From Promicromonospora sukumoe 327MFSha3.1 (lineage in GTDB: Bacteria > Actinomycetota > Actinomycetes > Actinomycetales > Cellulomonadaceae): 64,000 nt of DNA. The stretch covers positions 62,001 through 126,000 of the forward strand of contig NZ_ARQM01000018.1 in assembly GCF_000385135.1 (NCBI RefSeq). Direction: 5' to 3'. A program made the position numbers and the translations under genes. Under the pieces are notes generated by a model. That model was given only the letters and a program-made list of their open reading frames with translations, made no database searches and was not told where the DNA came from. The number at the start of each line of letters is the position of its first letter. Positions within the stretch are counted from its first letter, which is position 1. Below are positions 1 through 64,000 of the stretch, piece after piece.

Positions 1-708
1 ACCGACGGCCAGGTCCGCCGGGGCGACCGTGACGACCTGGTCGCCCTCGACGCGCTCGGCCTCGTCGGGAAGCAGCGCCGCGAGCGAGTCCAGGGCCGAC
101 GTCGTCTGCGCGAGCGAACGCATCTCGATCCAGTGGCCCAGCAGCATGATGACGATCAGGAGGGCCAGCTCCCACCAGAAGTCGAGCTGGTGGTCAAGCA
201 GGCCGAGGCTGGCGCCGAGCGACGCGACGAACGCGACGGTGATCGCGAGCCCGATCAGCAGCATCATCCCGGGCTTGCGGGAGCGCAGCTCGCTGACGGC
301 GCCGGTGAGGAACGGCGAACCGCCCCAGACGTACATGACGGTGCCGAGCACGGGCGGGATGGCGGTGGCCCAGGCGGCGTCGGGCAGCTCGTAGCCGAGG
401 ATCATCGCGAACATGCCGGAGAACGCGACCACCGGGACCGCGAGCACGAGCATGATCCAGAACAGGCGCCGGAACTGGCCGACGTGGTCGCCGTGGCCGG
501 CGTGACCTCCGTGGGCGCCGTGGCCCGCGTGCGCGTCGTGGCCCGTCTGGACGGCGTGGTTCGTGTGCGCCGCGTGCTCGTCGACGAGGGCGCCCTCGTG
601 GGACGCGTGGTCGGGGCCGGAGTGGTGGTGCTCGTGGTGCGCGTGCTCGTGGTCCGTGTCCGGACCGGCCGCGGCGGGTGGTGCGGGGTGCTGGTGTGGC
701 TCGTTCAT
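1..708 (-). CDS. Copper/heavy-metal P-type ATPase, CopB-like (partial, N-terminal part)
   Basis: Only the first 236 codons are in the window; the gene runs off the left edge. The first ~75 residues are extremely His-rich (HEHAHHEHHHS, HAGHGAHGGHAGHGDH), followed by hydrophobic segments and the HWIEMRSLAQTTSALDSLA stretch typical of the region before the actuator domain of CopB-type P1B ATPases. The family exports copper or silver across the cytoplasmic membrane; the catalytic DKTGT and CPH/CPC motifs would lie outside the window. The ATG at 708 has an AGGAG ribosome site 8 bases upstream and a CsoR-like operator (762-780) in front, which supports copper control. The exact metal is not proven. 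Confidence 0.85.
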   Translation of the reverse strand, partial: MNEPHQHPAPPAAAGPDTDHEHAHHEHHHSGPDHASHEGALVDEHAAHTNHAVQTGHDAHAGHGAHGGHAGHGDHVGQFRRLFWIMLVLAVPVVAFSGMFAMILGYELPDAAWATAIPPVLGTVMYVWGGSPFLTGAVSELRSRKPGMMLLIGLAITVAFVASLGASLGLLDHQLDFWWELALLIVIMLLGHWIEMRSLAQTTSALDSLAALLPDEAERVEGDQVVTVAPADLAVG

Positions 709-1029
709 GGATCGCTCCTGGGTTGAGCAGTGCAGGCCCGTACGGGCTGCGCACCTCCATATATACCCCTAGGGGGTATCTTCGTCAAGCGGTTCCCGGC
801 GAGAAGCGCCGGTCGACCACACCTTGCGCCGGAGGTCCCGTCGACGACGGCCGCCGTCACCGGTTCCCGCAGGTCAGAGGCTTGCCAGGATTGTCCGTTC
901 GGACCGAGTGTGACCCAGGTCACTCGACACGTCGGCCGGTCGGCGGCGTCTTACCCGAGTGTGATCCAAGGTCCTGTCCAGCCGGGCGCCCGTGGTGCCC
1001 GATCGTCTTGTCCAACCCCAGGGGGCTGA
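709..1029. other. Divergent intergenic region between metal ATPase and LuxR regulator
   Basis: This 321-base gap has no convincing gene. Besides the copper operator it holds a direct repeat, CCGAGTGTGAYCCA, at 904-917 and 955-968 with one mismatch. The first copy overlaps a TGACC-CA-GGTCA inverted repeat (911-922). The repeats lie 60-130 bases upstream of the LuxR gene and may be its operator; this is inference. Confidence 0.4.
762..780. promoter_or_regulatory. CsoR-type copper operator candidate
   Basis: The palindrome ATACCCCTAGGGGGTAT (763-779) has the TACCC...GGGTA layout of copper-sensing CsoR sites. It sits 54 bases upstream of the His-rich ATPase start and overlaps a TATATA sequence that could serve as its -10. 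The same motif occurs twice in front of copZ (29515-29567). No csoR gene is in the window. Confidence 0.7.
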
Positions 1030-3660
1030 GTGGATAGCGGCATCGTGCTCCCCAGGCCTGCCGTCGAGAAGATGCTCGACCACGCGCTCCGTCCGGGCCG
1101 CTCCGGCATGGTCGTGCTGCGCGGGCCGCGCGGCGCCGGCCGCGGCACGGCCGTGCGGCTCTGGTCGCGCCGGCTGGCTGACGACGGCCGGGTGGTCGTC
1201 CGGGTCGACGTCGGCAGCGGCGACACCGTCGACGGCGCGGCGCTCGCCACGGCCATCCGCGACCGGCTGGCATCGAACACCCTCGACGCCCCCGGCGTCG
1301 AGGAGCTCGCCGCGGCGCTCGACGCCCGGGAGGTCGTGCTGGTCGTCGACCGGCTGGGGCCGGAGTCGGCGGACGCGCTGGTGTTCCTCGACCGGCTGGC
1401 GCGGCGGCTGCGGCGCGGCCGCGTCGTCGCGCTGACGGCGATGCCGTTGCCCGGTCCCGAGCCGACGTTCGACGCCTGGGCGCCGCTGGTCCAGGCGCCG
1501 CGGCCGGCCCGCGAGCCCGCGCACGTCGAGCTCACGCTTCGCGACCTCGCCGTGCGGGCGGGCGAGGCGCAGGCCGCCGCGTCGGCCCTGGACGTGCCGC
1601 TGAGCCGCACGCAGGCGCGGCTGCTGGTCACGGCGACGGCGGGGTGGCCGGGGGTCCTGTTCCCGGTACTGGCCGAGATCGCGCGGGCGAGCGCAGCGGG
1701 CGATGCCGTCACCGACGATCTCGTCGCGAGTGTGGCGGCGGCCCGGCGCGCCGCGTTCCTGCGGGCCGCGCTGCCGGAGGAGGCGATCAGCGTGGTGGTC
1801 GAGGCCAGTCTCGCCCCGCGGTTCAGCCGCACCGAGCTGGCGGCGACCGGCCTGCTCGCCGCGGTCCCGGGCGCGGACACGTTCGTCGACCGGCTGGTGG
1901 AGACCGGCCTGCTGCTCGACGACCCGGCCTCGCCGGACGACGTCCTGGCCGTGGAGCCGCACGCGCGCCGCGCCGTCCTGGACTACGCGCGCGGGCGCGA
2001 CCGTGACGAGCTGCACCTGCGGGCGACCAAGGCGGCCCGGCGCAAGGAACAGGCGCACGACGCGCGGGGCGCGCTGCTGGTCGCCCTCGAGGCGGACGAC
2101 GCCGGGCTGGTCCGCGACCTGCTGCACGGACTGTGGGCCGGGGTGCTGGACGGCCGCGACCCCACGCTGCACGAGGCGCTGTGGAGCGCCGTCTCGGCGG
2201 CCCCGGCGCAGCACGTGCCCCCGGAGCTGCGCACGCTGCTGTCCGTCACCCGACGCTCCCCCGGCCTTGCCGGGGCGCCCGAGCCGCCGGCCCGGCCCGC
2301 CGACCAGCCGGGTGCGCCGGCGCCGTCGCTGACGGTCTTCGGCGCGGCCGCGCGGCTGCGGCGGGCCGGACGCGCGGACGACGCCCTGCGCCTGGCCCGG
2401 GGCTGGCTCCGGACGCCGGGGAGCGCGCCCGCCGTCGCGCGGGTGCTGGTGGGACTGCAGGCCGCGCTGGCCGCGACCGAGGCCGGGCAGCTGCACGAGG
2501 CGCTGCGGCACGCGGAGACGGCGCACCACGACGCGCTCGGCTGCGGCACCCTGCCGCTGGCCGCCGCGGCGGCGGAGCTGGTGGCACTGGTGCACGCGCT
2601 GGACTCCAACGTGCACACCGCGGGCGACTGGTCGGCCGAGGCCGAGGCGCTGCCCGACCCGCCCGTGTGGTGGCGGCACGCCGTGGGCGAGCCGCTCGCG
2701 CTGGCCGCCGCGCTCGCGCGCCTCGAGCGGTTCGACGACGACCTGCCCGAGCACCTCCGGGGCGCCGTACGGTGCTCCGCCCGGTCGGACCTGTGGTTCG
2801 CCGGGCTGCATGTCGAGTCGGTGCTGGCAGTGCTGCGCGGGCAGGAAGAGCTCGCCGTGGACCACCTGCGGGAGGCGCTCGCCCAGCGCGGGCTGGCGCC
2901 GTCCGAGACGGGCCCACCCACCGGCGACCTGCGGATCCCGCCGCTGCTCGCGCTCGACCTGGGGCGGCTGTACCTGGCACTGGGCCGCGGCACGAGCGCG
3001 GCCGTGATCGCCGACGCCCTCACGGCCCAGGCCCCGGCGCGGGCGCTGTTGGACGGCCGGCTGCGGCTCGCGCAGGGCCGGCCGCAGGAGGCGCTGCTGG
3101 CGATCACGGGGGTCCGGTCGGCGCACGAGGGGTCGACGGCGGGCGCGCGGCTGGAGGCGCACCTGCTGGCGGCCGAGGCGCACGACGCACTGCTCGACGC
3201 CGATGCCGGTGTCCGCCAGGTCGACGCCGACGCCGACCGCGACACGGACGTGCGCCGTCAGCTCGCGCACGCCACGGCGCTGTCCCGCCGCGTAGGCGGC
3301 GCGCTGCCCTACTGGTGGGCCGCGCCCGGGGTGCTGCGGTCCCTGGCCCGCTCGGCGCCCGAGCAGGTGCGGCAGATCGCGCAGGTGCTGCGCCGGCGCG
3401 GCACGCCGCGGCCGGTCGAGTTCGTCACGGTGCCCGACCGGCAGCTCGTGGTGCTGCACCGGCTGGCCGACGGGCTGACGTCGACCCAGGTGGCCAAGGA
3501 GGCGTTCGTCTCGCACAACACGGTCAAGACGCAGATCCGGGAGATCTACCGGCGGCTCGGCGTGCACGACCGGGCCGCCGCCCTCCAGCGGGCGCGCGAG
3601 CTGGGGCTGCTGGACCCGATCGTGCGGGCGCGCCTCGGCGCTAGCCCGTCGCGACCGTGA
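1030..3660 (+). CDS. Large LuxR-family transcriptional regulator with degenerate ATPase domain
   Basis: An 876-residue protein with an N-terminal P-loop-like domain, a long helical, Ala/Leu/Arg-rich middle like the TPR-type sensor region of LAL/MalT regulators, and a C-terminal LuxR helix-turn-helix (LADGLTSTQVAKEAFVSHNT...YRRLGVHDRAAAL). The Walker A is GPRGAGRGT at residues 32-40, with Arg where Lys is expected; a Walker-B-like VVLVVDRLG follows. ATP use is therefore doubtful. The start is GTG at 1030, preceded by a G-rich stretch. Its 3' end overlaps the convergent sigma-fusion gene by 20 bases. Targets are unknown; the neighbouring surface and sigma genes are candidates. It resembles the second large regulator at 43510 in layout. 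Confidence 0.85.
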   Translation: MDSGIVLPRPAVEKMLDHALRPGRSGMVVLRGPRGAGRGTAVRLWSRRLADDGRVVVRVDVGSGDTVDGAALATAIRDRLASNTLDAPGVEELAAALDAREVVLVVDRLGPESADALVFLDRLARRLRRGRVVALTAMPLPGPEPTFDAWAPLVQAPRPAREPAHVELTLRDLAVRAGEAQAAASALDVPLSRTQARLLVTATAGWPGVLFPVLAEIARASAAGDAVTDDLVASVAAARRAAFLRAALPEEAISVVVEASLAPRFSRTELAATGLLAAVPGADTFVDRLVETGLLLDDPASPDDVLAVEPHARRAVLDYARGRDRDELHLRATKAARRKEQAHDARGALLVALEADDAGLVRDLLHGLWAGVLDGRDPTLHEALWSAVSAAPAQHVPPELRTLLSVTRRSPGLAGAPEPPARPADQPGAPAPSLTVFGAAARLRRAGRADDALRLARGWLRTPGSAPAVARVLVGLQAALAATEAGQLHEALRHAETAHHDALGCGTLPLAAAAAELVALVHALDSNVHTAGDWSAEAEALPDPPVWWRHAVGEPLALAAALARLERFDDDLPEHLRGAVRCSARSDLWFAGLHVESVLAVLRGQEELAVDHLREALAQRGLAPSETGPPTGDLRIPPLLALDLGRLYLALGRGTSAAVIADALTAQAPARALLDGRLRLAQGRPQEALLAITGVRSAHEGSTAGARLEAHLLAAEAHDALLDADAGVRQVDADADRDTDVRRQLAHATALSRRVGGALPYWWAAPGVLRSLARSAPEQVRQIAQVLRRRGTPRPVEFVTVPDRQLVVLHRLADGLTSTQVAKEAFVSHNTVKTQIREIYRRLGVHDRAAALQRARELGLLDPIVRARLGASPSRP

Positions 3661-6397
3661 CGACGCCCAGGAGGAACGCGTCCCCGTCGGACAGCGCGGC
3701 GAGCTCCGCCCGCGCCGCCGGCAGGGTCGCGGGCCGGAACGGCTTGACGTCCACGCCCAGCGCGTTGGCGTAGGCGGAGCCCCAGGCCGTCGAGTCGAAC
3801 GCGTTGTCGGCCGCGCCCGGCCCGGCCGCTGCGGTGCCGTCCCACCGCAGCGGCACCAGGGGCGTGCCGGCGAGCGCGAACCGGTCCCCCGTGCCCCCAC
3901 GGTCGCCGTCCCAGGCGACGGCGCCGATCCGGGCCGGCGTGCCCGCCCGGCCGGCCACGGTGAAGGCCGCGGAGCCGTCGGCGGTCGAGACGGGCATGAG
4001 GCCGTCGTAGACGATGGCGAGCCCGCCGCTGTCGGCCCCCGTGCCCGCCGGACGGTGGATGACGACCAGCGCCCAGCCGGCGTTCGCGCCGACGCCGCCG
4101 GTGGCGCACACGTCCGCGACGCCCCAGGTGCCCGCTCCGCCGGCGCGCACGAGGGCGGTCACGTCGACGCCCGCCTGGTACCTCCGGCCGGTGCGCTCGA
4201 CCGTCACGTCGTCGCCGTCCCCGACCGTGCGCAGCTCGCCACCCGGCGGCGCGACCCGGACGGGCGCCACCGCGCCGTCGCACACGCCGGACCAGTACAG
4301 CCGCGCCGCGACCACCTCGTGCCCGGCGGGGAGGCCCAGCACGGAGGCCGACGACGTGGTCCCGGTACCGAGGGCGTCCACGGGCGTCATGTCCCACCCG
4401 TTGTTGTCCTGCGCGACGCCGGTCGCGGTGCCGTCCACGACGGCCGCGCACCCCGGGAGCGCCGGGTCGCAGTGCAGCACGGGGGCGCCCACCTGGGTCA
4501 CCTCGACCTGCCCCGTGGCGACGTACCGCGCGGCCAGCAGGCTGGCCCGCACCGGGACCGCGCGGCTCGCCCCGTTGGGCACGACGTCGTCGCCGCGCAC
4601 GTCGAGGCGGACGTCGACGCCGCCCTCGGCGACGTCGGCGCCGACGAGCACCGGCACCAGGAGCGTCGAGGTACGGCGGGCGGCGATCGTGTCCACGGTG
4701 CAGCTCACGCCCGCGCCCGCACCCTCGGCACAGGTCCAGGCGGAGACGGCGCGGGAGCCGCCGGCCGGGTCGAGCTCGACGCCTGCGGGGAGCGTGACGT
4801 CGACCGCCACGGCCGCCGTCGGGCGATCGTCCGGGTTGCTCACGGTGGCACCTAGCACGCCGGGCCGTCCGGGCACCAGGTCGCCCAGGTCGTCGTGCTC
4901 GACCGTGAGCGCGAACGGCTCGGGCGTCGGGGGCGGGGTGGGCGTCGGGGTGGGGTCCGGCGTCGGCGCGGACGTCGGCCGGCCGGTCGGTGTGGCGGTC
5001 GGCTCGGGCGTCGCCGCAGGTCCGGGCTCCGCAGCAGGCTGGGGCTCAGTCTCAGGTCGAGGTTGAGGGTTCGAATCCCGCTGAGGTTCAGGTCGAGGTT
5101 GAGGGCCCGGCGACGGCGCCGGTTCCGGGACGCCTCCGGGCCCGGCGCCGAGCGCGCCGTCCCGGTCGGCGACGTCGTCCTCGACCGGCCCCGTGCCCTC
5201 CGTGGAGCCGCCGAGCCCGCCCGGCCAGGGCAGCCGGTCCGTGCCCGGACCCAGGTCCGCGACCCAGCCCTCCCGCCCGGGCGCGCCCGGGACCGGCAGC
5301 AGCGCGGCCGCCTCCACCACGCCGTCGCCGTCCCCCGCCGCGCCGCCCAGGATGTCGGACGCCGCCACCGTCGTCAGCGTCAGCAGGCAGACGACGACCG
5401 CGGCCCCGAGGAGGGCCGCCCGTCGTGAGCCGCGCGGCCGCGCCCACCACCAGCGCCGCCCGGCCGCGCGCACGCCGCGGCCCCGGCCGGCGGGCCCGCG
5501 ACCGCCGGGCCCACGCCCGCCGGGCCCACGCCCGGCGCTCCCCCGCCCTGCACCCCGCAATCCCGCCCGCGGCGCCGGCGCCGCCTCGTACGACTCGCGC
5601 TCCGGCTCCGCCAGTGCCGCGACCGGCAACCCGAACGGGAGCAGCAGCACGCGCATGCGCCGCTTGAGGTCTCGCATCTGGTCCACGGCCGCGGTGCAGA
5701 ACACGCACCCCAGCACGTGCGCGTCGACACGGTGGTGCACGGGCACGGCCAGCGTCTGCTCGACGTACCGGGCCAGGTGCGGCGCGTAGTCCTCGCACCC
5801 GGGCGCCACGCGGTCCTGGTGGGACTGCAGGTACTCCCGCCGTAGCCGCGCGCGGGCGCGGCGGGCGAGCGACGACACCGCGTTCGGCGAGACGTCCAGC
5901 AGCGGGGCCACCCGGGCGGGGGGCAGGTCGTGCACGTCCAGGTACCAGAGCACCTGGCGCCAGGCCGGCGGCAGGGCCGCGAACGCGTGTCGCACGCGGC
6001 GGTCGTCGTCGGCCAGCAGCACGGGGTCGGGGTCGTGGTGCGGGCGGTCGATCAGCTCCGCCTCGGCGGGCACCGCCCGGCCCTGCGCGCGCAGCACCCC
6101 GATCGCGGTGTTGCGCACCGTGGTCAGCAGATAGGAGCGCACGTTGCTCGACGGGCCGCCGCCGTTGCGCACGGCGGCGAGGAGCGACGTGAAGGCCTCG
6201 GCGACGACGTCGTCGACCGTGGGGCCCGCGCCCACGACGTGCCGGGCGATCCCGGCAGCCGTGCGGTGGTAGCGCTCGTACAGCTCGGCGAACGCCTCGT
6301 CCCGCCCGGAGCGGAGGTCGGCCAGGAGCTGTTCGTCGGACACGGGAGGCGCACCGTCAGGGCGCCGCGCAGGGGTGGAACCGGTCGTCTCGACCAT
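3641..6397 (-). CDS. ECF-type sigma factor fused to anti-sigma-like finger, membrane helix and extracytoplasmic domain
   Basis: A 918-residue protein. Residues ~35-105 are sigma region 2 (AFAELYERYHRTAAGIARHV...RSYLLTTVRNTAIGVL) and ~135-190 region 4 (ALPPAWRQVLWYLDVHDLPP...NAVSSLARRARARLRR). Next comes an HVLGCVFC motif (~226-233), like the HxxxCxxC zinc site of anti-sigma factors. A single membrane segment follows (~320-342, LLGAAVVVCLLTLTTVAA), then a Pro/Glu/Thr linker (~420-490), a DUF11-like beta domain (LTVEHDDLGDLVPGRPG...TLPAGVELDP) and a ~300-residue C-terminal domain with ARLYWSGVC. ATG 6397 is chosen for its GGGGAG site; an upstream in-frame extension lacks family features. A cytoplasmic sigma part tethered to an outside sensor or adhesive part would need proteolysis or conformational release to act. 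Confidence 0.8.
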   Translation of the reverse strand: MVETTGSTPARRPDGAPPVSDEQLLADLRSGRDEAFAELYERYHRTAAGIARHVVGAGPTVDDVVAEAFTSLLAAVRNGGGPSSNVRSYLLTTVRNTAIGVLRAQGRAVPAEAELIDRPHHDPDPVLLADDDRRVRHAFAALPPAWRQVLWYLDVHDLPPARVAPLLDVSPNAVSSLARRARARLRREYLQSHQDRVAPGCEDYAPHLARYVEQTLAVPVHHRVDAHVLGCVFCTAAVDQMRDLKRRMRVLLLPFGLPVAALAEPERESYEAAPAPRAGLRGAGRGSAGRGPGGRGPGGRGPAGRGRGVRAAGRRWWWARPRGSRRAALLGAAVVVCLLTLTTVAASDILGGAAGDGDGVVEAAALLPVPGAPGREGWVADLGPGTDRLPWPGGLGGSTEGTGPVEDDVADRDGALGAGPGGVPEPAPSPGPQPRPEPQRDSNPQPRPETEPQPAAEPGPAATPEPTATPTGRPTSAPTPDPTPTPTPPPTPEPFALTVEHDDLGDLVPGRPGVLGATVSNPDDRPTAAVAVDVTLPAGVELDPAGGSRAVSAWTCAEGAGAGVSCTVDTIAARRTSTLLVPVLVGADVAEGGVDVRLDVRGDDVVPNGASRAVPVRASLLAARYVATGQVEVTQVGAPVLHCDPALPGCAAVVDGTATGVAQDNNGWDMTPVDALGTGTTSSASVLGLPAGHEVVAARLYWSGVCDGAVAPVRVAPPGGELRTVGDGDDVTVERTGRRYQAGVDVTALVRAGGAGTWGVADVCATGGVGANAGWALVVIHRPAGTGADSGGLAIVYDGLMPVSTADGSAAFTVAGRAGTPARIGAVAWDGDRGGTGDRFALAGTPLVPLRWDGTAAAGPGAADNAFDSTAWGSAYANALGVDVKPFRPATLPAARAELAALSDGDAFLLGVVTVATG

Positions 6398-6480
6398 CCG
6401 AAGAGCGCTCCCCTGGCACATCGATGTAGTTGTCCCGTTTGAGTGGAATACTACGGGCAAAAGGGGGTAACTGCGCAGAT

Positions 6481-6506
6481 CACAGGGGTGATCCGGGGGG
6501 TGATCC
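6481..6506. promoter_or_regulatory. Shared upstream motif of the two sigma genes, copy 1
   Basis: A 26-base segment built on two direct GGTGATC units. It lies 84-109 bases upstream of the sigma-fusion start and matches 22 of 26 positions with 8109-8134, upstream of the second sigma gene, in the same orientation relative to the gene. It may be a common operator or promoter element. A third, weaker AGATCCGG unit follows. Confidence 0.5.
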
Positions 6507-6571
6507 GGGCAGATCCGGCCCGTTACCGGTTGCGGCGTCACCACCTGCCTGTGTCACCGTCTAGCCCGGCG

Positions 6572-7333
6572 ATGAACACGAGACCGGCAGGAGACGACGC
6601 ACTCGGCACGCTGTGCGCGCGATGGCGCAGACGCACGGTCGCCGAGGGCTGGCGCATGCCCGAGGACTGGGCGGCGCCCGCCGTCGTGCCGCTCGCGAGC
6701 GCCGTCCTGCACGGGCTGCCCGCCGAGGGGCCGGCCGAGGCGCTCGGCACGGCCCGGGCGATGGCCGACGTCGGCGTCACCGAGGGGCTGCGCGACGTGG
6801 GCGCGCTCTACGACCTGTGCCTGGCGAGCGTGCCGCACTCGGTCACGCTGGCGTTCGCCGCGGGGTGGGAGACAGCGGACACCGCGCCCGACCCGGTGGC
6901 CGCGGCCCGGGGCATGAGCGGGCTGCCGCAGCACACGGAGTTCCTGGCGCGTGCCGCGGACATCTTCGCCGGGATCGACAGCACGCGGGAGGGCGGGTCG
7001 CTGGTGCTGGTGACGATCGACGGCCGCGTGGGCCGGGCGGGCGCGGCGCGGCTCGTGCGGTGGAAGCGCGACGTGCTGCTCGGCGAGGCGGTCCGGACGG
7101 CGTTCGACGCGCGGTACCCCACGGGATACCGCGACGGCGTGGCCGTTGTCCTCGGGCGGTCCGAGCCGGCGGGGCACCTCCTGGCGGACGTCGCCCGCGT
7201 CCGGGCCACGCTGACCGGCCTGGCCCGCAAGAACCCGAGCATCCTGCGGGCGCCGGTGCGCATCACCGTGCGCCCGCTGCCGGAGGACCTGGCCGCCCTG
7301 CGCCGCATGATCGCCGTCGATGACGCCGCCTGA
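6572..7333 (+). CDS. Hypothetical protein between two sigma-factor genes
   Basis: A 253-residue soluble protein with no signal peptide or membrane helix. I do not recognise the family. The N-terminal half is helical (PEDWAAPAVVPLASAVLHGL...). The C-terminal half has alternating strands and helices (SLVLVTIDGRVGRAGAARLV...VAVVLGRSEPAGHLLADV), which faintly recalls a degenerate GGDEF-like fold, but no catalytic motif is visible. It is divergent from the sigma-fusion gene and convergent with the second sigma gene (19 bases apart). ATG 6572 is chosen because residues upstream in frame look non-coding. A role with the sigma factors is inference from position only. Confidence 0.6.
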   Translation: MNTRPAGDDALGTLCARWRRRTVAEGWRMPEDWAAPAVVPLASAVLHGLPAEGPAEALGTARAMADVGVTEGLRDVGALYDLCLASVPHSVTLAFAAGWETADTAPDPVAAARGMSGLPQHTEFLARAADIFAGIDSTREGGSLVLVTIDGRVGRAGAARLVRWKRDVLLGEAVRTAFDARYPTGYRDGVAVVLGRSEPAGHLLADVARVRATLTGLARKNPSILRAPVRITVRPLPEDLAALRRMIAVDDAA

Positions 7334-7352
7334 CGGCGGGGCGCGACCCGGA

Positions 7353-8006
7353 CTAGCCGTGCTCGGGCGCGCCCTGCTCGTGCACGCCGCGCGCCACGAA
7401 CCGGCGGATCGACTCGCGCGCCCGCACGAGCAGGGCCGCCACGGCGTTCTTCGAGATGCCCAGGTCCTGGGCGACCGTGGCGATGGGCACGCCCTCGAAG
7501 ACGGTCATCTGCAGGGCGTACCGCTGCCGCGGCGGGCAGGCCGCCAGGCCCTCGAGCACGTCCCCGAGCTCCATGGCCGACAGGGCCGCCGACGCCGGGT
7601 CGTCCCAGGCGGGCAGGTCGTGCGCCTCGTCGATCACGGTGGTCGGCGGCTGCCGCCGGCGCGACCGGTCCGTGGCGATGTTGCGCACGGTGCGCGCCAC
7701 GTACGTCTTGCCGTGCTCGCGCGGGCCGCGGCCGGCGCGCAGCAGCGACAGGATCCGGACGAACGCCTCGGCGGCGAGGTCGTCGGCATCCGAGTGGCTG
7801 CGGGTGTAGCGGCGGGCCACCTTCAGCGCGTAGGGATAGTGCCGCCGCCAGACCAGGTCGATCGCGACCGTGTCACCGGCCCGCGCCCGGGTGAACAGCT
7901 CGATGTCGGGGAGCTCCTCGGGTTCGTCCCCCGCCTCCGCCGTGTTGCCGCCGCCCTGCATCAGGCCGAGCGCGCGCTGCCAAGCCGCCGTCGTCGTCAC
8001 CGGCAT
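7353..8006 (-). CDS. RNA polymerase sigma factor, sigma-70/ECF family
   Basis: A 217-residue protein with sigma region 2 (DLVWRRHYPYALKVARRYTR, DADDLAAEAFVRILSLL, KTYVARTVRNIATDRSRRR) and region 4 (GLAACPPRQRYALQMTVFEG, VAQDLGISKNAVAALLVRAR). Length and order are normal for ECF sigma factors. ATG 8006 follows an AGGAGGGGA site. No anti-sigma gene is adjacent. The 5' region carries the same 26-base motif as the sigma-fusion gene, so the two may be co-regulated or one may control the other. Confidence 0.85.
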   Translation of the reverse strand: MPVTTTAAWQRALGLMQGGGNTAEAGDEPEELPDIELFTRARAGDTVAIDLVWRRHYPYALKVARRYTRSHSDADDLAAEAFVRILSLLRAGRGPREHGKTYVARTVRNIATDRSRRRQPPTTVIDEAHDLPAWDDPASAALSAMELGDVLEGLAACPPRQRYALQMTVFEGVPIATVAQDLGISKNAVAALLVRARESIRRFVARGVHEQGAPEHG

Positions 8007-8108
8007 CGAAGTCCCCTCCTCGCGATGACGGCCCGCTGGAGCCGGGCCGTCGGCGCACGGGTGTACGCGATGGTGAAGACGCGAGGAGGGGACGTGCGTG
8101 TCGCACGG

Positions 8109-8134
8109 CACAGAGGTGATCGAGGGGGTGATTC
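8109..8134. promoter_or_regulatory. Shared upstream motif of the two sigma genes, copy 2
   Basis: Begins CACAGAGGTGATC and contains a second GGTGAT unit. It matches copy 1 (6481-6506) at 22 of 26 positions and lies 103-128 bases upstream of the second sigma gene. It sits immediately before the end of the convergently placed kup region. Confidence 0.5.
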
Positions 8135-8165
8135 AGCAGGTCAGAGCGGGGTGAGCCCCCTACCG

Positions 8166-10100
8166 TCAGACGTCGACGTGCGAGCCCAGCAGCACCGTGC
8201 GGTCGCGCGGCAGGGAGAAGTGCTCGGCGGCGTCGGCGGTGATGTGCGACGTCGCGATGAACAGGCGCCGGCGCCAGGCCGCCATGCCGGGCTCGTCGCC
8301 GAGGCGCAGCTCGATCCGGGACAGGAAGTAGGTGGCGTTGTCCAGGTCGAGGCGGCCCTCGGTCTCCTCCGGCGCGAGCTGCGCGAGGGCCCAGGGCACG
8401 TCCGGGCCCTCGTCGTAGCCGAACCGCACGGTCAGGTGCGTGATGCCGTCGTCGCCCTCGCCGAGGTGCTCGACGGTCACGCGGTCCTCGTCGGCGAGCC
8501 GGGGCACGATCGCCGTCTCCACCGACACCACCGCGACCTGCTCGTGGCGCACGTGGTTGTGCTCCACGTTCGCGCGCAGCGCGAGCGGCGCCGTCTGGCT
8601 CCCCCGGTTGAGGAAGATCGCGGTGCCGCTGACCGTCCGGACGGGCACGGACCGGGTGCGCAGGCTCTCCACGAAGCCGCGCAGCGAGCCCTCCATGGCC
8701 TCCCGCTTCGCGGTGACCACCTCCCGGCCGCGCTGCCACGTGGACATGACCGTGAACGCCGTGATGGCGATGAACAGGGTGAGCCAGGCGCCGTGCACCA
8801 GCTTGGTGAGGTTGGCGGCCACGAACAGCAGGTCGACGGTGAGCAGGACGGTGGCCAGCGTCGCCAGCACCCACTTCGGTACGTTCCACGTCTTCCAGGC
8901 CACGTAGAAGAACAGGGTGGTGGTGATCGTGATCGTGCCGGTCACGGCCATGCCGAACGCGTAGGCCAGGGAGGCCGAGTCGCGGAACGCGAACACCAGG
9001 GTGAGCACCGAGACCATGAGCAGCCAGTTGATCCACGGCACGTAGATCTGGCCGCGCTCGGAGCTGGAGGTGTGCAGGATCCGCAGGCGCGGCAGGTAGC
9101 CGAGCTGGGCCGCCTGGGCGGTCACGGAGAACGCGCCGGTGATGACGGCCTGCGACGCGATGACGGTCGCCATGGTGGCGAGCACGACCATGGGGATCAG
9201 CGCCCAGTCGGGCGTCAGCAGGAAGAACGGGGCCGACAGGTTCGCGCGGTCCTGGAGGATCAGGGCACCCTGCCCCAGGTAGCTCAGCGTGCAGGCCGGC
9301 AGCACGAGGAAGATCCAGCCCACCGAGATCGGCCGGCGGCCGAAGTGCCCCATGTCGGCGTACAGGGCCTCGGCCCCGGTCACGGACAGCACGATCGCGG
9401 CCAGCGCGAAGAACGCCAGGTCGAACCGGCCGGCCAGGAAGCCGATCGCATAGGTCGGCGAGAGCGCCTTGAGGATCCCGGGCTCGTTGGCCACGCCCCA
9501 GATGCCGCACGCGCCGATGGCCACGAACCAGGCGATCATCACGGGACCGAACAGGCGGCCGACGGCGGCCGTGCCGAACTTCTGGGCCGCGAACAGGCCC
9601 ACGATGATCACCGCGGTGACCGGGACGATCCAGCCCTCGAACTCGGGGTTGATGATCTTGAGCCCCTCGACGGCCGAGAGCACGGAGATCGCGGGCGTGA
9701 TCATGCTGTCGCCCAGGAACAGCGCGGCGCCGAACAGGCCGAGGCCGGCGAGCGTGAGCGCCGTCCGCGTGCTGGCGTTGGCTGCCCACCGCCGCAGCAG
9801 CGTGATCAGGGCCATGATGCCGCCCTCGCCGTCGTTGTCGACCCGCATCGCCAGCAGCACGTAGGTGATGGTCACGATGAGCATCACCGACCAGAAGATC
9901 AGCGAGACCACGCCGTAGACGTTCTCCGTGGTGGCGGGGACCGGGTGCGGGTCGGCGGGGTTGAAGACGGTCTGGAGCGTGTAGATCGGGCTGGTCCCGA
10001 TGTCGCCGAACACGACACCGAGCGCGCCGACGACGACCGCGAGACGAAGGACGTCCGCGGGCCGAGTCGTCTGGCCGACCTGACGAAGGGCAGTAGTCAC
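8166..10100 (-). CDS. kup: Kup-family potassium uptake protein
   Basis: A 644-residue polytopic membrane protein with the family signature near the N terminus (VVGALGVVFGDIGTSPIYTL), GDS/MITPAISVLSAVEG and about 12 hydrophobic segments, then a ~200-residue cytoplasmic C-terminal domain. Kup/HAK/KUP proteins carry out proton-coupled K+ import. The length is normal. The start is GTG at 10100. There is no Shine-Dalgarno sequence, but a TAGGTT -10-like hexamer ends 6 bases before it, which suggests a leaderless mRNA. I see no c-di-AMP riboswitch fold upstream. Confidence 0.93.
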   Translation of the reverse strand: MTTALRQVGQTTRPADVLRLAVVVGALGVVFGDIGTSPIYTLQTVFNPADPHPVPATTENVYGVVSLIFWSVMLIVTITYVLLAMRVDNDGEGGIMALITLLRRWAANASTRTALTLAGLGLFGAALFLGDSMITPAISVLSAVEGLKIINPEFEGWIVPVTAVIIVGLFAAQKFGTAAVGRLFGPVMIAWFVAIGACGIWGVANEPGILKALSPTYAIGFLAGRFDLAFFALAAIVLSVTGAEALYADMGHFGRRPISVGWIFLVLPACTLSYLGQGALILQDRANLSAPFFLLTPDWALIPMVVLATMATVIASQAVITGAFSVTAQAAQLGYLPRLRILHTSSSERGQIYVPWINWLLMVSVLTLVFAFRDSASLAYAFGMAVTGTITITTTLFFYVAWKTWNVPKWVLATLATVLLTVDLLFVAANLTKLVHGAWLTLFIAITAFTVMSTWQRGREVVTAKREAMEGSLRGFVESLRTRSVPVRTVSGTAIFLNRGSQTAPLALRANVEHNHVRHEQVAVVSVETAIVPRLADEDRVTVEHLGEGDDGITHLTVRFGYDEGPDVPWALAQLAPEETEGRLDLDNATYFLSRIELRLGDEPGMAAWRRRLFIATSHITADAAEHFSLPRDRTVLLGSHVDV

Positions 10101-10106
10101 CAGGGG

Positions 10107-10112
10107 AACCTA
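10107..10112 (-). promoter_or_regulatory. -10-like hexamer for leaderless kup mRNA
   Basis: TAGGTT on the minus strand, six bases before the kup GTG. This spacing fits the TANNNT plus 6-7 base pattern of leaderless actinobacterial genes. A possible TTGACG-like -35 is not clear. Confidence 0.4.
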
Positions 10113-10243
10113 AGGCGGATCCGGGGCGCCGGGCGCGGCATTGACGGTTTCTTAACACCCGTCGCGTCACACCCGGTCGCCGCCCGGACTTTGTGCCCGG
10201 TATCCGTGCCCGTCGCCGTGCCCGACGGCGGCGGGGCGCGGCG

Positions 10244-10906
10244 TCAGTCGAGCGGCGAGAGGAACTCGCGAAACTCGCCGGGCGTGGTGTGCAGCCCCCA
10301 GATGCGCTCGGCGACGGCGTCGTGTCCACGCTCGGGGTCGTCGCCACGGATGGCGCCCGGGATCACGAGCTGGGCGACGCGGATGCCCTCGGGGGCCAGG
10401 GCGTCGTGCAGCATCTGCCCGTAGGCGCTCTCCCCCGCGAACCCGATGGACGTGCCCGCGTAGTCGGCGCGCGGCCGCACCGAGGTGCCGCCGTTGACGA
10501 GGACGACCGTGCCCGCGCCCGCCGCGCGCATGCCGGGCAGCACGGCCTCGACCGCGGCCACGGGGCCGAGCACGGAGAACCGGACGGCCTCCAGGATGTC
10601 GGCGGCGGGCGTCTCGGTCACGGGCCGCAGGTAGTGGCGCGCCGGGAGCGGGCTGTACTGCAGCACGGAGACCGGCCCGAGGTCGGCGGCCGCCGCGGTC
10701 AGGGCCGCGGTGAGGGCGTCCGCGTCGAGCACGTCGGCCGCGTAGCCGCGCGCGGTGACGCCGTCGGCCGCGAGCTCTTTCGCGAGCGCGTCGACCTTGT
10801 CCTGGCTGCGGGAGAGCAGCGCGACGGCGAAGCCCTCGCGGCCGAAGCGCCGCGCGACGGCCTGGCCGACGCCGGGGCCGGCACCGATGATGGCGATGGT
10901 GGACAT
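10244..10906 (-). CDS. Short-chain dehydrogenase/reductase (SDR) family oxidoreductase
   Basis: A 220-residue Rossmann protein. The N-terminal nucleotide loop IAIIGAGPGVGQAVARRFGR is the GxxxGxG form found in SDRs. An NVL-type NGGTSVRPRADYAG segment and SAYGQML (Y in a short YxxxL rather than the classical YxxxK) follow, so the catalytic lysine is unusual or absent. Such divergent SDRs are common in actinobacteria and their substrate cannot be told from sequence. ATG 10906 has an AGAGGAC ribosome site. It stands upstream of kup on the same strand, 143 bases apart, and is probably independent. Confidence 0.82.
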   Translation of the reverse strand: MSTIAIIGAGPGVGQAVARRFGREGFAVALLSRSQDKVDALAKELAADGVTARGYAADVLDADALTAALTAAAADLGPVSVLQYSPLPARHYLRPVTETPAADILEAVRFSVLGPVAAVEAVLPGMRAAGAGTVVLVNGGTSVRPRADYAGTSIGFAGESAYGQMLHDALAPEGIRVAQLVIPGAIRGDDPERGHDAVAERIWGLHTTPGEFREFLSPLD

Positions 10907-10972
10907 GCGACGGGTCCTCTCGTAGGTGATGACTCGACGCTACGACCGATGCCGCGCGGGTGGGAGGTCCTG

Positions 10973-11590
10973 TCAGGGTCTCCCCCGGCGCAGCAGGCCG
11001 AGGCGGGCGAACAGCACGGCGCAGGCGCCGAGCGTCGCGATCATCAGCACCGAGCCGACGACCGTGTGCGTCCAGCCGAAGCCCTGCGCGCCCCAGCGGG
11101 CCTGCGCCTCGGCGATCAGGACCATGCGGCCGGTGTTGACCACGACCAGCAGCAGCCCGGCGGCGAGCACCGCGGCCGCCACCCGCGGGAGGCTGGTGCG
11201 CCGGGAGAGGAGCAGGAGCCCGCCGAGGACCAGCAGGCCGCCCACGTAGAACACCGCGGTGCACGCGCTGGTGACCACGAGCCCGGCCCAGGACGTGTCG
11301 TCGCCGGGCACCTGCTGGTAGAGGAACACCGGGTCCGTGGTCAGGGTCCGCGACGGGCGGCCGAGACCGCCCAGCACCCACGCCGTCAGCGCGGACTCGG
11401 CGAACCTGAGGCGTTGCTCGGCGAGCAGGACGACGGCCCCGGCGACGATCAGCGACGCGGCGGCCAGGAGGCGCGGCACCACGGTCAGGGCCCGACGGCG
11501 GCCGGGTGGGGCGGTCGCGGCCGGTTCGGCCCGCGCGCCCAGGCCGAACGGTACCGACGCGGCGCCCTCCGGCGAGACGGTGTGGTCCAT
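10973..11590 (-). CDS. Exosortase/archaeosortase-family membrane protein (copy 1)
   Basis: A 205-residue polytopic protein with the exosortase active-site arrangement: Cys110 in VTSACTAVFYVGG, Arg155 in VNTGRMVLI and His175 in GFGWTHTVVGS, each at the edge of a membrane helix. Exosortases are thought to cleave C-terminal sorting signals on the outer face of the membrane and pass the protein to an acceptor. About 5 membrane segments are visible. ATG 11590 has a GGAGGA site. It lies directly downstream of a candidate substrate gene (11673-12785), separated by a strong hairpin. It is paralogous to 17813-18439. The proteins resemble what annotators call exosortase P; that name is from memory. Confidence 0.85.
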   Translation of the reverse strand: MDHTVSPEGAASVPFGLGARAEPAATAPPGRRRALTVVPRLLAAASLIVAGAVVLLAEQRLRFAESALTAWVLGGLGRPSRTLTTDPVFLYQQVPGDDTSWAGLVVTSACTAVFYVGGLLVLGGLLLLSRRTSLPRVAAAVLAAGLLLVVVNTGRMVLIAEAQARWGAQGFGWTHTVVGSVLMIATLGACAVLFARLGLLRRGRP

Positions 11591-11614
11591 GCGGTCTTCC
11601 TCCCGGGTGGGGTC

Positions 11615-11653
11615 AGGTGGGCGTCCCCGGCACGGTGCCGGGGACGCCCACCT
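11615..11653. terminator. Long hairpin between surface protein and exosortase 1
   Basis: A perfect 19-base inverted repeat with a single-base spacer, starting AGGTGGGCGTCCCCGGCAC. It has no T tract. It may act as a terminator or processing site that lowers exosortase expression relative to the substrate gene. Confidence 0.65.
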
Positions 11654-11672
11654 CACCTGCGTGCGGCGGTCG

Positions 11673-12785
11673 TCAGGCGGTCATCCGGCGGCGCAGGCGG
11701 TAGACGCCCGCCCCGGCCAGCGCGAGCGCCGTGCCCGCGAGGCTGATCGCCGGGACCGGGGGCTCCGGGTCCTCCGTGACGGTGACGGTCACGGTCGCCT
11801 CGACCTCGACGCCGTCCGGCCCGGTCACCCGGTAGGTGAAGGTGTCCGTGCCGGTGAACCCGGCCGGCGGGGTGTAGGTGACGGTGCCGTCGCCGTTGTC
11901 GACGACGGTGCCGCCCTCGGCCGTGGTGGTGTCCACGTCCCAGCCGGTCGAGCCCTCGGGGATGGTGTCGTTGTCCCGGACGTCCACGGTGGCGGGCGTG
12001 TCGACCGTGGTCGAGGCCGAGTCGTCGACCAGGGCAGCGGGCTCGCAGGCGAACTCACCCGTGAAGCGAGCCAGGAAGCCCTCGGCGCCCGGTGCGCTCG
12101 TGACCTGCACGATGATGCTGTTGGCTCCGGCCCGCCAGTCGTCACCCAGCGTGACGGAGGCCTGGCCGCCCTCGTGGAAGCCACCGTTCCAGTACGGGTA
12201 CGGCGAGGTGAGGGCAGGGAGGCCCGAGACCTTCGGGCTCTGCGCCGTGTTGTTGACCCAGACCTCCAGCACCGTGTTGTCGGCATAGAAGTCCAGGCTC
12301 AGCTCTTCCAGCGTGACGCCGGACGCGAGGTTGAAGTCGTACTTGTAGTACCAGCTCGCGGCGACGTCGGGCTGTGTCTGGCCGGGGGCCTGCTGCGACA
12401 CGTACTGCGCGTCGGAGTACTGCGTGCCGCCCGGCCAGTAGGTCTCGTGCTTGGCGTAGGGCGCGGTCCAGGTGGCGCCCGCCGGAGGCAGGGCAGCGGG
12501 CACCTCCGTCACGGTCCTGGAGGCCGCTGTGGGGATCGCGTAGTGCGGACCGGTGACCTGCCAGTGCGGGTCCCGGGTCCCGTTCGGCAGGATGCCGCCC
12601 GTCGAGGCGTCGTACCCGGTGTTGAAGATCGCCGGGTCGGTCGAGCAGTCGATCGTCGGCGCCGCCGCGGCTGCCGGGCCGGCGAGCGCGACGCCCAGCC
12701 CGCCCGCCAGCACGCCGGCGAGCACCCCCACCGCTGCGAGACGGCGTCCGCGGGACGCGCCCCGGACAGTTGTCGTTCGGGTCAT
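11673..12785 (-). CDS. Secreted surface protein with Ig-like domain and exosortase-type C-terminal anchor
   Basis: A 370-residue protein. The signal peptide is RGRRLAAVGVLAGVLAGGLG with AAAAA at the cleavage region. The middle part (~40-245) has paired Cys and many Trp/Tyr residues and could be a carbohydrate- or ligand-binding beta domain. Residues ~250-335 form a cadherin/Big-like repeat (TVDVRDNDTIPEGSTG, GDGTVTYTPPAGFTGTDTF). The tail is PPVPAISLAGTALALAGAG followed by YRLRRRMTA: a Pro motif, a hydrophobic helix and a basic end, as in PEP-CTERM-like sorting signals. ATG 12785 has an AGGGAG site. The exosortase gene follows on the same strand, so this is its most likely substrate. Confidence 0.8.
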   Translation of the reverse strand: MTRTTTVRGASRGRRLAAVGVLAGVLAGGLGVALAGPAAAAAPTIDCSTDPAIFNTGYDASTGGILPNGTRDPHWQVTGPHYAIPTAASRTVTEVPAALPPAGATWTAPYAKHETYWPGGTQYSDAQYVSQQAPGQTQPDVAASWYYKYDFNLASGVTLEELSLDFYADNTVLEVWVNNTAQSPKVSGLPALTSPYPYWNGGFHEGGQASVTLGDDWRAGANSIIVQVTSAPGAEGFLARFTGEFACEPAALVDDSASTTVDTPATVDVRDNDTIPEGSTGWDVDTTTAEGGTVVDNGDGTVTYTPPAGFTGTDTFTYRVTGPDGVEVEATVTVTVTEDPEPPVPAISLAGTALALAGAGVYRLRRRMTA

Positions 12786-12917
12786 GAGAGAACTCCCTTG
12801 CTCGTGCGCCCCGGCGGAGCGCGCTTGCAGCACGGCTGAGGTCCGCGCTCGGAAGGTCAGACGCGACGTACGGGAGGCGGTGACGGCGGCGTCGGTTCTC
12901 GCGCCGCTGGCCCTGGT

Positions 12918-12973
12918 CGAACGTAGGAAGAGTCGGCGCAAGGGCGCTCATGCGCCGACGAACCCTACGTTCG
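12918..12973. repeat. 56-base two-tier palindromic element, copy 1
   Basis: The outer arms CGAACGTAGG / CCTACGTTCG (10 bases, perfect) enclose the inner arms GTCGGCGCA / TGCGCCGAC (9 bases, perfect) around a 10-base loop. A second copy of the same length is at 13493-13548 in the same orientation. The pair flanks the RidA gene and each copy lies 130-200 bases upstream of a divergent surface-protein gene. Confidence 0.75.
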
Positions 12974-12999
12974 GCGCCGCTGCCCGGGAGCAGAGAGGG

Positions 13000-13404
13000 T
13001 CAGTCGACGACGGCGGCGACCGCCTCGAGCTCCACGAGCTGGTCGGCGTAACCCAGGACCGTGACGCCCAGGAGGGTGCTCGGCACGTCATGCTCGCCGA
13101 ACGCGTGCCGGACCACGTCCCAGGCGGTCACCAGGTCCGCCCGCTCGGACGACGCGACGAGCACCCGCGTACTGATCACGTCCTCGATCGTCGCCCCGGC
13201 TGCCGCGAGCGCCTGGGTCATCGTCTCGACGCACGCAGCCGCCTGACCCGCGTAGTCGCCGACCCCGACGGTCGCGCCGTCGGCGTCCAGTGGGCACGAC
13301 CCTGCCAGGAAGATCAGCCGGGCGTCCGACGGCGCGGTCGCCGCGTACGCGTACGGCGCGTCGGAGAGGCTCGAGGAACGGATCAGCTGCACGGCGCTCG
13401 GCAT
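13000..13404 (-). CDS. RidA/YjgF family protein
   Basis: A 134-residue protein with the RidA trimer fold features: RLIFLAGSCPLDADG near the N terminus and AAACVETMTQALAAAGATIED in the middle. The C-terminal VLVASSERADLVTAWDVVRH plays the part of the usual arginine-bearing strand; the classical R-in-TK(R)TT catalytic site is not clear. The family deaminates reactive enamines or acts as a chorismatase-like relative. ATG 13404 has GGAAGGA 7 bases upstream. It sits alone between two identical-orientation 56-base palindromes and has no visible link to the surface genes around it. Confidence 0.82.
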   Translation of the reverse strand: MPSAVQLIRSSSLSDAPYAYAATAPSDARLIFLAGSCPLDADGATVGVGDYAGQAAACVETMTQALAAAGATIEDVISTRVLVASSERADLVTAWDVVRHAFGEHDVPSTLLGVTVLGYADQLVELEAVAAVVD

Positions 13405-13492
13405 GCCGCGATCCTTCCAGAACAGTCGACCTGCCGCCGATCCCGGTTCGCCACCGGCGTCGCCGCCGAACGTAGGAACCGTAGGCGTAGGC

Positions 13493-13548
13493 CGAACGTA
13501 GGAATGGTCGGCGCAACAGCGCTCATGCGGCGACGAACCCTACGCTCG
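13493..13548. repeat. 56-base two-tier palindromic element, copy 2, with extra half-site
   Basis: Same architecture as 12918-12973 with one change in each right arm (TGCGGCGAC, CCTACGCTCG). A lone left half, CGAACGTAGGAA, lies at 13467-13478, followed by GTAGGCGTAGG. It is located 145-200 bases before the surface-protein start at 13693. Confidence 0.75.
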
Positions 13549-13639
13549 CCGATGTTCACCGTTGCCCGCCGCTGCCGGCGCGGGTGCCGCACGGCGCACC
13601 GTCACCGCAGCGGCCGCTTCCCGTCCAACCTCGTGCGAG

Positions 13640-13670
13640 CCGCGACACCGACGTGCCAACGACGTCGCGG
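13640..13670 (+). promoter_or_regulatory. Conserved 5' leader hairpin, copy 1
   Basis: CCGCGAC (13640-13646) pairs with GTCGCGG (13664-13670), 23 bases before the start codon. The surrounding leader from about 13633 to the ATG is nearly identical to that of the paralogue at 14670. This indicates a duplicated transcription unit or a functional RNA leader. Confidence 0.55.
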
Positions 13671-13692
13671 GCGCCGACAGAAGGGAAGACAC

Positions 13693-14370
13693 ATGAGCAC
13701 CACCTCCCACAAGACCGAGCCGACGGAGGCCGGCCACGGGGCGCGACGGCTCGCGGCCGTCGGCCTGGGCACCGTTCTCCTGCTCGGCGGGGGCGCGCTG
13801 ACCGCTGCGGCGGCACCCGTCACCGACCCGGTCGGCCCGGGCACCAGCGGGACCACCGCACACGGCGTGACCTGGACGGCGAGCGACGAGCTGCGCGACG
13901 CGGCCGGTGTCGTCACGAACGGCTTCAGCGTGGGACGGGGCGAGGACGCCATGCTGACGTTCGGTGAGACGGTCGACCTCACGTTCGACGTGGTGAGCCT
14001 GCAGTCGAACGGGCCGTCGGACACCGAGTGCCTGGTCCTGCCCGCCGGTTCCACGCCCGTGCAGCTGTCCCCGATGCATGAGTGGAACGCGGCAAGCAGC
14101 ACGATCTGCGCGACGAACAACAACGCGGCCGACGACCCGGCTGCGGCCAACGACGCCACGTCGCAGTTCCGCCTGGACGACGTGAGCTCGTTCTCCATGT
14201 CGGGCAACGGCACCAACACGAGCCGGGCGCGCTGGATCTCGAACCCCCGGGTGACGGTCGACCGTGAGGAGCCGGCCATCCCGATGGTCGCCCCGGCGTT
14301 CGCCGTCGCGGGCCTGGTCGCGACGGGCGCTCTTGCCGGCGTCCGCCGCGTGCGCGGTCTCTCGCGCTGA
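13693..14370 (+). CDS. Small secreted surface protein with exosortase-type C-terminal anchor (paralogue A)
   Basis: A 225-residue protein. The signal peptide is ARRLAAVGLGTVLLLGGGAL with TAAAAP at the cleavage region. The body is Ser/Thr/Asn-rich and beta-like, with one Cys pair (ECLVLP...STICATNNN). The tail is EPAIPMVAPAFAVAGLVATG, ending in ALAGVRRVRGLSR. The proline motif, helix and Arg cluster match those of paralogue B, so it is a likely exosortase substrate. The function of the body is unknown. ATG 13693 follows AAGGGAAGAC. A hairpin terminator follows. Confidence 0.78.
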   Translation: MSTTSHKTEPTEAGHGARRLAAVGLGTVLLLGGGALTAAAAPVTDPVGPGTSGTTAHGVTWTASDELRDAAGVVTNGFSVGRGEDAMLTFGETVDLTFDVVSLQSNGPSDTECLVLPAGSTPVQLSPMHEWNAASSTICATNNNAADDPAAANDATSQFRLDDVSSFSMSGNGTNTSRARWISNPRVTVDREEPAIPMVAPAFAVAGLVATGALAGVRRVRGLSR

Positions 14371-14398
14371 TCCCGCGGGGCCCTGTCCCCGCTGGTTC

Positions 14399-14438
14399 GG
14401 AACGCCCCGCCGCTCGGCCAGAGCGGTGGGGCGTTTCC
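14399..14438. terminator. Rho-independent-like terminator after paralogue A
   Basis: GGAACGCCCCGCCGCTC pairs with GAGCGGTGGGGCGTTTCC around GGCCA, ending in TTT. Confidence 0.75.
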
Positions 14439-14485
14439 GTCACCACGGTCGGGTGACCGTCGGACGAGGACGACTCCCCCAGCCA

Positions 14486-14522
14486 GGTAACGGAGAGGTA
14501 GCACTGCTACCTCTCCGTTACC
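14486..14522. repeat. Perfect 37-base palindrome (18+1+18)
   Basis: GGTAACGGAGAGGTAGCA, one C, then its exact reverse complement. It lies between the terminator of paralogue A and the leader of paralogue B, ~150 bases before the next start. It is much less GC-rich than its surroundings and has no T tract, so an operator or recombination/cruciform site is more likely than a terminator. Confidence 0.8.
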
Positions 14523-14616
14523 CCTCCCGTTGAGCAGTCCTTTCCCCGCTGCCCGGGCCGACGACGGCGAATCACCCGTCACCGGCGCACGGGCAGCACG
14601 TCAAACCCTGTGCGAG

Positions 14617-14646
14617 CCGCGACACCGCCGTACCTCAACGTCGCGG
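14617..14646 (+). promoter_or_regulatory. Conserved 5' leader hairpin, copy 2
   Basis: CCGCGAC (14617-14623) pairs with GTCGCGG (14640-14646), 23 bases before the ATG of paralogue B, as in copy 1. The flanks GTGCGAGCCGCGACACCG and CAGGAAGGGAACACAC align with the first leader. Confidence 0.55.
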
Positions 14647-14669
14647 ACGCACACAGGAAGGGAACACAC

Positions 14670-15359
14670 ATGAGCAACACCTCTCACGAGATCAAGCCCG
14701 GGCGCGCACAGCTGCGCTCGCGGCTGGCCGCCGTCGGGCTCGGTGCCTCGCTCCTGCTGGGCGCGGGCGCGCTGACGGCCTCGGCAGCGCCGGTGACCGA
14801 GCCGGTGAACTGGGCGTCGAACTCTGGCACCACCGCCAGCGGTGTCAGCTGGACGGGACGGGGCGGCCTGCCCGCCAACGGCAACAACGTCCGGGACGAC
14901 GTGACCCGGACACTCACGTTCAGCGAGCCCGTGACAGCGACGTTCGACGTGCACAACCTCAACGGGTGGGACGGGGCGTCGCGCGAGTGCGCCCAGCTCT
15001 CCCCCGACGTCGTGCTGGTCAGGCTCGACCCGGACAACACCTGGAACCCGAGCACCCGCCAGATCTGCTTCCGCGGACCCCAGGGCAGCTCGGCCGACGG
15101 GAACACGAACGGCAACACGATCTCGTCCTTCCGCACGAGCCAGCCGGTCACGCAGATCGCCATCACCGGGACGAGCGGCGGCAACCGGCAGAGCACCATC
15201 CGCGACCTGTACATCACGAGCGACGACACCCCGCCCGTCCCCGCGGTCGCCCCGGCGTTCGGGATCGCGGGCCTGCTCGCCACGGGCGCCCTCGCCGGCG
15301 TCCGCCGGATGCGGGGCGCCAAGCGGGAGACCGCGGAGGTGACCACCACGCAGGCCTGA
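14670..15359 (+). CDS. Small secreted surface protein with exosortase-type C-terminal anchor (paralogue B)
   Basis: A 229-residue protein, paralogous to 13693-14370. The start MSNTSHEIKPG mirrors MSTTSHKTEP. The signal peptide is SRLAAVGLGASLLLGAGALT with SAAP. The mature part is beta-rich with one Cys pair (ECAQLSPDV...RQICFRG). The C-terminal signal is PPVPAVAPAFGIAGLLATGA, then LAGVRRMRGAKRE and a 10-residue hydrophilic tail. The VAPAF-AGL-ATGALAGVRR pattern is conserved between the two paralogues while the bodies have diverged, as expected if the tail is recognised by a sorting enzyme. The body's role is unknown. Confidence 0.8.
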   Translation: MSNTSHEIKPGRAQLRSRLAAVGLGASLLLGAGALTASAAPVTEPVNWASNSGTTASGVSWTGRGGLPANGNNVRDDVTRTLTFSEPVTATFDVHNLNGWDGASRECAQLSPDVVLVRLDPDNTWNPSTRQICFRGPQGSSADGNTNGNTISSFRTSQPVTQIAITGTSGGNRQSTIRDLYITSDDTPPVPAVAPAFGIAGLLATGALAGVRRMRGAKRETAEVTTTQA

Positions 15360-15408
15360 CCAGGCCGCCCACGAACCTACGGGTGAGCCACCCCTCGGCC
15401 CGTAGATC

Positions 15409-15446
15409 GACGCCCCGTCGCTCTCCTCCACGAGCGGCGGGGCGTC
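15409..15446. terminator. Terminator after paralogue B
   Basis: GACGCCCCGTCGCTC and GAGCGGCGGGGCGTC form a 15-base stem with one mismatch around an 8-base loop. Confidence 0.75.
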
Positions 15447-15540
15447 GTGCGCCCAGGCGGCCCCGCGCCCAGGCGGCCGGGCCCCCGGCGGCGGGGCACG
15501 CAACCGTCACCGGGCCCCGCCACCCCCGTCAGTACCCGAC

Positions 15541-17511
15541 GTGAGCACCGCGATCGTCCCGCGCCCGACGACGGGCCCGCCGAACCAGCCCCCGGACCAG
15601 CCGCCCGCACCGCCGCCGGAGGACCGGCCGAGCACGCCCCGGCGCACCCCCGTGCCGTCGGTGTACTTCCGGGCGGTGGACGGCCTGCGCGGCGTCGCCG
15701 TCCTGTCGGTGCTGATGTACCACACGGGCCTCTACGAGAACGGCCTTTTCGGCGTGGACCTGTTCATGGTGCTGTCCGGCTACCTGATCACGCTGACGCT
15801 GCTGCGCGAGGAGTCCCGGGGAGGCCGCATCCGGCTGGGCGAGTTCTACCGGCGTCGGGCCAAGCGGCTGCTGGTCCCGCTGCTGGTGACGCTGGGCGCG
15901 ACCGGGATCGCGGTGGCCCGCCTGGGCCGGCCCGAGGAGGCCGACCGGGTGCTCCAGCAGGGACTCGCGTCGCTGCTGCAGGTCGCCAACTGGGAGCAGG
16001 TCGCGCGCGGCGAGTCGTACTGGGACGCGATGGGCGTGCCCGGGCCGCTGGCCCACATGTGGTCGCTGTCGCTGACCGAGCAGTTCTACCTGGTCTGGCC
16101 GCCGTTGCTGGCCCTGGTGTGCGTGGTCGTCGCCCGGCGGCGGCGCGCCACCGTCGCCTGGCTGGCGAGCCTGCTGGCCGTCGCGATGACCGCCGTGACC
16201 GTGCTGCAGTACGACGGCACCAACGCCGACCTGCTCTACCTGGGCACGCACTCGCACGGCGTCGGACTCATGGTGGGCGCCTGCGCCGCGCTGGTGACGG
16301 CGTCCCTGCCCGTGCGCCGCGTCGACGGGCATCCGCGACGGCGCCTGTCCCGGCCGGTCGCGACTTTCGTCTCGCTCGGACTGCTGGCCGCGATCGTGCT
16401 GGTCTCGGTCGGCACCGACACCTACGCGGCGCCGTGGCTCTACGAGCGGGGCGGCCTGACGGTCGTGGCCGTGCTGGCCGCCGCCCTGATCCTGTCGCTC
16501 ACCCGCGAGGACACCCCCGTGGCCCGCGTCCTCATGACGACGCCGCTGGTGGAGGTCGGCAAGGCGTCCTACTCGCTGTACCTGGTGCACGTGCCGGTGT
16601 TCTGGGTGCTGCAGCGCACCCTGGAGAACCCGAGCCCCGCCGTGATCGCGCTGGTCGGCGTGCCGCTGTCGACGGTGCTCGCCCTGTTCCTGCACCACAT
16701 CGTGGGCGAGCCGGTGCGGCTGCGCCGCTGGAACCGCGCCGGCGGCACGTCGTTCGCGCTGCTCGCCGCCGCCGTCTGCGCGGCGCTGGTGGTCTCCCCC
16801 ACGCTGGTGCGGCAGGAGTCGGGGTCGGGCGGCACCCGGGTACTCGTGCTGGGCGACTCCCTGGGCCACGACTTCGCCACGGCCCTGACCACGTTCGCCC
16901 CCGACGAGTTCGCCGTGACGGACGGCGCGTTCAACGGGTGCGGCGTCTTCAGCCCGGAGACGAGCCGCACCACCGCCGTCGAGCAGGGGCCCGCACCCGG
17001 CTGCCTGCCCTGGGAGGACCGGTGGCGGTCCGCCGTGCGGGAGTCCGCACCCGACGTCGTGCTGGTCAACCTCGCCTGGGACGGCGCCGAGCAGCGGGTC
17101 GGTGGCCGGTGGCTGCGCCCGTGCTCGGCCGGGTACGCGGCCCGGTACCGCGACCAGCTCGACACCGCGCTGGAGATCCTGACGGCCGACGGCGTCCCGC
17201 GTCGCGTGCTGCTGGCCACCTCCCGTGAGTTCACGCCCATCGCCACGCCCGAGGACGCCGCCTGCCACACCGAGTTGCTGCGGGCCTTCGCCGCGGAGCA
17301 CCGCTCGGTGGTCGGCATGCTGGAGCTCGACCGGTTCGTGTGCACGGACACGGCCTGCCGGCAGGAGACGCCCGACGGCGCGCCCGCCTACCTCGACACG
17401 GTGCACTTCACGCGCGCCGGGATGCGCTGGATCGCGCCGTGGCTGGTCACGAGCATCCAGGACGTCACCGGCCCGCCGTCGCGCACCGAGCCCGGCTCAC
17501 GCACCCCGTGA
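15541..17511 (+). CDS. Membrane acyltransferase (acyltransferase-3) fused to SGNH hydrolase-like domain
   Basis: A 656-residue protein of the OafA/PatB architecture. After a Pro-rich cytoplasmic start it has the acyltransferase-3 motif (YFRAVDGLRGVAVLSVLMYH, GVDLFMVLSGYLITLTLL, RRRAKRLL) and ~10 membrane helices. The C-terminal extracytoplasmic SGNH domain has GDSLGHD (~residue 438) and a YLDTVHFTRAGM block with the Asp/His pair (~618). Such proteins O-acylate exported glycans or lipid-linked sugars. The start is GTG 15541, with no clear ribosome site. Together with the downstream exosortase, GT2 and WecB it suggests surface-glycan modification. Confidence 0.88.
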   Translation: MSTAIVPRPTTGPPNQPPDQPPAPPPEDRPSTPRRTPVPSVYFRAVDGLRGVAVLSVLMYHTGLYENGLFGVDLFMVLSGYLITLTLLREESRGGRIRLGEFYRRRAKRLLVPLLVTLGATGIAVARLGRPEEADRVLQQGLASLLQVANWEQVARGESYWDAMGVPGPLAHMWSLSLTEQFYLVWPPLLALVCVVVARRRRATVAWLASLLAVAMTAVTVLQYDGTNADLLYLGTHSHGVGLMVGACAALVTASLPVRRVDGHPRRRLSRPVATFVSLGLLAAIVLVSVGTDTYAAPWLYERGGLTVVAVLAAALILSLTREDTPVARVLMTTPLVEVGKASYSLYLVHVPVFWVLQRTLENPSPAVIALVGVPLSTVLALFLHHIVGEPVRLRRWNRAGGTSFALLAAAVCAALVVSPTLVRQESGSGGTRVLVLGDSLGHDFATALTTFAPDEFAVTDGAFNGCGVFSPETSRTTAVEQGPAPGCLPWEDRWRSAVRESAPDVVLVNLAWDGAEQRVGGRWLRPCSAGYAARYRDQLDTALEILTADGVPRRVLLATSREFTPIATPEDAACHTELLRAFAAEHRSVVGMLELDRFVCTDTACRQETPDGAPAYLDTVHFTRAGMRWIAPWLVTSIQDVTGPPSRTEPGSRTP

Positions 17512-17612
17512 CCCGGCCCACAGAACCGGACCGTCGTCGCCGCCCGCCGGCTGCGTCTGTCCCACGAGGAGGGCCGCGACCCGCGCGGCCCGCGCACCGA
17601 GAGGAACCACGC

Positions 17613-17816
17613 ATGTACAACACCCCGGGTATCGGCAGCGGCGTCGCGACCGGCGTCGTCGGCGCCGGCACGCTCGCCCAGACCGGCTTCGACGGGCTGT
17701 GGCTCGCCGTGGCCGCCGTCACGTGCTTCGTGGGCGGGTTCATCCTGATCCGCGCGAGCCGGTCGGCCCGCCACGTCGAGGCGGCCCGCCACGTCGAGGC
17801 GGCGGGCGAGCGGTGA
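17613..17816 (+). CDS. Small LAQTG-bearing membrane protein
   Basis: A 67-residue protein: a Gly/Val-rich start, LAQTG at residues 21-25, one membrane helix (WLAVAAVTCFVGGFILI) and a basic tail with the duplicated unit ARHVEA. LAxTG-helix-basic is the layout recognised by class E sortases in high-GC actinobacteria, but here almost no protein precedes the motif. ATG 17613 has GAGAGGAA upstream. Its TGA overlaps the exosortase GTG (GTGA), so translation is coupled. It may be a small co-factor or acceptor for the exosortase rather than an adhesin; this is speculative. Confidence 0.7.
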   Translation: MYNTPGIGSGVATGVVGAGTLAQTGFDGLWLAVAAVTCFVGGFILIRASRSARHVEAARHVEAAGER

Positions 17817-18439
17817 CCGCACCCCTGCCGGCCCTGACCGACGGCGGCCCGCCCGCCCGCGTCGCACCGCGCCCCCGGACCGGGGGCGCGGTGCTCCGCG
17901 CGCTGCTCGCGCTCCCGGTCGCCGCGCTGGGCGCCGCCGTCGTGCTGGGCACGGACCGGTTCCGGTACGGCGAGGCGCACCTGACGGCCTGGGCGCTGGA
18001 GCACGTGCTGCGCCGCCCGGCCGCGGTGCCGTCGCCCGAGGCCGTCTTCTACTACCGGGCCGAAGCCGGCCCGGTCCCGGTCTGGGGCGGGTTCACCATC
18101 ACCGAGGAGTGCTCGGCGGCGTGGTTCGTGGGCGGCGTGCTGGTGGCCACCGCGCTGCTGCTCGTGGTGTGGCGGCGGGCGCGCGCCGGCCGCCTCCTGG
18201 TCGCGAGCCTGGTCACCGCAGTGCTCCTCGTCGTGGTCAACACCGCACGCATGGTCCTGATCACCGAGGCCACCGTGCACTGGGGCGAGGCCGGCTTCGG
18301 CTGGTCGCACACGGTGGGCGGCTCGATCCTCATGATCGCCACGCTGTGCCTGAGCGCCCTGTTGTTCGCCCGCATCGCCCTGCTGCCCCGCGCTGCGCGC
18401 GCCGGGGCCACCCTGCCCCGAGAGGCCGGCCGCCCGTGA
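17813..18439 (+). CDS. Exosortase/archaeosortase-family membrane protein (copy 2)
   Basis: A 208-residue polytopic protein paralogous to 10973-11590. The active-site residues are all present: Cys100 in TITEECSAAWFVGG, Arg146 in VNTARMVLI and His166 in GFGWSHTVGGS. The N-terminal RFRYGEAHLTAW also matches RLRFAESALTAW of copy 1. It overlaps the gene before it and the GT2 after it by 4 bases (GTGA each time), placing it inside a tightly coupled operon with glycan genes. It probably processes proteins carrying the VAPAF-type tail; which exosortase serves which substrate cannot be read from sequence. Confidence 0.87.
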   Translation: MTAPLPALTDGGPPARVAPRPRTGGAVLRALLALPVAALGAAVVLGTDRFRYGEAHLTAWALEHVLRRPAAVPSPEAVFYYRAEAGPVPVWGGFTITEECSAAWFVGGVLVATALLLVVWRRARAGRLLVASLVTAVLLVVVNTARMVLITEATVHWGEAGFGWSHTVGGSILMIATLCLSALLFARIALLPRAARAGATLPREAGRP

Positions 18440-19773
18440 GTCTCGTCAGTCTTGTCGCCACGCTGATCATCACGTCCTCGATGGCCTACTTCGTGCTGCT
18501 GGTGGGGTCGGGCCTCAAGGCGATCCGCCGCACCGGCACCCGCCTGGACCACCTGGGCGCCACGGCGTACGGCACCGGCCCCACGGCCGAGGGGCCCGCG
18601 CTCGCCGTCTACTTCCTGGTGCCGTGCCTCGACGAGGCCGAGGTCATCGGCCGCACGGTGGCCGGCCTGACCATCAACCCGGGCACCACCACGATCGTCG
18701 TCGACGACGGGTCGGACGACGACACCGCCGCCCTCGCGCTCGCCGCCGGGGGCGCCCGGGTCGAGGTCGTCCGCCGTGACCTGCCGCACGCGCGCCAGGG
18801 CAAGGGCGAGGCCCTGAACGCGGGCCTGGCGCGGGTGCGCCAGATGGTGGCGACCCGCGGGCAGCACCCCGACCAGGTGGTGGTGTGCGTGATGGACGCC
18901 GACGGGCGGCTCTCGGAGCGCGCCCTGGACCACGTGCTGCCCTTGTTCGACCGGCCGCACGTCGGCGGCGTCCAGCTCCAGGTGCGCATCCGCAACCGCG
19001 ACTCGTTCCTCACCCGGTTCCAGGACTTCGAGTTCTGGGGCGCGTCCAGCGTGACGCAGATCGGCCGCTCGGCCACGGGCACCGTGAGCCTGGGCGGCAA
19101 CGCGCAGTTCAGCCGCCTGTCCGCCCTCGACTCGGCCGGCGAGCGGCCCTGGACCGACTCCCTGACCGAGGACCTCGACCTCGCCATCACGCTCGCCCTG
19201 CGCGGCTGGGAGCTGACCACCACGCCGTTCGCCGCCGTCGAGCAGCAGGCGGTGGAGCAGGTGCCGCTGCTGCTGCGCCAGCGCACCCGCTGGTACCAGG
19301 GCCACCTGATGACGATCAAGCGCCTGCCGGAGATCTGGCGCTCGCCCCACCTGTCGCACGTCGCGGCGCTGGAGCTGTCGTTCTACTGCCTGTCCCCCTG
19401 GATCCTGACGCTGCCGTGGTCGGTCCTGTTCCACGTCTGCCTGGGCGACCTGATCCTGAACGGATCCGCCCTGCTGGACTTCGCCGCCACGCCCGTCGCC
19501 ACGGCCGTCGTGGTGCTCGCGTGGTACCTGCTCGCGTTCGCGCCCGCGGTGTTCAACGGGGTGCTCTACTGGCGCCGCGACCGCCGGGTGGGGCTGTGGC
19601 GGGGCCTCGCCATGGGCAACTACATGGTGCTGACCAACTACCTCTCGTTCGCGTGCGCTTGGAAGGCGCTCGCCCGCGTGCTACGCGGCGAGACCGCCTG
19701 GGCCAAGACCGCCCGGACGCGCGAGACCCCCGAGCCGGCCCGCGCCCTGACCAGCCCGGCGGTCGCGTCGTGA
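18436..19773 (+). CDS. Family 2 glycosyltransferase, processive membrane type
   Basis: A 445-residue protein with an N-terminal membrane helix, a GT2 catalytic domain and three or more C-terminal helices. The expected motifs are in order: VDDGSDDDT, MDADG, TEDLD and QRTRW (QxxRW). This set is typical of processive synthases such as the PgaC/NodC/BcsA group, which polymerise and export a beta-linked sugar. The product is not predictable; GlcNAc- or ManNAc-related sugar is possible given WecB nearby. GTG 18436 overlaps the exosortase stop. Confidence 0.88.
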   Translation: MSLVSLVATLIITSSMAYFVLLVGSGLKAIRRTGTRLDHLGATAYGTGPTAEGPALAVYFLVPCLDEAEVIGRTVAGLTINPGTTTIVVDDGSDDDTAALALAAGGARVEVVRRDLPHARQGKGEALNAGLARVRQMVATRGQHPDQVVVCVMDADGRLSERALDHVLPLFDRPHVGGVQLQVRIRNRDSFLTRFQDFEFWGASSVTQIGRSATGTVSLGGNAQFSRLSALDSAGERPWTDSLTEDLDLAITLALRGWELTTTPFAAVEQQAVEQVPLLLRQRTRWYQGHLMTIKRLPEIWRSPHLSHVAALELSFYCLSPWILTLPWSVLFHVCLGDLILNGSALLDFAATPVATAVVVLAWYLLAFAPAVFNGVLYWRRDRRVGLWRGLAMGNYMVLTNYLSFACAWKALARVLRGETAWAKTARTRETPEPARALTSPAVAS

Positions 19774-21254
19774 CGGGGCAGCGCAGGACTTCCGCCGTCG
19801 CCGTCGCCGCGCGCCCGTGGGTGCCGACCGCCGCCTGGGCCGCGGTCCTGTTCGCGCTGGGTCTGGTCCGCATGCTCGTCCCGCGCGCCGTGGGCCTGGC
19901 CGACGACGGCAGCGGCGCCCGGCTCGCCTGCCGGCTCGGCGTCGCCCCGGAGGGCGAGGTGCGGTACTTCGCCTTCGCGGTCTTCCGCTACGTGGCCGAC
20001 GACGACGCGTCGTGCGCTTCCGGGACGCCGCCCCCGTGGCCGCAGCACGCCGGGCTGCTGCTCGCCCGCCTGGTGTCCACGACGCTCGGCGCGGGCGCCC
20101 TCGACCTGCGCGTGGCCGTGGTGGCGTACTGCGCGCTCGCGGCCGTGACCGCCGCCCTGGTCGGTGCGCTCGCCCGGCGCCGCCGCCACGCGCGCGCCGT
20201 CACGACCGTGCTGACCTGGCTGCTGCTCGTCGACTCCGCCTTCGCGGGGTACGCCGCCAGCCTGTACCCGCAGGCCGCCGGGATCACGGGCCTGCTGCTG
20301 ACCGTCACGGGCTGGCTGCTGCTCGAGGCCGCCGGACCCGCCCGCTGGGTGGGCCGCGCGGCGCTCACCCTGGGCGCCGCCGTGCTCGTGTCCTCCGGGC
20401 CTGTCGCCGCGCTCGCCGTCGTACCGCTCGGTGTCGCCCTGCTGCTGCGGGCCCGGGCGAGCGCCCGGGCCCGAGCCCGTGACCGGGCAGCCTGGCTCGC
20501 CCCCGCGGCGCTCACCGTCGCGCTGACCACGCTCGCGGCCGGTGCCGTCGCAGGCGTGGACCCCACCCAGCGCCGGTACGACACCTGGGACTACGTGAGC
20601 ACCGGCGTGCTCGCGGACACCGACCGGCCCGGCCCCGAGCTGGCGGCCATGGGGCTGCCGGCCGACGCCGAGCGGTTCCTCGGCATCCCGGTCTGGTCCC
20701 CCGCCTCGATCCGCGGCTGGGACCGCTGGCCCGACGTCGACCCGGACCCCCTCCGCGTCCAGGGCTACGTGCTCAGCCACCCGGCCGTCCTGCACGACCG
20801 GCTCGACCACGCGGTGCGCGCCATGGGCGAGGGCCGGCCGGCGAGCCTCGGCTCGTACGACGCCGGCACCGCGCGGCCCGGGGAGCAGGAGCGGCGGGTC
20901 ACGCTCTTCTCGTCCCGCCAGGACCAGCTCCTCGCGTTCGGCCTGCCCGTGGCCGTCCTCCTCGGGGCGGTGCTCACCTGGCTGGCGCTCGTCGTCACGC
21001 GCTCGCCGGTGCACGGCGCCGACGCCCGCCGGCTCGCGTCCGGCGCACTGCTCCTGCTGGGCGTCGCGGTCAGCCAGGTGGCCGGCACCGCGCTCACGGA
21101 GGCCACCGACGCCGGCCGGCACGTCGTGGTCGGCAGCCTCGCCGGGCTGCTCGCCCTGTGCCTCCTGGTGGCCGCCGGGCTCACCTCGCGCGCCCTGGAC
21201 GCGTCCGCCCGGCCCGAGGTCGCCCGCCCCGAGGCCGCCCGCGCCTCCGCCTGA
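19770..21254 (+). CDS. Polytopic membrane protein of the exosortase/glycan operon
   Basis: A 494-residue protein with ~10-11 hydrophobic segments and one large extracytoplasmic region between helices (~residues 255-380, containing TQRRYDTWDYVSTG and SPASIRGWDRWPDV). The pattern of helices with a conserved-looking Asp early (ADDGSGARLACRLG) recalls GT-C-type glycosyltransferases or associated glycan proteins, but no diagnostic motif is certain. The start GTG overlaps the GT2 stop. Position suggests a role in assembling or exporting the glycan, or in supplying the acceptor for sorted proteins. Confidence 0.72.
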   Translation: MTGQRRTSAVAVAARPWVPTAAWAAVLFALGLVRMLVPRAVGLADDGSGARLACRLGVAPEGEVRYFAFAVFRYVADDDASCASGTPPPWPQHAGLLLARLVSTTLGAGALDLRVAVVAYCALAAVTAALVGALARRRRHARAVTTVLTWLLLVDSAFAGYAASLYPQAAGITGLLLTVTGWLLLEAAGPARWVGRAALTLGAAVLVSSGPVAALAVVPLGVALLLRARASARARARDRAAWLAPAALTVALTTLAAGAVAGVDPTQRRYDTWDYVSTGVLADTDRPGPELAAMGLPADAERFLGIPVWSPASIRGWDRWPDVDPDPLRVQGYVLSHPAVLHDRLDHAVRAMGEGRPASLGSYDAGTARPGEQERRVTLFSSRQDQLLAFGLPVAVLLGAVLTWLALVVTRSPVHGADARRLASGALLLLGVAVSQVAGTALTEATDAGRHVVVGSLAGLLALCLLVAAGLTSRALDASARPEVARPEAARASA

Positions 21255-21324
21255 ATCACGGGCCCGCACGTCACCACCGGTGCCCGGCTGCGTCGGTCAC
21301 GTTGCCCGACCAACCGCGGGCCCC

Positions 21325-21357
21325 TGTCCGAGCAGAAGCCCCCATGTCCGAGCAGAA
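21325..21357 (+). repeat. Short direct repeat in the wecB leader
   Basis: TGTCCGAGCAGAA occurs at 21325-21337 and 21345-21357, just before the wecB start. The second copy sits behind an out-of-frame ATG (21344), which could compete for initiation. Confidence 0.5.
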
Positions 21358-21366
21358 AGAAGCGCC

Positions 21367-22545
21367 ATGCACCACACCGCTCGCCGCGAGATCGCAGTGC
21401 TGTACGGAACACGGCCGGAGGCCGTCAAGCTCGCCCCGGTCGTCAACGAGCTCAAGCGCCGGGGCAGACACACGCCGCTCGTGGTCACCTCCGGCCAGCA
21501 CCGGGGCATGCTCGACCAGGTCAACCGCCTCTTCGAGATCGTCCCCGACCACGACCTCGGCCTGCTGCGGCGCGGCTACTCGCTCGACGACGTGCTCGTG
21601 GGCGCCATCCGCGGCTTCAGCGAGTACCTCGACGCGCACCCGGTGGACGCCGTCGTCGTGCAGGGCGACACGACGACCGCCTTCGCCGGGGCGCTCACCG
21701 CCTACCACCGGCAGATCCCCGTGGTGCACGTCGAGGCGGGCCTGCGCACCGGCGACGTCTACTCGCCGTTCCCCGAGGAGGGCAACCGCAAGTTCATCAG
21801 CGCCATCGCCACCCGGCACTGCGCGCCGACGGCGCGCGCGGCCCGCAACCTCCACCTGGAGCACGTCCCCGAGCGCGACGTCACCGTCACGGGGAACACC
21901 GTGATCGACGCCCTGATGCACACCGCGTCCCGCCCGGTGCGGATCAGCGACCCCGTGGTCGACACCGCGCTCAAGATCGGCCGGCGCGTGGTGCTCGTGA
22001 CGGCTCACCGGCGCGAGTCCTGGGACGACGGGATCGCCCAGATCGCCGCCGCCGTCGTCCAGGTGGCCGAGCTGTTCCCGGACGTGCTGTTCGTGCTCCC
22101 CCTGCACGGCAACCCGATCGTGCGCGAGGCGATCGTGCCGGCGGTCCTGGACACGCCCAACGTGCGGCTCACCGAGCCGCTGCCCTACGCCGAGTTCTGC
22201 CGGGTGCTGTCGCGGAGCAGCGTGGTGGTCACCGACTCGGGCGGCATCCAGGAGGAGGCGCCCGCGTTCGACGTCCCCGTCGTGATCACCCGGGACACCA
22301 CCGAACGCCCCGAGGTGGTCGACGCCGGCGGCGGGGTGCTGGTCGGGACCGACGCCGGGCAGATCGCGGGCACTCTGGGCGCCCTGCTCACCGACCGCGA
22401 GCTGCACCGCCGCATGGCGTCGGCCCCCAGCCCGTTCGGCGACGGGCACGCCGCCGGGCGCGTGGTCGACGTCATCGAGAGCATGCTGGCCGGCCGCCGC
22501 ACGGCCGACGCCGACGCCTGGACCGCGGCCGCGCTCGCCCGCTGA
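21367..22545 (+). CDS. wecB: UDP-N-acetylglucosamine 2-epimerase (non-hydrolysing)
   Basis: A 392-residue cytoplasmic enzyme that interconverts UDP-GlcNAc and UDP-ManNAc. Family motifs are clear: YGTRPEAVKLAPVVNELKRR, VQGDTTTAFAGALTAYH, VVHVEAGLRTGD, TAHRRESW, PLHGNPIVRE and TDSGGIQEEAPAFDVPVVI. Full length. It lies 112 bases after the polytopic protein and is followed by a terminator, so it probably closes the glycan operon. ManNAc-containing precursor supply for the GT2 is a reasonable inference. Confidence 0.95.
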   Translation: MHHTARREIAVLYGTRPEAVKLAPVVNELKRRGRHTPLVVTSGQHRGMLDQVNRLFEIVPDHDLGLLRRGYSLDDVLVGAIRGFSEYLDAHPVDAVVVQGDTTTAFAGALTAYHRQIPVVHVEAGLRTGDVYSPFPEEGNRKFISAIATRHCAPTARAARNLHLEHVPERDVTVTGNTVIDALMHTASRPVRISDPVVDTALKIGRRVVLVTAHRRESWDDGIAQIAAAVVQVAELFPDVLFVLPLHGNPIVREAIVPAVLDTPNVRLTEPLPYAEFCRVLSRSSVVVTDSGGIQEEAPAFDVPVVITRDTTERPEVVDAGGGVLVGTDAGQIAGTLGALLTDRELHRRMASAPSPFGDGHAAGRVVDVIESMLAGRRTADADAWTAAALAR

Positions 22546-22561
22546 CTCCCCCCGGCGACGT

Positions 22562-22591
22562 GGAGGGCCGGCCGATGCGGCCGGCCCTTCC
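22562..22591. terminator. Terminator after wecB
   Basis: GGAGGGCCGGCC / GGCCGGCCCTTCC hairpin between the convergent wecB and MFS genes. Confidence 0.75.
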
Positions 22592-22610
22592 ATGCGGCCG
22601 GGTGTCCCCG

Positions 22611-24128
22611 TCAGCGGTCGTTCGGGATCAGCCGCCAGGCCACCACGGCCGCCACGGCGACCAGCACCGCCGCCACGACGCACGTGGTCTGCAGCGAGGC
22701 GACGAACGCCTCCCGGGCCGCCTCCAGCACCGCAGACCCGACGGCGCCCGCCTGGTCGCCCGCGACCGTCACCGCCGAGGCGAGCGAGTCGCCCGCCCGC
22801 GCGGCGTCGTCGGGCGCGAGGCCGTCCGGGAGCGCGACGCGGGACTGGTAGCCGAGCGTGACCAGGGAGCCGAGCACGGCCACGCCCAGGGCGACGCCGA
22901 GCTCGTAGGCGGTCTCGGAGATCGCCGAGGCGCCGCCCGCCTTGGCCGGCGGCACGGCGGAGACGACGGCGTCCGTCGTGAGGGTCATCGCGAGCCCGAC
23001 GCCGAGGCCCGCGGGGACCAGGGCGAGCGCGAGCCACACGTAGTGCTCGGCGCCCTCCGCGATCGCGATGCCGACCATGCCGAGGGCCGTGATCGCCAGG
23101 CCGAGCGCGATGGCGCGCCCCCGCCCGAACCTGCGCAGCGACCAGCCCACCACCACGACCACGGCGATGGACGCGATGGTGGCCGGCAGCTCGGCGACGC
23201 CCGCGACCAGCGGCGAGAACCCGCGCACGAGCTGCAGGTACTGCGAGAAGAAGAACAGCATGCCGGTCAGCGCGAAGATCGCGATCAGGTTGGCCGCCAC
23301 GGCCCCGCTGAACGCGGGCACCTTGAACAGGCCGACGTCGAGCAGCGGGCCGCGCCCGTCGGCCGCGAGCCGGTTCTGCCGCCTCACGAACCAGACGCCC
23401 GAGCCCACCGCGAGCGCCAGCACGCCGATCGCGAGCAGGTCGACGCCCTCGGCGGCGGCGTGCTTGATGGCCCAGACCAGCGGCATGACGGCGGCGAAGG
23501 AGAGCAGCACGGACAGCAGGTCGAGGCGGCCGGGGTGGGGGTCCTTGGCCTCGGGCAGCAGCACGGCGCCCGCGATCACGAGGACGAGCACGACGGGCAC
23601 GTTGACGAGGAAGACCGAACCCCACCAGAAGTGCTCCAGGAGCAGGCCGCCCACCAGAGGTCCGACGGCGGCGCCACCACCGGCCGCGGCGGACCAGACG
23701 GCGATGGCGCGGCTGCGCTCGGCGGCGTCGGGGAACAGGGTGCGGATCAGGGACAGCGTCGAGGGCATGATCGTGGCTCCCGCGACGCCGAGCAGCAGGC
23801 GGGCCAGGATCAGGACCTCGGCGGTGGGGGCGAACGCGGCGAGCGCCGAGGCGACGCCGAACGCCGTCGCGCCGATCAGCAGCAGCTTCTTGCGGCCGAT
23901 CCGGTCGGCGAGGGTGCCCATGGTGACGAGCAGCCCGGCGATGGCCAGGGAGTAGATGTCGCCGATCCAGAGCACCTGGGTGGCGGTGGGCGCGAGGTCG
24001 CGGGTGAGCGACGGCACGGCCAGGTAGAGCACGGTGCCGTCGATCGCCAGCAGGCCGACCGCCAGCACGAGGACGGCGAGCGCGGCCCACCGGCGGCGCA
24101 CGGAGAGGAGGGGAGCAGGAGCGGTCAC
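22611..24128 (-). CDS. MFS drug efflux transporter, 14-helix DHA2 type
   Basis: A 505-residue transporter of the EmrB/QacA group. Motif A is GTLADRIGRKKLLLIG, motif C is GVAGATIMPSTLSLIRTLF and GPLVGGLLLEHFWWGSVFLVN follows; about 14 helices are visible. It exports toxic compounds by proton antiport. The start is GTG 24128. A TetR-type palindrome ends only 6 bases upstream, so there is no room for a normal leader. It is divergent from the TetR gene that probably represses it. Confidence 0.92.
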   Translation of the reverse strand: MTAPAPLLSVRRRWAALAVLVLAVGLLAIDGTVLYLAVPSLTRDLAPTATQVLWIGDIYSLAIAGLLVTMGTLADRIGRKKLLLIGATAFGVASALAAFAPTAEVLILARLLLGVAGATIMPSTLSLIRTLFPDAAERSRAIAVWSAAAGGGAAVGPLVGGLLLEHFWWGSVFLVNVPVVLVLVIAGAVLLPEAKDPHPGRLDLLSVLLSFAAVMPLVWAIKHAAAEGVDLLAIGVLALAVGSGVWFVRRQNRLAADGRGPLLDVGLFKVPAFSGAVAANLIAIFALTGMLFFFSQYLQLVRGFSPLVAGVAELPATIASIAVVVVVGWSLRRFGRGRAIALGLAITALGMVGIAIAEGAEHYVWLALALVPAGLGVGLAMTLTTDAVVSAVPPAKAGGASAISETAYELGVALGVAVLGSLVTLGYQSRVALPDGLAPDDAARAGDSLASAVTVAGDQAGAVGSAVLEAAREAFVASLQTTCVVAAVLVAVAAVVAWRLIPNDR

Positions 24129-24133
24129 GTCGT

Positions 24134-24159
24134 AACTGTACCGTCTAGCCGGTACAGTT
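24134..24159. promoter_or_regulatory. TetR operator candidate between MFS and TetR genes
   Basis: AACTGTACCG, 6 bases, CGGTACAGTT: a perfect 10-base inverted repeat. It is 6 bases from the MFS start codon and overlaps where both promoters must be. A -10-like TATAGT for the TetR gene is at 24187-24192. Confidence 0.75.
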
Positions 24160-24229
24160 TTGAAGAGCCCGGTCTGTGACGCGGCCTATAGTTCGTGCCG
24201 GGCAGTGCATCGGATGCGAGGTGGTGGCA

Positions 24230-24790
24230 GTGGGCCGGACGGCGGGCAGGAGCCCGGAGCAGACGCGGGCCGCGATCCTGGAGGCGGCGGGCCGGCTGGT
24301 CCGCGAGCGCGGGGTCTCGGCCAGCCTGGACGACGTCGCCCGCCGCGCGGGCGTGTCCAAGGGCGGGCTGCTCTACCACTTCGCGAACAAGCACGACCTG
24401 CACCTCGCGCTGGCGACCGACTGGCTCGAGAGCTTCCGGACGGCGGTGCTCGCGGCGATCCCGCCGGACGACGACGCCCCCGGCCGCCTCACCCGCGCCT
24501 ACGTGCGGGTCTCGATCGACGGCGCCCTGGACGCCACGGCTTCGCGCGACGCCCTGGTGGTCATCGCGCACCTGTCGAGCGTGGAGGCGGTCATCGACCT
24601 CGCCCGGGCGGACGCGCGCCGGTGGAACGAGGACCTGCGGGCGGACGGCCTGCCCGAGGACGTGCTCTCGCTCGTGCTGGCGGCGGCGGACGGCGCCAGC
24701 GCCCAGCCCGCGTGGGGCGGGGAGCCGACGCCGGACGAGCTGACCCGGCTGCGCGAGCAGCTGCTGGCGCTGACGGTCCTCGACGGCTGA
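24230..24790 (+). CDS. TetR-family transcriptional repressor
   Basis: About 186 residues. The N-terminal helix-turn-helix is clear (TRAAILEAAGRLVRERG, LDDVARRAGVSKGGLLYHFA, NKHDLHLAL) and a helical ligand domain follows. I choose GTG 24230 because AGGTGG precedes it and a -10-like TATAGT lies upstream at 24187; GTG codons at 24221, 24224 and 24176 are alternatives. It is divergent from the MFS pump and shares the palindrome with it, the usual repressor-pump pair. Confidence 0.9.
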   Translation: MGRTAGRSPEQTRAAILEAAGRLVRERGVSASLDDVARRAGVSKGGLLYHFANKHDLHLALATDWLESFRTAVLAAIPPDDDAPGRLTRAYVRVSIDGALDATASRDALVVIAHLSSVEAVIDLARADARRWNEDLRADGLPEDVLSLVLAAADGASAQPAWGGEPTPDELTRLREQLLALTVLDG

Positions 24791-24824
24791 CGCCGTCGAG
24801 CCGCCGCACCGACGCGCCCCGCCG

Positions 24825-25253
24825 TCAGCCCACCGCGCTCCCCCGGTCGAACTGGGCGCGGCTGTCGCGGACGACCTGCCCGTGGTCCTGCGCCCAGTCG
24901 ACGAAACCGTGGGCCAGGTCCATGAGCTTCCAGCCGAGCGGGGTCAGCTCGTACTCGACGCGGGGCGGCACCTCGGCGTAGGCGGTGCGGGTGATCATCC
25001 CGTCGCGCACCAGGCCGCGGAGGGTCTTGCTGAGCATCCGGTGCGAGACGCCGGCCACGACGGCCTGGAGGGTGGAGAACCGCTGCGGACCGTCGGAGAG
25101 GGCCGCCACGACCAGGAGCGTCCAGCGGTCGGCCACCTGGCCCATGAGGTCCCGGGTCAGCTCGTGCGTCTCGCTGTCGCACGGCGACTCCGGCCCACCG
25201 GGCATCCGCGCCGCCAGGGACTCAAGACGCGCGTCGCGCGAGATCGGCGTCAT
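24825..25253 (-). CDS. HxlR-family transcriptional regulator
   Basis: A 142-residue winged-helix protein. It has the HxlR pattern: a Cys near the start (ESPCDSETHELTRDLMGQVA), DRWTLLVVAALSDGPQRFSTL, GVSHRMLSKTLRGLVRDGMI, PPRVEYELTPLGWKL. Some members sense thiol or aldehyde stress through this N-terminal Cys. It is divergent from an FMN reductase gene, its likely target. The shared spacer contains ACTGCAAAGT near 25284, a possible imperfect operator. ATG 25253 has an AGAGGAAG-type site. Confidence 0.9.
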   Translation of the reverse strand: MTPISRDARLESLAARMPGGPESPCDSETHELTRDLMGQVADRWTLLVVAALSDGPQRFSTLQAVVAGVSHRMLSKTLRGLVRDGMITRTAYAEVPPRVEYELTPLGWKLMDLAHGFVDWAQDHGQVVRDSRAQFDRGSAVG

Positions 25254-25425
25254 GCCGCATTGCTTCCTCTCCGGTTACCGACGAACTGCAAAGTGCGTAA
25301 TTGAAAACCGGATTACCGGCGTCTCCGCACTGTTGTGTCACGTGGACCAACCAGCCCGGGCCCGCGTTCGTTCCCGCGCGGCGCGGCCGGTCCACCGACA
25401 GCACCCCGGAAGCGAAGGACCAGCA

Positions 25426-25983
25426 ATGCTCAAGATCGGAATCATCCTCGGCAGCACCCGCCCCGGGCGGAACGGCGAGGCCGTGGCCAAGTGGGTCCAC
25501 GAGATCGCGTCGCAGCGCACGGACGCCGAGTTCGAGCTCGTCGACCTGGCCGACTACCCCCTGCCCCACCTCGACGAGCCCATGTCGCCGGCGATGGGCC
25601 AGTACGCGCACGACCACACCAAGGAGTGGGCCGCCAAGGTCGCCGAGTTCGACGGCTACGTGTTCGTGACGCCGGAGTACAACCACTCCACGTCGGGCGT
25701 GCTGAAGAACGCGCTCGACTTCGTCTACGGCGAGTGGAACAACAAGGCCGCGGGCATCGTGTCCTACGGCGGGGTGGGCGGGGCCCGCGCCGCGGAGCAC
25801 CTGCGGCTGATCCTCGCGGAGCTGCAGGTCGCGACGGTGCGCCAGCAGGTGGCGCTGTCGCTGATGACCGAGTTCGAGAACTACTCGGTGTTCAAGCCGG
25901 GCGAGCACCTGACCCCCGGCCTGGAGACGCTGCTCGACCAGACGGTCGCGTGGTCCAGGGCGCTGGAGCCGCTGCACGCCTGA
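25426..25983 (+). CDS. NADPH-dependent FMN reductase-family oxidoreductase
   Basis: A 185-residue flavodoxin-fold protein with the phosphate loop IILGSTRPGRNGE and the FMN-binding PEYNHSTSGVLKNALD motif. Members reduce quinones, azo dyes or other electrophiles using NAD(P)H. The length is typical. ATG 25426 follows GAAGGAC. Its pairing with a divergent HxlR regulator is the classic electrophile-responsive arrangement. Confidence 0.92.
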   Translation: MLKIGIILGSTRPGRNGEAVAKWVHEIASQRTDAEFELVDLADYPLPHLDEPMSPAMGQYAHDHTKEWAAKVAEFDGYVFVTPEYNHSTSGVLKNALDFVYGEWNNKAAGIVSYGGVGGARAAEHLRLILAELQVATVRQQVALSLMTEFENYSVFKPGEHLTPGLETLLDQTVAWSRALEPLHA

Positions 25984-26015
25984 GCCCGGCCACCTGAGCC
26001 CGGCCGTCCCAGCCC

Positions 26016-26054
26016 GGCGGACACGGCGCACCACCCGGGTGCGCCGCGTCCGCC
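26016..26054. terminator. Bidirectional terminator between FMN reductase and copA
   Basis: GGCGGACACGGCGCACC pairs with GGTGCGCCGCGTCCGCC with one mismatch, between convergent genes. Confidence 0.7.
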
Positions 26055-26080
26055 GTCAGCCCCCTGTCGGCGCGCCGCCG

Positions 26081-28336
26081 TCAGCGGGGTGAGAACGACC
26101 GGAGCCGCAGGCTGTTGCCCACCACGAACACGCTGGAGAACGCCATCGCGGCGCCGGCCAGCATGGGGTTGAGCAGGCCGAGCGCCGCCAGCGGGATCGC
26201 GGCCACGTTGTAGCCGAAGGCCCAGAACAGGTTGGTCCGGATGGTGCCCAGCGTCCGCCGGGACAGCCGGATCGCGTCGGCCGCCGAGGTCAGGTCGCCC
26301 CGGACCAGCGTGATGTCCGCCGCCTCGATCGCGACGTCGGTGCCGGTGCCCATCGCCAGGCCCAGGTCGGCCTGCGCGAGCGCAGGGGCGTCGTTGACGC
26401 CGTCGCCGACCATCGCGACGACCCTCCCCTCGGCCTGCAGCTTGGCCACGACGTCGGCCTTGTCCTGCGGGAGCACCTCGGCGATCACCCGGTCGATGCC
26501 CACCTGGGCGCCGACCTGCTCGGCCACGGCCCGGTTGTCGCCCGTGAGCAGCACGGGCGTGAGCCCGAGCCCCACGAGCCGGGCGACGGCGTCCGCGCTG
26601 GTCGGCTTGACCTGGTCGGCGACCACGAGGATGCCGCGGGCCTGCCCGTCCCAGCCGACCGCCACCACGGTCCGGCCCGCACCCTCGGCGCGGGCCTTCG
26701 CCTCGGCGAGGTCCGCGGGCAGGTACTGGGACCAGTCCGCCAGCAGGCTCTCGCGGCCCACCACGACGGCGTGCCCGTCGACGACACCCTGCACGCCCAG
26801 GCCCTGGACGCTCTCGAACGACTCCACCGCCGGGAGGTCGCCGACCTGCTGCGTGGCGCCCGTGGCCACGGCCTGCGCCACGGGGTGCTCGGACGCGTCC
26901 TCCAGGGCGCCCGCGAGCCGGAGCAGCTCGGTACGTGAGACGCCGTCGGCCGGGACGGCGTCCAGCAGCGCCATCCTGCCGGTGGTCACGGTGCCGGTCT
27001 TGTCGAGCACCACGGTGTCGACCTTGCGCGTGGACTCCAGCACCTCGGGCCCCTTGATCAGGATGCCGAGCTGGGCGCCGCGCCCGGTGCCGACCAGCAG
27101 CGCGGTGGGCGTCGCCAGCCCCAGCGCGCAGGGGCACGCGATGATCAGCACCGCGACGGCCGCCGTCAGGCCCGCGGTGGCGGGGAACCCGGCACCCAGC
27201 CAGGCGCCGAGGGTGGCCACGGCGATCGCGATGACCACCGGGACGAAGATCCCGGAGACGCGGTCGGCCAGGCGCTGGATCTCGGCCTTGCCGGACTGTG
27301 CGTCCTCGACCAGCCGGGCGATCCGCGCGAGCTGCGTGCCCGCGCCCACCTGCGTGGCCCGGACCACGAGCCGCCCGCCCGAGTTCACCGTGGCCCCGGC
27401 CACGGAGTCGCCCACGCCGACCTCGACCGGCACGGACTCCCCGGTGAGCAGCGATGCGTCGATCGCGGACGAGCCGGACACGACCATGCCGTCGGTCGCG
27501 ACCTTCTCCCCCGGCCGCACCACGAACTCGTCGCCCACCACGAGGCTCTCGACCGGCACGCGCGTCTCGGCGCCGTCGCGCAGCACCGCGACGTCCTTGG
27601 CGCCGAGCTCCAGCAGCGCGCGCAGCGCGGCGCCCGCGCGGCGCTTGGACCGCTTCTCGAAGTACCGCCCGGCCAGCACGAACATCGTGACGCCGGTGGC
27701 GACCTCCAGGTAGATGTTCGCGGCGCCGTCCGACGGTGCCACGGTCAGCTCGAAGCCGTGCGTCATGCCCGGTACGCCCGCGGTGCCGAGGAACAGCGCG
27801 TACACCGACCAGCCGAAACCGGCCAGCACGCCGAGCGAGACCAGGGTGTCCATGGTCGCCGCGCCGTGCCGCAGGTTGGTCCACGCCGCCCTGTGGAACG
27901 GCCACGCCGCCCACAGCGCCACGGGGGCCGCCAGGGCGAGCGACGCCCACTGCCAGTACGTGAACTGCCAGGCCGGGACCATCGCGAGCGCGATCACCGG
28001 GACGGCGAGCACGACCGACGTGATCAGCCGGTTCCGCAGCGCGGTCAGCTCCGCGTCGCGCGGGTCGGCGGCGTCGCCGTCCGCCGCGGTCTCCTTCGGG
28101 GCGGGCAGGGCGGCGGTGTAGCCGGTCTTCTCGACCTCCGCCACCACCGCGGCCAGGTCGTACCCGGCAGGCGTGGTGACCGTCGCCTTCTCGGTGGCGT
28201 AGTTGACGCTGGCGGTGACGCCGTCCAGCCGGTTCAGCTTCTTCTCGATCCGCATGGCGCACGACGCGCAGGTCATGCCGCCGATCTCGAGGTCGACGGT
28301 GGTGCCCGCCGCCTCCGTGCGGGACGTGGTGCCCAT
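26081..28336 (-). CDS. copA: Copper-exporting P1B-type ATPase
   Basis: A 751-residue pump. It has one heavy-metal-binding domain ([12 protein letters not shown], Cys23/Cys26), the actuator TGES motif ([14 protein letters not shown]), membrane CPC ([13 protein letters not shown], ~402), DKTGT phosphorylation site (~446) and [14 protein letters not shown] (~642). This set marks Cu(I) export. Its ATG shares one base with the stop of the preceding gene (TGATG), so it is coupled to the copper-protein gene and copZ. The unit is controlled by two CsoR-like palindromes. Confidence 0.95.
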
Positions 28337-29277
28337 CAGTGGCTCCCGTGGGTGTCCAGGACGAAGCGCGCGGTGTGCACGTCCCCGTCGACCTTGAAGT
28401 CCAGGTACAGCAGGTAGCGGCCCGGCGTCGGCGCCTGGGTCAGGAAGGCCACGTCCGGCCCGGACGCCGAGTCCGGCCCGGGCTCGGCGCCCTCCGGGTG
28501 CACGTGCAGGTAGGCCAGGTCGCCCGCGCGCAGCGCGACCAGGTGCCCGTACGCGCCGAGGTACGGCTCCAGGTCCGTGACGGGCTCGCCGTCCTTCGTG
28601 ACGGTCGCCGTGAGCGTCGACTCCCCGGTCGCGCTCAGCTCGCCCACGAGCGTGGCGGTGTAGCCGCCCGTCGTGTCGGACGCCGAGACCGCCGTCGGCG
28701 GCTCCGGGGCGACCCGGCCCGCGACGTCGACCGCGCGGCTGAGCGTGACGTTCTCGCCGGTCGCCTCGGGCACGAAGTCGGCGAACACGCGGTAGCTGCC
28801 CGCCTCGGCCCACGTCCACGGGATCGACCAGACGCCGTCGGCCGACATGGTGGGGTGCACGTGCCGGAACTCCGCGCCGTCGGAGCGCACCACGATCAGG
28901 TGCAGCTCCTTGTCGTGCTCGGTCTCGAAGCCGGTCACCGCCGCGCCGTCGGCGTCCACGACCGAGAAGGAGAGCGTGCCCTTCTCCCCGGTCTCGTCCG
29001 GGACGGACACGGGGCTCAGGAGCAGGCCGTCCTGCTCGAGCGACAGCCCGCGGACCTGCGCCGGGGCGCCGCCAGCCCCGTGAGCGGCGTCGTCCTGGCC
29101 GTGGCCGCCGGCCGCGGCGCCGTCGGACATCTCCATGCCGCCCGACCCCTCCCCAGCCGTCGCCGACCAGGCGACGACGGTGCTGTCGGGGACGACCGCG
29201 CCCGCCACGGCGAAGGCCGCGACGAAGACCGCCGCGAGACCTCCGCCGTACAGGCCGAGCCGCTGGGGCGCGTTCAC
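28336..29277 (-). CDS. Membrane-anchored Met/His-rich copper-resistance protein
   Basis: A 313-residue protein. An N-terminal membrane anchor ([20 protein letters not shown]) is followed by a Met/His-rich segment ([25 protein letters not shown]) and two beta domains with HxH sites ([16 protein letters not shown]) of the type seen in YtkA-like/secreted copper-binding proteins. It probably binds Cu outside the membrane, working with CopA and CopZ. GTG 29277 overlaps the copZ stop by 4 bases (GTGA). I know of no firm gene name. Confidence 0.75.
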
Positions 29278-29486
29278 GAGACCCGCGCCGCCTGGTACCC
29301 GGCCTCGTCCACCGCGGCCAGGACCGTCGCCTCGTCCAGCGCCTCGGCGCTGCTGACCACGAGCCGGCCGGTCGCCGCGCTCACCTCGACCTGCTCCACG
29401 CCGGGCAGGCGGCTCACCTCACCGCGCACCGACATCTCGCAGTGCCCGCAGGTCATCCCCGTCACCTGGTACTCGCTCGTCGCCAT
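29274..29486 (-). CDS. copZ: Copper chaperone, heavy-metal-associated domain protein
   Basis: A 70-residue single HMA domain with GMTCGHC (Cys13, Cys16) and a ferredoxin-like beta-alpha fold ending [11 protein letters not shown]. CopZ carries Cu(I) to CopA. It is the first gene of the copZ-copper protein-copA operon. ATG 29486 follows GAGAGGCGAG. Two CsoR-like operators lie 28-82 bases upstream. Confidence 0.93.
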
Positions 29487-29514
29487 CGTCTCGCCTCTCG
29501 GTGGTTGGTACGCT

Positions 29515-29533
29515 GTTACCCCTAGGGGGTAAC
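29515..29533. promoter_or_regulatory. CsoR-type operator candidate, proximal to copZ
   Basis: GTTACCCCTAGGGGGTAAC, near-perfect, same core as 763-779. Confidence 0.7.
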
Positions 29534-29550
29534 CGTATGTCGCTCACCAT

Positions 29551-29567
29551 ATACCCCTGTGGGGTAT
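29551..29567. promoter_or_regulatory. CsoR-type operator candidate, distal
   Basis: ATACCCCTGTGGGGTAT, a perfect 7-base inverted repeat around TGT, 18 bases from the proximal site. Confidence 0.7.
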
Positions 29568-29610
29568 CTCGCGCAACACGGATCACCCACCCGGTGGCAG
29601 GCTGCCCGGC

Positions 29611-30054
29611 ATGACCCGAACCGACCCACCACCCGGGACCGCGCCCGACGACGTGCCCGACGACGCCGCCCTCGCCCTGCGCCCCGACCTCACGGACGAT
29701 GAGCTCAACGAGCTGTTCGACGCCGCCTGGCCCGGCCACCGCCCGACGTCCTTCGAGCCGGTCCTGGCGCGGAGCCTGGCCTGGGTCGCCGCCCGACGGG
29801 CCGGCCGCCTGGTCGGGTTCGTCAACGTCGCGGGCGACGGCGGCGCGCATGCGTTCGTGCTGGACACGACAGTGCACCCCGACGAGCAGCGCCGCGGGCT
29901 CGGGGTGCGGCTGGTCCGCGCGGCCGCCGAGGCGGCGCGGGCGGCCGGCGCCGTCTGGCTGCACGTCGACTTCGAGCCGCACCTGACCTCGTTCTACGCG
30001 AGGTGCGGGTTCCGCCCGACGGCGGCGGGCGTCATGCCGCTGGACGGGAGCTGA
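29611..30054 (+). CDS. GNAT-family N-acetyltransferase
   Basis: A 147-residue protein with the acetyl-CoA loop VHPDEQRRGLGVRLVRAA (R/Q-x-x-G-x-G) and a C-terminal FYARCGFRPT motif. Substrate unknown. It is divergent from copZ but uses the other side of the operator region; copper control is possible but not shown. A weak ribosome site precedes ATG 29611. Confidence 0.88.
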   Translation: MTRTDPPPGTAPDDVPDDAALALRPDLTDDELNELFDAAWPGHRPTSFEPVLARSLAWVAARRAGRLVGFVNVAGDGGAHAFVLDTTVHPDEQRRGLGVRLVRAAAEAARAAGAVWLHVDFEPHLTSFYARCGFRPTAAGVMPLDGS

Positions 30055-30101
30055 CGGAAAAGACCTGTTCCGGGGCGGGGCACCGGTGCCAGGCTGCCTC
30101 G

Positions 30102-30848
30102 ATGGACGCCACCGAGGACAGCACGCGGGCCGCCTGGGCGATCGCCTCGCGCAAGTACGAGGACGAGTACGCCGAGCACCTCTCGCTGGCGCGGACCGCC
30201 GAGCTGCTGCCGGCCGAGGTAGGCGTCATCGGCAGGCTCGTCCCGGGGGCCGACGTCGTGCACCCGATGAGCGGCCACGGGCTCGACGACGTCGCCCTGG
30301 CGCGCCTCGGGGCACGCTCGGTGCACGGGATCGACTACAGCGAGGCGGCGGTGTCGAGCGCGCGGCGGCGGGCGGACGAGCTCGGCCTGCCCTGCCGCTA
30401 CACCCGGGCCGCCCTGCCCGCGAGCGGCCTGGACGATGCGTGCGCCGACCTGGTCTACACCGGCAAGGGCGCGCTCATCTGGGTGACCGACCTGGACGCG
30501 TTCCTCGCGGAGTGCCGTCGCCTGCTGCGCCCCGGCGGCCGGCTCTACGTCTACGAGGCGCACCCGCTGGTGCCGCTGTGGGACTGGGACCCCGAGCAGA
30601 TCCGGGTCCGCGCCGACCGCGGGTACTTCTCCCCCGCGCACGTCAACGACACCTACCCCGGCAACGGCGCCGTGGAGCGGCAGCACACCCTGTCGGGCAT
30701 CGTCATGGCCTGCCGACGCGCGGGCCTCGAGATCGAGCACCTCGACGAGCACCCCGAACCCTTCTGGTACCCGGGCGGCGTGACCGCCGCGGCCTGGGAC
30801 GGGCGCGTGCCGAACACTTTCAGCCTGCTCGCGCGCTCCGACCACTAG
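30102..30848 (+). CDS. Class I SAM-dependent methyltransferase
   Basis: A 248-residue protein. The SAM-binding region is VVHPMSGHGLDDVALARLG followed by GIDYSEAAVSSARRRA, with the acidic/motif-II-like DLVYTGKGALIWVTDLDAF and LLRPGGRLYVYEAHP. This is the ubiE-like architecture; the first loop is HPMSGHG rather than the usual DxGxGxG. Substrate unknown. ATG 30102 is chosen because the domain begins soon after; upstream in-frame residues overlap the GNAT gene. Confidence 0.88.
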   Translation: MDATEDSTRAAWAIASRKYEDEYAEHLSLARTAELLPAEVGVIGRLVPGADVVHPMSGHGLDDVALARLGARSVHGIDYSEAAVSSARRRADELGLPCRYTRAALPASGLDDACADLVYTGKGALIWVTDLDAFLAECRRLLRPGGRLYVYEAHPLVPLWDWDPEQIRVRADRGYFSPAHVNDTYPGNGAVERQHTLSGIVMACRRAGLEIEHLDEHPEPFWYPGGVTAAAWDGRVPNTFSLLARSDH

Positions 30849-30857
30849 GGTGCAGGA

Positions 30858-31169
30858 ATGTTTCCCCTGGAGATCATCCCCGTCGCGATCTTTGTCGTCC
30901 TGCTCCTGCTGTACATCACCGTGAGCGGCAACCTGCGTGCGAACGGCAAGACGGTGGAGCGCGTCGAGCGAAAGCTCGACCTGGTGATCAAGCACCTCGG
31001 CATCGAGGGCCCCGCCGCCGAGGGGATCTCGCCCGAGGCGCTGACCGAGATCGACCGGTGCATCTGGTCCGACCGCCGCATCGAGGCGATCAAGCTGTAC
31101 CGCGAGGAGACTGGCCACGATCTGCTGGAGGCGAAGGAATGGGTCGACCGGCGCGCCGCGTCCTACTGA
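30858..31169 (+). CDS. Membrane-anchored protein with ribosomal L7/L12 C-terminal-like domain
   Basis: A 103-residue protein: a membrane helix (IIPVAIFVVLLLLYITVSG), a short helical linker, and a domain ending RIEAIKLYREETGHDLLEAK-EWVD. That ending closely matches the alpha-beta-alpha of the L7/L12 C-terminal domain (AIK..RE.TG..L.EAK..V). Such proteins occur widely in actinobacteria with unknown function. No ribosomal role is implied. ATG 30858 lies 9 bases after the methyltransferase stop, so the two are co-transcribed. Confidence 0.75.
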   Translation: MFPLEIIPVAIFVVLLLLYITVSGNLRANGKTVERVERKLDLVIKHLGIEGPAAEGISPEALTEIDRCIWSDRRIEAIKLYREETGHDLLEAKEWVDRRAASY

Positions 31170-31329
31170 CCTCGCACCCCCCGAAAACCCGCTGACGTCG
31201 GCATACGCGCTGCGAAAAGTGCCCATTTCGGCGACAATTCACCTCCTCGATCGATAGGGTTGCTGACGCCGCGCCTGTGTTGGATGTCCGGGCGGGCTTT
31301 TCTTTGTGGAGTGATGATCGGGAGGACGC

Positions 31330-34300
31330 ATGAGCTTTGCCTCACGCGTATTTGAGAATCGCAGGTCGGTAGTTTCGGCGGGTGTGGTAACGCTCTTCGG
31401 CGCGGGTCTGCTGGGCCTCGCGCTCTGGTACGACGGCGAGACCACCGCGGAGCTGGACCTGAACGACAGCGGGGTCTGGGTGACCCAGACCGCCGAGGGC
31501 CAGCTCGGCCGGTTCAACTACGAGGCCAAGGCCCTGGACGGCGTCCTGGTGGCGGGCGCGGCGAGCTTCGACGTGCAGCAGGACGCGCAGCGCGTGCTCC
31601 TGGACAGCGTGAGCGACTTCTCCGCGAGCCCGGTCAACCCGGCCCAGCTGACCCTGGACGGGACGATGAAGTTCCCCGTGGGTGCGCAGGTCGCGTCGGG
31701 CGCCGCCACCACCGCCGTGTACGACGGCGAGACGGGCCGGGCATGGGTCATGCCGTTCGACTCGGCCACCTTCGACGAGAAGGAGACCAGGCCGACGCTC
31801 AAGGTGGGCAAGGGCGGCACGCTCGCGGTGGGCCGCGAGGGCACCGTGTTCCTGGCCGTGCCCGCCGACGGCAAGCTGTACACAGTCCCGACCAGCACGC
31901 AGGGCGTCGCCGAGGACGCCGACGAGTCGTCGATCTCGCTGGGCCCTGACGCGAAGCTGCAGGTCTCGGCCGTGGGCGACAAGCCCGTGGTGCTGGACCA
32001 GTCGACCGGCAACCTGGTGCTGCCCGGCGGCGACTCCGTGCAGATCGAGAGCGGTTCGCAGGGCATGCTCCAGCAGCCCTCCGGCGAGGCGGACGAGGTC
32101 GCGGTGGCGACCCCGGGGAACCTGGTCACCGTGCCGCTCGGCGGGGGCGACCCGGTCAAGCACAACTTCGCGGGCGGGAGCGGCGGCCAGCCGTCCGCGC
32201 CCGTGCAGCTCGGCGGGTGCCTCTACGGCGCCTGGGCCGGCGGTCAGGTCATCCGCGAGTGCGGCGACGCCGACGACAACGTGAACGAGGTGCTCGAGGG
32301 CGTCGACTCCGCCGCGAACCTGGTCTACCGCGTCAACCGCAACATCATCGTCCTGAACGACGTCGCGAACGGCTTCCTGTGGATGGCCGCCGAGGAGTTC
32401 GAGAAGGTCGACGACTGGGAACAGACGATGCCCGACAACGCCAAGGGCGAGAAGACCAAGTCGGAGCAGGCGACCCCGGAGCAGGTCGACCAGGCCGTGG
32501 CCGACCGGAGCAAGCCGAACCGCGCACCGGTCGCCGAGGACGACACGTTCGGCGTGCGGCCGGGCCGCACGACCGTGCTGAACGTGCTGGGCAACGACTC
32601 CGACCTGGACGGCGACGTCATGACGGCGGAGGTGGTGGGCGAGGTCGAGGGCGACATCAAGGTCAACCGCGTGCTCGACGGCGCGGCCCTGCAGGCCGAC
32701 GTGCCGGACGGCGCGAGCGGCACCACCACGTTCACCTACCGGGTGGACGACGGCCGCGGCGGCTACGACGAGGGCTCCGTGGAGGTCGACGTGGTGCCGC
32801 TCGAGGAGAACAACCCGCCCGAGCAGCCCGGCAAGCCGGTGCTCGTCGTGGGCCAGGGCAGCATGGGCACCATCAAGGTGCTGCCCTACTTCACCGACCC
32901 CGACGGCGACGACATGTTCCTGTCCAGCGCGAGCACCGCCGACCCGCTGGACGAGGTGCGGTTCCGGCCGGACGGCACCATCGAGTTCCGCGACGGCGGC
33001 ACCGTGACCGGCAGCAAGGTCGTCGAGGTGCAGGTGTCCGACGCGATGGGCCAGGCCTTCCAGGGCAGCCTGATCATCAAGGTGGTCGCGTCCAACGTGC
33101 CGCCGGTCGCCGTGCAGGACCACGTGACGGTCCTGGCGGGCGAGCCGGTCACGGTGGACCCGCTGGTCAACGACTTCGACCCCAACGGCGACGACATCCG
33201 GCTGACCCGGGTCGACGACAAGCAGGGCGCGACGATCACCACCAACTCGACGGCCGAGACGTTCAAGTTCGAGTCCGAGACCACCGGCTCGTACGACGTG
33301 ACCTACCAGATCACCGACGGCCCCGAGCCGACCATGGGCCTGGTGCGCGTCGACGTCGTCGACCCGCCGGAGGAGGCCGGCGCACCGATCGCCGTCTCGG
33401 ACCAGCTGCTGCTCCCGGCAGGCGGTACCGCGCTGGTGGACGTGCTGGCCAACGACACCGACCCCGCGGGCGGCGTGCTCGTGGTGCAGGGCGTCGACGT
33501 GCCCGGCGACGCCCCCGTGAGCGTGTCGGTGCTGAACCACCAGATCCTCAAGATCTCCGAGGTCAAGCGCCTGGAGGGTCCGGTGACCCTCACCTACACG
33601 GTGGCCAACGGCACCAGCACGGCCACGGGCCAGGTGCGCGTGGTCCCGATCCCGACGCCGGCCCAGCTGCGCCCGCCGGAGGCGGGTCCGGACGAGGCGA
33701 CCGTGCACGTGGGCGACGTCGTGACCATCCCCGTGCTGAAGAACGACACCCACCCGGACGGCCTGGAGCTGACCCTGACGGACGAGCTGCAGGAGTCGCC
33801 GCCGGCAGCGGCCGGCGAGGCCTTCGTCTCCGAGGACACGGTGCGCTTCCGCGCCGGCCAGGAGGCGGGCACCTACCACGCCGTCTACGAGGTGACGGAC
33901 GCCAACGGGCAGAAGGACTCCGCCCAGATCACGATCAACGTGCTCGATGCGCCGGAGAACTCCGCCCCGCAGCTGCCCGACATCGAGGCCCGCGTGCTCG
34001 CGAAGGGCGTCGTGCGCATCCCCCTGCCGCTGGACGGCACCGACCCCGACGGCGACTACGTGACGCTGAGCAGCATCTCGGCCGCGCCCACGAAGGGCAC
34101 CGCCACGATCGTGGACGGGTTCATCGACTACCAGGCGGGCGAGGACTCGACGGGTCTGGACACGTTCACCTACCAGGTCACGGACACCCGCGGCGCACCC
34201 GCCGAGGGAGTCGTGCGGGTGGGCATCGCGGTGCCCCCGGCGTCGAACCAGGAACCGCAGGCGATCGACGACGTGACGACGGTGCGGCCCGGCCGCACGG

Positions 34301-37300
34301 TCGCCGTCCCGGCCCTGGAGAACGACTCGGACCCGGACGGTGACCAGATCTCGCTGGTGGGCGACGGCTTCGAGGGCACCGGCGACCTGAAGCCCAAGGC
34401 GGTGGAGGACGACGTCGTGGTCACGGCCCCCGACGACGAGGGCGCCTACTCCTTCTACTACGGCATCCAGGACGCCTTCAAGGCCAAGGCCAGCGGCGCG
34501 ATCACGCTGAACGTGGACCAGAACGCGCCCCTGCTGCGGCCCATCGCCCACGACGACGTCGTGACGGCCGCCGACGTGGAGGGCTCGACCAGCGTGACGG
34601 TCGACGTGCTCGCCAACGACGTCGACCCGGACGGCGTGGCCGCCGACCTCGAGGTGTCCGTGGACCCGGGCCTGGAGGGCGTGACCCTCACCGAGGAGAA
34701 GGGCATCGAGGTCGAGCTGACGCAGGACCCGCGGGTCGTCACCTACACGGTCAAGGACATGGACGGCCTGGAGGCCAAGGCGTTCGTGCGCGTCCCGGGC
34801 GACCTCGCGCGGCCGCACGTGAAGCCGGGCCTGGAGCCGCTCAAGGCGTTCTCCGGTGAGCCGCTGACCATCGACCTGGCGGACTACGTCGTGGTGCGCG
34901 AGGGTCGCGAGCCGCGGATCACCGAGGAGAAGACGGTCAAGGCCCGGGACGGCAAGGCCGAGGCGGAGGACCACGACACGATCGTGTACACCTCGGCCCG
35001 GGACTACGCGGGCGGGACGTCGGTCAGCTTCGAGGTGACCGACGGCGACGGGCCGGACGACACCGACGGCCTGACGGCGGTTCTCACCCTGCCGATCGAC
35101 GTGACGCCGTCCAAGAACATGCCGCCCAAGATCACCGGGCGGCCCGTGCTGAAGGTCGCGGCCGCCGAGAAGGCAGAGGTCGACCTGTCGCGGTACGTCA
35201 CGGACCCCGACAAGGACCCGCTGACGTTCGACGTCAAGGGCGTCGCGGGGGTCACCACCACGGTGTCGGGCGCGGTCGTGACCGGCGAGGTCGACGCCTC
35301 GGTGCCCAAGGGCACCTTCCGCGAGCTGCCGATGACGGTCTCGGACGGCAAGAACCCGGCCGTCGAGACCGTCCTGACGGTCCGGGTGGTGCCGTCGACC
35401 AGGCAGCTCGCCAAGACGGCGCAGGACGTGGTGCTCGACGCCCACCAGGGCAAGGCCACCACGATCCCGGTGCTGGCCAACGACACCAACCCGTTCCCCG
35501 ACAAGCCGCTCAAGGTGGTCGGCGCGGACAAGGAGACGGGCCAGGGCGACGTGAAGTTCAACGACTCCGAGGTGATCGTCACGCCCGCGGACGACTTCAC
35601 CGGCGTCATGACGGTGCGCTACCGGGTGCAGGACGCAACCGGCGACCCCGACCGCGAGGTCGACGGCATCGCCAAGCTGACGGTGCTCGGCAAGCCCGAG
35701 GCGCCCCGCGCGCCGCGGGTCGAGGAGGTCCGTTCCGAGACGGTGGTGCTGAGCTGGGACCAGCCCAACAACAACGGCTCGGACATCACCGGCTACACGC
35801 TGCGCACGCAGAACGGTCAGGAGCACGCGTGCAAGACGACCACCTGCACGTTCGACGGGCTCAAGAACAACGTGAAGTACACGTTCACCGTCACCGCCAC
35901 CAACGGGGTGGGCGACTCGGCGCCGTCCCCGGCCTCCCGTGAGGTCCGGCCGGACGCGAAGCCGGACCAGCCCGCGGCGCCGACGCTCAAGTTCGGCGAC
36001 CAGAAGCTGACCGTGTCCTGGAAGAACAAGGCGTACACGGACCGCTCGGCGATCGAGTGCGTGAACCTGGAGATCAGCCCGGCCCCGGCGGACAACGTGA
36101 CCCAGAAGACCTGCCAGGCCGGGAGCAGCGTCACGTGGAGCGGCCTGGAGAACGGCACGGCCTACACCGTGCGGGTCCAGGCCAAGAACAAGGCGCCGGA
36201 CCCGTCGGAGTGGTCGCAGCCGTCGGCGCCGGAGACCCCGGCCGCGCCCCCGGCCCAGCCGGCCGCGCCCAACGCCAGCCGGGTGGACACCGCCGTCGGC
36301 GGGCAGATCACGGTCAAGTGGACGGCGCCGGCCAACAACGGTGACGCGATCTCGAAGTACTGGCTGGGGGTGTACACGGGCGGCGAGCTGGTGAAGGCCG
36401 TCGACACCACCCGGACGACGCAGACCGTCCAGGAGCTGTCGACCGACTCGACCTACACGTTCAAGGTCCGGGCGATCAACAAGGCAGGCAAGGGCGAGGC
36501 GAGCCCCTTCTCGAACGAGGTGGTGCCCTTCGGCATCCCCGACGTCCCGGGCAAGCCGACCGCCAAGCTCGGGTCCACCACGAGCGGCCAGGCCGACGTG
36601 AGCTGGAGCCGGGTCTCGGAGTTCCGCGGCACCGGTGCGCGCTACGAGGTATCGGCCAACGGCGATGGCAGCCCGAGCGCGGGCAACAACAACACGTACA
36701 CGTACAAGGGCCTGAACAACGGCACGGAGTACACGTTCCGGGTGCGGGCGTGCAACGCCAACGCCAACTCCTGCTCGGACTGGTCGGCCGCCTCGAACGC
36801 GGTGACGCCGTACGGTCCGCCGCCCACGCCGAAGATCACCGCCACCGGTGAGGGCGGCAAGGTCACGTTCACCTGGGACGCACGGGCCGAGAACGGCCGC
36901 CCGACCACCGTCGCGGTGACGGGCGCGATCAGCAGCACCGCGAAGAGCGGTACCCAGTCGGCCACGGCCGGCCCCGGGGTGTCCAAGAAGGCGTGCGTCA
37001 CGGTGACCGACTCCACGGGCACCAAGGCCAGCGCCTGCGACTCGGCGGCAGGCCTGACGCCGAAGGCCTGGGTGACCGTCGGCGGCAACAGCGGCGACTG
37101 CGCGAACTGCCGCAACTGGGTGCTGAACTGGTCGGGCTTCGACTCGGGCAACCACGAGGCGGCCTGCTGGGCGGGCAACACGCAGAAGTACGACCAGGAC
37201 AGCCCGACGTACTGGCACGACATCCACCCGCCGCACTCGAACGCCTGGGCGGGGAGCACCAAGTACCCGATGAACGGGTCCAGCGGGACCCGCACGCTCT

Positions 37301-37389
37301 CGTGCTTCATGAGCGGCAAGTACAACGGGGCGGAGGTCGCCTTCATGGTCGACGGCGAGCGGTACCAGGTCTCCACCTGGAACAGCTGA
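31330..37389 (+). CDS. Giant membrane-anchored repeat adhesin (cadherin/Big-like and fibronectin III repeats)
   Basis: A 2019-residue protein. An N-terminal signal anchor (residues ~14-34, SVVSAGVVTLFGAGLLGLAL) precedes a beta-rich ~350-residue region. About eleven cadherin/tandem-95-like repeats follow (~397-1450; e.g. VLANDTDPAGG, NDSDPDGDQI), with a conserved NDxDPDGD calcium-type core. Five fibronectin-III-like repeats (~1455-1905) come next, then a ~105-residue C-terminal domain with four Cys and several Trp (NSGDCANCRNWVLNWSG...). There is no LPxTG tail, so anchoring is by the N terminus. ATG 31330 has a strong GGGAGGA site. In other actinobacteria similar proteins sit with MoxR/DUF58 genes; none is here. 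Confidence 0.85.
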   Translation: MSFASRVFENRRSVVSAGVVTLFGAGLLGLALWYDGETTAELDLNDSGVWVTQTAEGQLGRFNYEAKALDGVLVAGAASFDVQQDAQRVLLDSVSDFSASPVNPAQLTLDGTMKFPVGAQVASGAATTAVYDGETGRAWVMPFDSATFDEKETRPTLKVGKGGTLAVGREGTVFLAVPADGKLYTVPTSTQGVAEDADESSISLGPDAKLQVSAVGDKPVVLDQSTGNLVLPGGDSVQIESGSQGMLQQPSGEADEVAVATPGNLVTVPLGGGDPVKHNFAGGSGGQPSAPVQLGGCLYGAWAGGQVIRECGDADDNVNEVLEGVDSAANLVYRVNRNIIVLNDVANGFLWMAAEEFEKVDDWEQTMPDNAKGEKTKSEQATPEQVDQAVADRSKPNRAPVAEDDTFGVRPGRTTVLNVLGNDSDLDGDVMTAEVVGEVEGDIKVNRVLDGAALQADVPDGASGTTTFTYRVDDGRGGYDEGSVEVDVVPLEENNPPEQPGKPVLVVGQGSMGTIKVLPYFTDPDGDDMFLSSASTADPLDEVRFRPDGTIEFRDGGTVTGSKVVEVQVSDAMGQAFQGSLIIKVVASNVPPVAVQDHVTVLAGEPVTVDPLVNDFDPNGDDIRLTRVDDKQGATITTNSTAETFKFESETTGSYDVTYQITDGPEPTMGLVRVDVVDPPEEAGAPIAVSDQLLLPAGGTALVDVLANDTDPAGGVLVVQGVDVPGDAPVSVSVLNHQILKISEVKRLEGPVTLTYTVANGTSTATGQVRVVPIPTPAQLRPPEAGPDEATVHVGDVVTIPVLKNDTHPDGLELTLTDELQESPPAAAGEAFVSEDTVRFRAGQEAGTYHAVYEVTDANGQKDSAQITINVLDAPENSAPQLPDIEARVLAKGVVRIPLPLDGTDPDGDYVTLSSISAAPTKGTATIVDGFIDYQAGEDSTGLDTFTYQVTDTRGAPAEGVVRVGIAVPPASNQEPQAIDDVTTVRPGRTVAVPALENDSDPDGDQISLVGDGFEGTGDLKPKAVEDDVVVTAPDDEGAYSFYYGIQDAFKAKASGAITLNVDQNAPLLRPIAHDDVVTAADVEGSTSVTVDVLANDVDPDGVAADLEVSVDPGLEGVTLTEEKGIEVELTQDPRVVTYTVKDMDGLEAKAFVRVPGDLARPHVKPGLEPLKAFSGEPLTIDLADYVVVREGREPRITEEKTVKARDGKAEAEDHDTIVYTSARDYAGGTSVSFEVTDGDGPDDTDGLTAVLTLPIDVTPSKNMPPKITGRPVLKVAAAEKAEVDLSRYVTDPDKDPLTFDVKGVAGVTTTVSGAVVTGEVDASVPKGTFRELPMTVSDGKNPAVETVLTVRVVPSTRQLAKTAQDVVLDAHQGKATTIPVLANDTNPFPDKPLKVVGADKETGQGDVKFNDSEVIVTPADDFTGVMTVRYRVQDATGDPDREVDGIAKLTVLGKPEAPRAPRVEEVRSETVVLSWDQPNNNGSDITGYTLRTQNGQEHACKTTTCTFDGLKNNVKYTFTVTATNGVGDSAPSPASREVRPDAKPDQPAAPTLKFGDQKLTVSWKNKAYTDRSAIECVNLEISPAPADNVTQKTCQAGSSVTWSGLENGTAYTVRVQAKNKAPDPSEWSQPSAPETPAAPPAQPAAPNASRVDTAVGGQITVKWTAPANNGDAISKYWLGVYTGGELVKAVDTTRTTQTVQELSTDSTYTFKVRAINKAGKGEASPFSNEVVPFGIPDVPGKPTAKLGSTTSGQADVSWSRVSEFRGTGARYEVSANGDGSPSAGNNNTYTYKGLNNGTEYTFRVRACNANANSCSDWSAASNAVTPYGPPPTPKITATGEGGKVTFTWDARAENGRPTTVAVTGAISSTAKSGTQSATAGPGVSKKACVTVTDSTGTKASACDSAAGLTPKAWVTVGGNSGDCANCRNWVLNWSGFDSGNHEAACWAGNTQKYDQDSPTYWHDIHPPHSNAWAGSTKYPMNGSSGTRTLSCFMSGKYNGAEVAFMVDGERYQVSTWNS

Positions 37390-37523
37390 CGACGGCACGG
37401 CGGTGACGCGGGGCGTACGGGCAACCGTGCGCCCCGCGGTCGTGCGAGCCCTGCGGCAACGCAACGAGTGCACTCTTCGGGTCACGCCCGGCCGTCGTGC
37501 GCGTACGCTGCCAGGATGTCCGG

Positions 37524-37997
37524 GTGACAACGCTCGGCGCCCTCCTCGACGACTGCCTGTACGAGTCCCCGACCAAGGCAGCTCAGGACCAGAGATTCGT
37601 CGACCTGATGAAGGCCTTCCTGCGCACCGACGAGCACTGGTCCACGCGGCTGGAGCAGGTGTGGTCCTGGGACGAGTGGCCCGAGAGCGAGGGGCCCGCC
37701 GACGTCGTCGACCTCGTGGCGCAGGAACGGGACACGGGCGACCTCGTCGCAGTGCGGTGCGCCTTCCAGGACCCGGACGAGCCGCTGGCCGTCACGGACC
37801 TGGCGGAGTTCCTCTCCGGGTCCGCTGACGACCGGTTCAGTAGCCGACTGGTGATCGCCACGACGGACGCCTGGGACCAGGCCGCGGCCGACGGGCAGGA
37901 GGCTACCGCGGAGGTCTCCAGGATCGGCCTGACCGACCTGTTCGGCTCCTCGATGGACTGGGCCGCGATCGAGACGCCCGGCTCCGCGGCTCCCTGA
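37524..37997 (+). CDS. Stand-alone fragment resembling Mrr-like N-terminal nuclease domain of type ISP restriction enzymes
   Basis: A 157-residue protein. The segments LYESPTKAAQDQRFVDLMKA, VWSWDEWPESEGPADVVDLV and AVTDLAEFLSGSADDRFSSR-LVIATTDAWDQAA-RIGLTDLFGSSMDW follow the layout of the N-terminal Mrr domain of single-chain type ISP enzymes (LlaGI/LlaBIII type). The active-site Asp (Asp63 in VVDLVA) is kept, but the QxK strand reads VRCAF (residues 77-81), so the catalytic Lys is Ala. No helicase, methylase or specificity part follows. GTG 37524 has CCAGGA upstream. It may be a decayed or domesticated remnant; identification is by memory of the family. Confidence 0.6.
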   Translation: MTTLGALLDDCLYESPTKAAQDQRFVDLMKAFLRTDEHWSTRLEQVWSWDEWPESEGPADVVDLVAQERDTGDLVAVRCAFQDPDEPLAVTDLAEFLSGSADDRFSSRLVIATTDAWDQAAADGQEATAEVSRIGLTDLFGSSMDWAAIETPGSAAP

Positions 37998-38123
37998 GTT
38001 GGACGCTTGCCCAGGCAATTTGCCCCACTTGTCGCTACGCTGCCGCCGAAGCCGGGTTCGACCAGTTGGTCCGCTCTGCACTGTGTCGTGACCACGACCT
38101 GGATCTCGAAAGTAAGGACCGCC

Positions 38124-38567
38124 ATGCTCGCGCAGGCATTCACCGCACGCCTGATGGACGGCAAGCCGACCGTCGGCAGCGACCACGAGACATCCCTCTG
38201 CCGGCACTACGGCAGCCATCCCGGAGTCCGGGCCACCGCCGAGGACGGCGACTACTGCGCCGTCGTCGACCATGCGCCGCTCCCACCGGCCCGCGAGGAG
38301 GGCGAGACGAGCGTGTTCCGCGGGGCGGCCGTCGACATCGGCGACCGGTGGGCGTTCTTCGACAGCCTCGCGCCGGCCGCAGGGTTCGTCCGGGCCGGGC
38401 TGCAGTCCAACCTCGCGCCCTCGTGGGACCTCTTCGAGGCCGCCGAGGTGCGCGCCTACTGCACCGAGCACTGCTGCGACGAGCTGGCCCTCGTGCTCGG
38501 GCGGCAGGTCTACGACGAGGCCGAGATCGACGAGTTCTTCTCGCAGTTCGCGGCCTCGGCGGTGTAG
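38124..38567 (+). CDS. Hypothetical protein
   Basis: A 147-residue soluble protein of unknown family. Features are SDHETSLCRHYGSHPG, DYCAVVDHAP, GDRWAFFDSLAPAAGFVR and YCTEHCCDELALVLGRQVY, five Cys and several His, which might bind a metal. ATG 38124 follows AAGGACC. It is separated from the upstream Mrr-like fragment by 126 bases and ends just before a very strong terminator. Confidence 0.6.
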   Translation: MLAQAFTARLMDGKPTVGSDHETSLCRHYGSHPGVRATAEDGDYCAVVDHAPLPPAREEGETSVFRGAAVDIGDRWAFFDSLAPAAGFVRAGLQSNLAPSWDLFEAAEVRAYCTEHCCDELALVLGRQVYDEAEIDEFFSQFAASAV

Positions 38568-38591
38568 CACCCTCGCCCGGCGACGTGCCGC

Positions 38592-38643
38592 GGCGAACGT
38601 CCGGCCCGGTACGACGCAGGTCGTACCGGGCCGGACGTTCGCC
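38592..38643. terminator. Strong bidirectional terminator (24-base stem)
   Basis: A perfect 24-base inverted repeat around GCAG, between convergent genes. The arm begins GGCGAACGTCCGGCCCGGTA. Confidence 0.85.
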
Positions 38644-38655
38644 CACGGGTCACCG

Positions 38656-41600
38656 TCAGCGGTCGTGGACGTCCTCCTGCGGCATCTTGCCCAGAGCCGT
38701 CGCCACGGCGAGACCGAGCTCGCGCCGGCGCCGGATCAGCAGGGCGCCGACGGCGAGCAGGAGCGCGGTGCCGGTCACGAGGGTCGCGACGTCCGCACCC
38801 GTGGCCGCGAGGCCGCCGGTACCGCTGCCGGAACCGTCACCCGAGCCACCGTCCCCGTCGCCCGTCCCGGAGCCGTTGCCGTCCCCGTTCCCCGGGCCGG
38901 CCGTGGACGTCGGCTCGACCTGGAACGTGGCCAGGGCCGAGTCGCCGGCCTCGGCGCTCGTGGCGATACCCACGTGCGCCCCGGTCAGCAGGTCCTCCGG
39001 CACGGTGAAGGTCCAGCTGACCTCGCCGTCCTCGTCGGCCGCCGCGCTGGTCAGCACGATCGGCGTCGAGCGGATCACCGCGGTGACCATCTCTCCCGGC
39101 GCGAAGCCGGAGGCGGAGAAGGTCTGGCTCTCCCCCGGGTTCACCGCGGCCTTCGCGAACCGGGCCGTCAGCGTGCGGGCGCCGTCCGCGGAGACCTCGA
39201 TCGGCACTTCCGCCCCCGCACTGCCGTCCGCCGGCTCGGCGACGATGACATGGATGCCCGGCTCGGCGTCCTCGGGCACGGCGACCGTCACCGTGAACCC
39301 GCAGTCCTCGTCCGGGACCGCCGTGACGGCCTCACCCACCGGCTCACCCGCGGCGTCGGTCAGCGTGACGCTCACTTCCACCCCCGTGGGGAAGCCGGTG
39401 CCGGTGACCGTGACGTCGCCGCCCGCCTCGACAGTGCTCGGGGCGGCCACCACGGTCGGGTCGGTGCACTCCTCGCCGGGCGCCCCCGCGACGGTGAGGG
39501 ACGCCTCGGCGGTCGTGCCCGTGGTGTCGTCGGTGCCGACGACCGTGAAGTCGCCCGGCTCGGCATCCTCCGGGACGACCAGCGGCGTCGTGAAGCCGCC
39601 GTCCGCATCGGTGTCGACCGTGACCGGGTCACCCACGGGGTTGCCGTCGGCGTCCGTGAGCTGCACCGTCGCGGTGGCGTCCGGGGTGTAGCCCGTGCCG
39701 GTCACCGTCGTCGTGCCGCCCGGTGCGACCTGAGCGGGGGCGACCGTGATCGCCGGGTCGATCTCTGCCGCCGGGTCGAGGACCACCAGGTCGTCGGTGG
39801 CGAACACGTCCGTCGAGAAGTCCGTGCCCGTGGCCACGTAGTCCGTCGGAGCGGAGTCCTCCGGCAGCGTCACCACGTACTCGAAGCCTCCCTCCCCGTC
39901 CGTCGGGATGTCGCCCGCGGTGTACAGGACGCCCAGGTCGCTCACGATCTCCAGGCCCACCGTCGAGCTCGGGGTGTAGCCGGTGCCCGTGACCGTGACC
40001 TCGTCACCCGGGAACGCCTCGGACGGGTCCACCGACAGGGTCGGCTCCAGCGGCAGCACCGTCAGGTCCGTCTCGGCGGTCAGGTCCTCGGCGTCCGTAC
40101 CCGTGACGACGTACGCCGTCGGGTACGAGTCGGCCGGCAGCGTCACCACGTGCTCGAACCCGCCCTCCTCGTCCGTCGGGATGTCGCCCGCGGTGTACAG
40201 GACGCCCAGGTCGCTCACGATCTCCAGGTCCACCGTCGAGTCCGGCGTGTAGCCGGTGCCCATGACCGTGACGTCCTCGCTCGCACGGGCCTCGGCCGGG
40301 TCCACGGTGATCGCCGGGCCGTCGCCCGCGCCCTCGACCGTGAGCGGCGCCGTGGCGCCCGCGCTGCCGTCCTCGGGCTCGGCGACCACCTCGTAGTCAC
40401 CCGGATCGGTCCCCTCGGGGATCGAGTACGGGGTGGCGAACGAGCAGGTCTCGTCAGGCGTGACCACGACCGGCTCGCCCACCGGGTTGCCGTCGGCGTC
40501 GGTGAGCTGGACCGTGACGTCGACACCGGCCGGGAAGCCCGTGCCGACCACCGTGACGTCCTCGCCCGCGGGCGTGGAGCTCGGCGTCACCGTGATCGCC
40601 GGGGCCGACTCGCACTGCTCGGCCCCCGTGATCACGGTCAGCGCCGCCTCCGCGGGCGTACCTGTCGTGTCGTCGGTGCCGACGACCGTGAAGTCGCCCG
40701 GCTCAGTACCCTCCGGGACCACGAGCGGCGTCGTGAAACCACCGTCCGCGTCCGTGTCGACCGGGCGGGGGTCACCCACGGGGTTGCCGTCGGCGTCCGT
40801 GAGCTGGACCGTCGCAGTACTGTCCGGCGTGAAGCCCTCACCCGTGACCGTCGTCGTGCCGCCCGGGGCGACCTCCGACGGGGCCGCCGTGATCGCCGGG
40901 TCGATCGCCGCGGCCGGGATGACCGTCAGCGGCGCCTCGGCGGGGGTGCCAGTGGTGTCGTCCGTGCCGACGACCGTGTAGTCGCCCGGGTCGGCGTTCT
41001 CCGGGACGCACAGCTCGGTGGTGAAGGCACCGTTCTCGTCGGTGTCGACGCTGATCGGGTCACCCACCGGGTTGCCGTCCGTGTCCGTCAGCTGCACGGT
41101 CGCGGTGCTGTCGGGCGTGTAGCCCTCGCCCGAGACCTCCGTGCACTCACCGGCAGCCACCTCGGTCGGATCGACCGTCAGCTCCGGCGTGATGGCCGGA
41201 GCGTCGGTCACCGTCAGCGGGGCCTCCGCCGGGGTGTCCGTCGCGTCGTCCGTGCCGACCACCGTGTAGTCGCCCGGCTCGGCGTCCTCCGGGACCACCA
41301 GCGGCGTCGTGAACGCACCGTTCTCGTCGGTGTCGACGGTGATCGGGTCACCCACCGGGTTGCCGTCCGCGTCCGTGAGCTGGACCGTCGCCGTCGAGCT
41401 TGGGGTGTAGCCCTCACCCATCACGGTGGTGGTGTCGCCCGGAGCGACCTCGGCGGGGTCCACCGTCAGCGTCGGGGCGACGGCCGCGAGGTCGCACGCG
41501 TCGATCCGCACACCGGCGTTGCCCAGCCCGATCCGGCCGGCGTCCGCCGACTGCACCAGGCCCAGGCTGAGCGCGGATACCTCCACCTGGCCGAGCAGCT

Positions 41601-43101
41601 CGTCGCCGCCCGCCGTCGTGCAGGTGGCCGTCTCCTGGTGGTTGATCTGCAGCGAGACGAACTGCACCACGACGTCGAACACGGGCGACAGGGCCGCACC
41701 GATCGTCGAGGTGATGCCCGACTTGAGGTCGTTGATCAGCAGGTCGAAGAGCTGGTCGCCCTCGTCGCTGATGATCAGGTCATAGACGGTGCCGAAGATC
41801 GGCGCCGCCGCGTTGCCCAGACCGTTGATCGTGGTGGCCAGCAGGGTGCCGGTGATCGCCTGCGTCCCGGTGCTGTTGTTCACGACCTGCGGGAAGTCGC
41901 CGTTGACGGCGTCCGCCAGCGGCACGGACCAGGACACGTCGAGGGTGCCGAGCGGGGACTGGTCGAAGAAGGCGATGTCGATCGTCACGGCGTCGAGGGC
42001 GTCCTCGATCGCGCCGATCATGATGCGCGTGGCCTCCTGCATGATCTCGTGCACGCCCTCGGCGATCTGCGGGTACGTCTGGTCGTCCAACACCTCGTAG
42101 TTCGGCGCCAGGCCGTTCATGCCGACGTCGTCGCCGCCGCCCCAGGGGTCGTTGCCCTCGACGAGGTGCTCCAGGTGGACCTGGAGCTCACCCGTCGAGA
42201 AGTCGACGGTCACGAGCTGGTTCGCCGAGGTGATCGGCTCCCCGACCACGGACTGGAACAGCGTCTCCTGCATGTTCGAGTCCACGGTGACGGTCGGCTC
42301 CGGGATGCCCGGCACCGCCGAGAGCAGGGCGGTCAGCTCAGACACGTCGAACGTGTCGTTGACCAGGGTCTCGATCTGCGAGTCGACGGCGCCGCCGATG
42401 TCGAAGATCGTGCCCGCCGCATCCTCGACGACGGGCGAGTGCACCAGCAGGGTGCCGTCGCCCAGCCGGTACTGGCCCGGGCCGGTCACGCCGCCGTCGG
42501 GGTCCAGGATCACGCCGTCCTCTGCCGTGACCTCGGCCGCGAGGGCGCCGAGCTCGATCGTGAGCTGGTCCACCACGGCGTCGGAGATCCCGTCGACGCC
42601 GGCGAGCCGGGCCAGCGACAGCACGTCGATGCTGGCGGTGCCGAAGGCGTCCTCCGCGCCGTCCAGCGTCACGCCGCCGTCGGCGCCCAGCAGGCCCGAG
42701 ACGGCGTGGGCGTCGGCGGGACCCGACGCCTCGCTCGTGCTGGCGAGGGCGCCGATCTGGCCGTAGTCGAGGAACTGGTCCACCGGCAGCTGGAGGTCAC
42801 CGAGCGCCAGCACCTGCGAGCCCAGGACATCGGCGTCCAGGTTCTCGGTGTTGGGCCCGGGGTTGCTGACCGAACCCGCGTCGGAGGTCGCCGCGCCCAG
42901 CAGCGCCTGCTGCATCAGCGACGCCGCCAGCACGCCGGCCGCGGCCTCCGCGGGTTCGTCCGGGTAGTTGTCCACCGCCGCCGCGGGCAGTCCCGCGGTC
43001 GTGGCGACGAGGGCTGAGGCGGCGACCACCGCGAGGCCACGGCGCCACGTCGCGCCCCCTCGCCTCCGGGTTCGACCTGTCGGCACACGCTTCGGAATCA
43101 A
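38656..43101 (-). CDS. Choice-of-anchor-G-like LAxTG surface adhesin with Ig-like repeats
   Basis: About 1481 residues. A signal peptide (RRGLAVVAASALVATTAGLP-AAAV) leads into a ~530-residue N-terminal domain (NLDADVLGSQVLALGDLQLP, GLLGADGGVTLDG) typical of choice-of-anchor G proteins. Eight Ig/IPT-like repeats of the form TVDPAEVAPG-DTTTVMGEGYTPSSTATVQL follow, plus a ninth divergent one, then a Gly/Asp linker. The sorting signal is LAATG (~1430), a helix and RRRR. It would be cell-wall linked by a class E sortase. TTG 43101 is preferred because GAGGAG lies 7 bases before it; GTG 43116 would add five residues. Confidence 0.85.
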   Translation of the reverse strand: MIPKRVPTGRTRRRGGATWRRGLAVVAASALVATTAGLPAAAVDNYPDEPAEAAAGVLAASLMQQALLGAATSDAGSVSNPGPNTENLDADVLGSQVLALGDLQLPVDQFLDYGQIGALASTSEASGPADAHAVSGLLGADGGVTLDGAEDAFGTASIDVLSLARLAGVDGISDAVVDQLTIELGALAAEVTAEDGVILDPDGGVTGPGQYRLGDGTLLVHSPVVEDAAGTIFDIGGAVDSQIETLVNDTFDVSELTALLSAVPGIPEPTVTVDSNMQETLFQSVVGEPITSANQLVTVDFSTGELQVHLEHLVEGNDPWGGGDDVGMNGLAPNYEVLDDQTYPQIAEGVHEIMQEATRIMIGAIEDALDAVTIDIAFFDQSPLGTLDVSWSVPLADAVNGDFPQVVNNSTGTQAITGTLLATTINGLGNAAAPIFGTVYDLIISDEGDQLFDLLINDLKSGITSTIGAALSPVFDVVVQFVSLQINHQETATCTTAGGDELLGQVEVSALSLGLVQSADAGRIGLGNAGVRIDACDLAAVAPTLTVDPAEVAPGDTTTVMGEGYTPSSTATVQLTDADGNPVGDPITVDTDENGAFTTPLVVPEDAEPGDYTVVGTDDATDTPAEAPLTVTDAPAITPELTVDPTEVAAGECTEVSGEGYTPDSTATVQLTDTDGNPVGDPISVDTDENGAFTTELCVPENADPGDYTVVGTDDTTGTPAEAPLTVIPAAAIDPAITAAPSEVAPGGTTTVTGEGFTPDSTATVQLTDADGNPVGDPRPVDTDADGGFTTPLVVPEGTEPGDFTVVGTDDTTGTPAEAALTVITGAEQCESAPAITVTPSSTPAGEDVTVVGTGFPAGVDVTVQLTDADGNPVGEPVVVTPDETCSFATPYSIPEGTDPGDYEVVAEPEDGSAGATAPLTVEGAGDGPAITVDPAEARASEDVTVMGTGYTPDSTVDLEIVSDLGVLYTAGDIPTDEEGGFEHVVTLPADSYPTAYVVTGTDAEDLTAETDLTVLPLEPTLSVDPSEAFPGDEVTVTGTGYTPSSTVGLEIVSDLGVLYTAGDIPTDGEGGFEYVVTLPEDSAPTDYVATGTDFSTDVFATDDLVVLDPAAEIDPAITVAPAQVAPGGTTTVTGTGYTPDATATVQLTDADGNPVGDPVTVDTDADGGFTTPLVVPEDAEPGDFTVVGTDDTTGTTAEASLTVAGAPGEECTDPTVVAAPSTVEAGGDVTVTGTGFPTGVEVSVTLTDAAGEPVGEAVTAVPDEDCGFTVTVAVPEDAEPGIHVIVAEPADGSAGAEVPIEVSADGARTLTARFAKAAVNPGESQTFSASGFAPGEMVTAVIRSTPIVLTSAAADEDGEVSWTFTVPEDLLTGAHVGIATSAEAGDSALATFQVEPTSTAGPGNGDGNGSGTGDGDGGSGDGSGSGTGGLAATGADVATLVTGTALLLAVGALLIRRRRELGLAVATALGKMPQEDVHDR

Positions 43102-43116
43102 GAGATCACTCCTCAC

Positions 43117-43509
43117 ACTCGCGCGTCCTGAGACGGCGTCCGGGTGACTGCGGGCCGCGACGAGGGTGCTGCGGACCCGGTCTCAGAAGACACACGTTCT
43201 GAGACAGGTGCCACGCAGAATGGCCAAACGTGCATGAGCGCAAGGCAATGCACGTGAGTTTGCGTTGATGCAATCCGCGACATTCCGGCCGGACAAAGGC
43301 GCGACAGCTCAACAGCACACAATGCCCAGGAAACCGCGAATGGGAGCGGGTGAAAAAATACCTCAGCCCTGCTCAAGGGGCCAGTCAGGCCGGCGACGGC
43401 CGCGACACGACGGGATCGTGTCGATATCTCGCAAAATTCACCCGATGTCTTATGCTCCCCCAGGGAAGCTTCCACAGGCATTCATGAAGCCTTCTGGAAA
43501 GGAACGAAC
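43117..43509. promoter_or_regulatory. Divergent regulatory region between adhesin and LuxR regulator
   Basis: These 393 bases have no gene. They are distinctly richer in A/T than their surroundings. They contain an 8-base inverted repeat ACGTGCAT / ATGCACGT (43228-43255, 12-base spacer), 112 bases upstream of the adhesin, and a TTATGCT -10-like hexamer near 43450 on the regulator side. Confidence 0.5.
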
Positions 43510-45864
43510 GTGGGTCCAGAAAGCGGACCCCCGGCAGCCGCGCCCGCCACGGACTCCTCCGGGTGGGCGCCTGCCGAGGGGGGCAGGGGGCTGGACCGTC
43601 CGGTGCACGGCCGGGAGCGGGAGCTGCGACTGATCGGAGCCTTCGCCACCGGCCTGGACCCGACGACGCTGGTCGTGAGCGGTCTGAGCGGTATCGGCAA
43701 GAGCACCGCCGTGCTGGCCGCGCTGGGCCGCATCGGCGCGGCCGCGGGCGCCGTCCGCGTGGTGCGGTCGTGCTCCTCGCGCCCGTACGCGCACGGAATG
43801 GCGGGCCGGGACCGCATCGACCTGTCCAAGCAGGTCGGTCCTGCCGACCCCGGCCCAGGTTACGAGATCGACGCCGTCGGGCTCCTGGAGGCGGTGTCCG
43901 CCGGTATCGCGCCGGCCACCACCGGCCCCCGGGTGCTGTTCGTCGACGACGTCGAGGTGCTCTCGCCGAGCCGCGCAGCCTGGCTGCAGCACCTGGGCGA
44001 CGTCGCCTACGAGCGCGACTGGCGCGTGCTGGTCGCCGCGCGGCGGGTGGCGCAGGGCCCGCTGCCCGACGACGTCGAGGTGCTCGCCGTGAACCCGCTC
44101 GACGAGCGGTCGCTGCGCCTGCTGCTGGACGCGCAGCTCGGGCTACCGGTCGCCGCCGACGTCGCCGTCCGCCTGCACCGCTGGAGCGCGGGCAACCCCC
44201 GGATCGCGCTGGAGCTGGCCGACGGGCTCAGCCCGGCCCAGCAACGCGGCGACACCGAGTGGACGGGCCCGCACACCGCGGGCCCGGCGGCCCGGCGCGC
44301 CTACCGCGAGCTTCTCGGCGGGGCCGGCTCGCCCGACGCCGCCGATCCGGCCGACGCCGAGCGCTACCCGCTCCTGCGCCTGCTGCGCCAGGAGGGTCCG
44401 GTCACCCTGCCCGGCGGGGTGGAGCGCCCCGCGTACGCGGGATCGGCCACGGTCGCCGAGGCGATCCTGGACGGCCTGCACCTGGACGACGTCGCCGGCA
44501 TGGCCGAGGTGGGCGCGGAACCGCGGGCCGCCGCGCGCACGGCCGGTGTGACGCTCCTGACGGGGACCACCTGGGCGGAGGACGGTCCCGGGCGCTGGGC
44601 ACCCACCGTCGACGGCACGGGGTGGACCGACCACCTGTGGTGGCGGAACCCGGCCGACGCGGACGCCGAGACCCGGGCCGCCGGTGCCCGCGCCGCCGCC
44701 GCGCTGATCGAGCTGGAGCACACCGGCCGGCTCGCGGACCCCGCCGTCCTGCGCGCCGACCTGGGCCGCATCGGAGCACGACCCGACCCGCACTGGGTGG
44801 GCCTGTGCGTCCAGGTGCGCGGCCGCCTGCTGCTGGGCGACGCGCCGGGCGCGCACCGGCTCCTGGAGAACCAGTCCGGACCCGTCGCGGGCCGCACCGT
44901 CGCCGAGATCGTCGCGCGCGACCTCGCGGCGGCCCGCGTGGCGATGTTCGACGGTCGCGCAGCCGACGCCCGTGCCCACCTCGCCCGCGCGACCGACCTG
45001 CGGCCCAGCATCCAGGACTGGCTCCCGGTGCAGGGGCTACGGGCCGCGACCACGGCCATGCTCGACGGCCGCGGGCCCGACGGCGAGCTGCCGTCCCGGG
45101 CCGGCGCGTGGTCCACGCGGGCGCTGGGCGAGTTCGCCGTCGACCTCGGCAGCGCGCACCTCGCGGTCGGGCAGGTGGACCGGGCCGCCGAGCTGCTCAC
45201 GATCGGGCTGGAGCGCTGCGCCTGGCCCTACCGCGGCCGCGTGCAGGCCCGTGCCGACCTCGTCGAGGCTGCCCTGGCGCACGACGGCCACCGCGGCGCG
45301 ATCCCCCGCCAGGCCCGGCGGCTGGCCGACCCGCCCGTGCACCCCCAGGAGCACGCCGACCCCGACACCGGCGTCGCGCACGCCCGGATGCTGGCGGCGC
45401 TGGCCGGCGTGGACCCGGACCACGGCGGCCTGGACGAGTGGCTGCCGCCCGGCCTGTCCCCGGTCTCGCCGTGGCAACGTCTGCGGTCCCTCGTCGCCTA
45501 CGGCAGGTACGGCCTGGCCCGCGGCGAGCGGACGGCGGCCGAGCCGGCCCTGAGGGAGGCTCGGACCCTGGCCCACCTGGCCGGCGTACCCGGCTGGGGC
45601 GTGGCGATCGACGTCTGCCTCGCCCGTCACGACACCCCGGGCGGGCACGGCTGGGACCAGCTGAGCGAAGACGAGCGAGAAATCGTCCGCCTGGCGCTGC
45701 GCGGCAGCACCAACGCTCAGATCGCCGAGATCGCCTACATCTCGCTGCGCACGGTCGCCAACCGGTTCCGCCGCATCTACGAGGTGCTGCGGGTCCGGGA
45801 CCGCCGGGACCTGACCGAGCTGGCCAGGACCCACCCGCCCGTCTGGCTGGCCGACCAGGGCTGA
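43510..45864 (+). CDS. Large LuxR-family regulator with AAA ATPase domain
   Basis: A 784-residue protein. An intact Walker A (GLSGIGKST, residues 58-66) and Walker-B-like VLFVDDVEVLS are followed by a long helical TPR-like region and a C-terminal LuxR helix-turn-helix (EREIVRLALRGSTNAQIAEI, RTVANRFRRIYEVL). GTG 43510 follows AAAGGAAC. It is divergent from the LAxTG adhesin and is the obvious candidate to control it. It resembles the regulator at 1030 but keeps the Walker lysine. Confidence 0.88.
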   Translation: MGPESGPPAAAPATDSSGWAPAEGGRGLDRPVHGRERELRLIGAFATGLDPTTLVVSGLSGIGKSTAVLAALGRIGAAAGAVRVVRSCSSRPYAHGMAGRDRIDLSKQVGPADPGPGYEIDAVGLLEAVSAGIAPATTGPRVLFVDDVEVLSPSRAAWLQHLGDVAYERDWRVLVAARRVAQGPLPDDVEVLAVNPLDERSLRLLLDAQLGLPVAADVAVRLHRWSAGNPRIALELADGLSPAQQRGDTEWTGPHTAGPAARRAYRELLGGAGSPDAADPADAERYPLLRLLRQEGPVTLPGGVERPAYAGSATVAEAILDGLHLDDVAGMAEVGAEPRAAARTAGVTLLTGTTWAEDGPGRWAPTVDGTGWTDHLWWRNPADADAETRAAGARAAAALIELEHTGRLADPAVLRADLGRIGARPDPHWVGLCVQVRGRLLLGDAPGAHRLLENQSGPVAGRTVAEIVARDLAAARVAMFDGRAADARAHLARATDLRPSIQDWLPVQGLRAATTAMLDGRGPDGELPSRAGAWSTRALGEFAVDLGSAHLAVGQVDRAAELLTIGLERCAWPYRGRVQARADLVEAALAHDGHRGAIPRQARRLADPPVHPQEHADPDTGVAHARMLAALAGVDPDHGGLDEWLPPGLSPVSPWQRLRSLVAYGRYGLARGERTAAEPALREARTLAHLAGVPGWGVAIDVCLARHDTPGGHGWDQLSEDEREIVRLALRGSTNAQIAEIAYISLRTVANRFRRIYEVLRVRDRRDLTELARTHPPVWLADQG

Positions 45865-45870
45865 GGCCAC

Positions 45871-45901
45871 GCCGGCCCGGCCCGCGAAGGGCCGGGCCGG
45901 C
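45871..45901. terminator. Bidirectional terminator
   Basis: GCCGGCCCGGCCC and GGGCCGGGCCGGC form a perfect 13-base stem around GCGAA, between convergent LuxR and RND genes. Confidence 0.8.
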
Positions 45902-45906
45902 AGTGC

Positions 45907-48900
45907 TCAGCTCGCGTCCGCCGCCAGGCGCTGGGCGACCTGCGCCGCCTCGGTGGCCTTGACCTGCGCCTTCTCGGCCTTGCGCGCGGCGCGGGCGGCC
46001 CGCTTGGGCGTGCTGCCCTCCGAGCGCCGCTCGAACAGCGTGTAGATCACCGGCACCACGTACAGGGTCAGCAGCGTCGAGGACACGAGCCCGCCGATCA
46101 CCACGAGTGCCAGCGGCTGCGAGATGAACGCGCCGCCGCCGGTCAGGCCGAACGCCATCGGGGTCAGCGCCAGGATCGTCGCCGCCGCCGTCATCACGAT
46201 CGGCCGCAGGCGCTGGCGCGAGCCCTCGCGCACCGCCTCGTCCAGCGGCCGGCCCTCGGCGCGGTACTGGTTGATCAGGTCGATCAGCACGATCGCGTTG
46301 GAGACCACGATGCCCACCAGCATCAGCACGCCGATCAGCGCGGCGACGTCCAGCGGCGTGCCGGTCAGCAGCAGCGCCAGCAGCGCGCCCGTGGCCGCGA
46401 ACGGCACGGAGACCAGCAGGATCAGCGGCTGCCCGATGCTCCGGAACGTCGCCACCATGACCAGGTACACGATGAGGATGGCCGCCAGCAGCGCCAGCCC
46501 CAGGTCCGCGAAGGCGTCGGCCTGGTCGGACGCCACGCCGCCGATGGTCACGTCCGCGCCGCCCGGCAGGTCCAGACCCTCGATCTCCTCGGTCAGGGCC
46601 ACCGTCAGGGTGCCCAGGTCCTGCCCGGCCGGGGTGACCGCGACCGTGGCGCTGCGCTCCCCGTCCACGCGGGTGACCGACGCCGGGGCCGAGACCTCCT
46701 CGACCGTCACCAGGTCGCTCAGCGGGACCATGCCCGCCGCCGTCGGCACGTCGACCTTCTTGATCTCGGCCGCCGTGGCGGGCACGTCGCCCGCCACCAC
46801 GACGTCGAGGTTGGTCCCGTCCAGGTCGACGGTGCCGATGCTCGACTCGTTCATGGCGCCGGCCAGCAGGCCCGAGACCGCGGCCTCGGTCAGCCCGGCC
46901 TCCGCGGCCGCGTCGCGGTCCACCGTCACCTGCACGGTCGACTGCTCGGCGGCCAGGTTGTTGGTGACGCTCTCGACGCCGTCGAGGTCCGTGACGGCGT
47001 CCTCGACGGTGCTCGCGGCGTCGGCCAGGTCGTCGGCGTCGGGCGCGGTGACCACCAGGTCCACGGTGGTGCTGGAGAACCCGGCGTCGCCGGCGGCCAC
47101 GGTGACCTCGCCGTCCAGGTCGGCCTCGGCGATCGCGTCGCGGACGTCGTCCTGCACCGCCTCGCCGTCGGCGTCCTCGGCCAGGGTCATCGCGAAGGAC
47201 GCGCTGGCGCCCGCCCCGCCCATGCCGAAGGCGGCGGCCATGCCGTCGCCCGACCCGACGGTGGTCTGCACGGTCTCGATGCCGTCGACGCCGTCGAGGA
47301 CCTCCTCGACCTCCTTGGCGGCTGCGTCCTGGTTCTCCAGCGAGGTGCCCGGCTCGAACTCCTGGGTGACCGACAGCGTGTCCTGCCCGGCCGCCCCGAT
47401 GAAGTTGGTCTCCATGCGCGGCACCAGCGCGAGCGTGCCGGCCAGCAGCGCGACCGCGACGGTCAGCGTGACCGCCGGGTGCCGCAGCGCGGCGGCCAGC
47501 GACGGCACGTAGGCTCGCTGCCAGACGCCGCGGCGCTCCTTGAGCTCGGCGGCCTCGCGCATCGCGGCGCCGCCGTCGGCCGAGACCGGCACCTTGATGA
47601 ACCAGTACGCGAGCACCGGCACGACGACCAGCGCGACGACCAGCGAGGCGCCCATCGCGATGGCCACGGTGACGGCGAACGGCTGGAACAGCTCGCCCGC
47701 CATGCCGCCCACCAGGGCGATCGGGGCGAACACCGCGATGGTGCAGACCGTGGAGGCGGTGATGGCCGCGCCCACCTCGCGGACGGCGGTGACGATCGCG
47801 TCCACGCGGTCCTCGCCGTAGGACAGGTGCCGCTTGATGTTCTCGATCACGACGATCGAGTCGTCCACGATGCGCCCGATGGAGATGGTCATGGCCGCGA
47901 GCGTGAGAATGTTCAGCGTGTAGCCGGTCAGGTTCATCGCCGCGAACGTGACCGCCAGCGACAGCGGGATCGAGATCGCGGACACGAGCGTGGCCCGCAG
48001 CGAGGCCAGGAACACCAGGATCACGAGGACGGCGAACAGCAGGCCCAGCCCGCCCTCGGTGGTCAGGCCCTCGATCGACTCCTCGATGAAAGGCGCCTGG
48101 TCGAACGTGACGGCGGTGCTCACGCCGGCGTCGTCGAGCTCGTCCTCGACGTCGGCCAGCACGTCCTGCACGGCGTGCGAGACGTCCACGGTGTTGCCGT
48201 CGGGCGTCTTGGTCATGGCGATGGCCAGGGACGGCTCGCCGTCCAGGCGCGAGAAGGAGGTGGGGTCGACGTCCTTGACGCTCACCTTCGCGACGTCGCC
48301 CAGGTGGACGACCTCGGGCGGGCCCGCCTCGGCCTGGGGCGACTGGCCGGTGGCCCCGGCGGCGCCCGCGGCACCCGCTGCTGCGGCGGCGTCGGCCCCG
48401 GCGCTCGCCCCGGCTCCGGCGCTCGCGCCGGCCGACGCGCCCGCGGACGGGACGATCGGGAGGTCCTCGAGCTCCTCGACGGTGCTGACGGTGGTGCCCA
48501 CCTGGACGCTGCTGGTGCGGCCGTCCTCGGTGACGGAGCCGACCGGCATGACCGTGCCGTTGTCCTGCAGCAGGGAGGAGAGCTGGGCGGGCGTGAGGCC
48601 GGCGGCGGCGAGCTTCTTCTCGTCGGGCTCGATCACGACCTGGCGCTCGGTGGTGCCGGTCACGGTGACGTCGCGCACCTGCGCGATGCCCGACAGCTCG
48701 GGCACCAGCACGGAGTCGATCGTGTCGGTGAGCTCCTGCTCGGTGCCGTCACCGGAGACCGCGAGCTGGATCACCGGCAGGTCGTCGAACGACCCGGCCA
48801 TGACCTCGGGCTCGACGTCCTCGGGCAGGTCCTGGATGTTGCCGATCGCCGACGTCATCTCCTGGCTGGCGTCGTCGATGTCGGTGCCGTACTCCAGCTC

Positions 48901-49182
48901 CACCGTGGTCATCGAGATGCCCGTGCCGACGGTCGACGTGACGCCCGTGACGCCGTCGATGCCCTGGACGGCGGTCTCGACCGGGTCGGTGACGCGGTCG
49001 GACACGATCTCGGGCGAGGTGCCCGGGTAGACCGCCGTGACCGCCACGACGGGCACGTTGAGGGAGGGTATGAGTTCCTGACGGAGCTGCCCCATGCTGA
49101 AGATGCCGACGACGAAGACGGCGATCGTCGCGAGTGCTACGAGAGCACGATTCGCGAGCGACATCCGGGCAAGACGAAACAC
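45907..49182 (-). CDS. RND-family efflux transporter permease
   Basis: A 1091-residue protein with duplicated 6-helix halves and two large outside loops. N-terminal VAVTAVYPGTSPEIVSDRVT and DPVETAVQGIDGVTGV, the central ILTLAAMTISIGRIVDDSIV and late LIGVLMLVGIVVSNAIVLID are AcrB/HAE-type landmarks. In Gram-positives these work without an outer-membrane channel. An Ala/Gly-rich insertion (~residues 240-275, SAGASAGASAGAGASAGADA) lies in the first outer loop. GTG 49182 is used because GGAGG lies 4 bases upstream; ATG 49164 is an alternative. It is divergent from marR. Confidence 0.9.
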   Translation of the reverse strand: MFRLARMSLANRALVALATIAVFVVGIFSMGQLRQELIPSLNVPVVAVTAVYPGTSPEIVSDRVTDPVETAVQGIDGVTGVTSTVGTGISMTTVELEYGTDIDDASQEMTSAIGNIQDLPEDVEPEVMAGSFDDLPVIQLAVSGDGTEQELTDTIDSVLVPELSGIAQVRDVTVTGTTERQVVIEPDEKKLAAAGLTPAQLSSLLQDNGTVMPVGSVTEDGRTSSVQVGTTVSTVEELEDLPIVPSAGASAGASAGAGASAGADAAAAAGAAGAAGATGQSPQAEAGPPEVVHLGDVAKVSVKDVDPTSFSRLDGEPSLAIAMTKTPDGNTVDVSHAVQDVLADVEDELDDAGVSTAVTFDQAPFIEESIEGLTTEGGLGLLFAVLVILVFLASLRATLVSAISIPLSLAVTFAAMNLTGYTLNILTLAAMTISIGRIVDDSIVVIENIKRHLSYGEDRVDAIVTAVREVGAAITASTVCTIAVFAPIALVGGMAGELFQPFAVTVAIAMGASLVVALVVVPVLAYWFIKVPVSADGGAAMREAAELKERRGVWQRAYVPSLAAALRHPAVTLTVAVALLAGTLALVPRMETNFIGAAGQDTLSVTQEFEPGTSLENQDAAAKEVEEVLDGVDGIETVQTTVGSGDGMAAAFGMGGAGASASFAMTLAEDADGEAVQDDVRDAIAEADLDGEVTVAAGDAGFSSTTVDLVVTAPDADDLADAASTVEDAVTDLDGVESVTNNLAAEQSTVQVTVDRDAAAEAGLTEAAVSGLLAGAMNESSIGTVDLDGTNLDVVVAGDVPATAAEIKKVDVPTAAGMVPLSDLVTVEEVSAPASVTRVDGERSATVAVTPAGQDLGTLTVALTEEIEGLDLPGGADVTIGGVASDQADAFADLGLALLAAILIVYLVMVATFRSIGQPLILLVSVPFAATGALLALLLTGTPLDVAALIGVLMLVGIVVSNAIVLIDLINQYRAEGRPLDEAVREGSRQRLRPIVMTAAATILALTPMAFGLTGGGAFISQPLALVVIGGLVSSTLLTLYVVPVIYTLFERRSEGSTPKRAARAARKAEKAQVKATEAAQVAQRLAADAS

Positions 49183-49239
49183 ACTTCCTCCAGGTCTGGG
49201 GTATACGCGCCGGGGTCCACGACTCCGTCGGCGCAGTAT

Positions 49240-49254
49240 TTTGCCTAACGCAAA
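49240..49254. promoter_or_regulatory. MarR operator candidate
   Basis: TTTGC-CTAAC-GCAAA, a 5-base inverted repeat in the 141-base spacer between the RND gene and marR. Confidence 0.55.
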
Positions 49255-49311
49255 GGATCCTGCCGTGGTTCCCGGCACGCAACTCCGGTTCTCCCGCGGG
49301 CGGGCGCGCAC

Positions 49312-49317
49312 TAAAGT
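49312..49317 (+). promoter_or_regulatory. -10 hexamer for leaderless marR mRNA
   Basis: TAAAGT ends 6 bases before the GTG start at 49324; there is no Shine-Dalgarno sequence. Confidence 0.55.
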
Positions 49318-49323
49318 CAGCCC

Positions 49324-49773
49324 GTGACCGACCAGACCCGCGAGCAGCTCGTCGCCGAGCTCGCCGCCCTGCACCACCGGCTCGGCGAAGCGTTCTTCGC
49401 CTCCCGGGTCCGGCCGCTGCTGGAGACCGACCTGACGGTGCAACAGATCCGGGCCCTCGCGCTCGTGCAGGTGGACCGCGACTCGACGCCGCACCGGCTC
49501 GCGGAGGCGCTCGGCGTCTCCGCCGCCACCGTCTCCGGGATCCTCGACCGGCTCACCGCCGCCGGGATGACGGTCCGCACCCCCGACCCGGTCGACGGCC
49601 GCGTGCGCCGCGTGACCAGCACCGAGAAGGGCAGCGAGGCGATCCGCCGCATCGTCGCGTACGAGGACGACCTGCCGCCCGACCTGCTGGACGAGCTCGC
49701 CCTGGAGGACCTGCGCGCCCTGACCCAGGGCACGCGCGCCCTCCTGGAGGCGGCCCGCCGGCTGGCGCCGTAG
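49324..49773 (+). CDS. MarR-family transcriptional regulator
   Basis: A 149-residue winged-helix protein: TVQQIRALALVQVDRDSTPH-RLAEALGVSAATVSGILDRL and the wing TPDPVDGRVRRVTSTEKG. Likely repressor of the divergent RND pump via the 49240 palindrome. The transcript appears leaderless. Confidence 0.92.
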   Translation: MTDQTREQLVAELAALHHRLGEAFFASRVRPLLETDLTVQQIRALALVQVDRDSTPHRLAEALGVSAATVSGILDRLTAAGMTVRTPDPVDGRVRRVTSTEKGSEAIRRIVAYEDDLPPDLLDELALEDLRALTQGTRALLEAARRLAP

Positions 49774-49782
49774 CCCCGCGTG

Positions 49783-50754
49783 TCAGACGTGGCGGCGGGC
49801 CGTCGCCTCGGCCAGGCGGCGCAGGAGCGCCCGGGCCTCGGGCGGGCCGGTGACCTCGACGTGGTCGGCGAACTGGAGGAGCTGCCGGGCGGCCTCGACC
49901 TGGGCGTAGGCGAGCGTGATCGGCACCCGGCCGGCGGCGTCCGCCGGGCCGACCGTGCGTAGCCGGGAACCCAGGATGCGGCGGGCCAGGTCCACGCCGT
50001 CGGCGTCCAGCAGGGCGTGAACCGTGACCTCGTGCCGCGTCTCGAGCGCCCGGCCCAGGCCGCCGGCGACGTCGGCCAGCGTGGCACCGGCGCGGGTGCG
50101 GCGCGGCTCGTCGAGCAGCGCCCAGCGGTCCAGCCGGGTCAGCGCGAACAGCCGGGGCGCCGCGTCGACGTCGGCCACGAGGTACCAGCGGTCCACCCGG
50201 AGCAGCAGGCCGTACGGGTCCACCACCAGGTCCGACGCCGAACGGGCGCCGCTGCGCCGGTAGGTCACGCGCAGCCGCCGGGCCTGGCGCAGGTCGCGCG
50301 CCAGCGCGGCGACGTCGGGCGGGTCGCCCGCGGGCTCGGCGGCGAACCAGGCGCGGTTCTCGACCGTGACGACGTCGGCCAGGGACAGCGGCGCCGCGCT
50401 CGAACGGGTCTGCGGCGACCCGGGCCGGGTCGCGAACTTGCCGACCGCGGCCCGCGCCGCCGTCTCCGCGCCGAGCGCGCGCGCCCGGTCGAGGTCCACG
50501 CCGACGGCGCGGAGCACGTCGGCCTCCGACGTCGTCAGCCGGGTGAGGTCGACCTGCTGTCCCGGCAGCAGGCTGATGCCGCCGTACCTGCCGCGCTCGG
50601 TGAGCACGGGGATGTCGGCGTCGACCAGCTTCTGGACGTCGCGCAGGATCGTGCGGGCCGAGACGCCGAACTCGGCGGCGAGCTCGGCAGCGGTGGCGTA
50701 CCGGCGCGCCTGGAGCGCCCCGAGGATGCCGATGAGGCGCTGCGCCGAGCCCAC
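49783..50754 (-). CDS. WYL-domain transcriptional regulator (YafY/DeoR type)
   Basis: A 323-residue protein. The N-terminal helix-turn-helix is QARRYATAAELAAEFGVSAR-TILRDVQKLVDADIP, then ERGRYGGISLLPG. The middle WYL domain has VTYRRSG...VVDPYGLLLRVDRWYLVA, and a C-terminal WCX-type region follows. Such regulators bind small ligands or nucleic acid. GTG 50754. It is divergent from the VOC gene, its probable target. Confidence 0.9.
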   Translation of the reverse strand: MGSAQRLIGILGALQARRYATAAELAAEFGVSARTILRDVQKLVDADIPVLTERGRYGGISLLPGQQVDLTRLTTSEADVLRAVGVDLDRARALGAETAARAAVGKFATRPGSPQTRSSAAPLSLADVVTVENRAWFAAEPAGDPPDVAALARDLRQARRLRVTYRRSGARSASDLVVDPYGLLLRVDRWYLVADVDAAPRLFALTRLDRWALLDEPRRTRAGATLADVAGGLGRALETRHEVTVHALLDADGVDLARRILGSRLRTVGPADAAGRVPITLAYAQVEAARQLLQFADHVEVTGPPEARALLRRLAEATARRHV

Positions 50755-50865
50755 GATCTCGCCTCCGATCCCCCGGCCGTCCGGAACATGACAGGTTCTG
50801 TCGCATTATGCCGGGAGCGTGGGGACGTCGCCGAACGCCGGCGGCGCTCTGGAAGGAGAAAACCC

Positions 50866-51231
50866 ATGCCCGCACCGAACCTCTTCCTCGTGTACGTGAC
50901 CGACGTCGAGCGCGCCACGGCGTTCTACGGCGACCTGTTCGAGATCGAGCCGGTCATGCGCACGCCGCGCTACGTGCCGTTCGAGGTCGCGCCCGGCGTG
51001 CTGTTCGCGCTGTGGGGCGGCCAGAGCGACGGGCTCACCGCGCGCACGCCCCGGTCGTCGGAGGTCGGCCTGATGGTGGAGCGGTCCGCGGCCGCCGTCG
51101 ACGACGTCTTCGCGTCCTGGGTCGCGAAGGGCGCCACCGTGGTCGAGGAGCCGCACGACGCGGTCTTCGGCCGCACGTTCGTCGTGGCCGACCCCGACGG
51201 CAACCTGATCCGCGTCTCGCCGCTCGACTGA
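50866..51231 (+). CDS. VOC-superfamily (glyoxalase/bleomycin-resistance-like) protein
   Basis: A 121-residue two-module beta-alpha-beta fold: LFLVYVTDVERATAFYGDLF at the start, and AVFGRTFVVADPDGNLIRV at the end. Metal ligands cannot be assigned and the substrate is unknown. ATG 50866 has a strong GGAAGGAG site. Divergent WYL/VOC pairs are common in actinobacteria. Confidence 0.9.
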   Translation: MPAPNLFLVYVTDVERATAFYGDLFEIEPVMRTPRYVPFEVAPGVLFALWGGQSDGLTARTPRSSEVGLMVERSAAAVDDVFASWVAKGATVVEEPHDAVFGRTFVVADPDGNLIRVSPLD

Positions 51232-51249
51232 CCGGACGGCGCCCCGCGT

Positions 51250-51290
51250 GCCGCCGTCGGCCGGGTCCCGCGGGGCCCCACGACGGCGGC
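51250..51290. terminator. Terminator-like hairpin after the VOC gene
   Basis: GCCGCCGTCG and CGACGGCGGC around a 21-base GC-rich loop. Confidence 0.5.
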
Positions 51291-51313
51291 GCGCCGGGCG
51301 CCGCGGGCGCACG

Positions 51314-51319
51314 TAGGGT
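51314..51319 (+). promoter_or_regulatory. -10 hexamer for leaderless epoxide hydrolase mRNA
   Basis: TAGGGT ends 7 bases before GTG 51327, which has no ribosome site. Confidence 0.45.
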
Positions 51320-51326
51320 GTGTGCC

Positions 51327-52484
51327 GTGCCGGACACCACCGCCCCGCAGCCGTTCGCCCCGCAGGCCACGCCGGAGGCGATCGAGGACCTGCGCGCACG
51401 GCTGCGGGCGACCCGCTGGCCCGACTCCCCGGAGGACGTCGGCTGGTCCCTCGGCACCGACCTCGACTACCTGCGCGAGCTCGTCGCGTACTGGACGGAC
51501 GGGTTCGACTGGCGGGCGCAGGAGGCCGAGCTGACCCGGCTCCCCCGCTTCCGCGCCGGTATCGGCGGGCTCGGGATCCACTTCGTGCACGCGCGCGCCG
51601 TCGCGCCGTCGGGCCCGGTGCTGCCGCTGGTGCTCAGCCACGGCTGGCCGGACTCGTTCTGGCGGTACTCCAAGGTGGTGCCGCTCCTGGCCGACCCGGG
51701 CGCGCACGGCGCCGACCCCGCCGACGCGTTCGACGTCGTGGTCCCCGACATGCCCGGCTTCGGGTACTCGGACCGGCCGACGGGGCAGCCCCTGAGCTCG
51801 ATCGCCGTCGCCGGGCTGTGGGCGGGGCTGATGACCGTGCTCGGGTACGAGCGGTTCGGCGCGGCGGGCGGCGACATCGGCAGCCACGTGAGCCGGTACC
51901 TGGCGCTCGACCACCCCGACCGCGTGGTCGCCGTGCACCGCACCGACGGCGGGCTGCCCGTCTTCGCGGGTGATCCGGCCACGCTCCAGCCCGAGGAGCG
52001 CGCCTGGTTCGCCGAGACCGCGACCTGGAGCGCCACCGAGGGCGCCTACGGGGCGATGCACCGCACCAAGCCCCAGACGGCCGCGGCCGCGCTGAACGAC
52101 TCCCCCGCCGGGCTCGCCGCGTGGATCGTCGAGAAGCTCCGGGCCTGGAGCTTCGGCGACCTGGAGGACGCGTACACCCGCGACGAGATCCTCACGAACA
52201 TCACGATCTACTGGCTCACGGGCACCATCGGCTCGTCCATGCGGATGTACCACGCCAACGGCGCGATCCCGGCCCGGCAGGTCACGCGACGGGTCGAGGT
52301 GCCGTCCGGGTTCTCGCTGTTCCCGGGCGACATCGTGCGCCCGCCGCGGGCCTGGCTGGAGCGGACGGCCAACACCGTGCGCGTCACCGAACCGGAACGG
52401 GGCGGCCACTTCGCGGCGTTCGAGGAGCCGGAGCTGTACGCCCAGGAGCTCAGGGACTTCTTCCGCCCATACCGCGGAGCCTGA
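51327..52484 (+). CDS. Epoxide hydrolase, alpha/beta-hydrolase fold
   Basis: A 385-residue enzyme with the N-terminal EHN domain (IEDLRARLRATRWPDSP...) and an alpha/beta core. The oxyanion motif is LSHGWPDSFW, the nucleophile Asp lies in AAGGDIGSHVS and the base His in PERGGHFAAFEEPEL. Tyr residues in the cap (e.g. NITIYWLTGTIGSSMRMY) are as expected. It opens epoxides to diols; the natural substrate is unknown. The start is GTG 51327 with a probable leaderless transcript. Confidence 0.92.
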   Translation: MPDTTAPQPFAPQATPEAIEDLRARLRATRWPDSPEDVGWSLGTDLDYLRELVAYWTDGFDWRAQEAELTRLPRFRAGIGGLGIHFVHARAVAPSGPVLPLVLSHGWPDSFWRYSKVVPLLADPGAHGADPADAFDVVVPDMPGFGYSDRPTGQPLSSIAVAGLWAGLMTVLGYERFGAAGGDIGSHVSRYLALDHPDRVVAVHRTDGGLPVFAGDPATLQPEERAWFAETATWSATEGAYGAMHRTKPQTAAAALNDSPAGLAAWIVEKLRAWSFGDLEDAYTRDEILTNITIYWLTGTIGSSMRMYHANGAIPARQVTRRVEVPSGFSLFPGDIVRPPRAWLERTANTVRVTEPERGGHFAAFEEPELYAQELRDFFRPYRGA

Positions 52485-52489
52485 CGGCG

Positions 52490-53330
52490 GCGGTTTGTCC
52501 GGCGGACCCGGCAGTTTGCCCGGCAGACTTGGCAGTCGGCGCTGCGGGTCGGCAGTTTGCCCGGCGGACTCGGCGGTTTGCCCGGCGGACTCGGCAGTCG
52601 GCACTGCGGGTCGGCAGTTTGCCCAATAGATTGCCCGGCAGGCTCGGCGCTCTACCCCGCCACTCGGCAGTTTGCCCGGCAGCCTCGGCGCGCTGCCCCG
52701 CAAGTCGGCAGTTTGCCCGGCAGACCCGGCGCTCTGCAGCGCGGGTCAGCAGTTGCGCTGCACACTGTCCGGCAGGCTCGGCGCTCTACCCCGCCACTCG
52801 GCAGTTTGCCCCACAGACTCGGCAGTTTGCACGGCGGACTCGGCAGTCGGCACCACTGGTCGGCAGTTTGCCCCACAGACTCGGTAGTTGGCATCGAGAT
52901 CGGCTCAGGCCTGGGCCGATCTCGATGCCAAGTGCCGAACCGCGGAACACGCCCCAGCCAAGTGCCGAACGAGGGTGCGCGCTCATCCCAGCGTCGGACG
53001 ACGGAACTCGCCCAGCCGAGTACCGGACGACGCCGTGGTCAGCCAAGTGCCGAACGACGGAACCCGCCCAGCCCAGCGTCGGACGGCGAAGCGCGCCATA
53101 TCCAACTGCCGAACGACGGCGCGCCCCAGCCAACCGCCGAACCGCGCGGCCTATCCAACTGCCGAACGACGGCGCGCCCAGCCCGGTGTCGGATGACGGG
53201 GCGCGCCCAAGCCCACTGCCGAACAGACCGGACGCACCCAGCCCAGCGTCCGACGACGGAACACGACCCAGCCAACCGCCGAACAGACCGGACGCGCTCA
53301 GCAACCCGCCGAACGCCGCAGCCCGCTCAG
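52490..53330. repeat. Giant inverted-repeat-organised array of short motifs
   Basis: These 841 bases have no supported gene. The left half (to ~52885) holds repeated TCGGCAGTTTGCCCGGC units: CGGCAGTTTGCCC occurs 7 times exactly, plus variants. The right half (from ~52930) holds repeated AAGTGCCGAACGACGG-type units in the opposite sense (AACTGCCGA is the complement of TCGGCAGTT). The axis is a 44-base near-perfect palindrome at 52888-52931. Units are irregularly spaced (about 20-60 bases). No flanking transposase is seen. Confidence 0.85.
52888..52931. repeat. Central palindrome of the array
   Basis: TTGGCATCGAGATCGGC pairs exactly with GCCGATCTCGATGCCAA over 17 bases, around a CAGGCCTG core. 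Confidence 0.9.
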
Positions 53331-53331
53331 C

Positions 53332-54825
53332 TCACCACTCCGCCGACGCGCCCCGCGGCGAGACCGTGCGCGGCACGTCCCACGGGTTGTCGTCGCGCAG
53401 CGGCGCCGGCAGCAGCTCCTGCGGCGCGTCCTGGAACGTCACCCCGCGCAGGAACCGGCCGATCGCGGCCGTGCCCACCGACGTGCCGTCCGTCGTCGTC
53501 GCGGGCGACGGCCCACCGTGCTGCATCGCGGGCGTGACCGCGACGCCCGTGGGCCAGCCGCCCAGCAGCACGCGCCCCGCGAAGCGCCCCAGCGCCGCCA
53601 CGAGCGCGCCCTGCTCCGCGCCCGTCTCCCCTCCCCCGAGGTGCAGGGTGAGCGTCAGGTTTCCGGGGAACAGCTCGCCGACGACGGCGGCCAGGTCGGT
53701 ACCGCGCGGGTACTCCACGATCACGGAGAACGGCCCGAACACCTCGTCGAGCACCGCCTCCCCGGCGCCCCGGAGCACGTCCAGCGGCACCGACACGAAC
53801 GTCGGCGTCACCCAGGCCTGGCCGTCGGCGTCGCGGCGGAACCCGCCGGGGCGCACCACGCGCACGCCGTCCGCCCCCAGGACCGCCGAGACGCGCCGCT
53901 CGTAGCCGTCGGCGATCGACGGGTTGAGCAGCCGGTGCTCGGGCACGTCGGCCGCGGCGGCGACCACGGCGTCGTCGTACGCCGTGCCCTCCGGGACGAG
54001 CAGGAAGCCCGGCTTGGTGCAGAGCTGCCCGGCCGAGCCGGACACGCTCGCGACGTAGCCCCCCAACAGCTCGCCGCCACGCTCCGCCACAGCCGCAGCC
54101 GAGACCAGCACCGGGTTGACGCTGCCCAGCTCGCCGAAGAACGGGACCGGGTCGGGCCGCGCGGCCGCCCGGGCGGCCAGGAGCTGGCCCACGCGCTGCG
54201 AGCCGGTGAAGGCCGCCGCCCGCACGGACGGGTGCTCCAGCAGCGCCACGCCGGCGTCCTGGTCCGTGACGAGCTGGAGCGTGCCCTCGGGCAGGCCCGC
54301 CTCGACCAGCGCGCCGGACACGATCTGCGCCGTCCGCTCGGACAGCCACGGATGCCCCGGGTGCCCCTTGACGATCACGGGGCAGCCCGCCGCCAGCGCC
54401 GCGGCGGTGTCGCCGCCGGCCACGGAGAACGCGAACGGGAAGTTGCTGGCCGCGAAGTTGAGCACGGGGCCCACGGGCCACAGGGCGCGGCGCAGGTCGG
54501 GACGGGGCCCCAGCACGAACTCGGGGTCGGCCTCGTCGAGGCGGACGTCGAGGTAGGCGCCGTCGGCCACGACGTGGGCGAAGAGCCGGAGCTGCACCTG
54601 CGTGCGCTTGAGCTCGCCGCGCAGGCGGGCCTCGGCGAGGCCGGTCTCGACCTGGGCCGTGGCCACGAGCTCGTCGGCGTGCTCCCCGAGGGCCGCGGCG
54701 GCGCGGCGCAGGGCGGCGGCCCGGGCCGCGGGGGCGACCTGGGCCAGCCCGGCGAAGGCCGCCGCGGCCGTGCGGGCCACGTCGTCGACGGTGCGGTCGG
54801 GTGCGGACGCCGCGGTGGCGGTCAT
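53332..54825 (-). CDS. Alpha-ketoglutaric semialdehyde dehydrogenase (aldehyde dehydrogenase family)
   Basis: A 497-residue NADP-type aldehyde dehydrogenase. Motifs: cofactor-side VIVKGHPGHPWLSE, FTGSQRVGQ, catalytic Glu in FFGELGSVNPV and catalytic Cys in SAGQLCTKPG. The KGHPGHP and ELGSVNP forms are those of 2,5-dioxovalerate (alpha-KG semialdehyde) dehydrogenases. It makes 2-oxoglutarate as the last step of hydroxyproline catabolism. ATG 54825 has GAGGAG upstream. It is the final gene of the six-gene unit. Confidence 0.9.
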   Translation of the reverse strand: MTATAASAPDRTVDDVARTAAAAFAGLAQVAPAARAAALRRAAAALGEHADELVATAQVETGLAEARLRGELKRTQVQLRLFAHVVADGAYLDVRLDEADPEFVLGPRPDLRRALWPVGPVLNFAASNFPFAFSVAGGDTAAALAAGCPVIVKGHPGHPWLSERTAQIVSGALVEAGLPEGTLQLVTDQDAGVALLEHPSVRAAAFTGSQRVGQLLAARAAARPDPVPFFGELGSVNPVLVSAAAVAERGGELLGGYVASVSGSAGQLCTKPGFLLVPEGTAYDDAVVAAAADVPEHRLLNPSIADGYERRVSAVLGADGVRVVRPGGFRRDADGQAWVTPTFVSVPLDVLRGAGEAVLDEVFGPFSVIVEYPRGTDLAAVVGELFPGNLTLTLHLGGGETGAEQGALVAALGRFAGRVLLGGWPTGVAVTPAMQHGGPSPATTTDGTSVGTAAIGRFLRGVTFQDAPQELLPAPLRDDNPWDVPRTVSPRGASAEW

Positions 54826-54866
54826 GTCTGGGCTCCTCAAGAAAAGGCCGGGATCAGAGAACAGGA

Positions 54867-55868
54867 TCAGAAGACGAAACCCGTGGGGAACGGGTCGCTG
54901 GGGTCGAGCAGGTAGTTGGCGGTGCCGGTCACCCAGGCCCGCCCGGTGATGGTGGGCAGCACGGCGGGCACGCCGGCGACCGTGGTCTCCCCCACCAGGC
55001 GCCCGACGAACCGGCTGCCGATGAACGACTCGTTGACGAAGTCGGTCTCCAGCGCCAGCTCGCCCCGCGCCCAGAGCTCGGCCATGCGGGCGGACGTGCC
55101 GGTGCCGCACGGCGACCGGTCGAACCAGCCCGGGTAGATGGCCATCGCGTGCCGGGACAGCTTCGCGTCCGAGCCGGGGGCGATGAGCTCGACGTGGTGG
55201 CAGCCCTCGACGCCGTCGAGCTCCGGGTGCTTCGGCATGGCCGTCTCGTTGATGGCGTCCATGATCGCCAGCCCGGCGGACAGCAGGTCCTGCTGGCGCT
55301 CGCGGTCGAACGGGAGCTTGAGGTCGTCGAGGTCGACCAGCGCGTAGAAGTTGCCGCCGAACGCCATGGAGTACGGCACGGTGCCGTAGCCCGGCACCTC
55401 GACCGTCTGGTCGAGCGCCGTGACGAAGCTGGGCACGTTCTCGATGGTCACGGAGTCGGCGTGGCCGTCGCTGACGGCGACCTTGGCCACGACCAGCCCG
55501 GCGGGCGTGTCGAGCCGGATCTCGGTGACCGGCTCGACGACGTCCACCATGCCGGTCTCGACCAGCACGGTGGCCACACCGATGGTGCCGTGCCCGCACA
55601 TGGGCAGACAGCCGGACACCTCGATGTAGACGACGCCCCAGTCGCAGTCGGACCGGGTGGGCGGCTGCAGGATGGCGCCGCTCATCGCGCCGTGCCCCCG
55701 CGGCTCGTTCATCAGGAAGTGCCGCAGCTCGTCCATGTGCTCCATGAAGTACAGCCGCCGGTCGTTCATGGTCTCGCCCGGGATGGGGCCCACCCCGCCG
55801 GTGACGACGCGGGTGGGCATGCCCTCGGTGTGCGAGTCGACGGCCGTGATGGTCCTGCTGCTGCGCAT
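54867..55868 (-). CDS. 4-hydroxyproline 2-epimerase (proline racemase family)
   Basis: A 333-residue enzyme with both catalytic Cys: Cys91 in MCGHGTIGV and Cys254 in RSPCGTGTSA. The Cys/Cys pair fits proline racemase or 4-hydroxyproline epimerase; the gene neighbours favour the latter (trans-4-hydroxy-L-proline to cis-4-hydroxy-D-proline). ATG 55868 has GGAGCGAC upstream. Confidence 0.92.
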   Translation of the reverse strand: MRSSRTITAVDSHTEGMPTRVVTGGVGPIPGETMNDRRLYFMEHMDELRHFLMNEPRGHGAMSGAILQPPTRSDCDWGVVYIEVSGCLPMCGHGTIGVATVLVETGMVDVVEPVTEIRLDTPAGLVVAKVAVSDGHADSVTIENVPSFVTALDQTVEVPGYGTVPYSMAFGGNFYALVDLDDLKLPFDRERQQDLLSAGLAIMDAINETAMPKHPELDGVEGCHHVELIAPGSDAKLSRHAMAIYPGWFDRSPCGTGTSARMAELWARGELALETDFVNESFIGSRFVGRLVGETTVAGVPAVLPTITGRAWVTGTANYLLDPSDPFPTGFVF

Positions 55869-55904
55869 GTCGCTCCTGTGCTCGTTCCGTGGGGGCCGGT
55901 TGGG

Positions 55905-56822
55905 TCAGCGCGAGGCGATGTAGCTGAGCGCGGCCTCGGTGTCCTTGCGCACCTGTGCCTCGTGCTCCGCGGACAGCGGGCCGCGCGGCGGGCGGGTGGG
56001 CCCACCGTAGCTCTGCCCGGCCATGTCGATCGAGAGCTTGATCGCCTGAACGAACTCGGTGCGCGAGTCCCAGCGGAACACGGCCACGAGGTGGCGGTAC
56101 AGCTCGCGGGCCTCGTCGATCTTGCCCTCGGAGACCAGGGTGTAGATCTCGACGGCCTCGCGCGGGAACGCGTTCGGGTAGCCGGCGAACCAGCCGACGG
56201 CGCCCGCGACCAGCGACTCGAACAGCAGGTCGTCGGCGCCCGCGATGACGTCGAGGTCCGGGGCGAGCTCCTTGATCTCCAGCACGCGGCGCACGTCCCC
56301 GGAGAACTCCTTGACGGCCACGACGTTCTCGAGCTGGGCGAGCTCGGCCAGGATGCTGGGCGTCAGGTCGACCTTGGTGTCGATCGGGTTGTTGTAGATC
56401 ATGATCGGCAGGCCGACCTCGTTGACGGCGGCGTAGTGGGCGATCACCTCGGAGCGGTTGGCGCGGTAGATCGTGGGCGGCAGCAGCAGCACGCCGTCGG
56501 CGCCGTCCTCCTTGGCGAGCTCGGCCCAGTGCTTGGCCTGGTGCGAGCCCACGCCGTGCACGCCGGCGACGACCAGGCCGCGGCCGTCCACCGCCTTGAC
56601 GGCGGTCTGGATGACCTTGCGGCGCTCGTCGTCGGTGAGCGACGAGTACTCGCCCAGCGACCCGTTCGGGCCGACGCCGCGGCAGCCGTTGTCGATGAGG
56701 AACTCGCAGTGCGCGGCGAACTTCTCGTAGTCGACGGCCAGGCCGGCCGGCGCGGACTCGTCGGGCTTGAAGGCGAGCGTGGTGGCGACGATGACGCCGC
56801 CGAGGTCGAATCGCTGGTTCAT
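55905..56822 (-). CDS. Dihydrodipicolinate synthase-family deaminase (probable pyrroline-4-hydroxy-2-carboxylate deaminase)
   Basis: A 305-residue TIM barrel. The Schiff-base Lys lies in VVAVKEFSGD, the Tyr in IMIYNNPIDTK, and GPNGSLGEYSSLTDDER is the substrate loop. In this operon the expected reaction is Delta1-pyrroline-4-hydroxy-2-carboxylate to alpha-KG semialdehyde plus ammonia. It starts 1 base after the flavoprotein stop. Confidence 0.88.
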   Translation of the reverse strand: MNQRFDLGGVIVATTLAFKPDESAPAGLAVDYEKFAAHCEFLIDNGCRGVGPNGSLGEYSSLTDDERRKVIQTAVKAVDGRGLVVAGVHGVGSHQAKHWAELAKEDGADGVLLLPPTIYRANRSEVIAHYAAVNEVGLPIMIYNNPIDTKVDLTPSILAELAQLENVVAVKEFSGDVRRVLEIKELAPDLDVIAGADDLLFESLVAGAVGWFAGYPNAFPREAVEIYTLVSEGKIDEARELYRHLVAVFRWDSRTEFVQAIKLSIDMAGQSYGGPTRPPRGPLSAEHEAQVRKDTEAALSYIASR

Positions 56823-56823
56823 G

Positions 56824-58350
56824 TCAGGTCTCCTGTGGTTGCGATGCTGCGGAAAGAGAAGTCGTGGGAAGGGATGTCATGGAGGAAGAAGGATCGAGCG
56901 GGGAGGCGGACGGCGCGGGCAGCGCGGCCAGGTCGCCGAGCCGCACCGGCACGACGACCGGACGGCGGTCGACGCCGGGCGCCGGGCCCTCGCACGCAGG
57001 TCCGGGCGCACCGGCACCGGACCCGCCGTCGTCCAGCAGCTCCTGGAGCGTGCGGCCGCACATGCGGGCCTGGCACGGGCCGAGCCCGGCGCGGCTGGTG
57101 AGCTTCACGGAGCGGGTCTCGCGCGAGCCGGTCAGGTCGACCACCTCGCGCAGCCGCCCGTAGGTGGTCTCCTCGCACCGGCAGACGACGGTGTCGTCGC
57201 GCAGCCAGTGCACCCACCCGCCGCGGATGCCGTGGGCGGCCTCGATCCGGGCCGCGAACCCGCGGGACCGGTCCCGGGCGCGGGCCGTCCGGGCGGCCCC
57301 GGCGGCCCGGAGGTCGCCCCCGGCCGCGGCGGTGCCGGCGACGGCGCCCTCTGCGAGCGCGGCGTCGGCCCCGCCGATGCCGGTGAGCTCGCCCGCGGCC
57401 CACACGCCCGGCACGGAGGTGGCCTGCGCGGCGTCGACCACCACGAACCGGGCCGGGGTCAGCGCGCACCCGGCGGCGATCGCCAGCTCCAGCCGCGGCG
57501 TGAACCCGTGGCTCACGGCCACGGCGTCGGCCTCGACCTGGCGCTCGGTGCCGGGCACGGGCGTCCAGCGCGGGTCGAGCCGCGCGATGGTGACCGCCTC
57601 GACCTGGCCGTCGCCGTGCGCGGCGACCACGGCCTCGCCGGGTCGCCACGGCACGCGGTGGCGCACCAGCTCGCGGACGTAGCCCGCCAGCTCGCCGGCC
57701 TTGCCGGCCGCGCCGACCAGCTCCCAGGGCCGGTCCAGCCAGCCGCGTGCGAGCGAACCGAGCCCGTTCGCCTCGTGCACGCCGACGACGGCGGCGCCCG
57801 TGCGCAGCAGCGAGGACGCGACGGGCAGCAGGAACGGCCCGGCCCCGGCGACGACGACGCGGCGTCCGACGGCGACCCGCTCCCCCTTGGCGAGCGCCTG
57901 CGCCGCCCCGGCGGAGTAGACGCCGGGGAGCTGCCAGCCGGGGAACGGGAGGGTCCGGTCGTGGGCGCCGGGCGCGAGCACGAGGGCGTCGGGCTCGAAG
58001 GTGCGGGCCTCGCGGCCGGCGGCGTCGGGCTCCCCCACGAGCACGTTGAGGCGCACGCCGTCGTCGAGCCGTTCGAGGGACCACACCTGCGCGGACGGGA
58101 CGACCGTGACGGCGGGGTGCGCGTGCAGGGCGCGGGCCAGCTCGCGGTAGGTGCCCCACTTGTGGTGCAGCACGCGCTCGTTCGCGGCCGGCCGCGACGC
58201 GGGCAGGTGCCGCCAGTACTGGCCGCCGAGCACGTCGGCGGAGTCGAGCACCGTGACCCGCGCCCCGGCGCGGGCGGCGGCGTGCGCGGCGGCGAGCCCC
58301 GCGGGACCCGCGCCCACGACGACGACGTGCCGGGACGGCGCGCCGCTCAC
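56824..58350 (-). CDS. FAD/NAD(P)-dependent oxidoreductase with BFD-like [2Fe-2S] domain, alpha subunit of D-hydroxyproline dehydrogenase
   Basis: A 508-residue protein with N-terminal dinucleotide fold VVVVGAGPAGLAAAHAAARA, a second GAG loop (VVVAGAGPFLLPVASSLLRT) and a C-terminal Cys-rich BFD-like part (VVCRCEETTY, GLGPCQARMCGRT: four Cys). It probably passes electrons from D-hydroxyproline oxidation with the two small partners upstream. GTG 58350 overlaps the ferredoxin stop (GTGA). The last ~70 residues are a low-complexity tail. Confidence 0.88.
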   Translation of the reverse strand: MSGAPSRHVVVVGAGPAGLAAAHAAARAGARVTVLDSADVLGGQYWRHLPASRPAANERVLHHKWGTYRELARALHAHPAVTVVPSAQVWSLERLDDGVRLNVLVGEPDAAGREARTFEPDALVLAPGAHDRTLPFPGWQLPGVYSAGAAQALAKGERVAVGRRVVVAGAGPFLLPVASSLLRTGAAVVGVHEANGLGSLARGWLDRPWELVGAAGKAGELAGYVRELVRHRVPWRPGEAVVAAHGDGQVEAVTIARLDPRWTPVPGTERQVEADAVAVSHGFTPRLELAIAAGCALTPARFVVVDAAQATSVPGVWAAGELTGIGGADAALAEGAVAGTAAAGGDLRAAGAARTARARDRSRGFAARIEAAHGIRGGWVHWLRDDTVVCRCEETTYGRLREVVDLTGSRETRSVKLTSRAGLGPCQARMCGRTLQELLDDGGSGAGAPGPACEGPAPGVDRRPVVVPVRLGDLAALPAPSASPLDPSSSMTSLPTTSLSAASQPQET

Positions 58351-58667
58351 GGGGTCGCCTCTGGCCCGGCGCCCTGCCGGGCCACCACGTCGCCGTCCTG
58401 CGCGCGCCGCAGGCACGCCCGCACGTCGCGCAGGCCGTTGACCTCCACGACGCAGTCGAAGCAGACGCCGATGCCGCAGAACACGCCGCGCGGGGCGCCG
58501 TCCTGGCTGGTGGTGCGCCACTGGCGCCGTCCGGCACCCAGCAGGACGCCCGCGATGGTCTGCCCGGCCGTACCGGGCACGGGCTCGCCGTCGACCCAGA
58601 TGGTCAGCGGGTGGTCGGGGCCCGGCCGCGCCGGGTCCGAGCCGGCGGGCATGCGGTGCGAAGTCAT
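58347..58667 (-). CDS. (2Fe-2S)-binding subunit of the D-hydroxyproline dehydrogenase complex
   Basis: A 106-residue ferredoxin-like protein with FCGIGVCFDCVVEVNGLRDV-RAC: the C-x4-C-x2-C plus distal C spacing of plant-type [2Fe-2S] sites. It overlaps both neighbours by 4 bases, as expected for a subunit of the same complex. Confidence 0.9.
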   Translation of the reverse strand: MTSHRMPAGSDPARPGPDHPLTIWVDGEPVPGTAGQTIAGVLLGAGRRQWRTTSQDGAPRGVFCGIGVCFDCVVEVNGLRDVRACLRRAQDGDVVARQGAGPEATP

Positions 58668-59923
58668 GGTCGTGCCCCCTCGTGAGCGTTCTCCGACGTG
58701 TCAGACGCACGGTTCCCTAAGGTGACCTGTGCGTCCGACACGTCGGGGGTGGGCCGCAGCGCCTGGAGCGTGGGCCGGTCGGCGGCGTAGGGCGCCGGGT
58801 CGACCGCCGGGTCCAGCCCCAGCAGCCCGGCGGCCAGCAGGTCGCCGGTCGCGGGGGCCAGGCCGACGCCCGCGCCCTCGTGCCCGGTCGCGAACCACAG
58901 CCCGTCCAGCGCCGGGTCGGCGCCGACCACGGGCAGGTGGTCCGGCATGTACGGCCGGAAGCCCAGGTAGGAGCGCATCACGTTCGTGCCGGCGAGGAAC
59001 GGGAACACGGCCACGGCCCGGCGCGCCATCTGCCGGAGCACCTCGGCGCGGAAGCGCTCGTCGAACCCGACCTGCTCCCGGCTCGACCCGATCAGCACGG
59101 TCCCGCCGCGCGTCGACTCGATCACGGCGGAGGTCTGCAGCTCGGCGCCCGCGGACTGGGTCGCGGCGAAGTAGTCGCCGTCGTACACCTTGTGGTGGAT
59201 GCGCTCGCGCATCGGGATGGTCACCAGCACCGTGCCGCGCCGCGGCCGCACCGGCAGCCACGCGCCGAGCCGCTCGGCGACCTCCCCGGACCAGGGCCCG
59301 GCCGCCACGACCACGGCCCCGGCCGCGACGTCGCCACCCGTGGTGGCGACGCCCGTCAGCCGGCCGTCGGCGCCGAGCAGCGGCCCGGTCACCTCCACCC
59401 CGGTGCGGACGACGGCGCCCGCGCGGCGCGCGGAGGCGAGCAGCGCCTCGGCGGCCGCGACCGGCTGCACCTGGGCGTCCTGCGGGTAGTGCACGCCGCC
59501 CAGGACGCCGGGCGCGAGGTCGGGCTCCAGCTCCCTGGCCTGGTCGCCGGTCACCTCGACCGCGTCGACGCCGACGGCGCGCTGCGCGGCGGCGAACTCG
59601 CGCAGGCCGGTCAGGCCCGCGGCCGAGGCCACCACGACAAGGCCGCCCTTGGCGTCGTGCTCGATCGACGGGAACCGGGGGCCCAGCTCGTCCGCCAGCT
59701 CGCCGGAGAGCTCTGCCCACCGGCGCAGCGACTCCTGGGCGAGCACCAGCTCGGGCCCCGGACCCTTGTCCGAGACCAGCAGGTTGCCCTCGCCGTGGGC
59801 GCTGGTGCCGGCGGCCGCGGCCCCGCGGTCGAGCACCACCACCGAGGCACCCGCGAGCGCCAGGGAGCGCGCGCACGCGGCGCCCACGATCCCGGCGCCG
59901 ACGATGACGACGTCCGCAGCCAC
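58664..59923 (-). CDS. FAD-dependent D-amino-acid oxidase-like subunit, catalytic beta subunit of D-hydroxyproline dehydrogenase
   Basis: About 419 residues of the DAO/glycine-oxidase fold: ADVVIVGAGIVGAACARSLA at the start, GVHYPQDAQVQPVAAAEALL in the middle and DGLWFATGHEGAGVGLAPAT near the end. It oxidises cis-4-hydroxy-D-proline. GTG 59923 is chosen because GGAGGG precedes it by 7-8 bases; ATG 59938 is an alternative. It is the first gene of the catabolic unit, 89 bases after the GntR gene. Confidence 0.9.
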   Translation of the reverse strand: MAADVVIVGAGIVGAACARSLALAGASVVVLDRGAAAAGTSAHGEGNLLVSDKGPGPELVLAQESLRRWAELSGELADELGPRFPSIEHDAKGGLVVVASAAGLTGLREFAAAQRAVGVDAVEVTGDQARELEPDLAPGVLGGVHYPQDAQVQPVAAAEALLASARRAGAVVRTGVEVTGPLLGADGRLTGVATTGGDVAAGAVVVAAGPWSGEVAERLGAWLPVRPRRGTVLVTIPMRERIHHKVYDGDYFAATQSAGAELQTSAVIESTRGGTVLIGSSREQVGFDERFRAEVLRQMARRAVAVFPFLAGTNVMRSYLGFRPYMPDHLPVVGADPALDGLWFATGHEGAGVGLAPATGDLLAAGLLGLDPAVDPAPYAADRPTLQALRPTPDVSDAQVTLGNRASDTSENAHEGARP

Positions 59924-60012
59924 TTCCACCCCCTCCATCGCTCCGCTGTCTCTTGTCTCTGTGTCTCTCCCGGGCCCGCGGCCCGGCCGCCGGACTGACC
60001 CGGCGCTACCGC

Positions 60013-60693
60013 TCAGTCCTCGGGCTTGCCCGCCCACGTGCCCAGCGAGTGCCCGATGTGCCGCTCCATGAGCGCCTTGGCGCCGGGGCCGTCGCCGGCC
60101 GCGAGCAGGTCGAGCAGCTCGTGGTGCTCCTGGGCGGAGCTGGCCAGGGTGCCGCCCGCGACCATCGTGGACAGGCCGAGCAGCCGCGCGCGGTCGCGCA
60201 GGTCGGCCACGATCTCACCGGCCACCGGGTTGCCCAGCAGGCCCATGAGCCGCAGGTGGAACGCCTGGTCCGCCTGCAGGTAGGCGATGAGGTCCCCGGT
60301 GCGCGCACCCTCGACGATCTCGTCGGCGAGCGCCCGGAACTCCCCGAGCTGCCCCACGGGGAACGACTTGGCCAGCCGCTCCATCCACACGGGCTCGATG
60401 ACCATGCGGACGGCGGCGACGTGCCGCAGCGTCTGGTCGCTCACGCGGGTGACGCGGAAGCCCTTGTTGCGTACCGCCTCGAGGAACCCGCGCCGCTCCA
60501 GGTCCAGCACGGCCTCGCGCACGGGGGTCGCGGACACGTCGAAGCGCGCGGCCAGCGTCGGCACCGAGACGAGCTCGCCGGGTTCCAGCTCGCCGGCGAC
60601 GATCGCGGCCACGAGGGCGCGGTGAACCTGCTCGCGCAGGCTCGCGACCGGCGCCAGGCGACGGACCGACGGGGTCGATGATGCTGAGCTCAT
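60013..60693 (-). CDS. GntR-family (FadR/FCD) transcriptional regulator
   Basis: A 226-residue protein with N-terminal wHTH (VHRALVAAIVAGELEPGELV, FDVSATPVREAVLDLERRGF) and an all-helical FCD domain with metal-binding-like residues (QADQAFHLRLMG, EHHELLDLL, MERHIGH). It probably senses hydroxyproline or a product and controls the catabolic unit and the divergent transporter. ATG 60693 has GGAGAG. Its own promoter is at 60731-60759. Confidence 0.92.
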   Translation of the reverse strand: MSSASSTPSVRRLAPVASLREQVHRALVAAIVAGELEPGELVSVPTLAARFDVSATPVREAVLDLERRGFLEAVRNKGFRVTRVSDQTLRHVAAVRMVIEPVWMERLAKSFPVGQLGEFRALADEIVEGARTGDLIAYLQADQAFHLRLMGLLGNPVAGEIVADLRDRARLLGLSTMVAGGTLASSAQEHHELLDLLAAGDGPGAKALMERHIGHSLGTWAGKPED

Positions 60694-60730
60694 GGTGCTC
60701 TCCAGTGGGGTCAGGCTCTGACAGTAGAAT

Positions 60731-60759
60731 ATTACACACGACAGGAAACCCGTCGTCAA
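60731..60759 (-). promoter_or_regulatory. GntR promoter
   Basis: On the minus strand TTGACG (60759-60754), 17 bases, TGTAAT (60736-60731), followed by TATTC: close to the sigma-A consensus. Confidence 0.65.
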
Positions 60760-60857
60760 TGCCGCCAGAGGGTACCTGAGCGTGGCCTGGTTCGCCGGAC
60801 TTTCGCCCGCCGGAACTGGCGTTATCCCGCCGAAACGCGACGTTTACATTCATCCCA

Positions 60858-60903
60858 TCGACACTGCGGTACCGTCTCAGTAACATATCACGCATCACAT
60901 ATC
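60858..60903 (+). promoter_or_regulatory. ABC-transporter promoter with repeated operator-like motif
   Basis: TCGACA (60858-60863), 17 bases, TAACAT (60881-60886). ACATATC occurs at 60883-60889 and 60897-60903, overlapping and following the -10: a likely regulator site. Confidence 0.6.
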
Positions 60904-60993
60904 GAAGGCGGGCCGCGTCGACGACGACCACGGCCGCGCCGGGGCCCTACCCGTACGACCAAAGACGCAAGTCACCGACCGAGAGGCCACACC

Positions 60994-62706
60994 GTGAAGC
61001 ACCACCGGATAACGACGGCAGTCATCGCCGTCGCCACGACGTTCGCGCTCGCCGCGTGCGGCGGCGGCGGCCAGAACCCCTCCGCCTCCTCGGGGGCCGG
61101 CGGGTTCGACGCAGAGCCCGCCGAGGGCGGCACCGTCCACGTGCTGCAGAACGCCGACTTCTCCTACCTGGACCCGGCCCGCGGCTGGGACGGCGGCGTG
61201 AACAACTTCTACCGGCTCGTCTACCGCCAGCTCACGACGTCCGCGCCGGGCTCGGCCGACGACCCGACCGCGATCGTGCCGGACCTGGCCGAGTCCCTGG
61301 GCGAGGTGTCCGACGACGGCCTGACCTGGACCTACACGCTCAAGGACGGGCTGAAGTTCGAGAACGGCGACCCGATCACGTCCGCCGAGGTCAAGTTCGG
61401 CGTCTCGCGGGCCTGGGACCCGGAGGTCGGCATCGGCTCCCCGTACCTCAAGCAGGTGATCGACGCCCCCGAGGACTACGAGGGTCCCTACAAGACCGGT
61501 GACCTGCCGACCATCGAGACCCCGGACGAGAAGACGATCGTCTTCCACCTGAAGAAGCCGTTCCCCGAGTTCGACGCCGTCGTCTCCCAGGTCAACGCGA
61601 CCCCGTTCCCCGAGGGCAGCGGCGCCGGCGACGAGTTCATCCACGAGATCGTCGCCTCCGGCCCCTACAAGCTGGCCGAGTACGTGCCGGGCAGCACCAT
61701 CAAGCTGACACGCAACGAGAGCTGGGACGCCGCGACCGACGAGGTGCGCGCCGCCAAGCCGGACGGCTGGGAGTTCACCATCGGCCTCGACCCGGCCACC
61801 ATCGACGAGCGCCTCATCGCCGGGCAGGGCACTGACGTCAACGCGATCGCCGGCATCATCCAGCCGGCCACGCTCCCCCGCCTGCAGACGCCGCGGCTCC
61901 AGGAGCGCGTGCTGCAGTTCGACGGCATCTGCACCACCTACATGGGCCTGAACACCACCAAGAAGCCGCTCGACGACGTACGGGTGCGCCAGGCGATCAG
62001 CTACGCCATCGACCGTAGCGCCATCGTGAACGCGAGCGGCGGCACGCAGCTCGGCGCCCAGTCCACGACGATCATCCCGCCGGCGGTCGCCGGTCACAAG
62101 GACTTCGACCTGTACCCGTCGGAGGGCGGCACGGGCGACGTCGAGGCCGCGAAGAAGCTGCTCGACGAGGCCGGCCTGTCCGACGGGTTCACCCTGACCC
62201 TCGACATCCGCTCGCAGGAGTCGATGCAGGCCCAGGCCGAGTCGGTCCAGCAGTCGCTCGAGCGCATCGGCATCACCGTCGAGCTCAACCTGATCGACAC
62301 CTCCACGTACTACGAGACCATCGGCACCCCGTCGCAGCAGCACGACGCCGCCATCACCGGCTGGTGCCCGGACTGGGCCTCGTCGGCGGCCACCTTCATC
62401 CCGCCGCTGTTCGACGGCCGCAACATCTACGAGAAGGGCAACAACAACCTCGCCCAGCTGAACGACGACGACGTCAACGCCCGGATCGACGAGATCGGGG
62501 CCATGACCGACATCGCCGCGGCGAACGAGCAGTGGGGCGCCCTCGACGAGGAGATCCTCGAGCTGGCGCCGATCGTCCCGCTGATGGTCGCCAAGACGGT
62601 GCTGCTGCCGGGTGAGAACGTCACCGGGCTGTACTCCTCGGCGAACGCCGCGAGCGGCGGCATCGACTACGTCGGTGTCGGCCTCAAGGACCCAGAGAAG
62701 GGCTGA
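60994..62706 (+). CDS. ABC transporter substrate-binding lipoprotein, family 5
   Basis: A 570-residue lipoprotein with lipobox LAAC (residues 19-22) and the SBP-5 landmarks DFSYLDPARGWDGGVNNFYR, YTLKDGLKFENGDPITSAEV and RVRQAISYAIDRSAIVNASG. Members bind peptides, or amino-acid derivatives in catabolic operons. GTG 60994 has GAGAGG. It is divergent from the hydroxyproline genes, so hydroxyproline or collagen-derived peptides are likely substrates. Confidence 0.93.
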   Translation: MKHHRITTAVIAVATTFALAACGGGGQNPSASSGAGGFDAEPAEGGTVHVLQNADFSYLDPARGWDGGVNNFYRLVYRQLTTSAPGSADDPTAIVPDLAESLGEVSDDGLTWTYTLKDGLKFENGDPITSAEVKFGVSRAWDPEVGIGSPYLKQVIDAPEDYEGPYKTGDLPTIETPDEKTIVFHLKKPFPEFDAVVSQVNATPFPEGSGAGDEFIHEIVASGPYKLAEYVPGSTIKLTRNESWDAATDEVRAAKPDGWEFTIGLDPATIDERLIAGQGTDVNAIAGIIQPATLPRLQTPRLQERVLQFDGICTTYMGLNTTKKPLDDVRVRQAISYAIDRSAIVNASGGTQLGAQSTTIIPPAVAGHKDFDLYPSEGGTGDVEAAKKLLDEAGLSDGFTLTLDIRSQESMQAQAESVQQSLERIGITVELNLIDTSTYYETIGTPSQQHDAAITGWCPDWASSAATFIPPLFDGRNIYEKGNNNLAQLNDDDVNARIDEIGAMTDIAAANEQWGALDEEILELAPIVPLMVAKTVLLPGENVTGLYSSANAASGGIDYVGVGLKDPEKG

Positions 62707-62709
62707 TCC

Positions 62710-63699
62710 ATGACGTCCACCCCGACTGACCTCACGGCCGCCCAGGCCGTGGCAGCCGGGTCCGGCGACACCCCCGAGGCGCCGGCGGCACCAGCCGCCG
62801 GCGCCCTCCGGGCGGGTGCCGGCGGTACCTGGCAGGCCCTGCGCCGCGACGTCGGCGCGATGCTCGGCCTCGGCTACATCGTGCTCGTCACGCTCGTCGC
62901 GATCTTCGCGCCCGTCCTGACCGCCATCAGCGGCTGGACCCCGTACGAGTTCGACCAGACCGCGATCGACCCCAACCTCGGCGGCATGCCGATCGGCCCG
63001 TGGGGCGGCGTCAGCGCCGAGCACTGGTTCGGCGTCGAACCGGGCAGCGGCCGCGACATCTTCGCGCGCATCGTCTACGGCGCGCGGGTCTCCATGAGCA
63101 TCGCGCTGTCCGCCACCGCGCTGACCACCGTGCTGGGCGTCTCGCTCGGGCTCGTGGCCGGCTACTTCGGCGGCCGCGTCGACCTCGTGATCTCGCGAGT
63201 CATGGACTTCCTCATGGCGTTCCCCGCGCTCATCTTCATGATCGCGGTGCTCTCGGCGCTGCCCGCGGGCAACCGGTCCACGCTGCTGGTGGTCGTGATC
63301 TCCGTGTTCGGCTGGCCCTACCTGGCGCGCATCGTGCGCGGGCAGACCATGTCGCTCGCGCAGCGGGAGTTCGTCGAGGCCGCCCGGGCTGCCGGGGCGA
63401 GCGGCACGCGCATCGTGTTCCGCGAGATCCTGCCCAACCTGCGCTCCACGATCATCGTGATGGCCACCCTCGCCGTGCCCGGCTACGTCGGCACCGAGGC
63501 CGGCCTGTCCTTCCTCGGCGTCGGCGTCGTACCGCCCGAGCCGAGCTGGGGCCAGATGATCGCCGCGTCCGTGAAGTGGTACGCCGTCGACCCCGCGTAC
63601 TTCGTCTTCCCCGGCGTCTTCCTGTTCCTGCTCGTGCTCTCGTTCACCGTGCTCGGCGACCGACTGCGCGCCGTCGTCGACGCCCAGGAGGGCCGCTGA
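62710..63699 (+). CDS. ABC transporter permease, DppC type
   Basis: A 329-residue inner-membrane protein with an N-terminal linker, six helices and the EAA loop EFVEAARAAGASGTRIVFRE. The GSDxxGRDIF-like stretch reads PGSGRDIFARIVYGARVS. It starts 3 bases after the lipoprotein and its stop overlaps the next ATG (TGATG). Confidence 0.93.
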   Translation: MTSTPTDLTAAQAVAAGSGDTPEAPAAPAAGALRAGAGGTWQALRRDVGAMLGLGYIVLVTLVAIFAPVLTAISGWTPYEFDQTAIDPNLGGMPIGPWGGVSAEHWFGVEPGSGRDIFARIVYGARVSMSIALSATALTTVLGVSLGLVAGYFGGRVDLVISRVMDFLMAFPALIFMIAVLSALPAGNRSTLLVVVISVFGWPYLARIVRGQTMSLAQREFVEAARAAGASGTRIVFREILPNLRSTIIVMATLAVPGYVGTEAGLSFLGVGVVPPEPSWGQMIAASVKWYAVDPAYFVFPGVFLFLLVLSFTVLGDRLRAVVDAQEGR

Positions 63700-64000
63700 T
63701 GCCCCGGTTCCTGATCACCCGAGTCGCCTCCGGCCTCGGCGTGCTGCTGCTGGTCTGCCTGTTCACGTACCTGGTCTTCTTCGCGCTGTCGCCGGACCCG
63801 GCGGTGCAGATCTGCGGCAAGAACTGCACGCCGGAGGTCATCGACCAGATCCGCGGCAACCTCGGGCTGGACCAGCCGTTCTGGACGCAGTTCTTCCACT
63901 TCGTCGTCGGCATCTTCGCGGGTCGCACGTACGGCGAGGGGGTCGGCGCCGTCGAGTGCGCGGCGCCCTGCCTCGGCTACTCCTTCCAGTCCAGCCAGGC
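63699..64000 (+). CDS. ABC transporter permease, DppB type (partial)
   Basis: The first ~100 residues are visible: MPRFLITRVASGLGVLLLVC at the start, then a membrane helix and GNLGLDQPFWTQFFHFVVG, the typical DppB N-terminus (LGLDQP). An outside loop with four Cys follows (ICGKNCTPEV, VECAAPC). The gene runs off the right edge. The C-before-B order is the reverse of many dpp operons. Confidence 0.9.
   Translation, partial: MPRFLITRVASGLGVLLLVCLFTYLVFFALSPDPAVQICGKNCTPEVIDQIRGNLGLDQPFWTQFFHFVVGIFAGRTYGEGVGAVECAAPCLGYSFQSSQ

What the first reader, a model, noticed from the sequence alone, without database searches (positions are those of the whole stretch)
10973..22545. Two-exosortase surface-display island in a Gram-positive
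Seen: two exosortase paralogues with intact Cys/Arg/His (C110/R155/H175; C100/R146/H166), three secreted proteins with a Pro motif, hydrophobic helix and Arg tail (two sharing VAPAF...ATGALAGVRR), an acyltransferase-SGNH protein, a processive-type GT2, a polytopic protein and WecB. Known: exosortases co-occur with exopolysaccharide genes and PEP-CTERM substrates, mainly in Gram-negatives. Inference: this is a self-contained sorting system linking proteins to a glycan or lipid acceptor made by the same island. [PVI]-P-x-[VI] before the helix is the candidate recognition motif.
Basis: partly seen in the sequence, partly recalled or inferred. Interest (0 to 1): 0.85.

Follow-up and report, generated by a model that had tools for sequence, protein, structure and literature searches.

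The report
Actinobacterial exosortase island with microprotein partner
A soil actinobacterium carries a rare, self-contained kit that very probably cuts and sorts a few secreted proteins on its surface; in its bacterial family the kit travels with a tiny partner protein that bears the tag of the ordinary cell-wall sorting enzyme.

Summary
Window 10973-22545 (genus Promicromonospora) encodes two intact exosortases, three secreted proteins with a [VI]P-x-[VI]-[AS] / hydrophobic / Arg tail, AT3-SGNH, GT2, a WsfD-like protein and WecB.

In 200 family genomes the tail profile hits strongly in 9 of the 10 genomes with a Cys-intact exosortase and in 0 of 190 others. The microprotein is full-length in 10 of 10, and otherwise in 1 of 190 (an exosortase lacking Cys). 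In two relatives whose exosortase lost its Cys no tail protein was found. Similar tails sit behind different passenger domains. This supports a dedicated, cis-encoded exosortase sorting system. The acceptor is not shown.

The kind is known: NCBIfam has XrtP/R/S, an XrtP-associated GT, PVV-CTERM and a LAXTG small protein. The window's enzymes, GT and microprotein score below those cut-offs, and its tails match no CTERM model: a new variant. Most interesting are the microprotein, which hints at a link between exosortase and class E sortase, and the constrained Cys-less pseudo-exosortases.

The parts
1030..3660 (+). large LuxR/MalT-type regulator (island-linked)
   Evidence: GerE 40.6 bits; homologue beside the island in L019-L022, L024, L026
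3641..6544 (-). ECF sigma factor with one membrane helix near residue 376 and a ~570-aa C-terminal part
   Evidence: TIGR02937 70 bits, cut-off 42.9; helix; homologous stretches beside the island in L019, L021, L022, L023, L024, L026
6659..7333 (+). 224-aa protein of unknown function, island-specific orthologue
   Evidence: E<=6.1e-24 in 10 of 200 family genomes: 7 with Cys-intact exosortase, both Cys-less ones, and G068 which has none
7353..8066 (-). ECF sigma factor (island-linked; start codon uncertain)
   Evidence: TIGR02937 74 bits, cut-off 42.9; homologue near the exosortase in L018-L023
10973..11590 (-). exosortase Xrt1 (C110/R155/H175)
   Evidence: TIGR04178 and PF09721 over cut-off; catalytic residues
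11676..12785 (-). SubA: secreted protein with Big_9 domain and tail EPPVPAISLAG..RLRRRMTA
   Evidence: tail profile 46.2 bits, a training row
13693..14370 (+). SubB: secreted protein with tail EPAIPMVAPAF..GVRRVRG
   Evidence: tail profile 48.6 bits, a training row
14670..15359 (+). SubC: paralogue of SubB with tail TPPVPAVAPAF..GVRRMRG
   Evidence: tail profile 47.7 bits, a training row; AF2 mean pLDDT 64, all-beta
15541..17511 (+). membrane acyltransferase fused to SGNH domain
   Evidence: PF01757 118.8 bits, PF19040 54.2 bits
17613..17816 (+). LAxTG microprotein, 67 aa (MYNTPG..TLAQTG - helix - Arg tail), overlaps Xrt2 by 4 bases
   Evidence: NF058583 33.2 bits, cut-off 65; full-length profile hits follow the exosortase
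17813..18439 (+). exosortase Xrt2 (C100/R146/H166)
   Evidence: AF2 mean pLDDT 83.1, pTM 0.73
18436..19773 (+). GT2 related to the XrtP-associated glycosyltransferase
   Evidence: NF053846 291.9 bits, cut-off 520; hits of 590 bits or more only in 8 genomes with an exosortase gene; G106 (321 bits) has none
19770..21254 (+). WsfD-like polytopic glycan hexose transferase
   Evidence: NF051875 163.8 bits, cut-off 80
21367..22545 (+). WecB, UDP-GlcNAc 2-epimerase
   Evidence: TIGR00236 393.3 bits, cut-off 210

Best explanation
The island is a dedicated, cis-encoded exosortase sorting system of a Gram-positive. SubA, SubB and SubC are secreted and stay in the membrane by the C-terminal helix and Arg stop. 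The membrane Cys/Arg/His enzymes Xrt1 and Xrt2 attack the chain near [VI]-P-x-[VI]-[AS], release the helix, and pass the new C-terminus to an acceptor. The acceptor most likely belongs to the envelope material that the neighbours make or modify: WecB makes UDP-ManNAc, GT2 and the WsfD-like protein build a glycan, AT3-SGNH acylates it. The LAxTG microprotein is a constant partner of the exosortase in this branch and is itself a probable class E sortase substrate. Two sigma factors and a LuxR regulator next door probably control the set. Shown: gene content, intact catalytic residues, co-occurrence of enzyme, tails and microprotein, no tails found where Cys is lost, similar tails on several passenger domains. 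Inferred from family knowledge: cleavage at the motif, the thioester mechanism, transfer. Guess: the identity of the acceptor.
For: Tail profile over 200 family genomes: 23 places with E<=1.4e-7, all in 9 of the 10 genomes with a Cys-intact exosortase; best in the other 190 genomes 9.7e-4 (exosortase list; Cys seen). Where tail and exosortase share a contig (7 of the 9 genomes) they lie within about 14 kb. Cys-less G077 and G006 have no tail (best 0.063 and 0.54; none in L021 or L022 but a LAMTG protein in L022). Group hold-out (composition correction off): held-out tails beat all 3388 other ORF C-termini in G043 (1 of 1), G492 (1 of 1), G024 (1 of 1), G098 (1 of 2), Promicromonospora (5 of 7). 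Similar tails behind different passengers: FSEP-type alone, FSEP-type + Big_9, another domain + Big_9. GT2: 8 of the 9 genomes hit have an exosortase gene. Microprotein. Anatomy recurs in five other families of the order: tail protein (judged by eye) in 23 of 28 loci, GT2 within 10 kb in 26 of 28, WecB in 21 of 28. Known parallel: L095 has XrtS (177.8 bits, cut-off 145) with a PVV-CTERM protein (49.7, cut-off 27).
Against: No cleavage or transfer was observed. The tail model was trained on 10 tails from these loci. Hold-out failed for SubA-type tails (14 and 46 other ORFs higher), Oerskovia and G118 (4 higher each) and one G098 tail (6 higher); a few of those 'other' ORFs are tail proteins of other loci. 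With HMMER's composition correction on hold-out scores were weaker, e.g. 3.6-13.8 bits for the seven Promicromonospora tails. Outside the family the profile misses 15 of 18 exosortase genomes and hits 7 without one. G024 has an intact exosortase but its best profile hit is 0.37. G128 and G006 have no GT2 hit at E<=1e-60, nor do G118 and G024, whose GT2 is only 33-34% identical. Cys-less exosortases look constrained (dN/dS 0.37), so the protein may have a role besides cleavage.
Confidence: 0.78

Rival explanations
1. Exosortase plus class E sortase relay: the exosortase joins the cut C-terminus of SubA-C to the free N-terminus (invariant Met-Tyr) of the LAxTG microprotein, and the housekeeping class E sortase joins the microprotein's LAxT to the wall. 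The microprotein would be a peptide linker turning an exosortase product into a wall-anchored protein.
For: Microprotein full-length in 10 of 10 Cys-intact genomes and 1 of 190 others, and present in 7 of 15 further exosortase genomes of the order against no full-length hit in 65 without one (G492 scored only 1.1e-7 but reads full-length). M, Y, L, A, T, G and one R are invariant in 10 of 10 aligned (TG was part of my search pattern, Y was not). At 67 aa it has no passenger domain. Class E sortase over cut-off in 14 of 14 genomes tested. LAXTG is the class E signal (PMC5148588, passages). A choice-of-anchor G domain carries a LAATG anchor in the window and an exosortase tail in L095.
Against: No direct evidence for any bond. 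The 8 exosortase genomes of f14 and f8 have no microprotein hit at E<=1e-6. Class E sortase is equally present in genomes without exosortase. Other roles of a 67-aa membrane protein are at least as likely. G077 keeps it without tails.
Confidence: 0.08
2. The microprotein is a non-substrate partner: a small membrane subunit or stabiliser of the exosortase.
For: Gene overlaps Xrt2 by 4 bases; strict co-occurrence in the family; kept in G077, whose exosortase has no Cys.
Against: LA-x-TG is invariant in 10 of 10 aligned, which a mere subunit does not need; in the f13 loci it adjoins GT2 rather than the exosortase.
Confidence: 0.2
3. The tails are ordinary membrane anchors; the exosortase mainly serves export or assembly of the glycan, and the surface proteins are only neighbours.
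For: The Cys-less exosortases look constrained and stay next to WecB.
Against: Tail-enzyme co-occurrence, no tails found where the Cys is lost, similar tails on different passengers.
Confidence: 0.12

Closest known systems
XrtS / PVV-CTERM choice-of-anchor G (NCBIfam NF033767, NF051874, NF033766)
   Same: Short actinobacterial exosortase, GT2, LAxTG microprotein and a cis-encoded secreted protein with Pro motif, helix and Arg tail; seen as such in L095
   Different: Window enzymes score 82.1 and 73.6 bits against a cut-off of 145; the tails do not match PVV-CTERM; three substrates with other domains; two exosortases
XrtR and XrtP (NF012138, NF012139) with the XrtP-associated glycosyltransferase (NF053846)
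   Same: Best-scoring named exosortase is XrtR (88.1 and 82.2 bits); GT2 related (291.9 bits)
   Different: All below the curated cut-offs (150, 200, 520); the family's branch is apart from 12 other rows incl. XrtS (100/99)
PEP-CTERM / EpsH exosortase systems (PMC1569441, passages)
   Same: Cys/Arg/His membrane enzyme, C-terminal Pro motif-helix-Arg signal, linked glycan genes and regulators
   Different: A few substrates beside the enzyme instead of usually many; no PEP-CTERM match; that paper found no example in Actinomycetes
Archaeosortase ArtA (PMC7157517, passages)
   Same: Same superfamily signature (TIGR04178); proposed Cys intermediate resolved by an amine acceptor
   Different: Lipid attachment shown in Haloferax; nothing comparable tested here
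Class E sortase / LAXTG (PMC5148588) and NCBIfam LAXTG small protein (NF058583)
   Same: Microprotein carries LAQTG, helix and Arg tail; class E sortase present in the genome
   Different: 33.2 bits against cut-off 65; here it is tied to the exosortase

Membership tests
Exosortase/archaeosortase superfamily | TIGR04178 signature over cut-off | tested here: met
   38.4 and 36.9 bits, cut-off 23
Exosortase/archaeosortase superfamily | conserved Cys, Arg, His | tested here: met
   both window enzymes; Cys in 20 of 22, Arg and His in 22 of 22 aligned
Exosortase/archaeosortase superfamily | cleavage or transfer of a C-terminal tail | not testable with these tools
   needs mass spectrometry in mutants
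XrtR (NF012138) | score over curated cut-off 150 | tested here: not met
   88.1 and 82.2 bits
XrtS (NF033767) | score over curated cut-off 145 | tested here: not met
   82.1 and 73.6 bits
XrtP (NF012139) | score over curated cut-off 200 | tested here: not met
   45.8 and 46.4 bits
PEP-CTERM / PVV-CTERM or other NCBIfam CTERM domain | tail matches the domain model | tested here: not met
   no CTERM model among NCBIfam hits of SubA, SubB, SubC at E<=1
XrtP-associated glycosyltransferase (NF053846) | score over curated cut-off 520 | tested here: not met
   291.9 bits, E 7e-87
WsfD glycan hexose transferase (NF051875) | score over cut-off 80 | tested here: met
   163.8 bits
LAXTG small protein (NF058583) | score over cut-off 65 | tested here: not met
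   33.2 bits over residues 1-53 of 67
Class E sortase substrate | LAxTG followed by helix and Arg tail | tested here: met
   LAQTG in the window's microprotein; LA-x-TG in 10 of 10 aligned
Class E sortase substrate | cleaved by class E sortase | not testable with these tools
   enzyme present in 14 of 14 genomes tested

The most novel reading that the evidence does not exclude
A two-enzyme relay: the exosortase hands its substrates to the N-terminus of a dedicated LAxTG microprotein, which class E sortase then fixes to the cell wall, so that two unrelated transpeptidases work in series on one surface protein.
Probability: 0.08. Interest if true: 0.88.

Novelty: new variant of a known kind. Interest (0 to 1): 0.56.

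Why it matters
What exosortases attach their substrates to in bacteria is open, as far as I recall. Here is a compact Gram-positive form with two enzymes, three substrates, its own regulators and a partner microprotein in one stretch of about 22 kb, in a genus with named relatives. Relatives with and without the catalytic Cys give a natural control. The microprotein gives a concrete acceptor hypothesis to test.

Tried and rejected
Tail as one universal actinobacterial signal: rejected; in the order the profile misses 15 of 18 exosortase genomes and hits 7 without one. Other families have other motifs, read by eye (such as P-x-V-S-W-Q or A-L-P-G-P).

One tail type for each exosortase (Xrt1 with SubA, Xrt2 with SubB and SubC): not supported. 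P. kroppenstedtii, where only Xrt1 was found, keeps SubA and SubC, though its assembly is 83% complete.

GT2 as an absolute partner: weakened by G128 and G006, which have no hit.

The 56-bp palindromes as operators of SubA and SubB: rejected as specific sites; they are a genome-wide repeat (92 strand matches, control 0).

Structure comparison: the exosortase model has no PDB match with E<=1e-3 (best 0.35), and no PDB chain matched by sequence at E<=10. The SubC model is poor (pLDDT 64); its best match is E 4.4e-3, a phage baseplate protein, not relied upon.

Literature: searches (only the best 10-30 titles of each were listed) showed no paper on actinobacterial exosortases with glycans, nor on a LAxTG microprotein with exosortase. 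One listed title on Lactiplantibacillus (PMC12854382) holds the word XrtG; it was seen in the listing only. Passages alone were read of PMC5148588, PMC1569441 and PMC7157517. That nothing is in print cannot be concluded: most subscription papers are not held, and the 2012 exosortase paper (PMC3256604) was not available.
Full report
The window lies in a 6.25 Mb, 18-contig genome as G000:C18:62001-126000.

Observation. Both exosortases pass the superfamily signature and Pfam EpsH cut-offs, but none of the cut-offs for XrtR, XrtS or XrtP. A third exosortase-like place in the genome scored only E 0.058. It matches NCBIfam LAXTG_small_WW at 33 bits, below the cut-off of 65.

Distribution. A profile of Xrt1 and Xrt2 hits 12 of 200 family genomes, 5 of the 13 genomes of the own genus. 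Ten have the catalytic Cys. G077 has Val and G006 has Gly at that place, both with Asn143 changed to Ser, while Arg and His are kept. In the order, 18 of 386 genomes have an exosortase of this kind. All these genome searches score a limited number of first-look candidates per genome (15, 8, 40, 21, 32), so a miss is not proof of absence.

Tail test. A profile of ten tails was run on the same 200 genomes. All 23 places with E<=1.4e-7 lie in nine genomes: G000, G105, G128, G011, G043, G098, G112, G133, G118. These are 9 of the 10 Cys-intact genomes. The tenth, G024, has an XrtS-like enzyme and its best hit is 0.37. The best hit in any of the other 190 is 9.7e-4. Fisher's exact p is 8.5e-15, but the genomes are related and the model was trained on tails of these loci: at most 10 of the 23 places are training rows, and most of the other 13 are from close relatives. 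In 7 of the 9 genomes the tails lie within about 14 kb of the exosortase; in G128 and G133 they are on another contig. Holding out a whole group, with HMMER's composition correction off, the tails outrank all 3388 other ORF C-termini in 5 of 7 Promicromonospora cases, 1 of 1 G043, 1 of 2 G098, 1 of 1 G024 and 1 of 1 G492. They do not for the two SubA-type tails (14 and 46 higher), Oerskovia (4), G118 (4) and one G098 tail (6). With the correction on the scores were weaker. In the order the profile behaves badly, except that in G492 it picks a protein 0.37 kb from the exosortase, a held-out success.

Sorting-signal logic. In Oerskovia flava three proteins share DAGVPLVAGGLAVAGLLGLGGIGAAR: two with an FSEP-type N-terminal domain and one with another, and a fourth place has nearly the same tail. 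Their BLAST or Pfam matches show a Big_9 domain before the tail. In Promicromonospora similar tails follow a Big_9 domain or the FSEP-type domain alone. Similar tails on several passengers are what a sorting signal looks like, although shared Big_9-plus-tail blocks could also spread by recombination.

Natural experiment. G077 and G006, with Cys-less proteins of the Xrt2 branch, have no such tail protein in their loci nor a strong hit in the genome. L022 has instead a 1355-aa LAMTG protein. The two Cys-less proteins are 74% identical with dN/dS 0.37, like live pairs (0.36-0.40), so they look constrained. This is one pair, not a test against a neutral gene. G068 has no exosortase but keeps the regulator block and a WecB piece (171 aa aligned), a likely remnant.

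Tree. The family's exosortases form one branch (10 rows, two Cys-less) apart from 12 others, which include G118 and G024 (100/99; root by midpoint). Xrt1 and Xrt2 are separate branches with the Oerskovia enzyme beside Xrt2 (94/89, just under the starred level), so the doubling may be older than the split of the two genera, followed by losses.

Neighbourhood. Across 28 loci of 27 genomes (27 fetched loci and the window; several are near-copies) GT2 was found within 10 kb in 26, WecB in 21 and the microprotein by pattern in 16, 17 with L103. A tail protein, judged by eye, was seen in 23 of 28. The five without are the two Cys-less loci, L018 and L025 at contig breaks (tails on other contigs of those genomes), and L096, where gene calls were poor. 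The printout was cut; L102 and L104 were checked. P. kroppenstedtii (G128) has no GT2 hit at E<=1e-60; beside its Xrt1 lies WecB with a 38-aa piece of WsfD, which looks like a deletion break. WsfD was not searched in the rest of that genome.

Microprotein. Full-length hits (E<=7.5e-15) occur in the 10 Cys-intact genomes and in Cys-less G077, and in no other of the 200. The next best, 3.2e-8, is partial; by the open-frame column most partial hits lie in large frames. Seven of the ten profile rows come from the family, so this too is partly a training result; G128, G112 and G133 were not rows but are close relatives. Of 80 genomes of the order given (15 with exosortase, 65 without; 386 were searched for exosortase), full-length hits at E<=8.6e-13 are in 6 exosortase genomes, 4 of them close to or among the rows. 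G492 (1.1e-7, not a row) proves on reading to be MYSPGAGAQPVLITGGTLAATGG..., between exosortase and tail gene. One genome without exosortase, G359, has a partial hit (6.2e-8). None of the 8 exosortase genomes of f8 and f14 has a hit at E<=1e-6. M1, Y2, LA-TG and one Arg are invariant in 10 of 10; the TG was part of the pattern by which I found them, the Y was not. LAXTG is the class E sortase signal (PMC5148588, passages), and a class E sortase over cut-off is present in 14 of 14 genomes tested, with or without exosortase.

Regulators. LuxR, an ECF sigma factor with one membrane helix near residue 376, a 224-aa protein and another ECF sigma factor stand beside the island in this family, not all in every locus. 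The 224-aa orthologue at E<=6.1e-24 is in 10 of 200 genomes, 9 of which have an exosortase gene, the tenth being G068; weaker relatives of it are widespread (155 of 200 at E<=1e-6).

Known systems. NCBIfam already names XrtP, XrtR and XrtS, an XrtP-associated GT and a PVV-CTERM target; L095 carries the named XrtS and PVV-CTERM pair over cut-off. The 2006 PEP-CTERM paper found no example in Actinomycetes (PMC1569441, passages). The amine-acceptor model for archaeosortase is from PMC7157517 (passages). The UDP-ManNAc role of WecB is recalled, not from a call.

Mechanism. Cleavage of the tail near [VI]P-x-[VI] and transfer of the new C-terminus is the best reading, by homology. The acceptor is unknown. 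A glycan made by WecB, GT2 and the WsfD-like protein and acylated by AT3-SGNH is the plain guess, weakened by P. kroppenstedtii. The microprotein is the other candidate acceptor. In the window a large LAATG protein (38656-42975) carries the choice-of-anchor G domain (127.9 bits, cut-off 45), the domain that carries the exosortase tail in L095, so the two anchors can serve the same kind of passenger.

Noticed in passing
12918-12973 and 13493-13548; about 48 places in the genome in all: A 56-bp palindromic repeat family CGAACGTAGG-N36-CCTACGTTCG with varying inner stems; 92 strand matches in the genome against 0 for the reversed control; clusters spaced about 130 bp. Two copies flank RidA; also around RidA in P. 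kroppenstedtii (L109).
   Followed up: partly
38656-42975 (-): Large LAATG (class E sortase-type) protein with a choice-of-anchor G domain, a passenger that in L095 carries an exosortase PVV-CTERM tail.
   Followed up: partly
L021:9738-10322(-), L022:9481-10116(-): Exosortase homologues without the catalytic Cys but apparently under purifying selection: candidate pseudo-exosortases with another role.
   Followed up: partly
3641-6544 (-): ECF sigma factor with one membrane helix and a ~570-aa C-terminal part without Pfam match.
   Followed up: no
upstream of SubB (about 13630-13692) and SubC (about 14605-14669): Shared leader stretch GTGCGAGCCGCGACACCG..CGTCGCGG just before the start codons, with a possible short hairpin.
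   Followed up: no
L128 (G068): Likely island remnant: regulators and a shortened WecB next to a 1196-aa LASTG protein, no exosortase found.
   Followed up: partly
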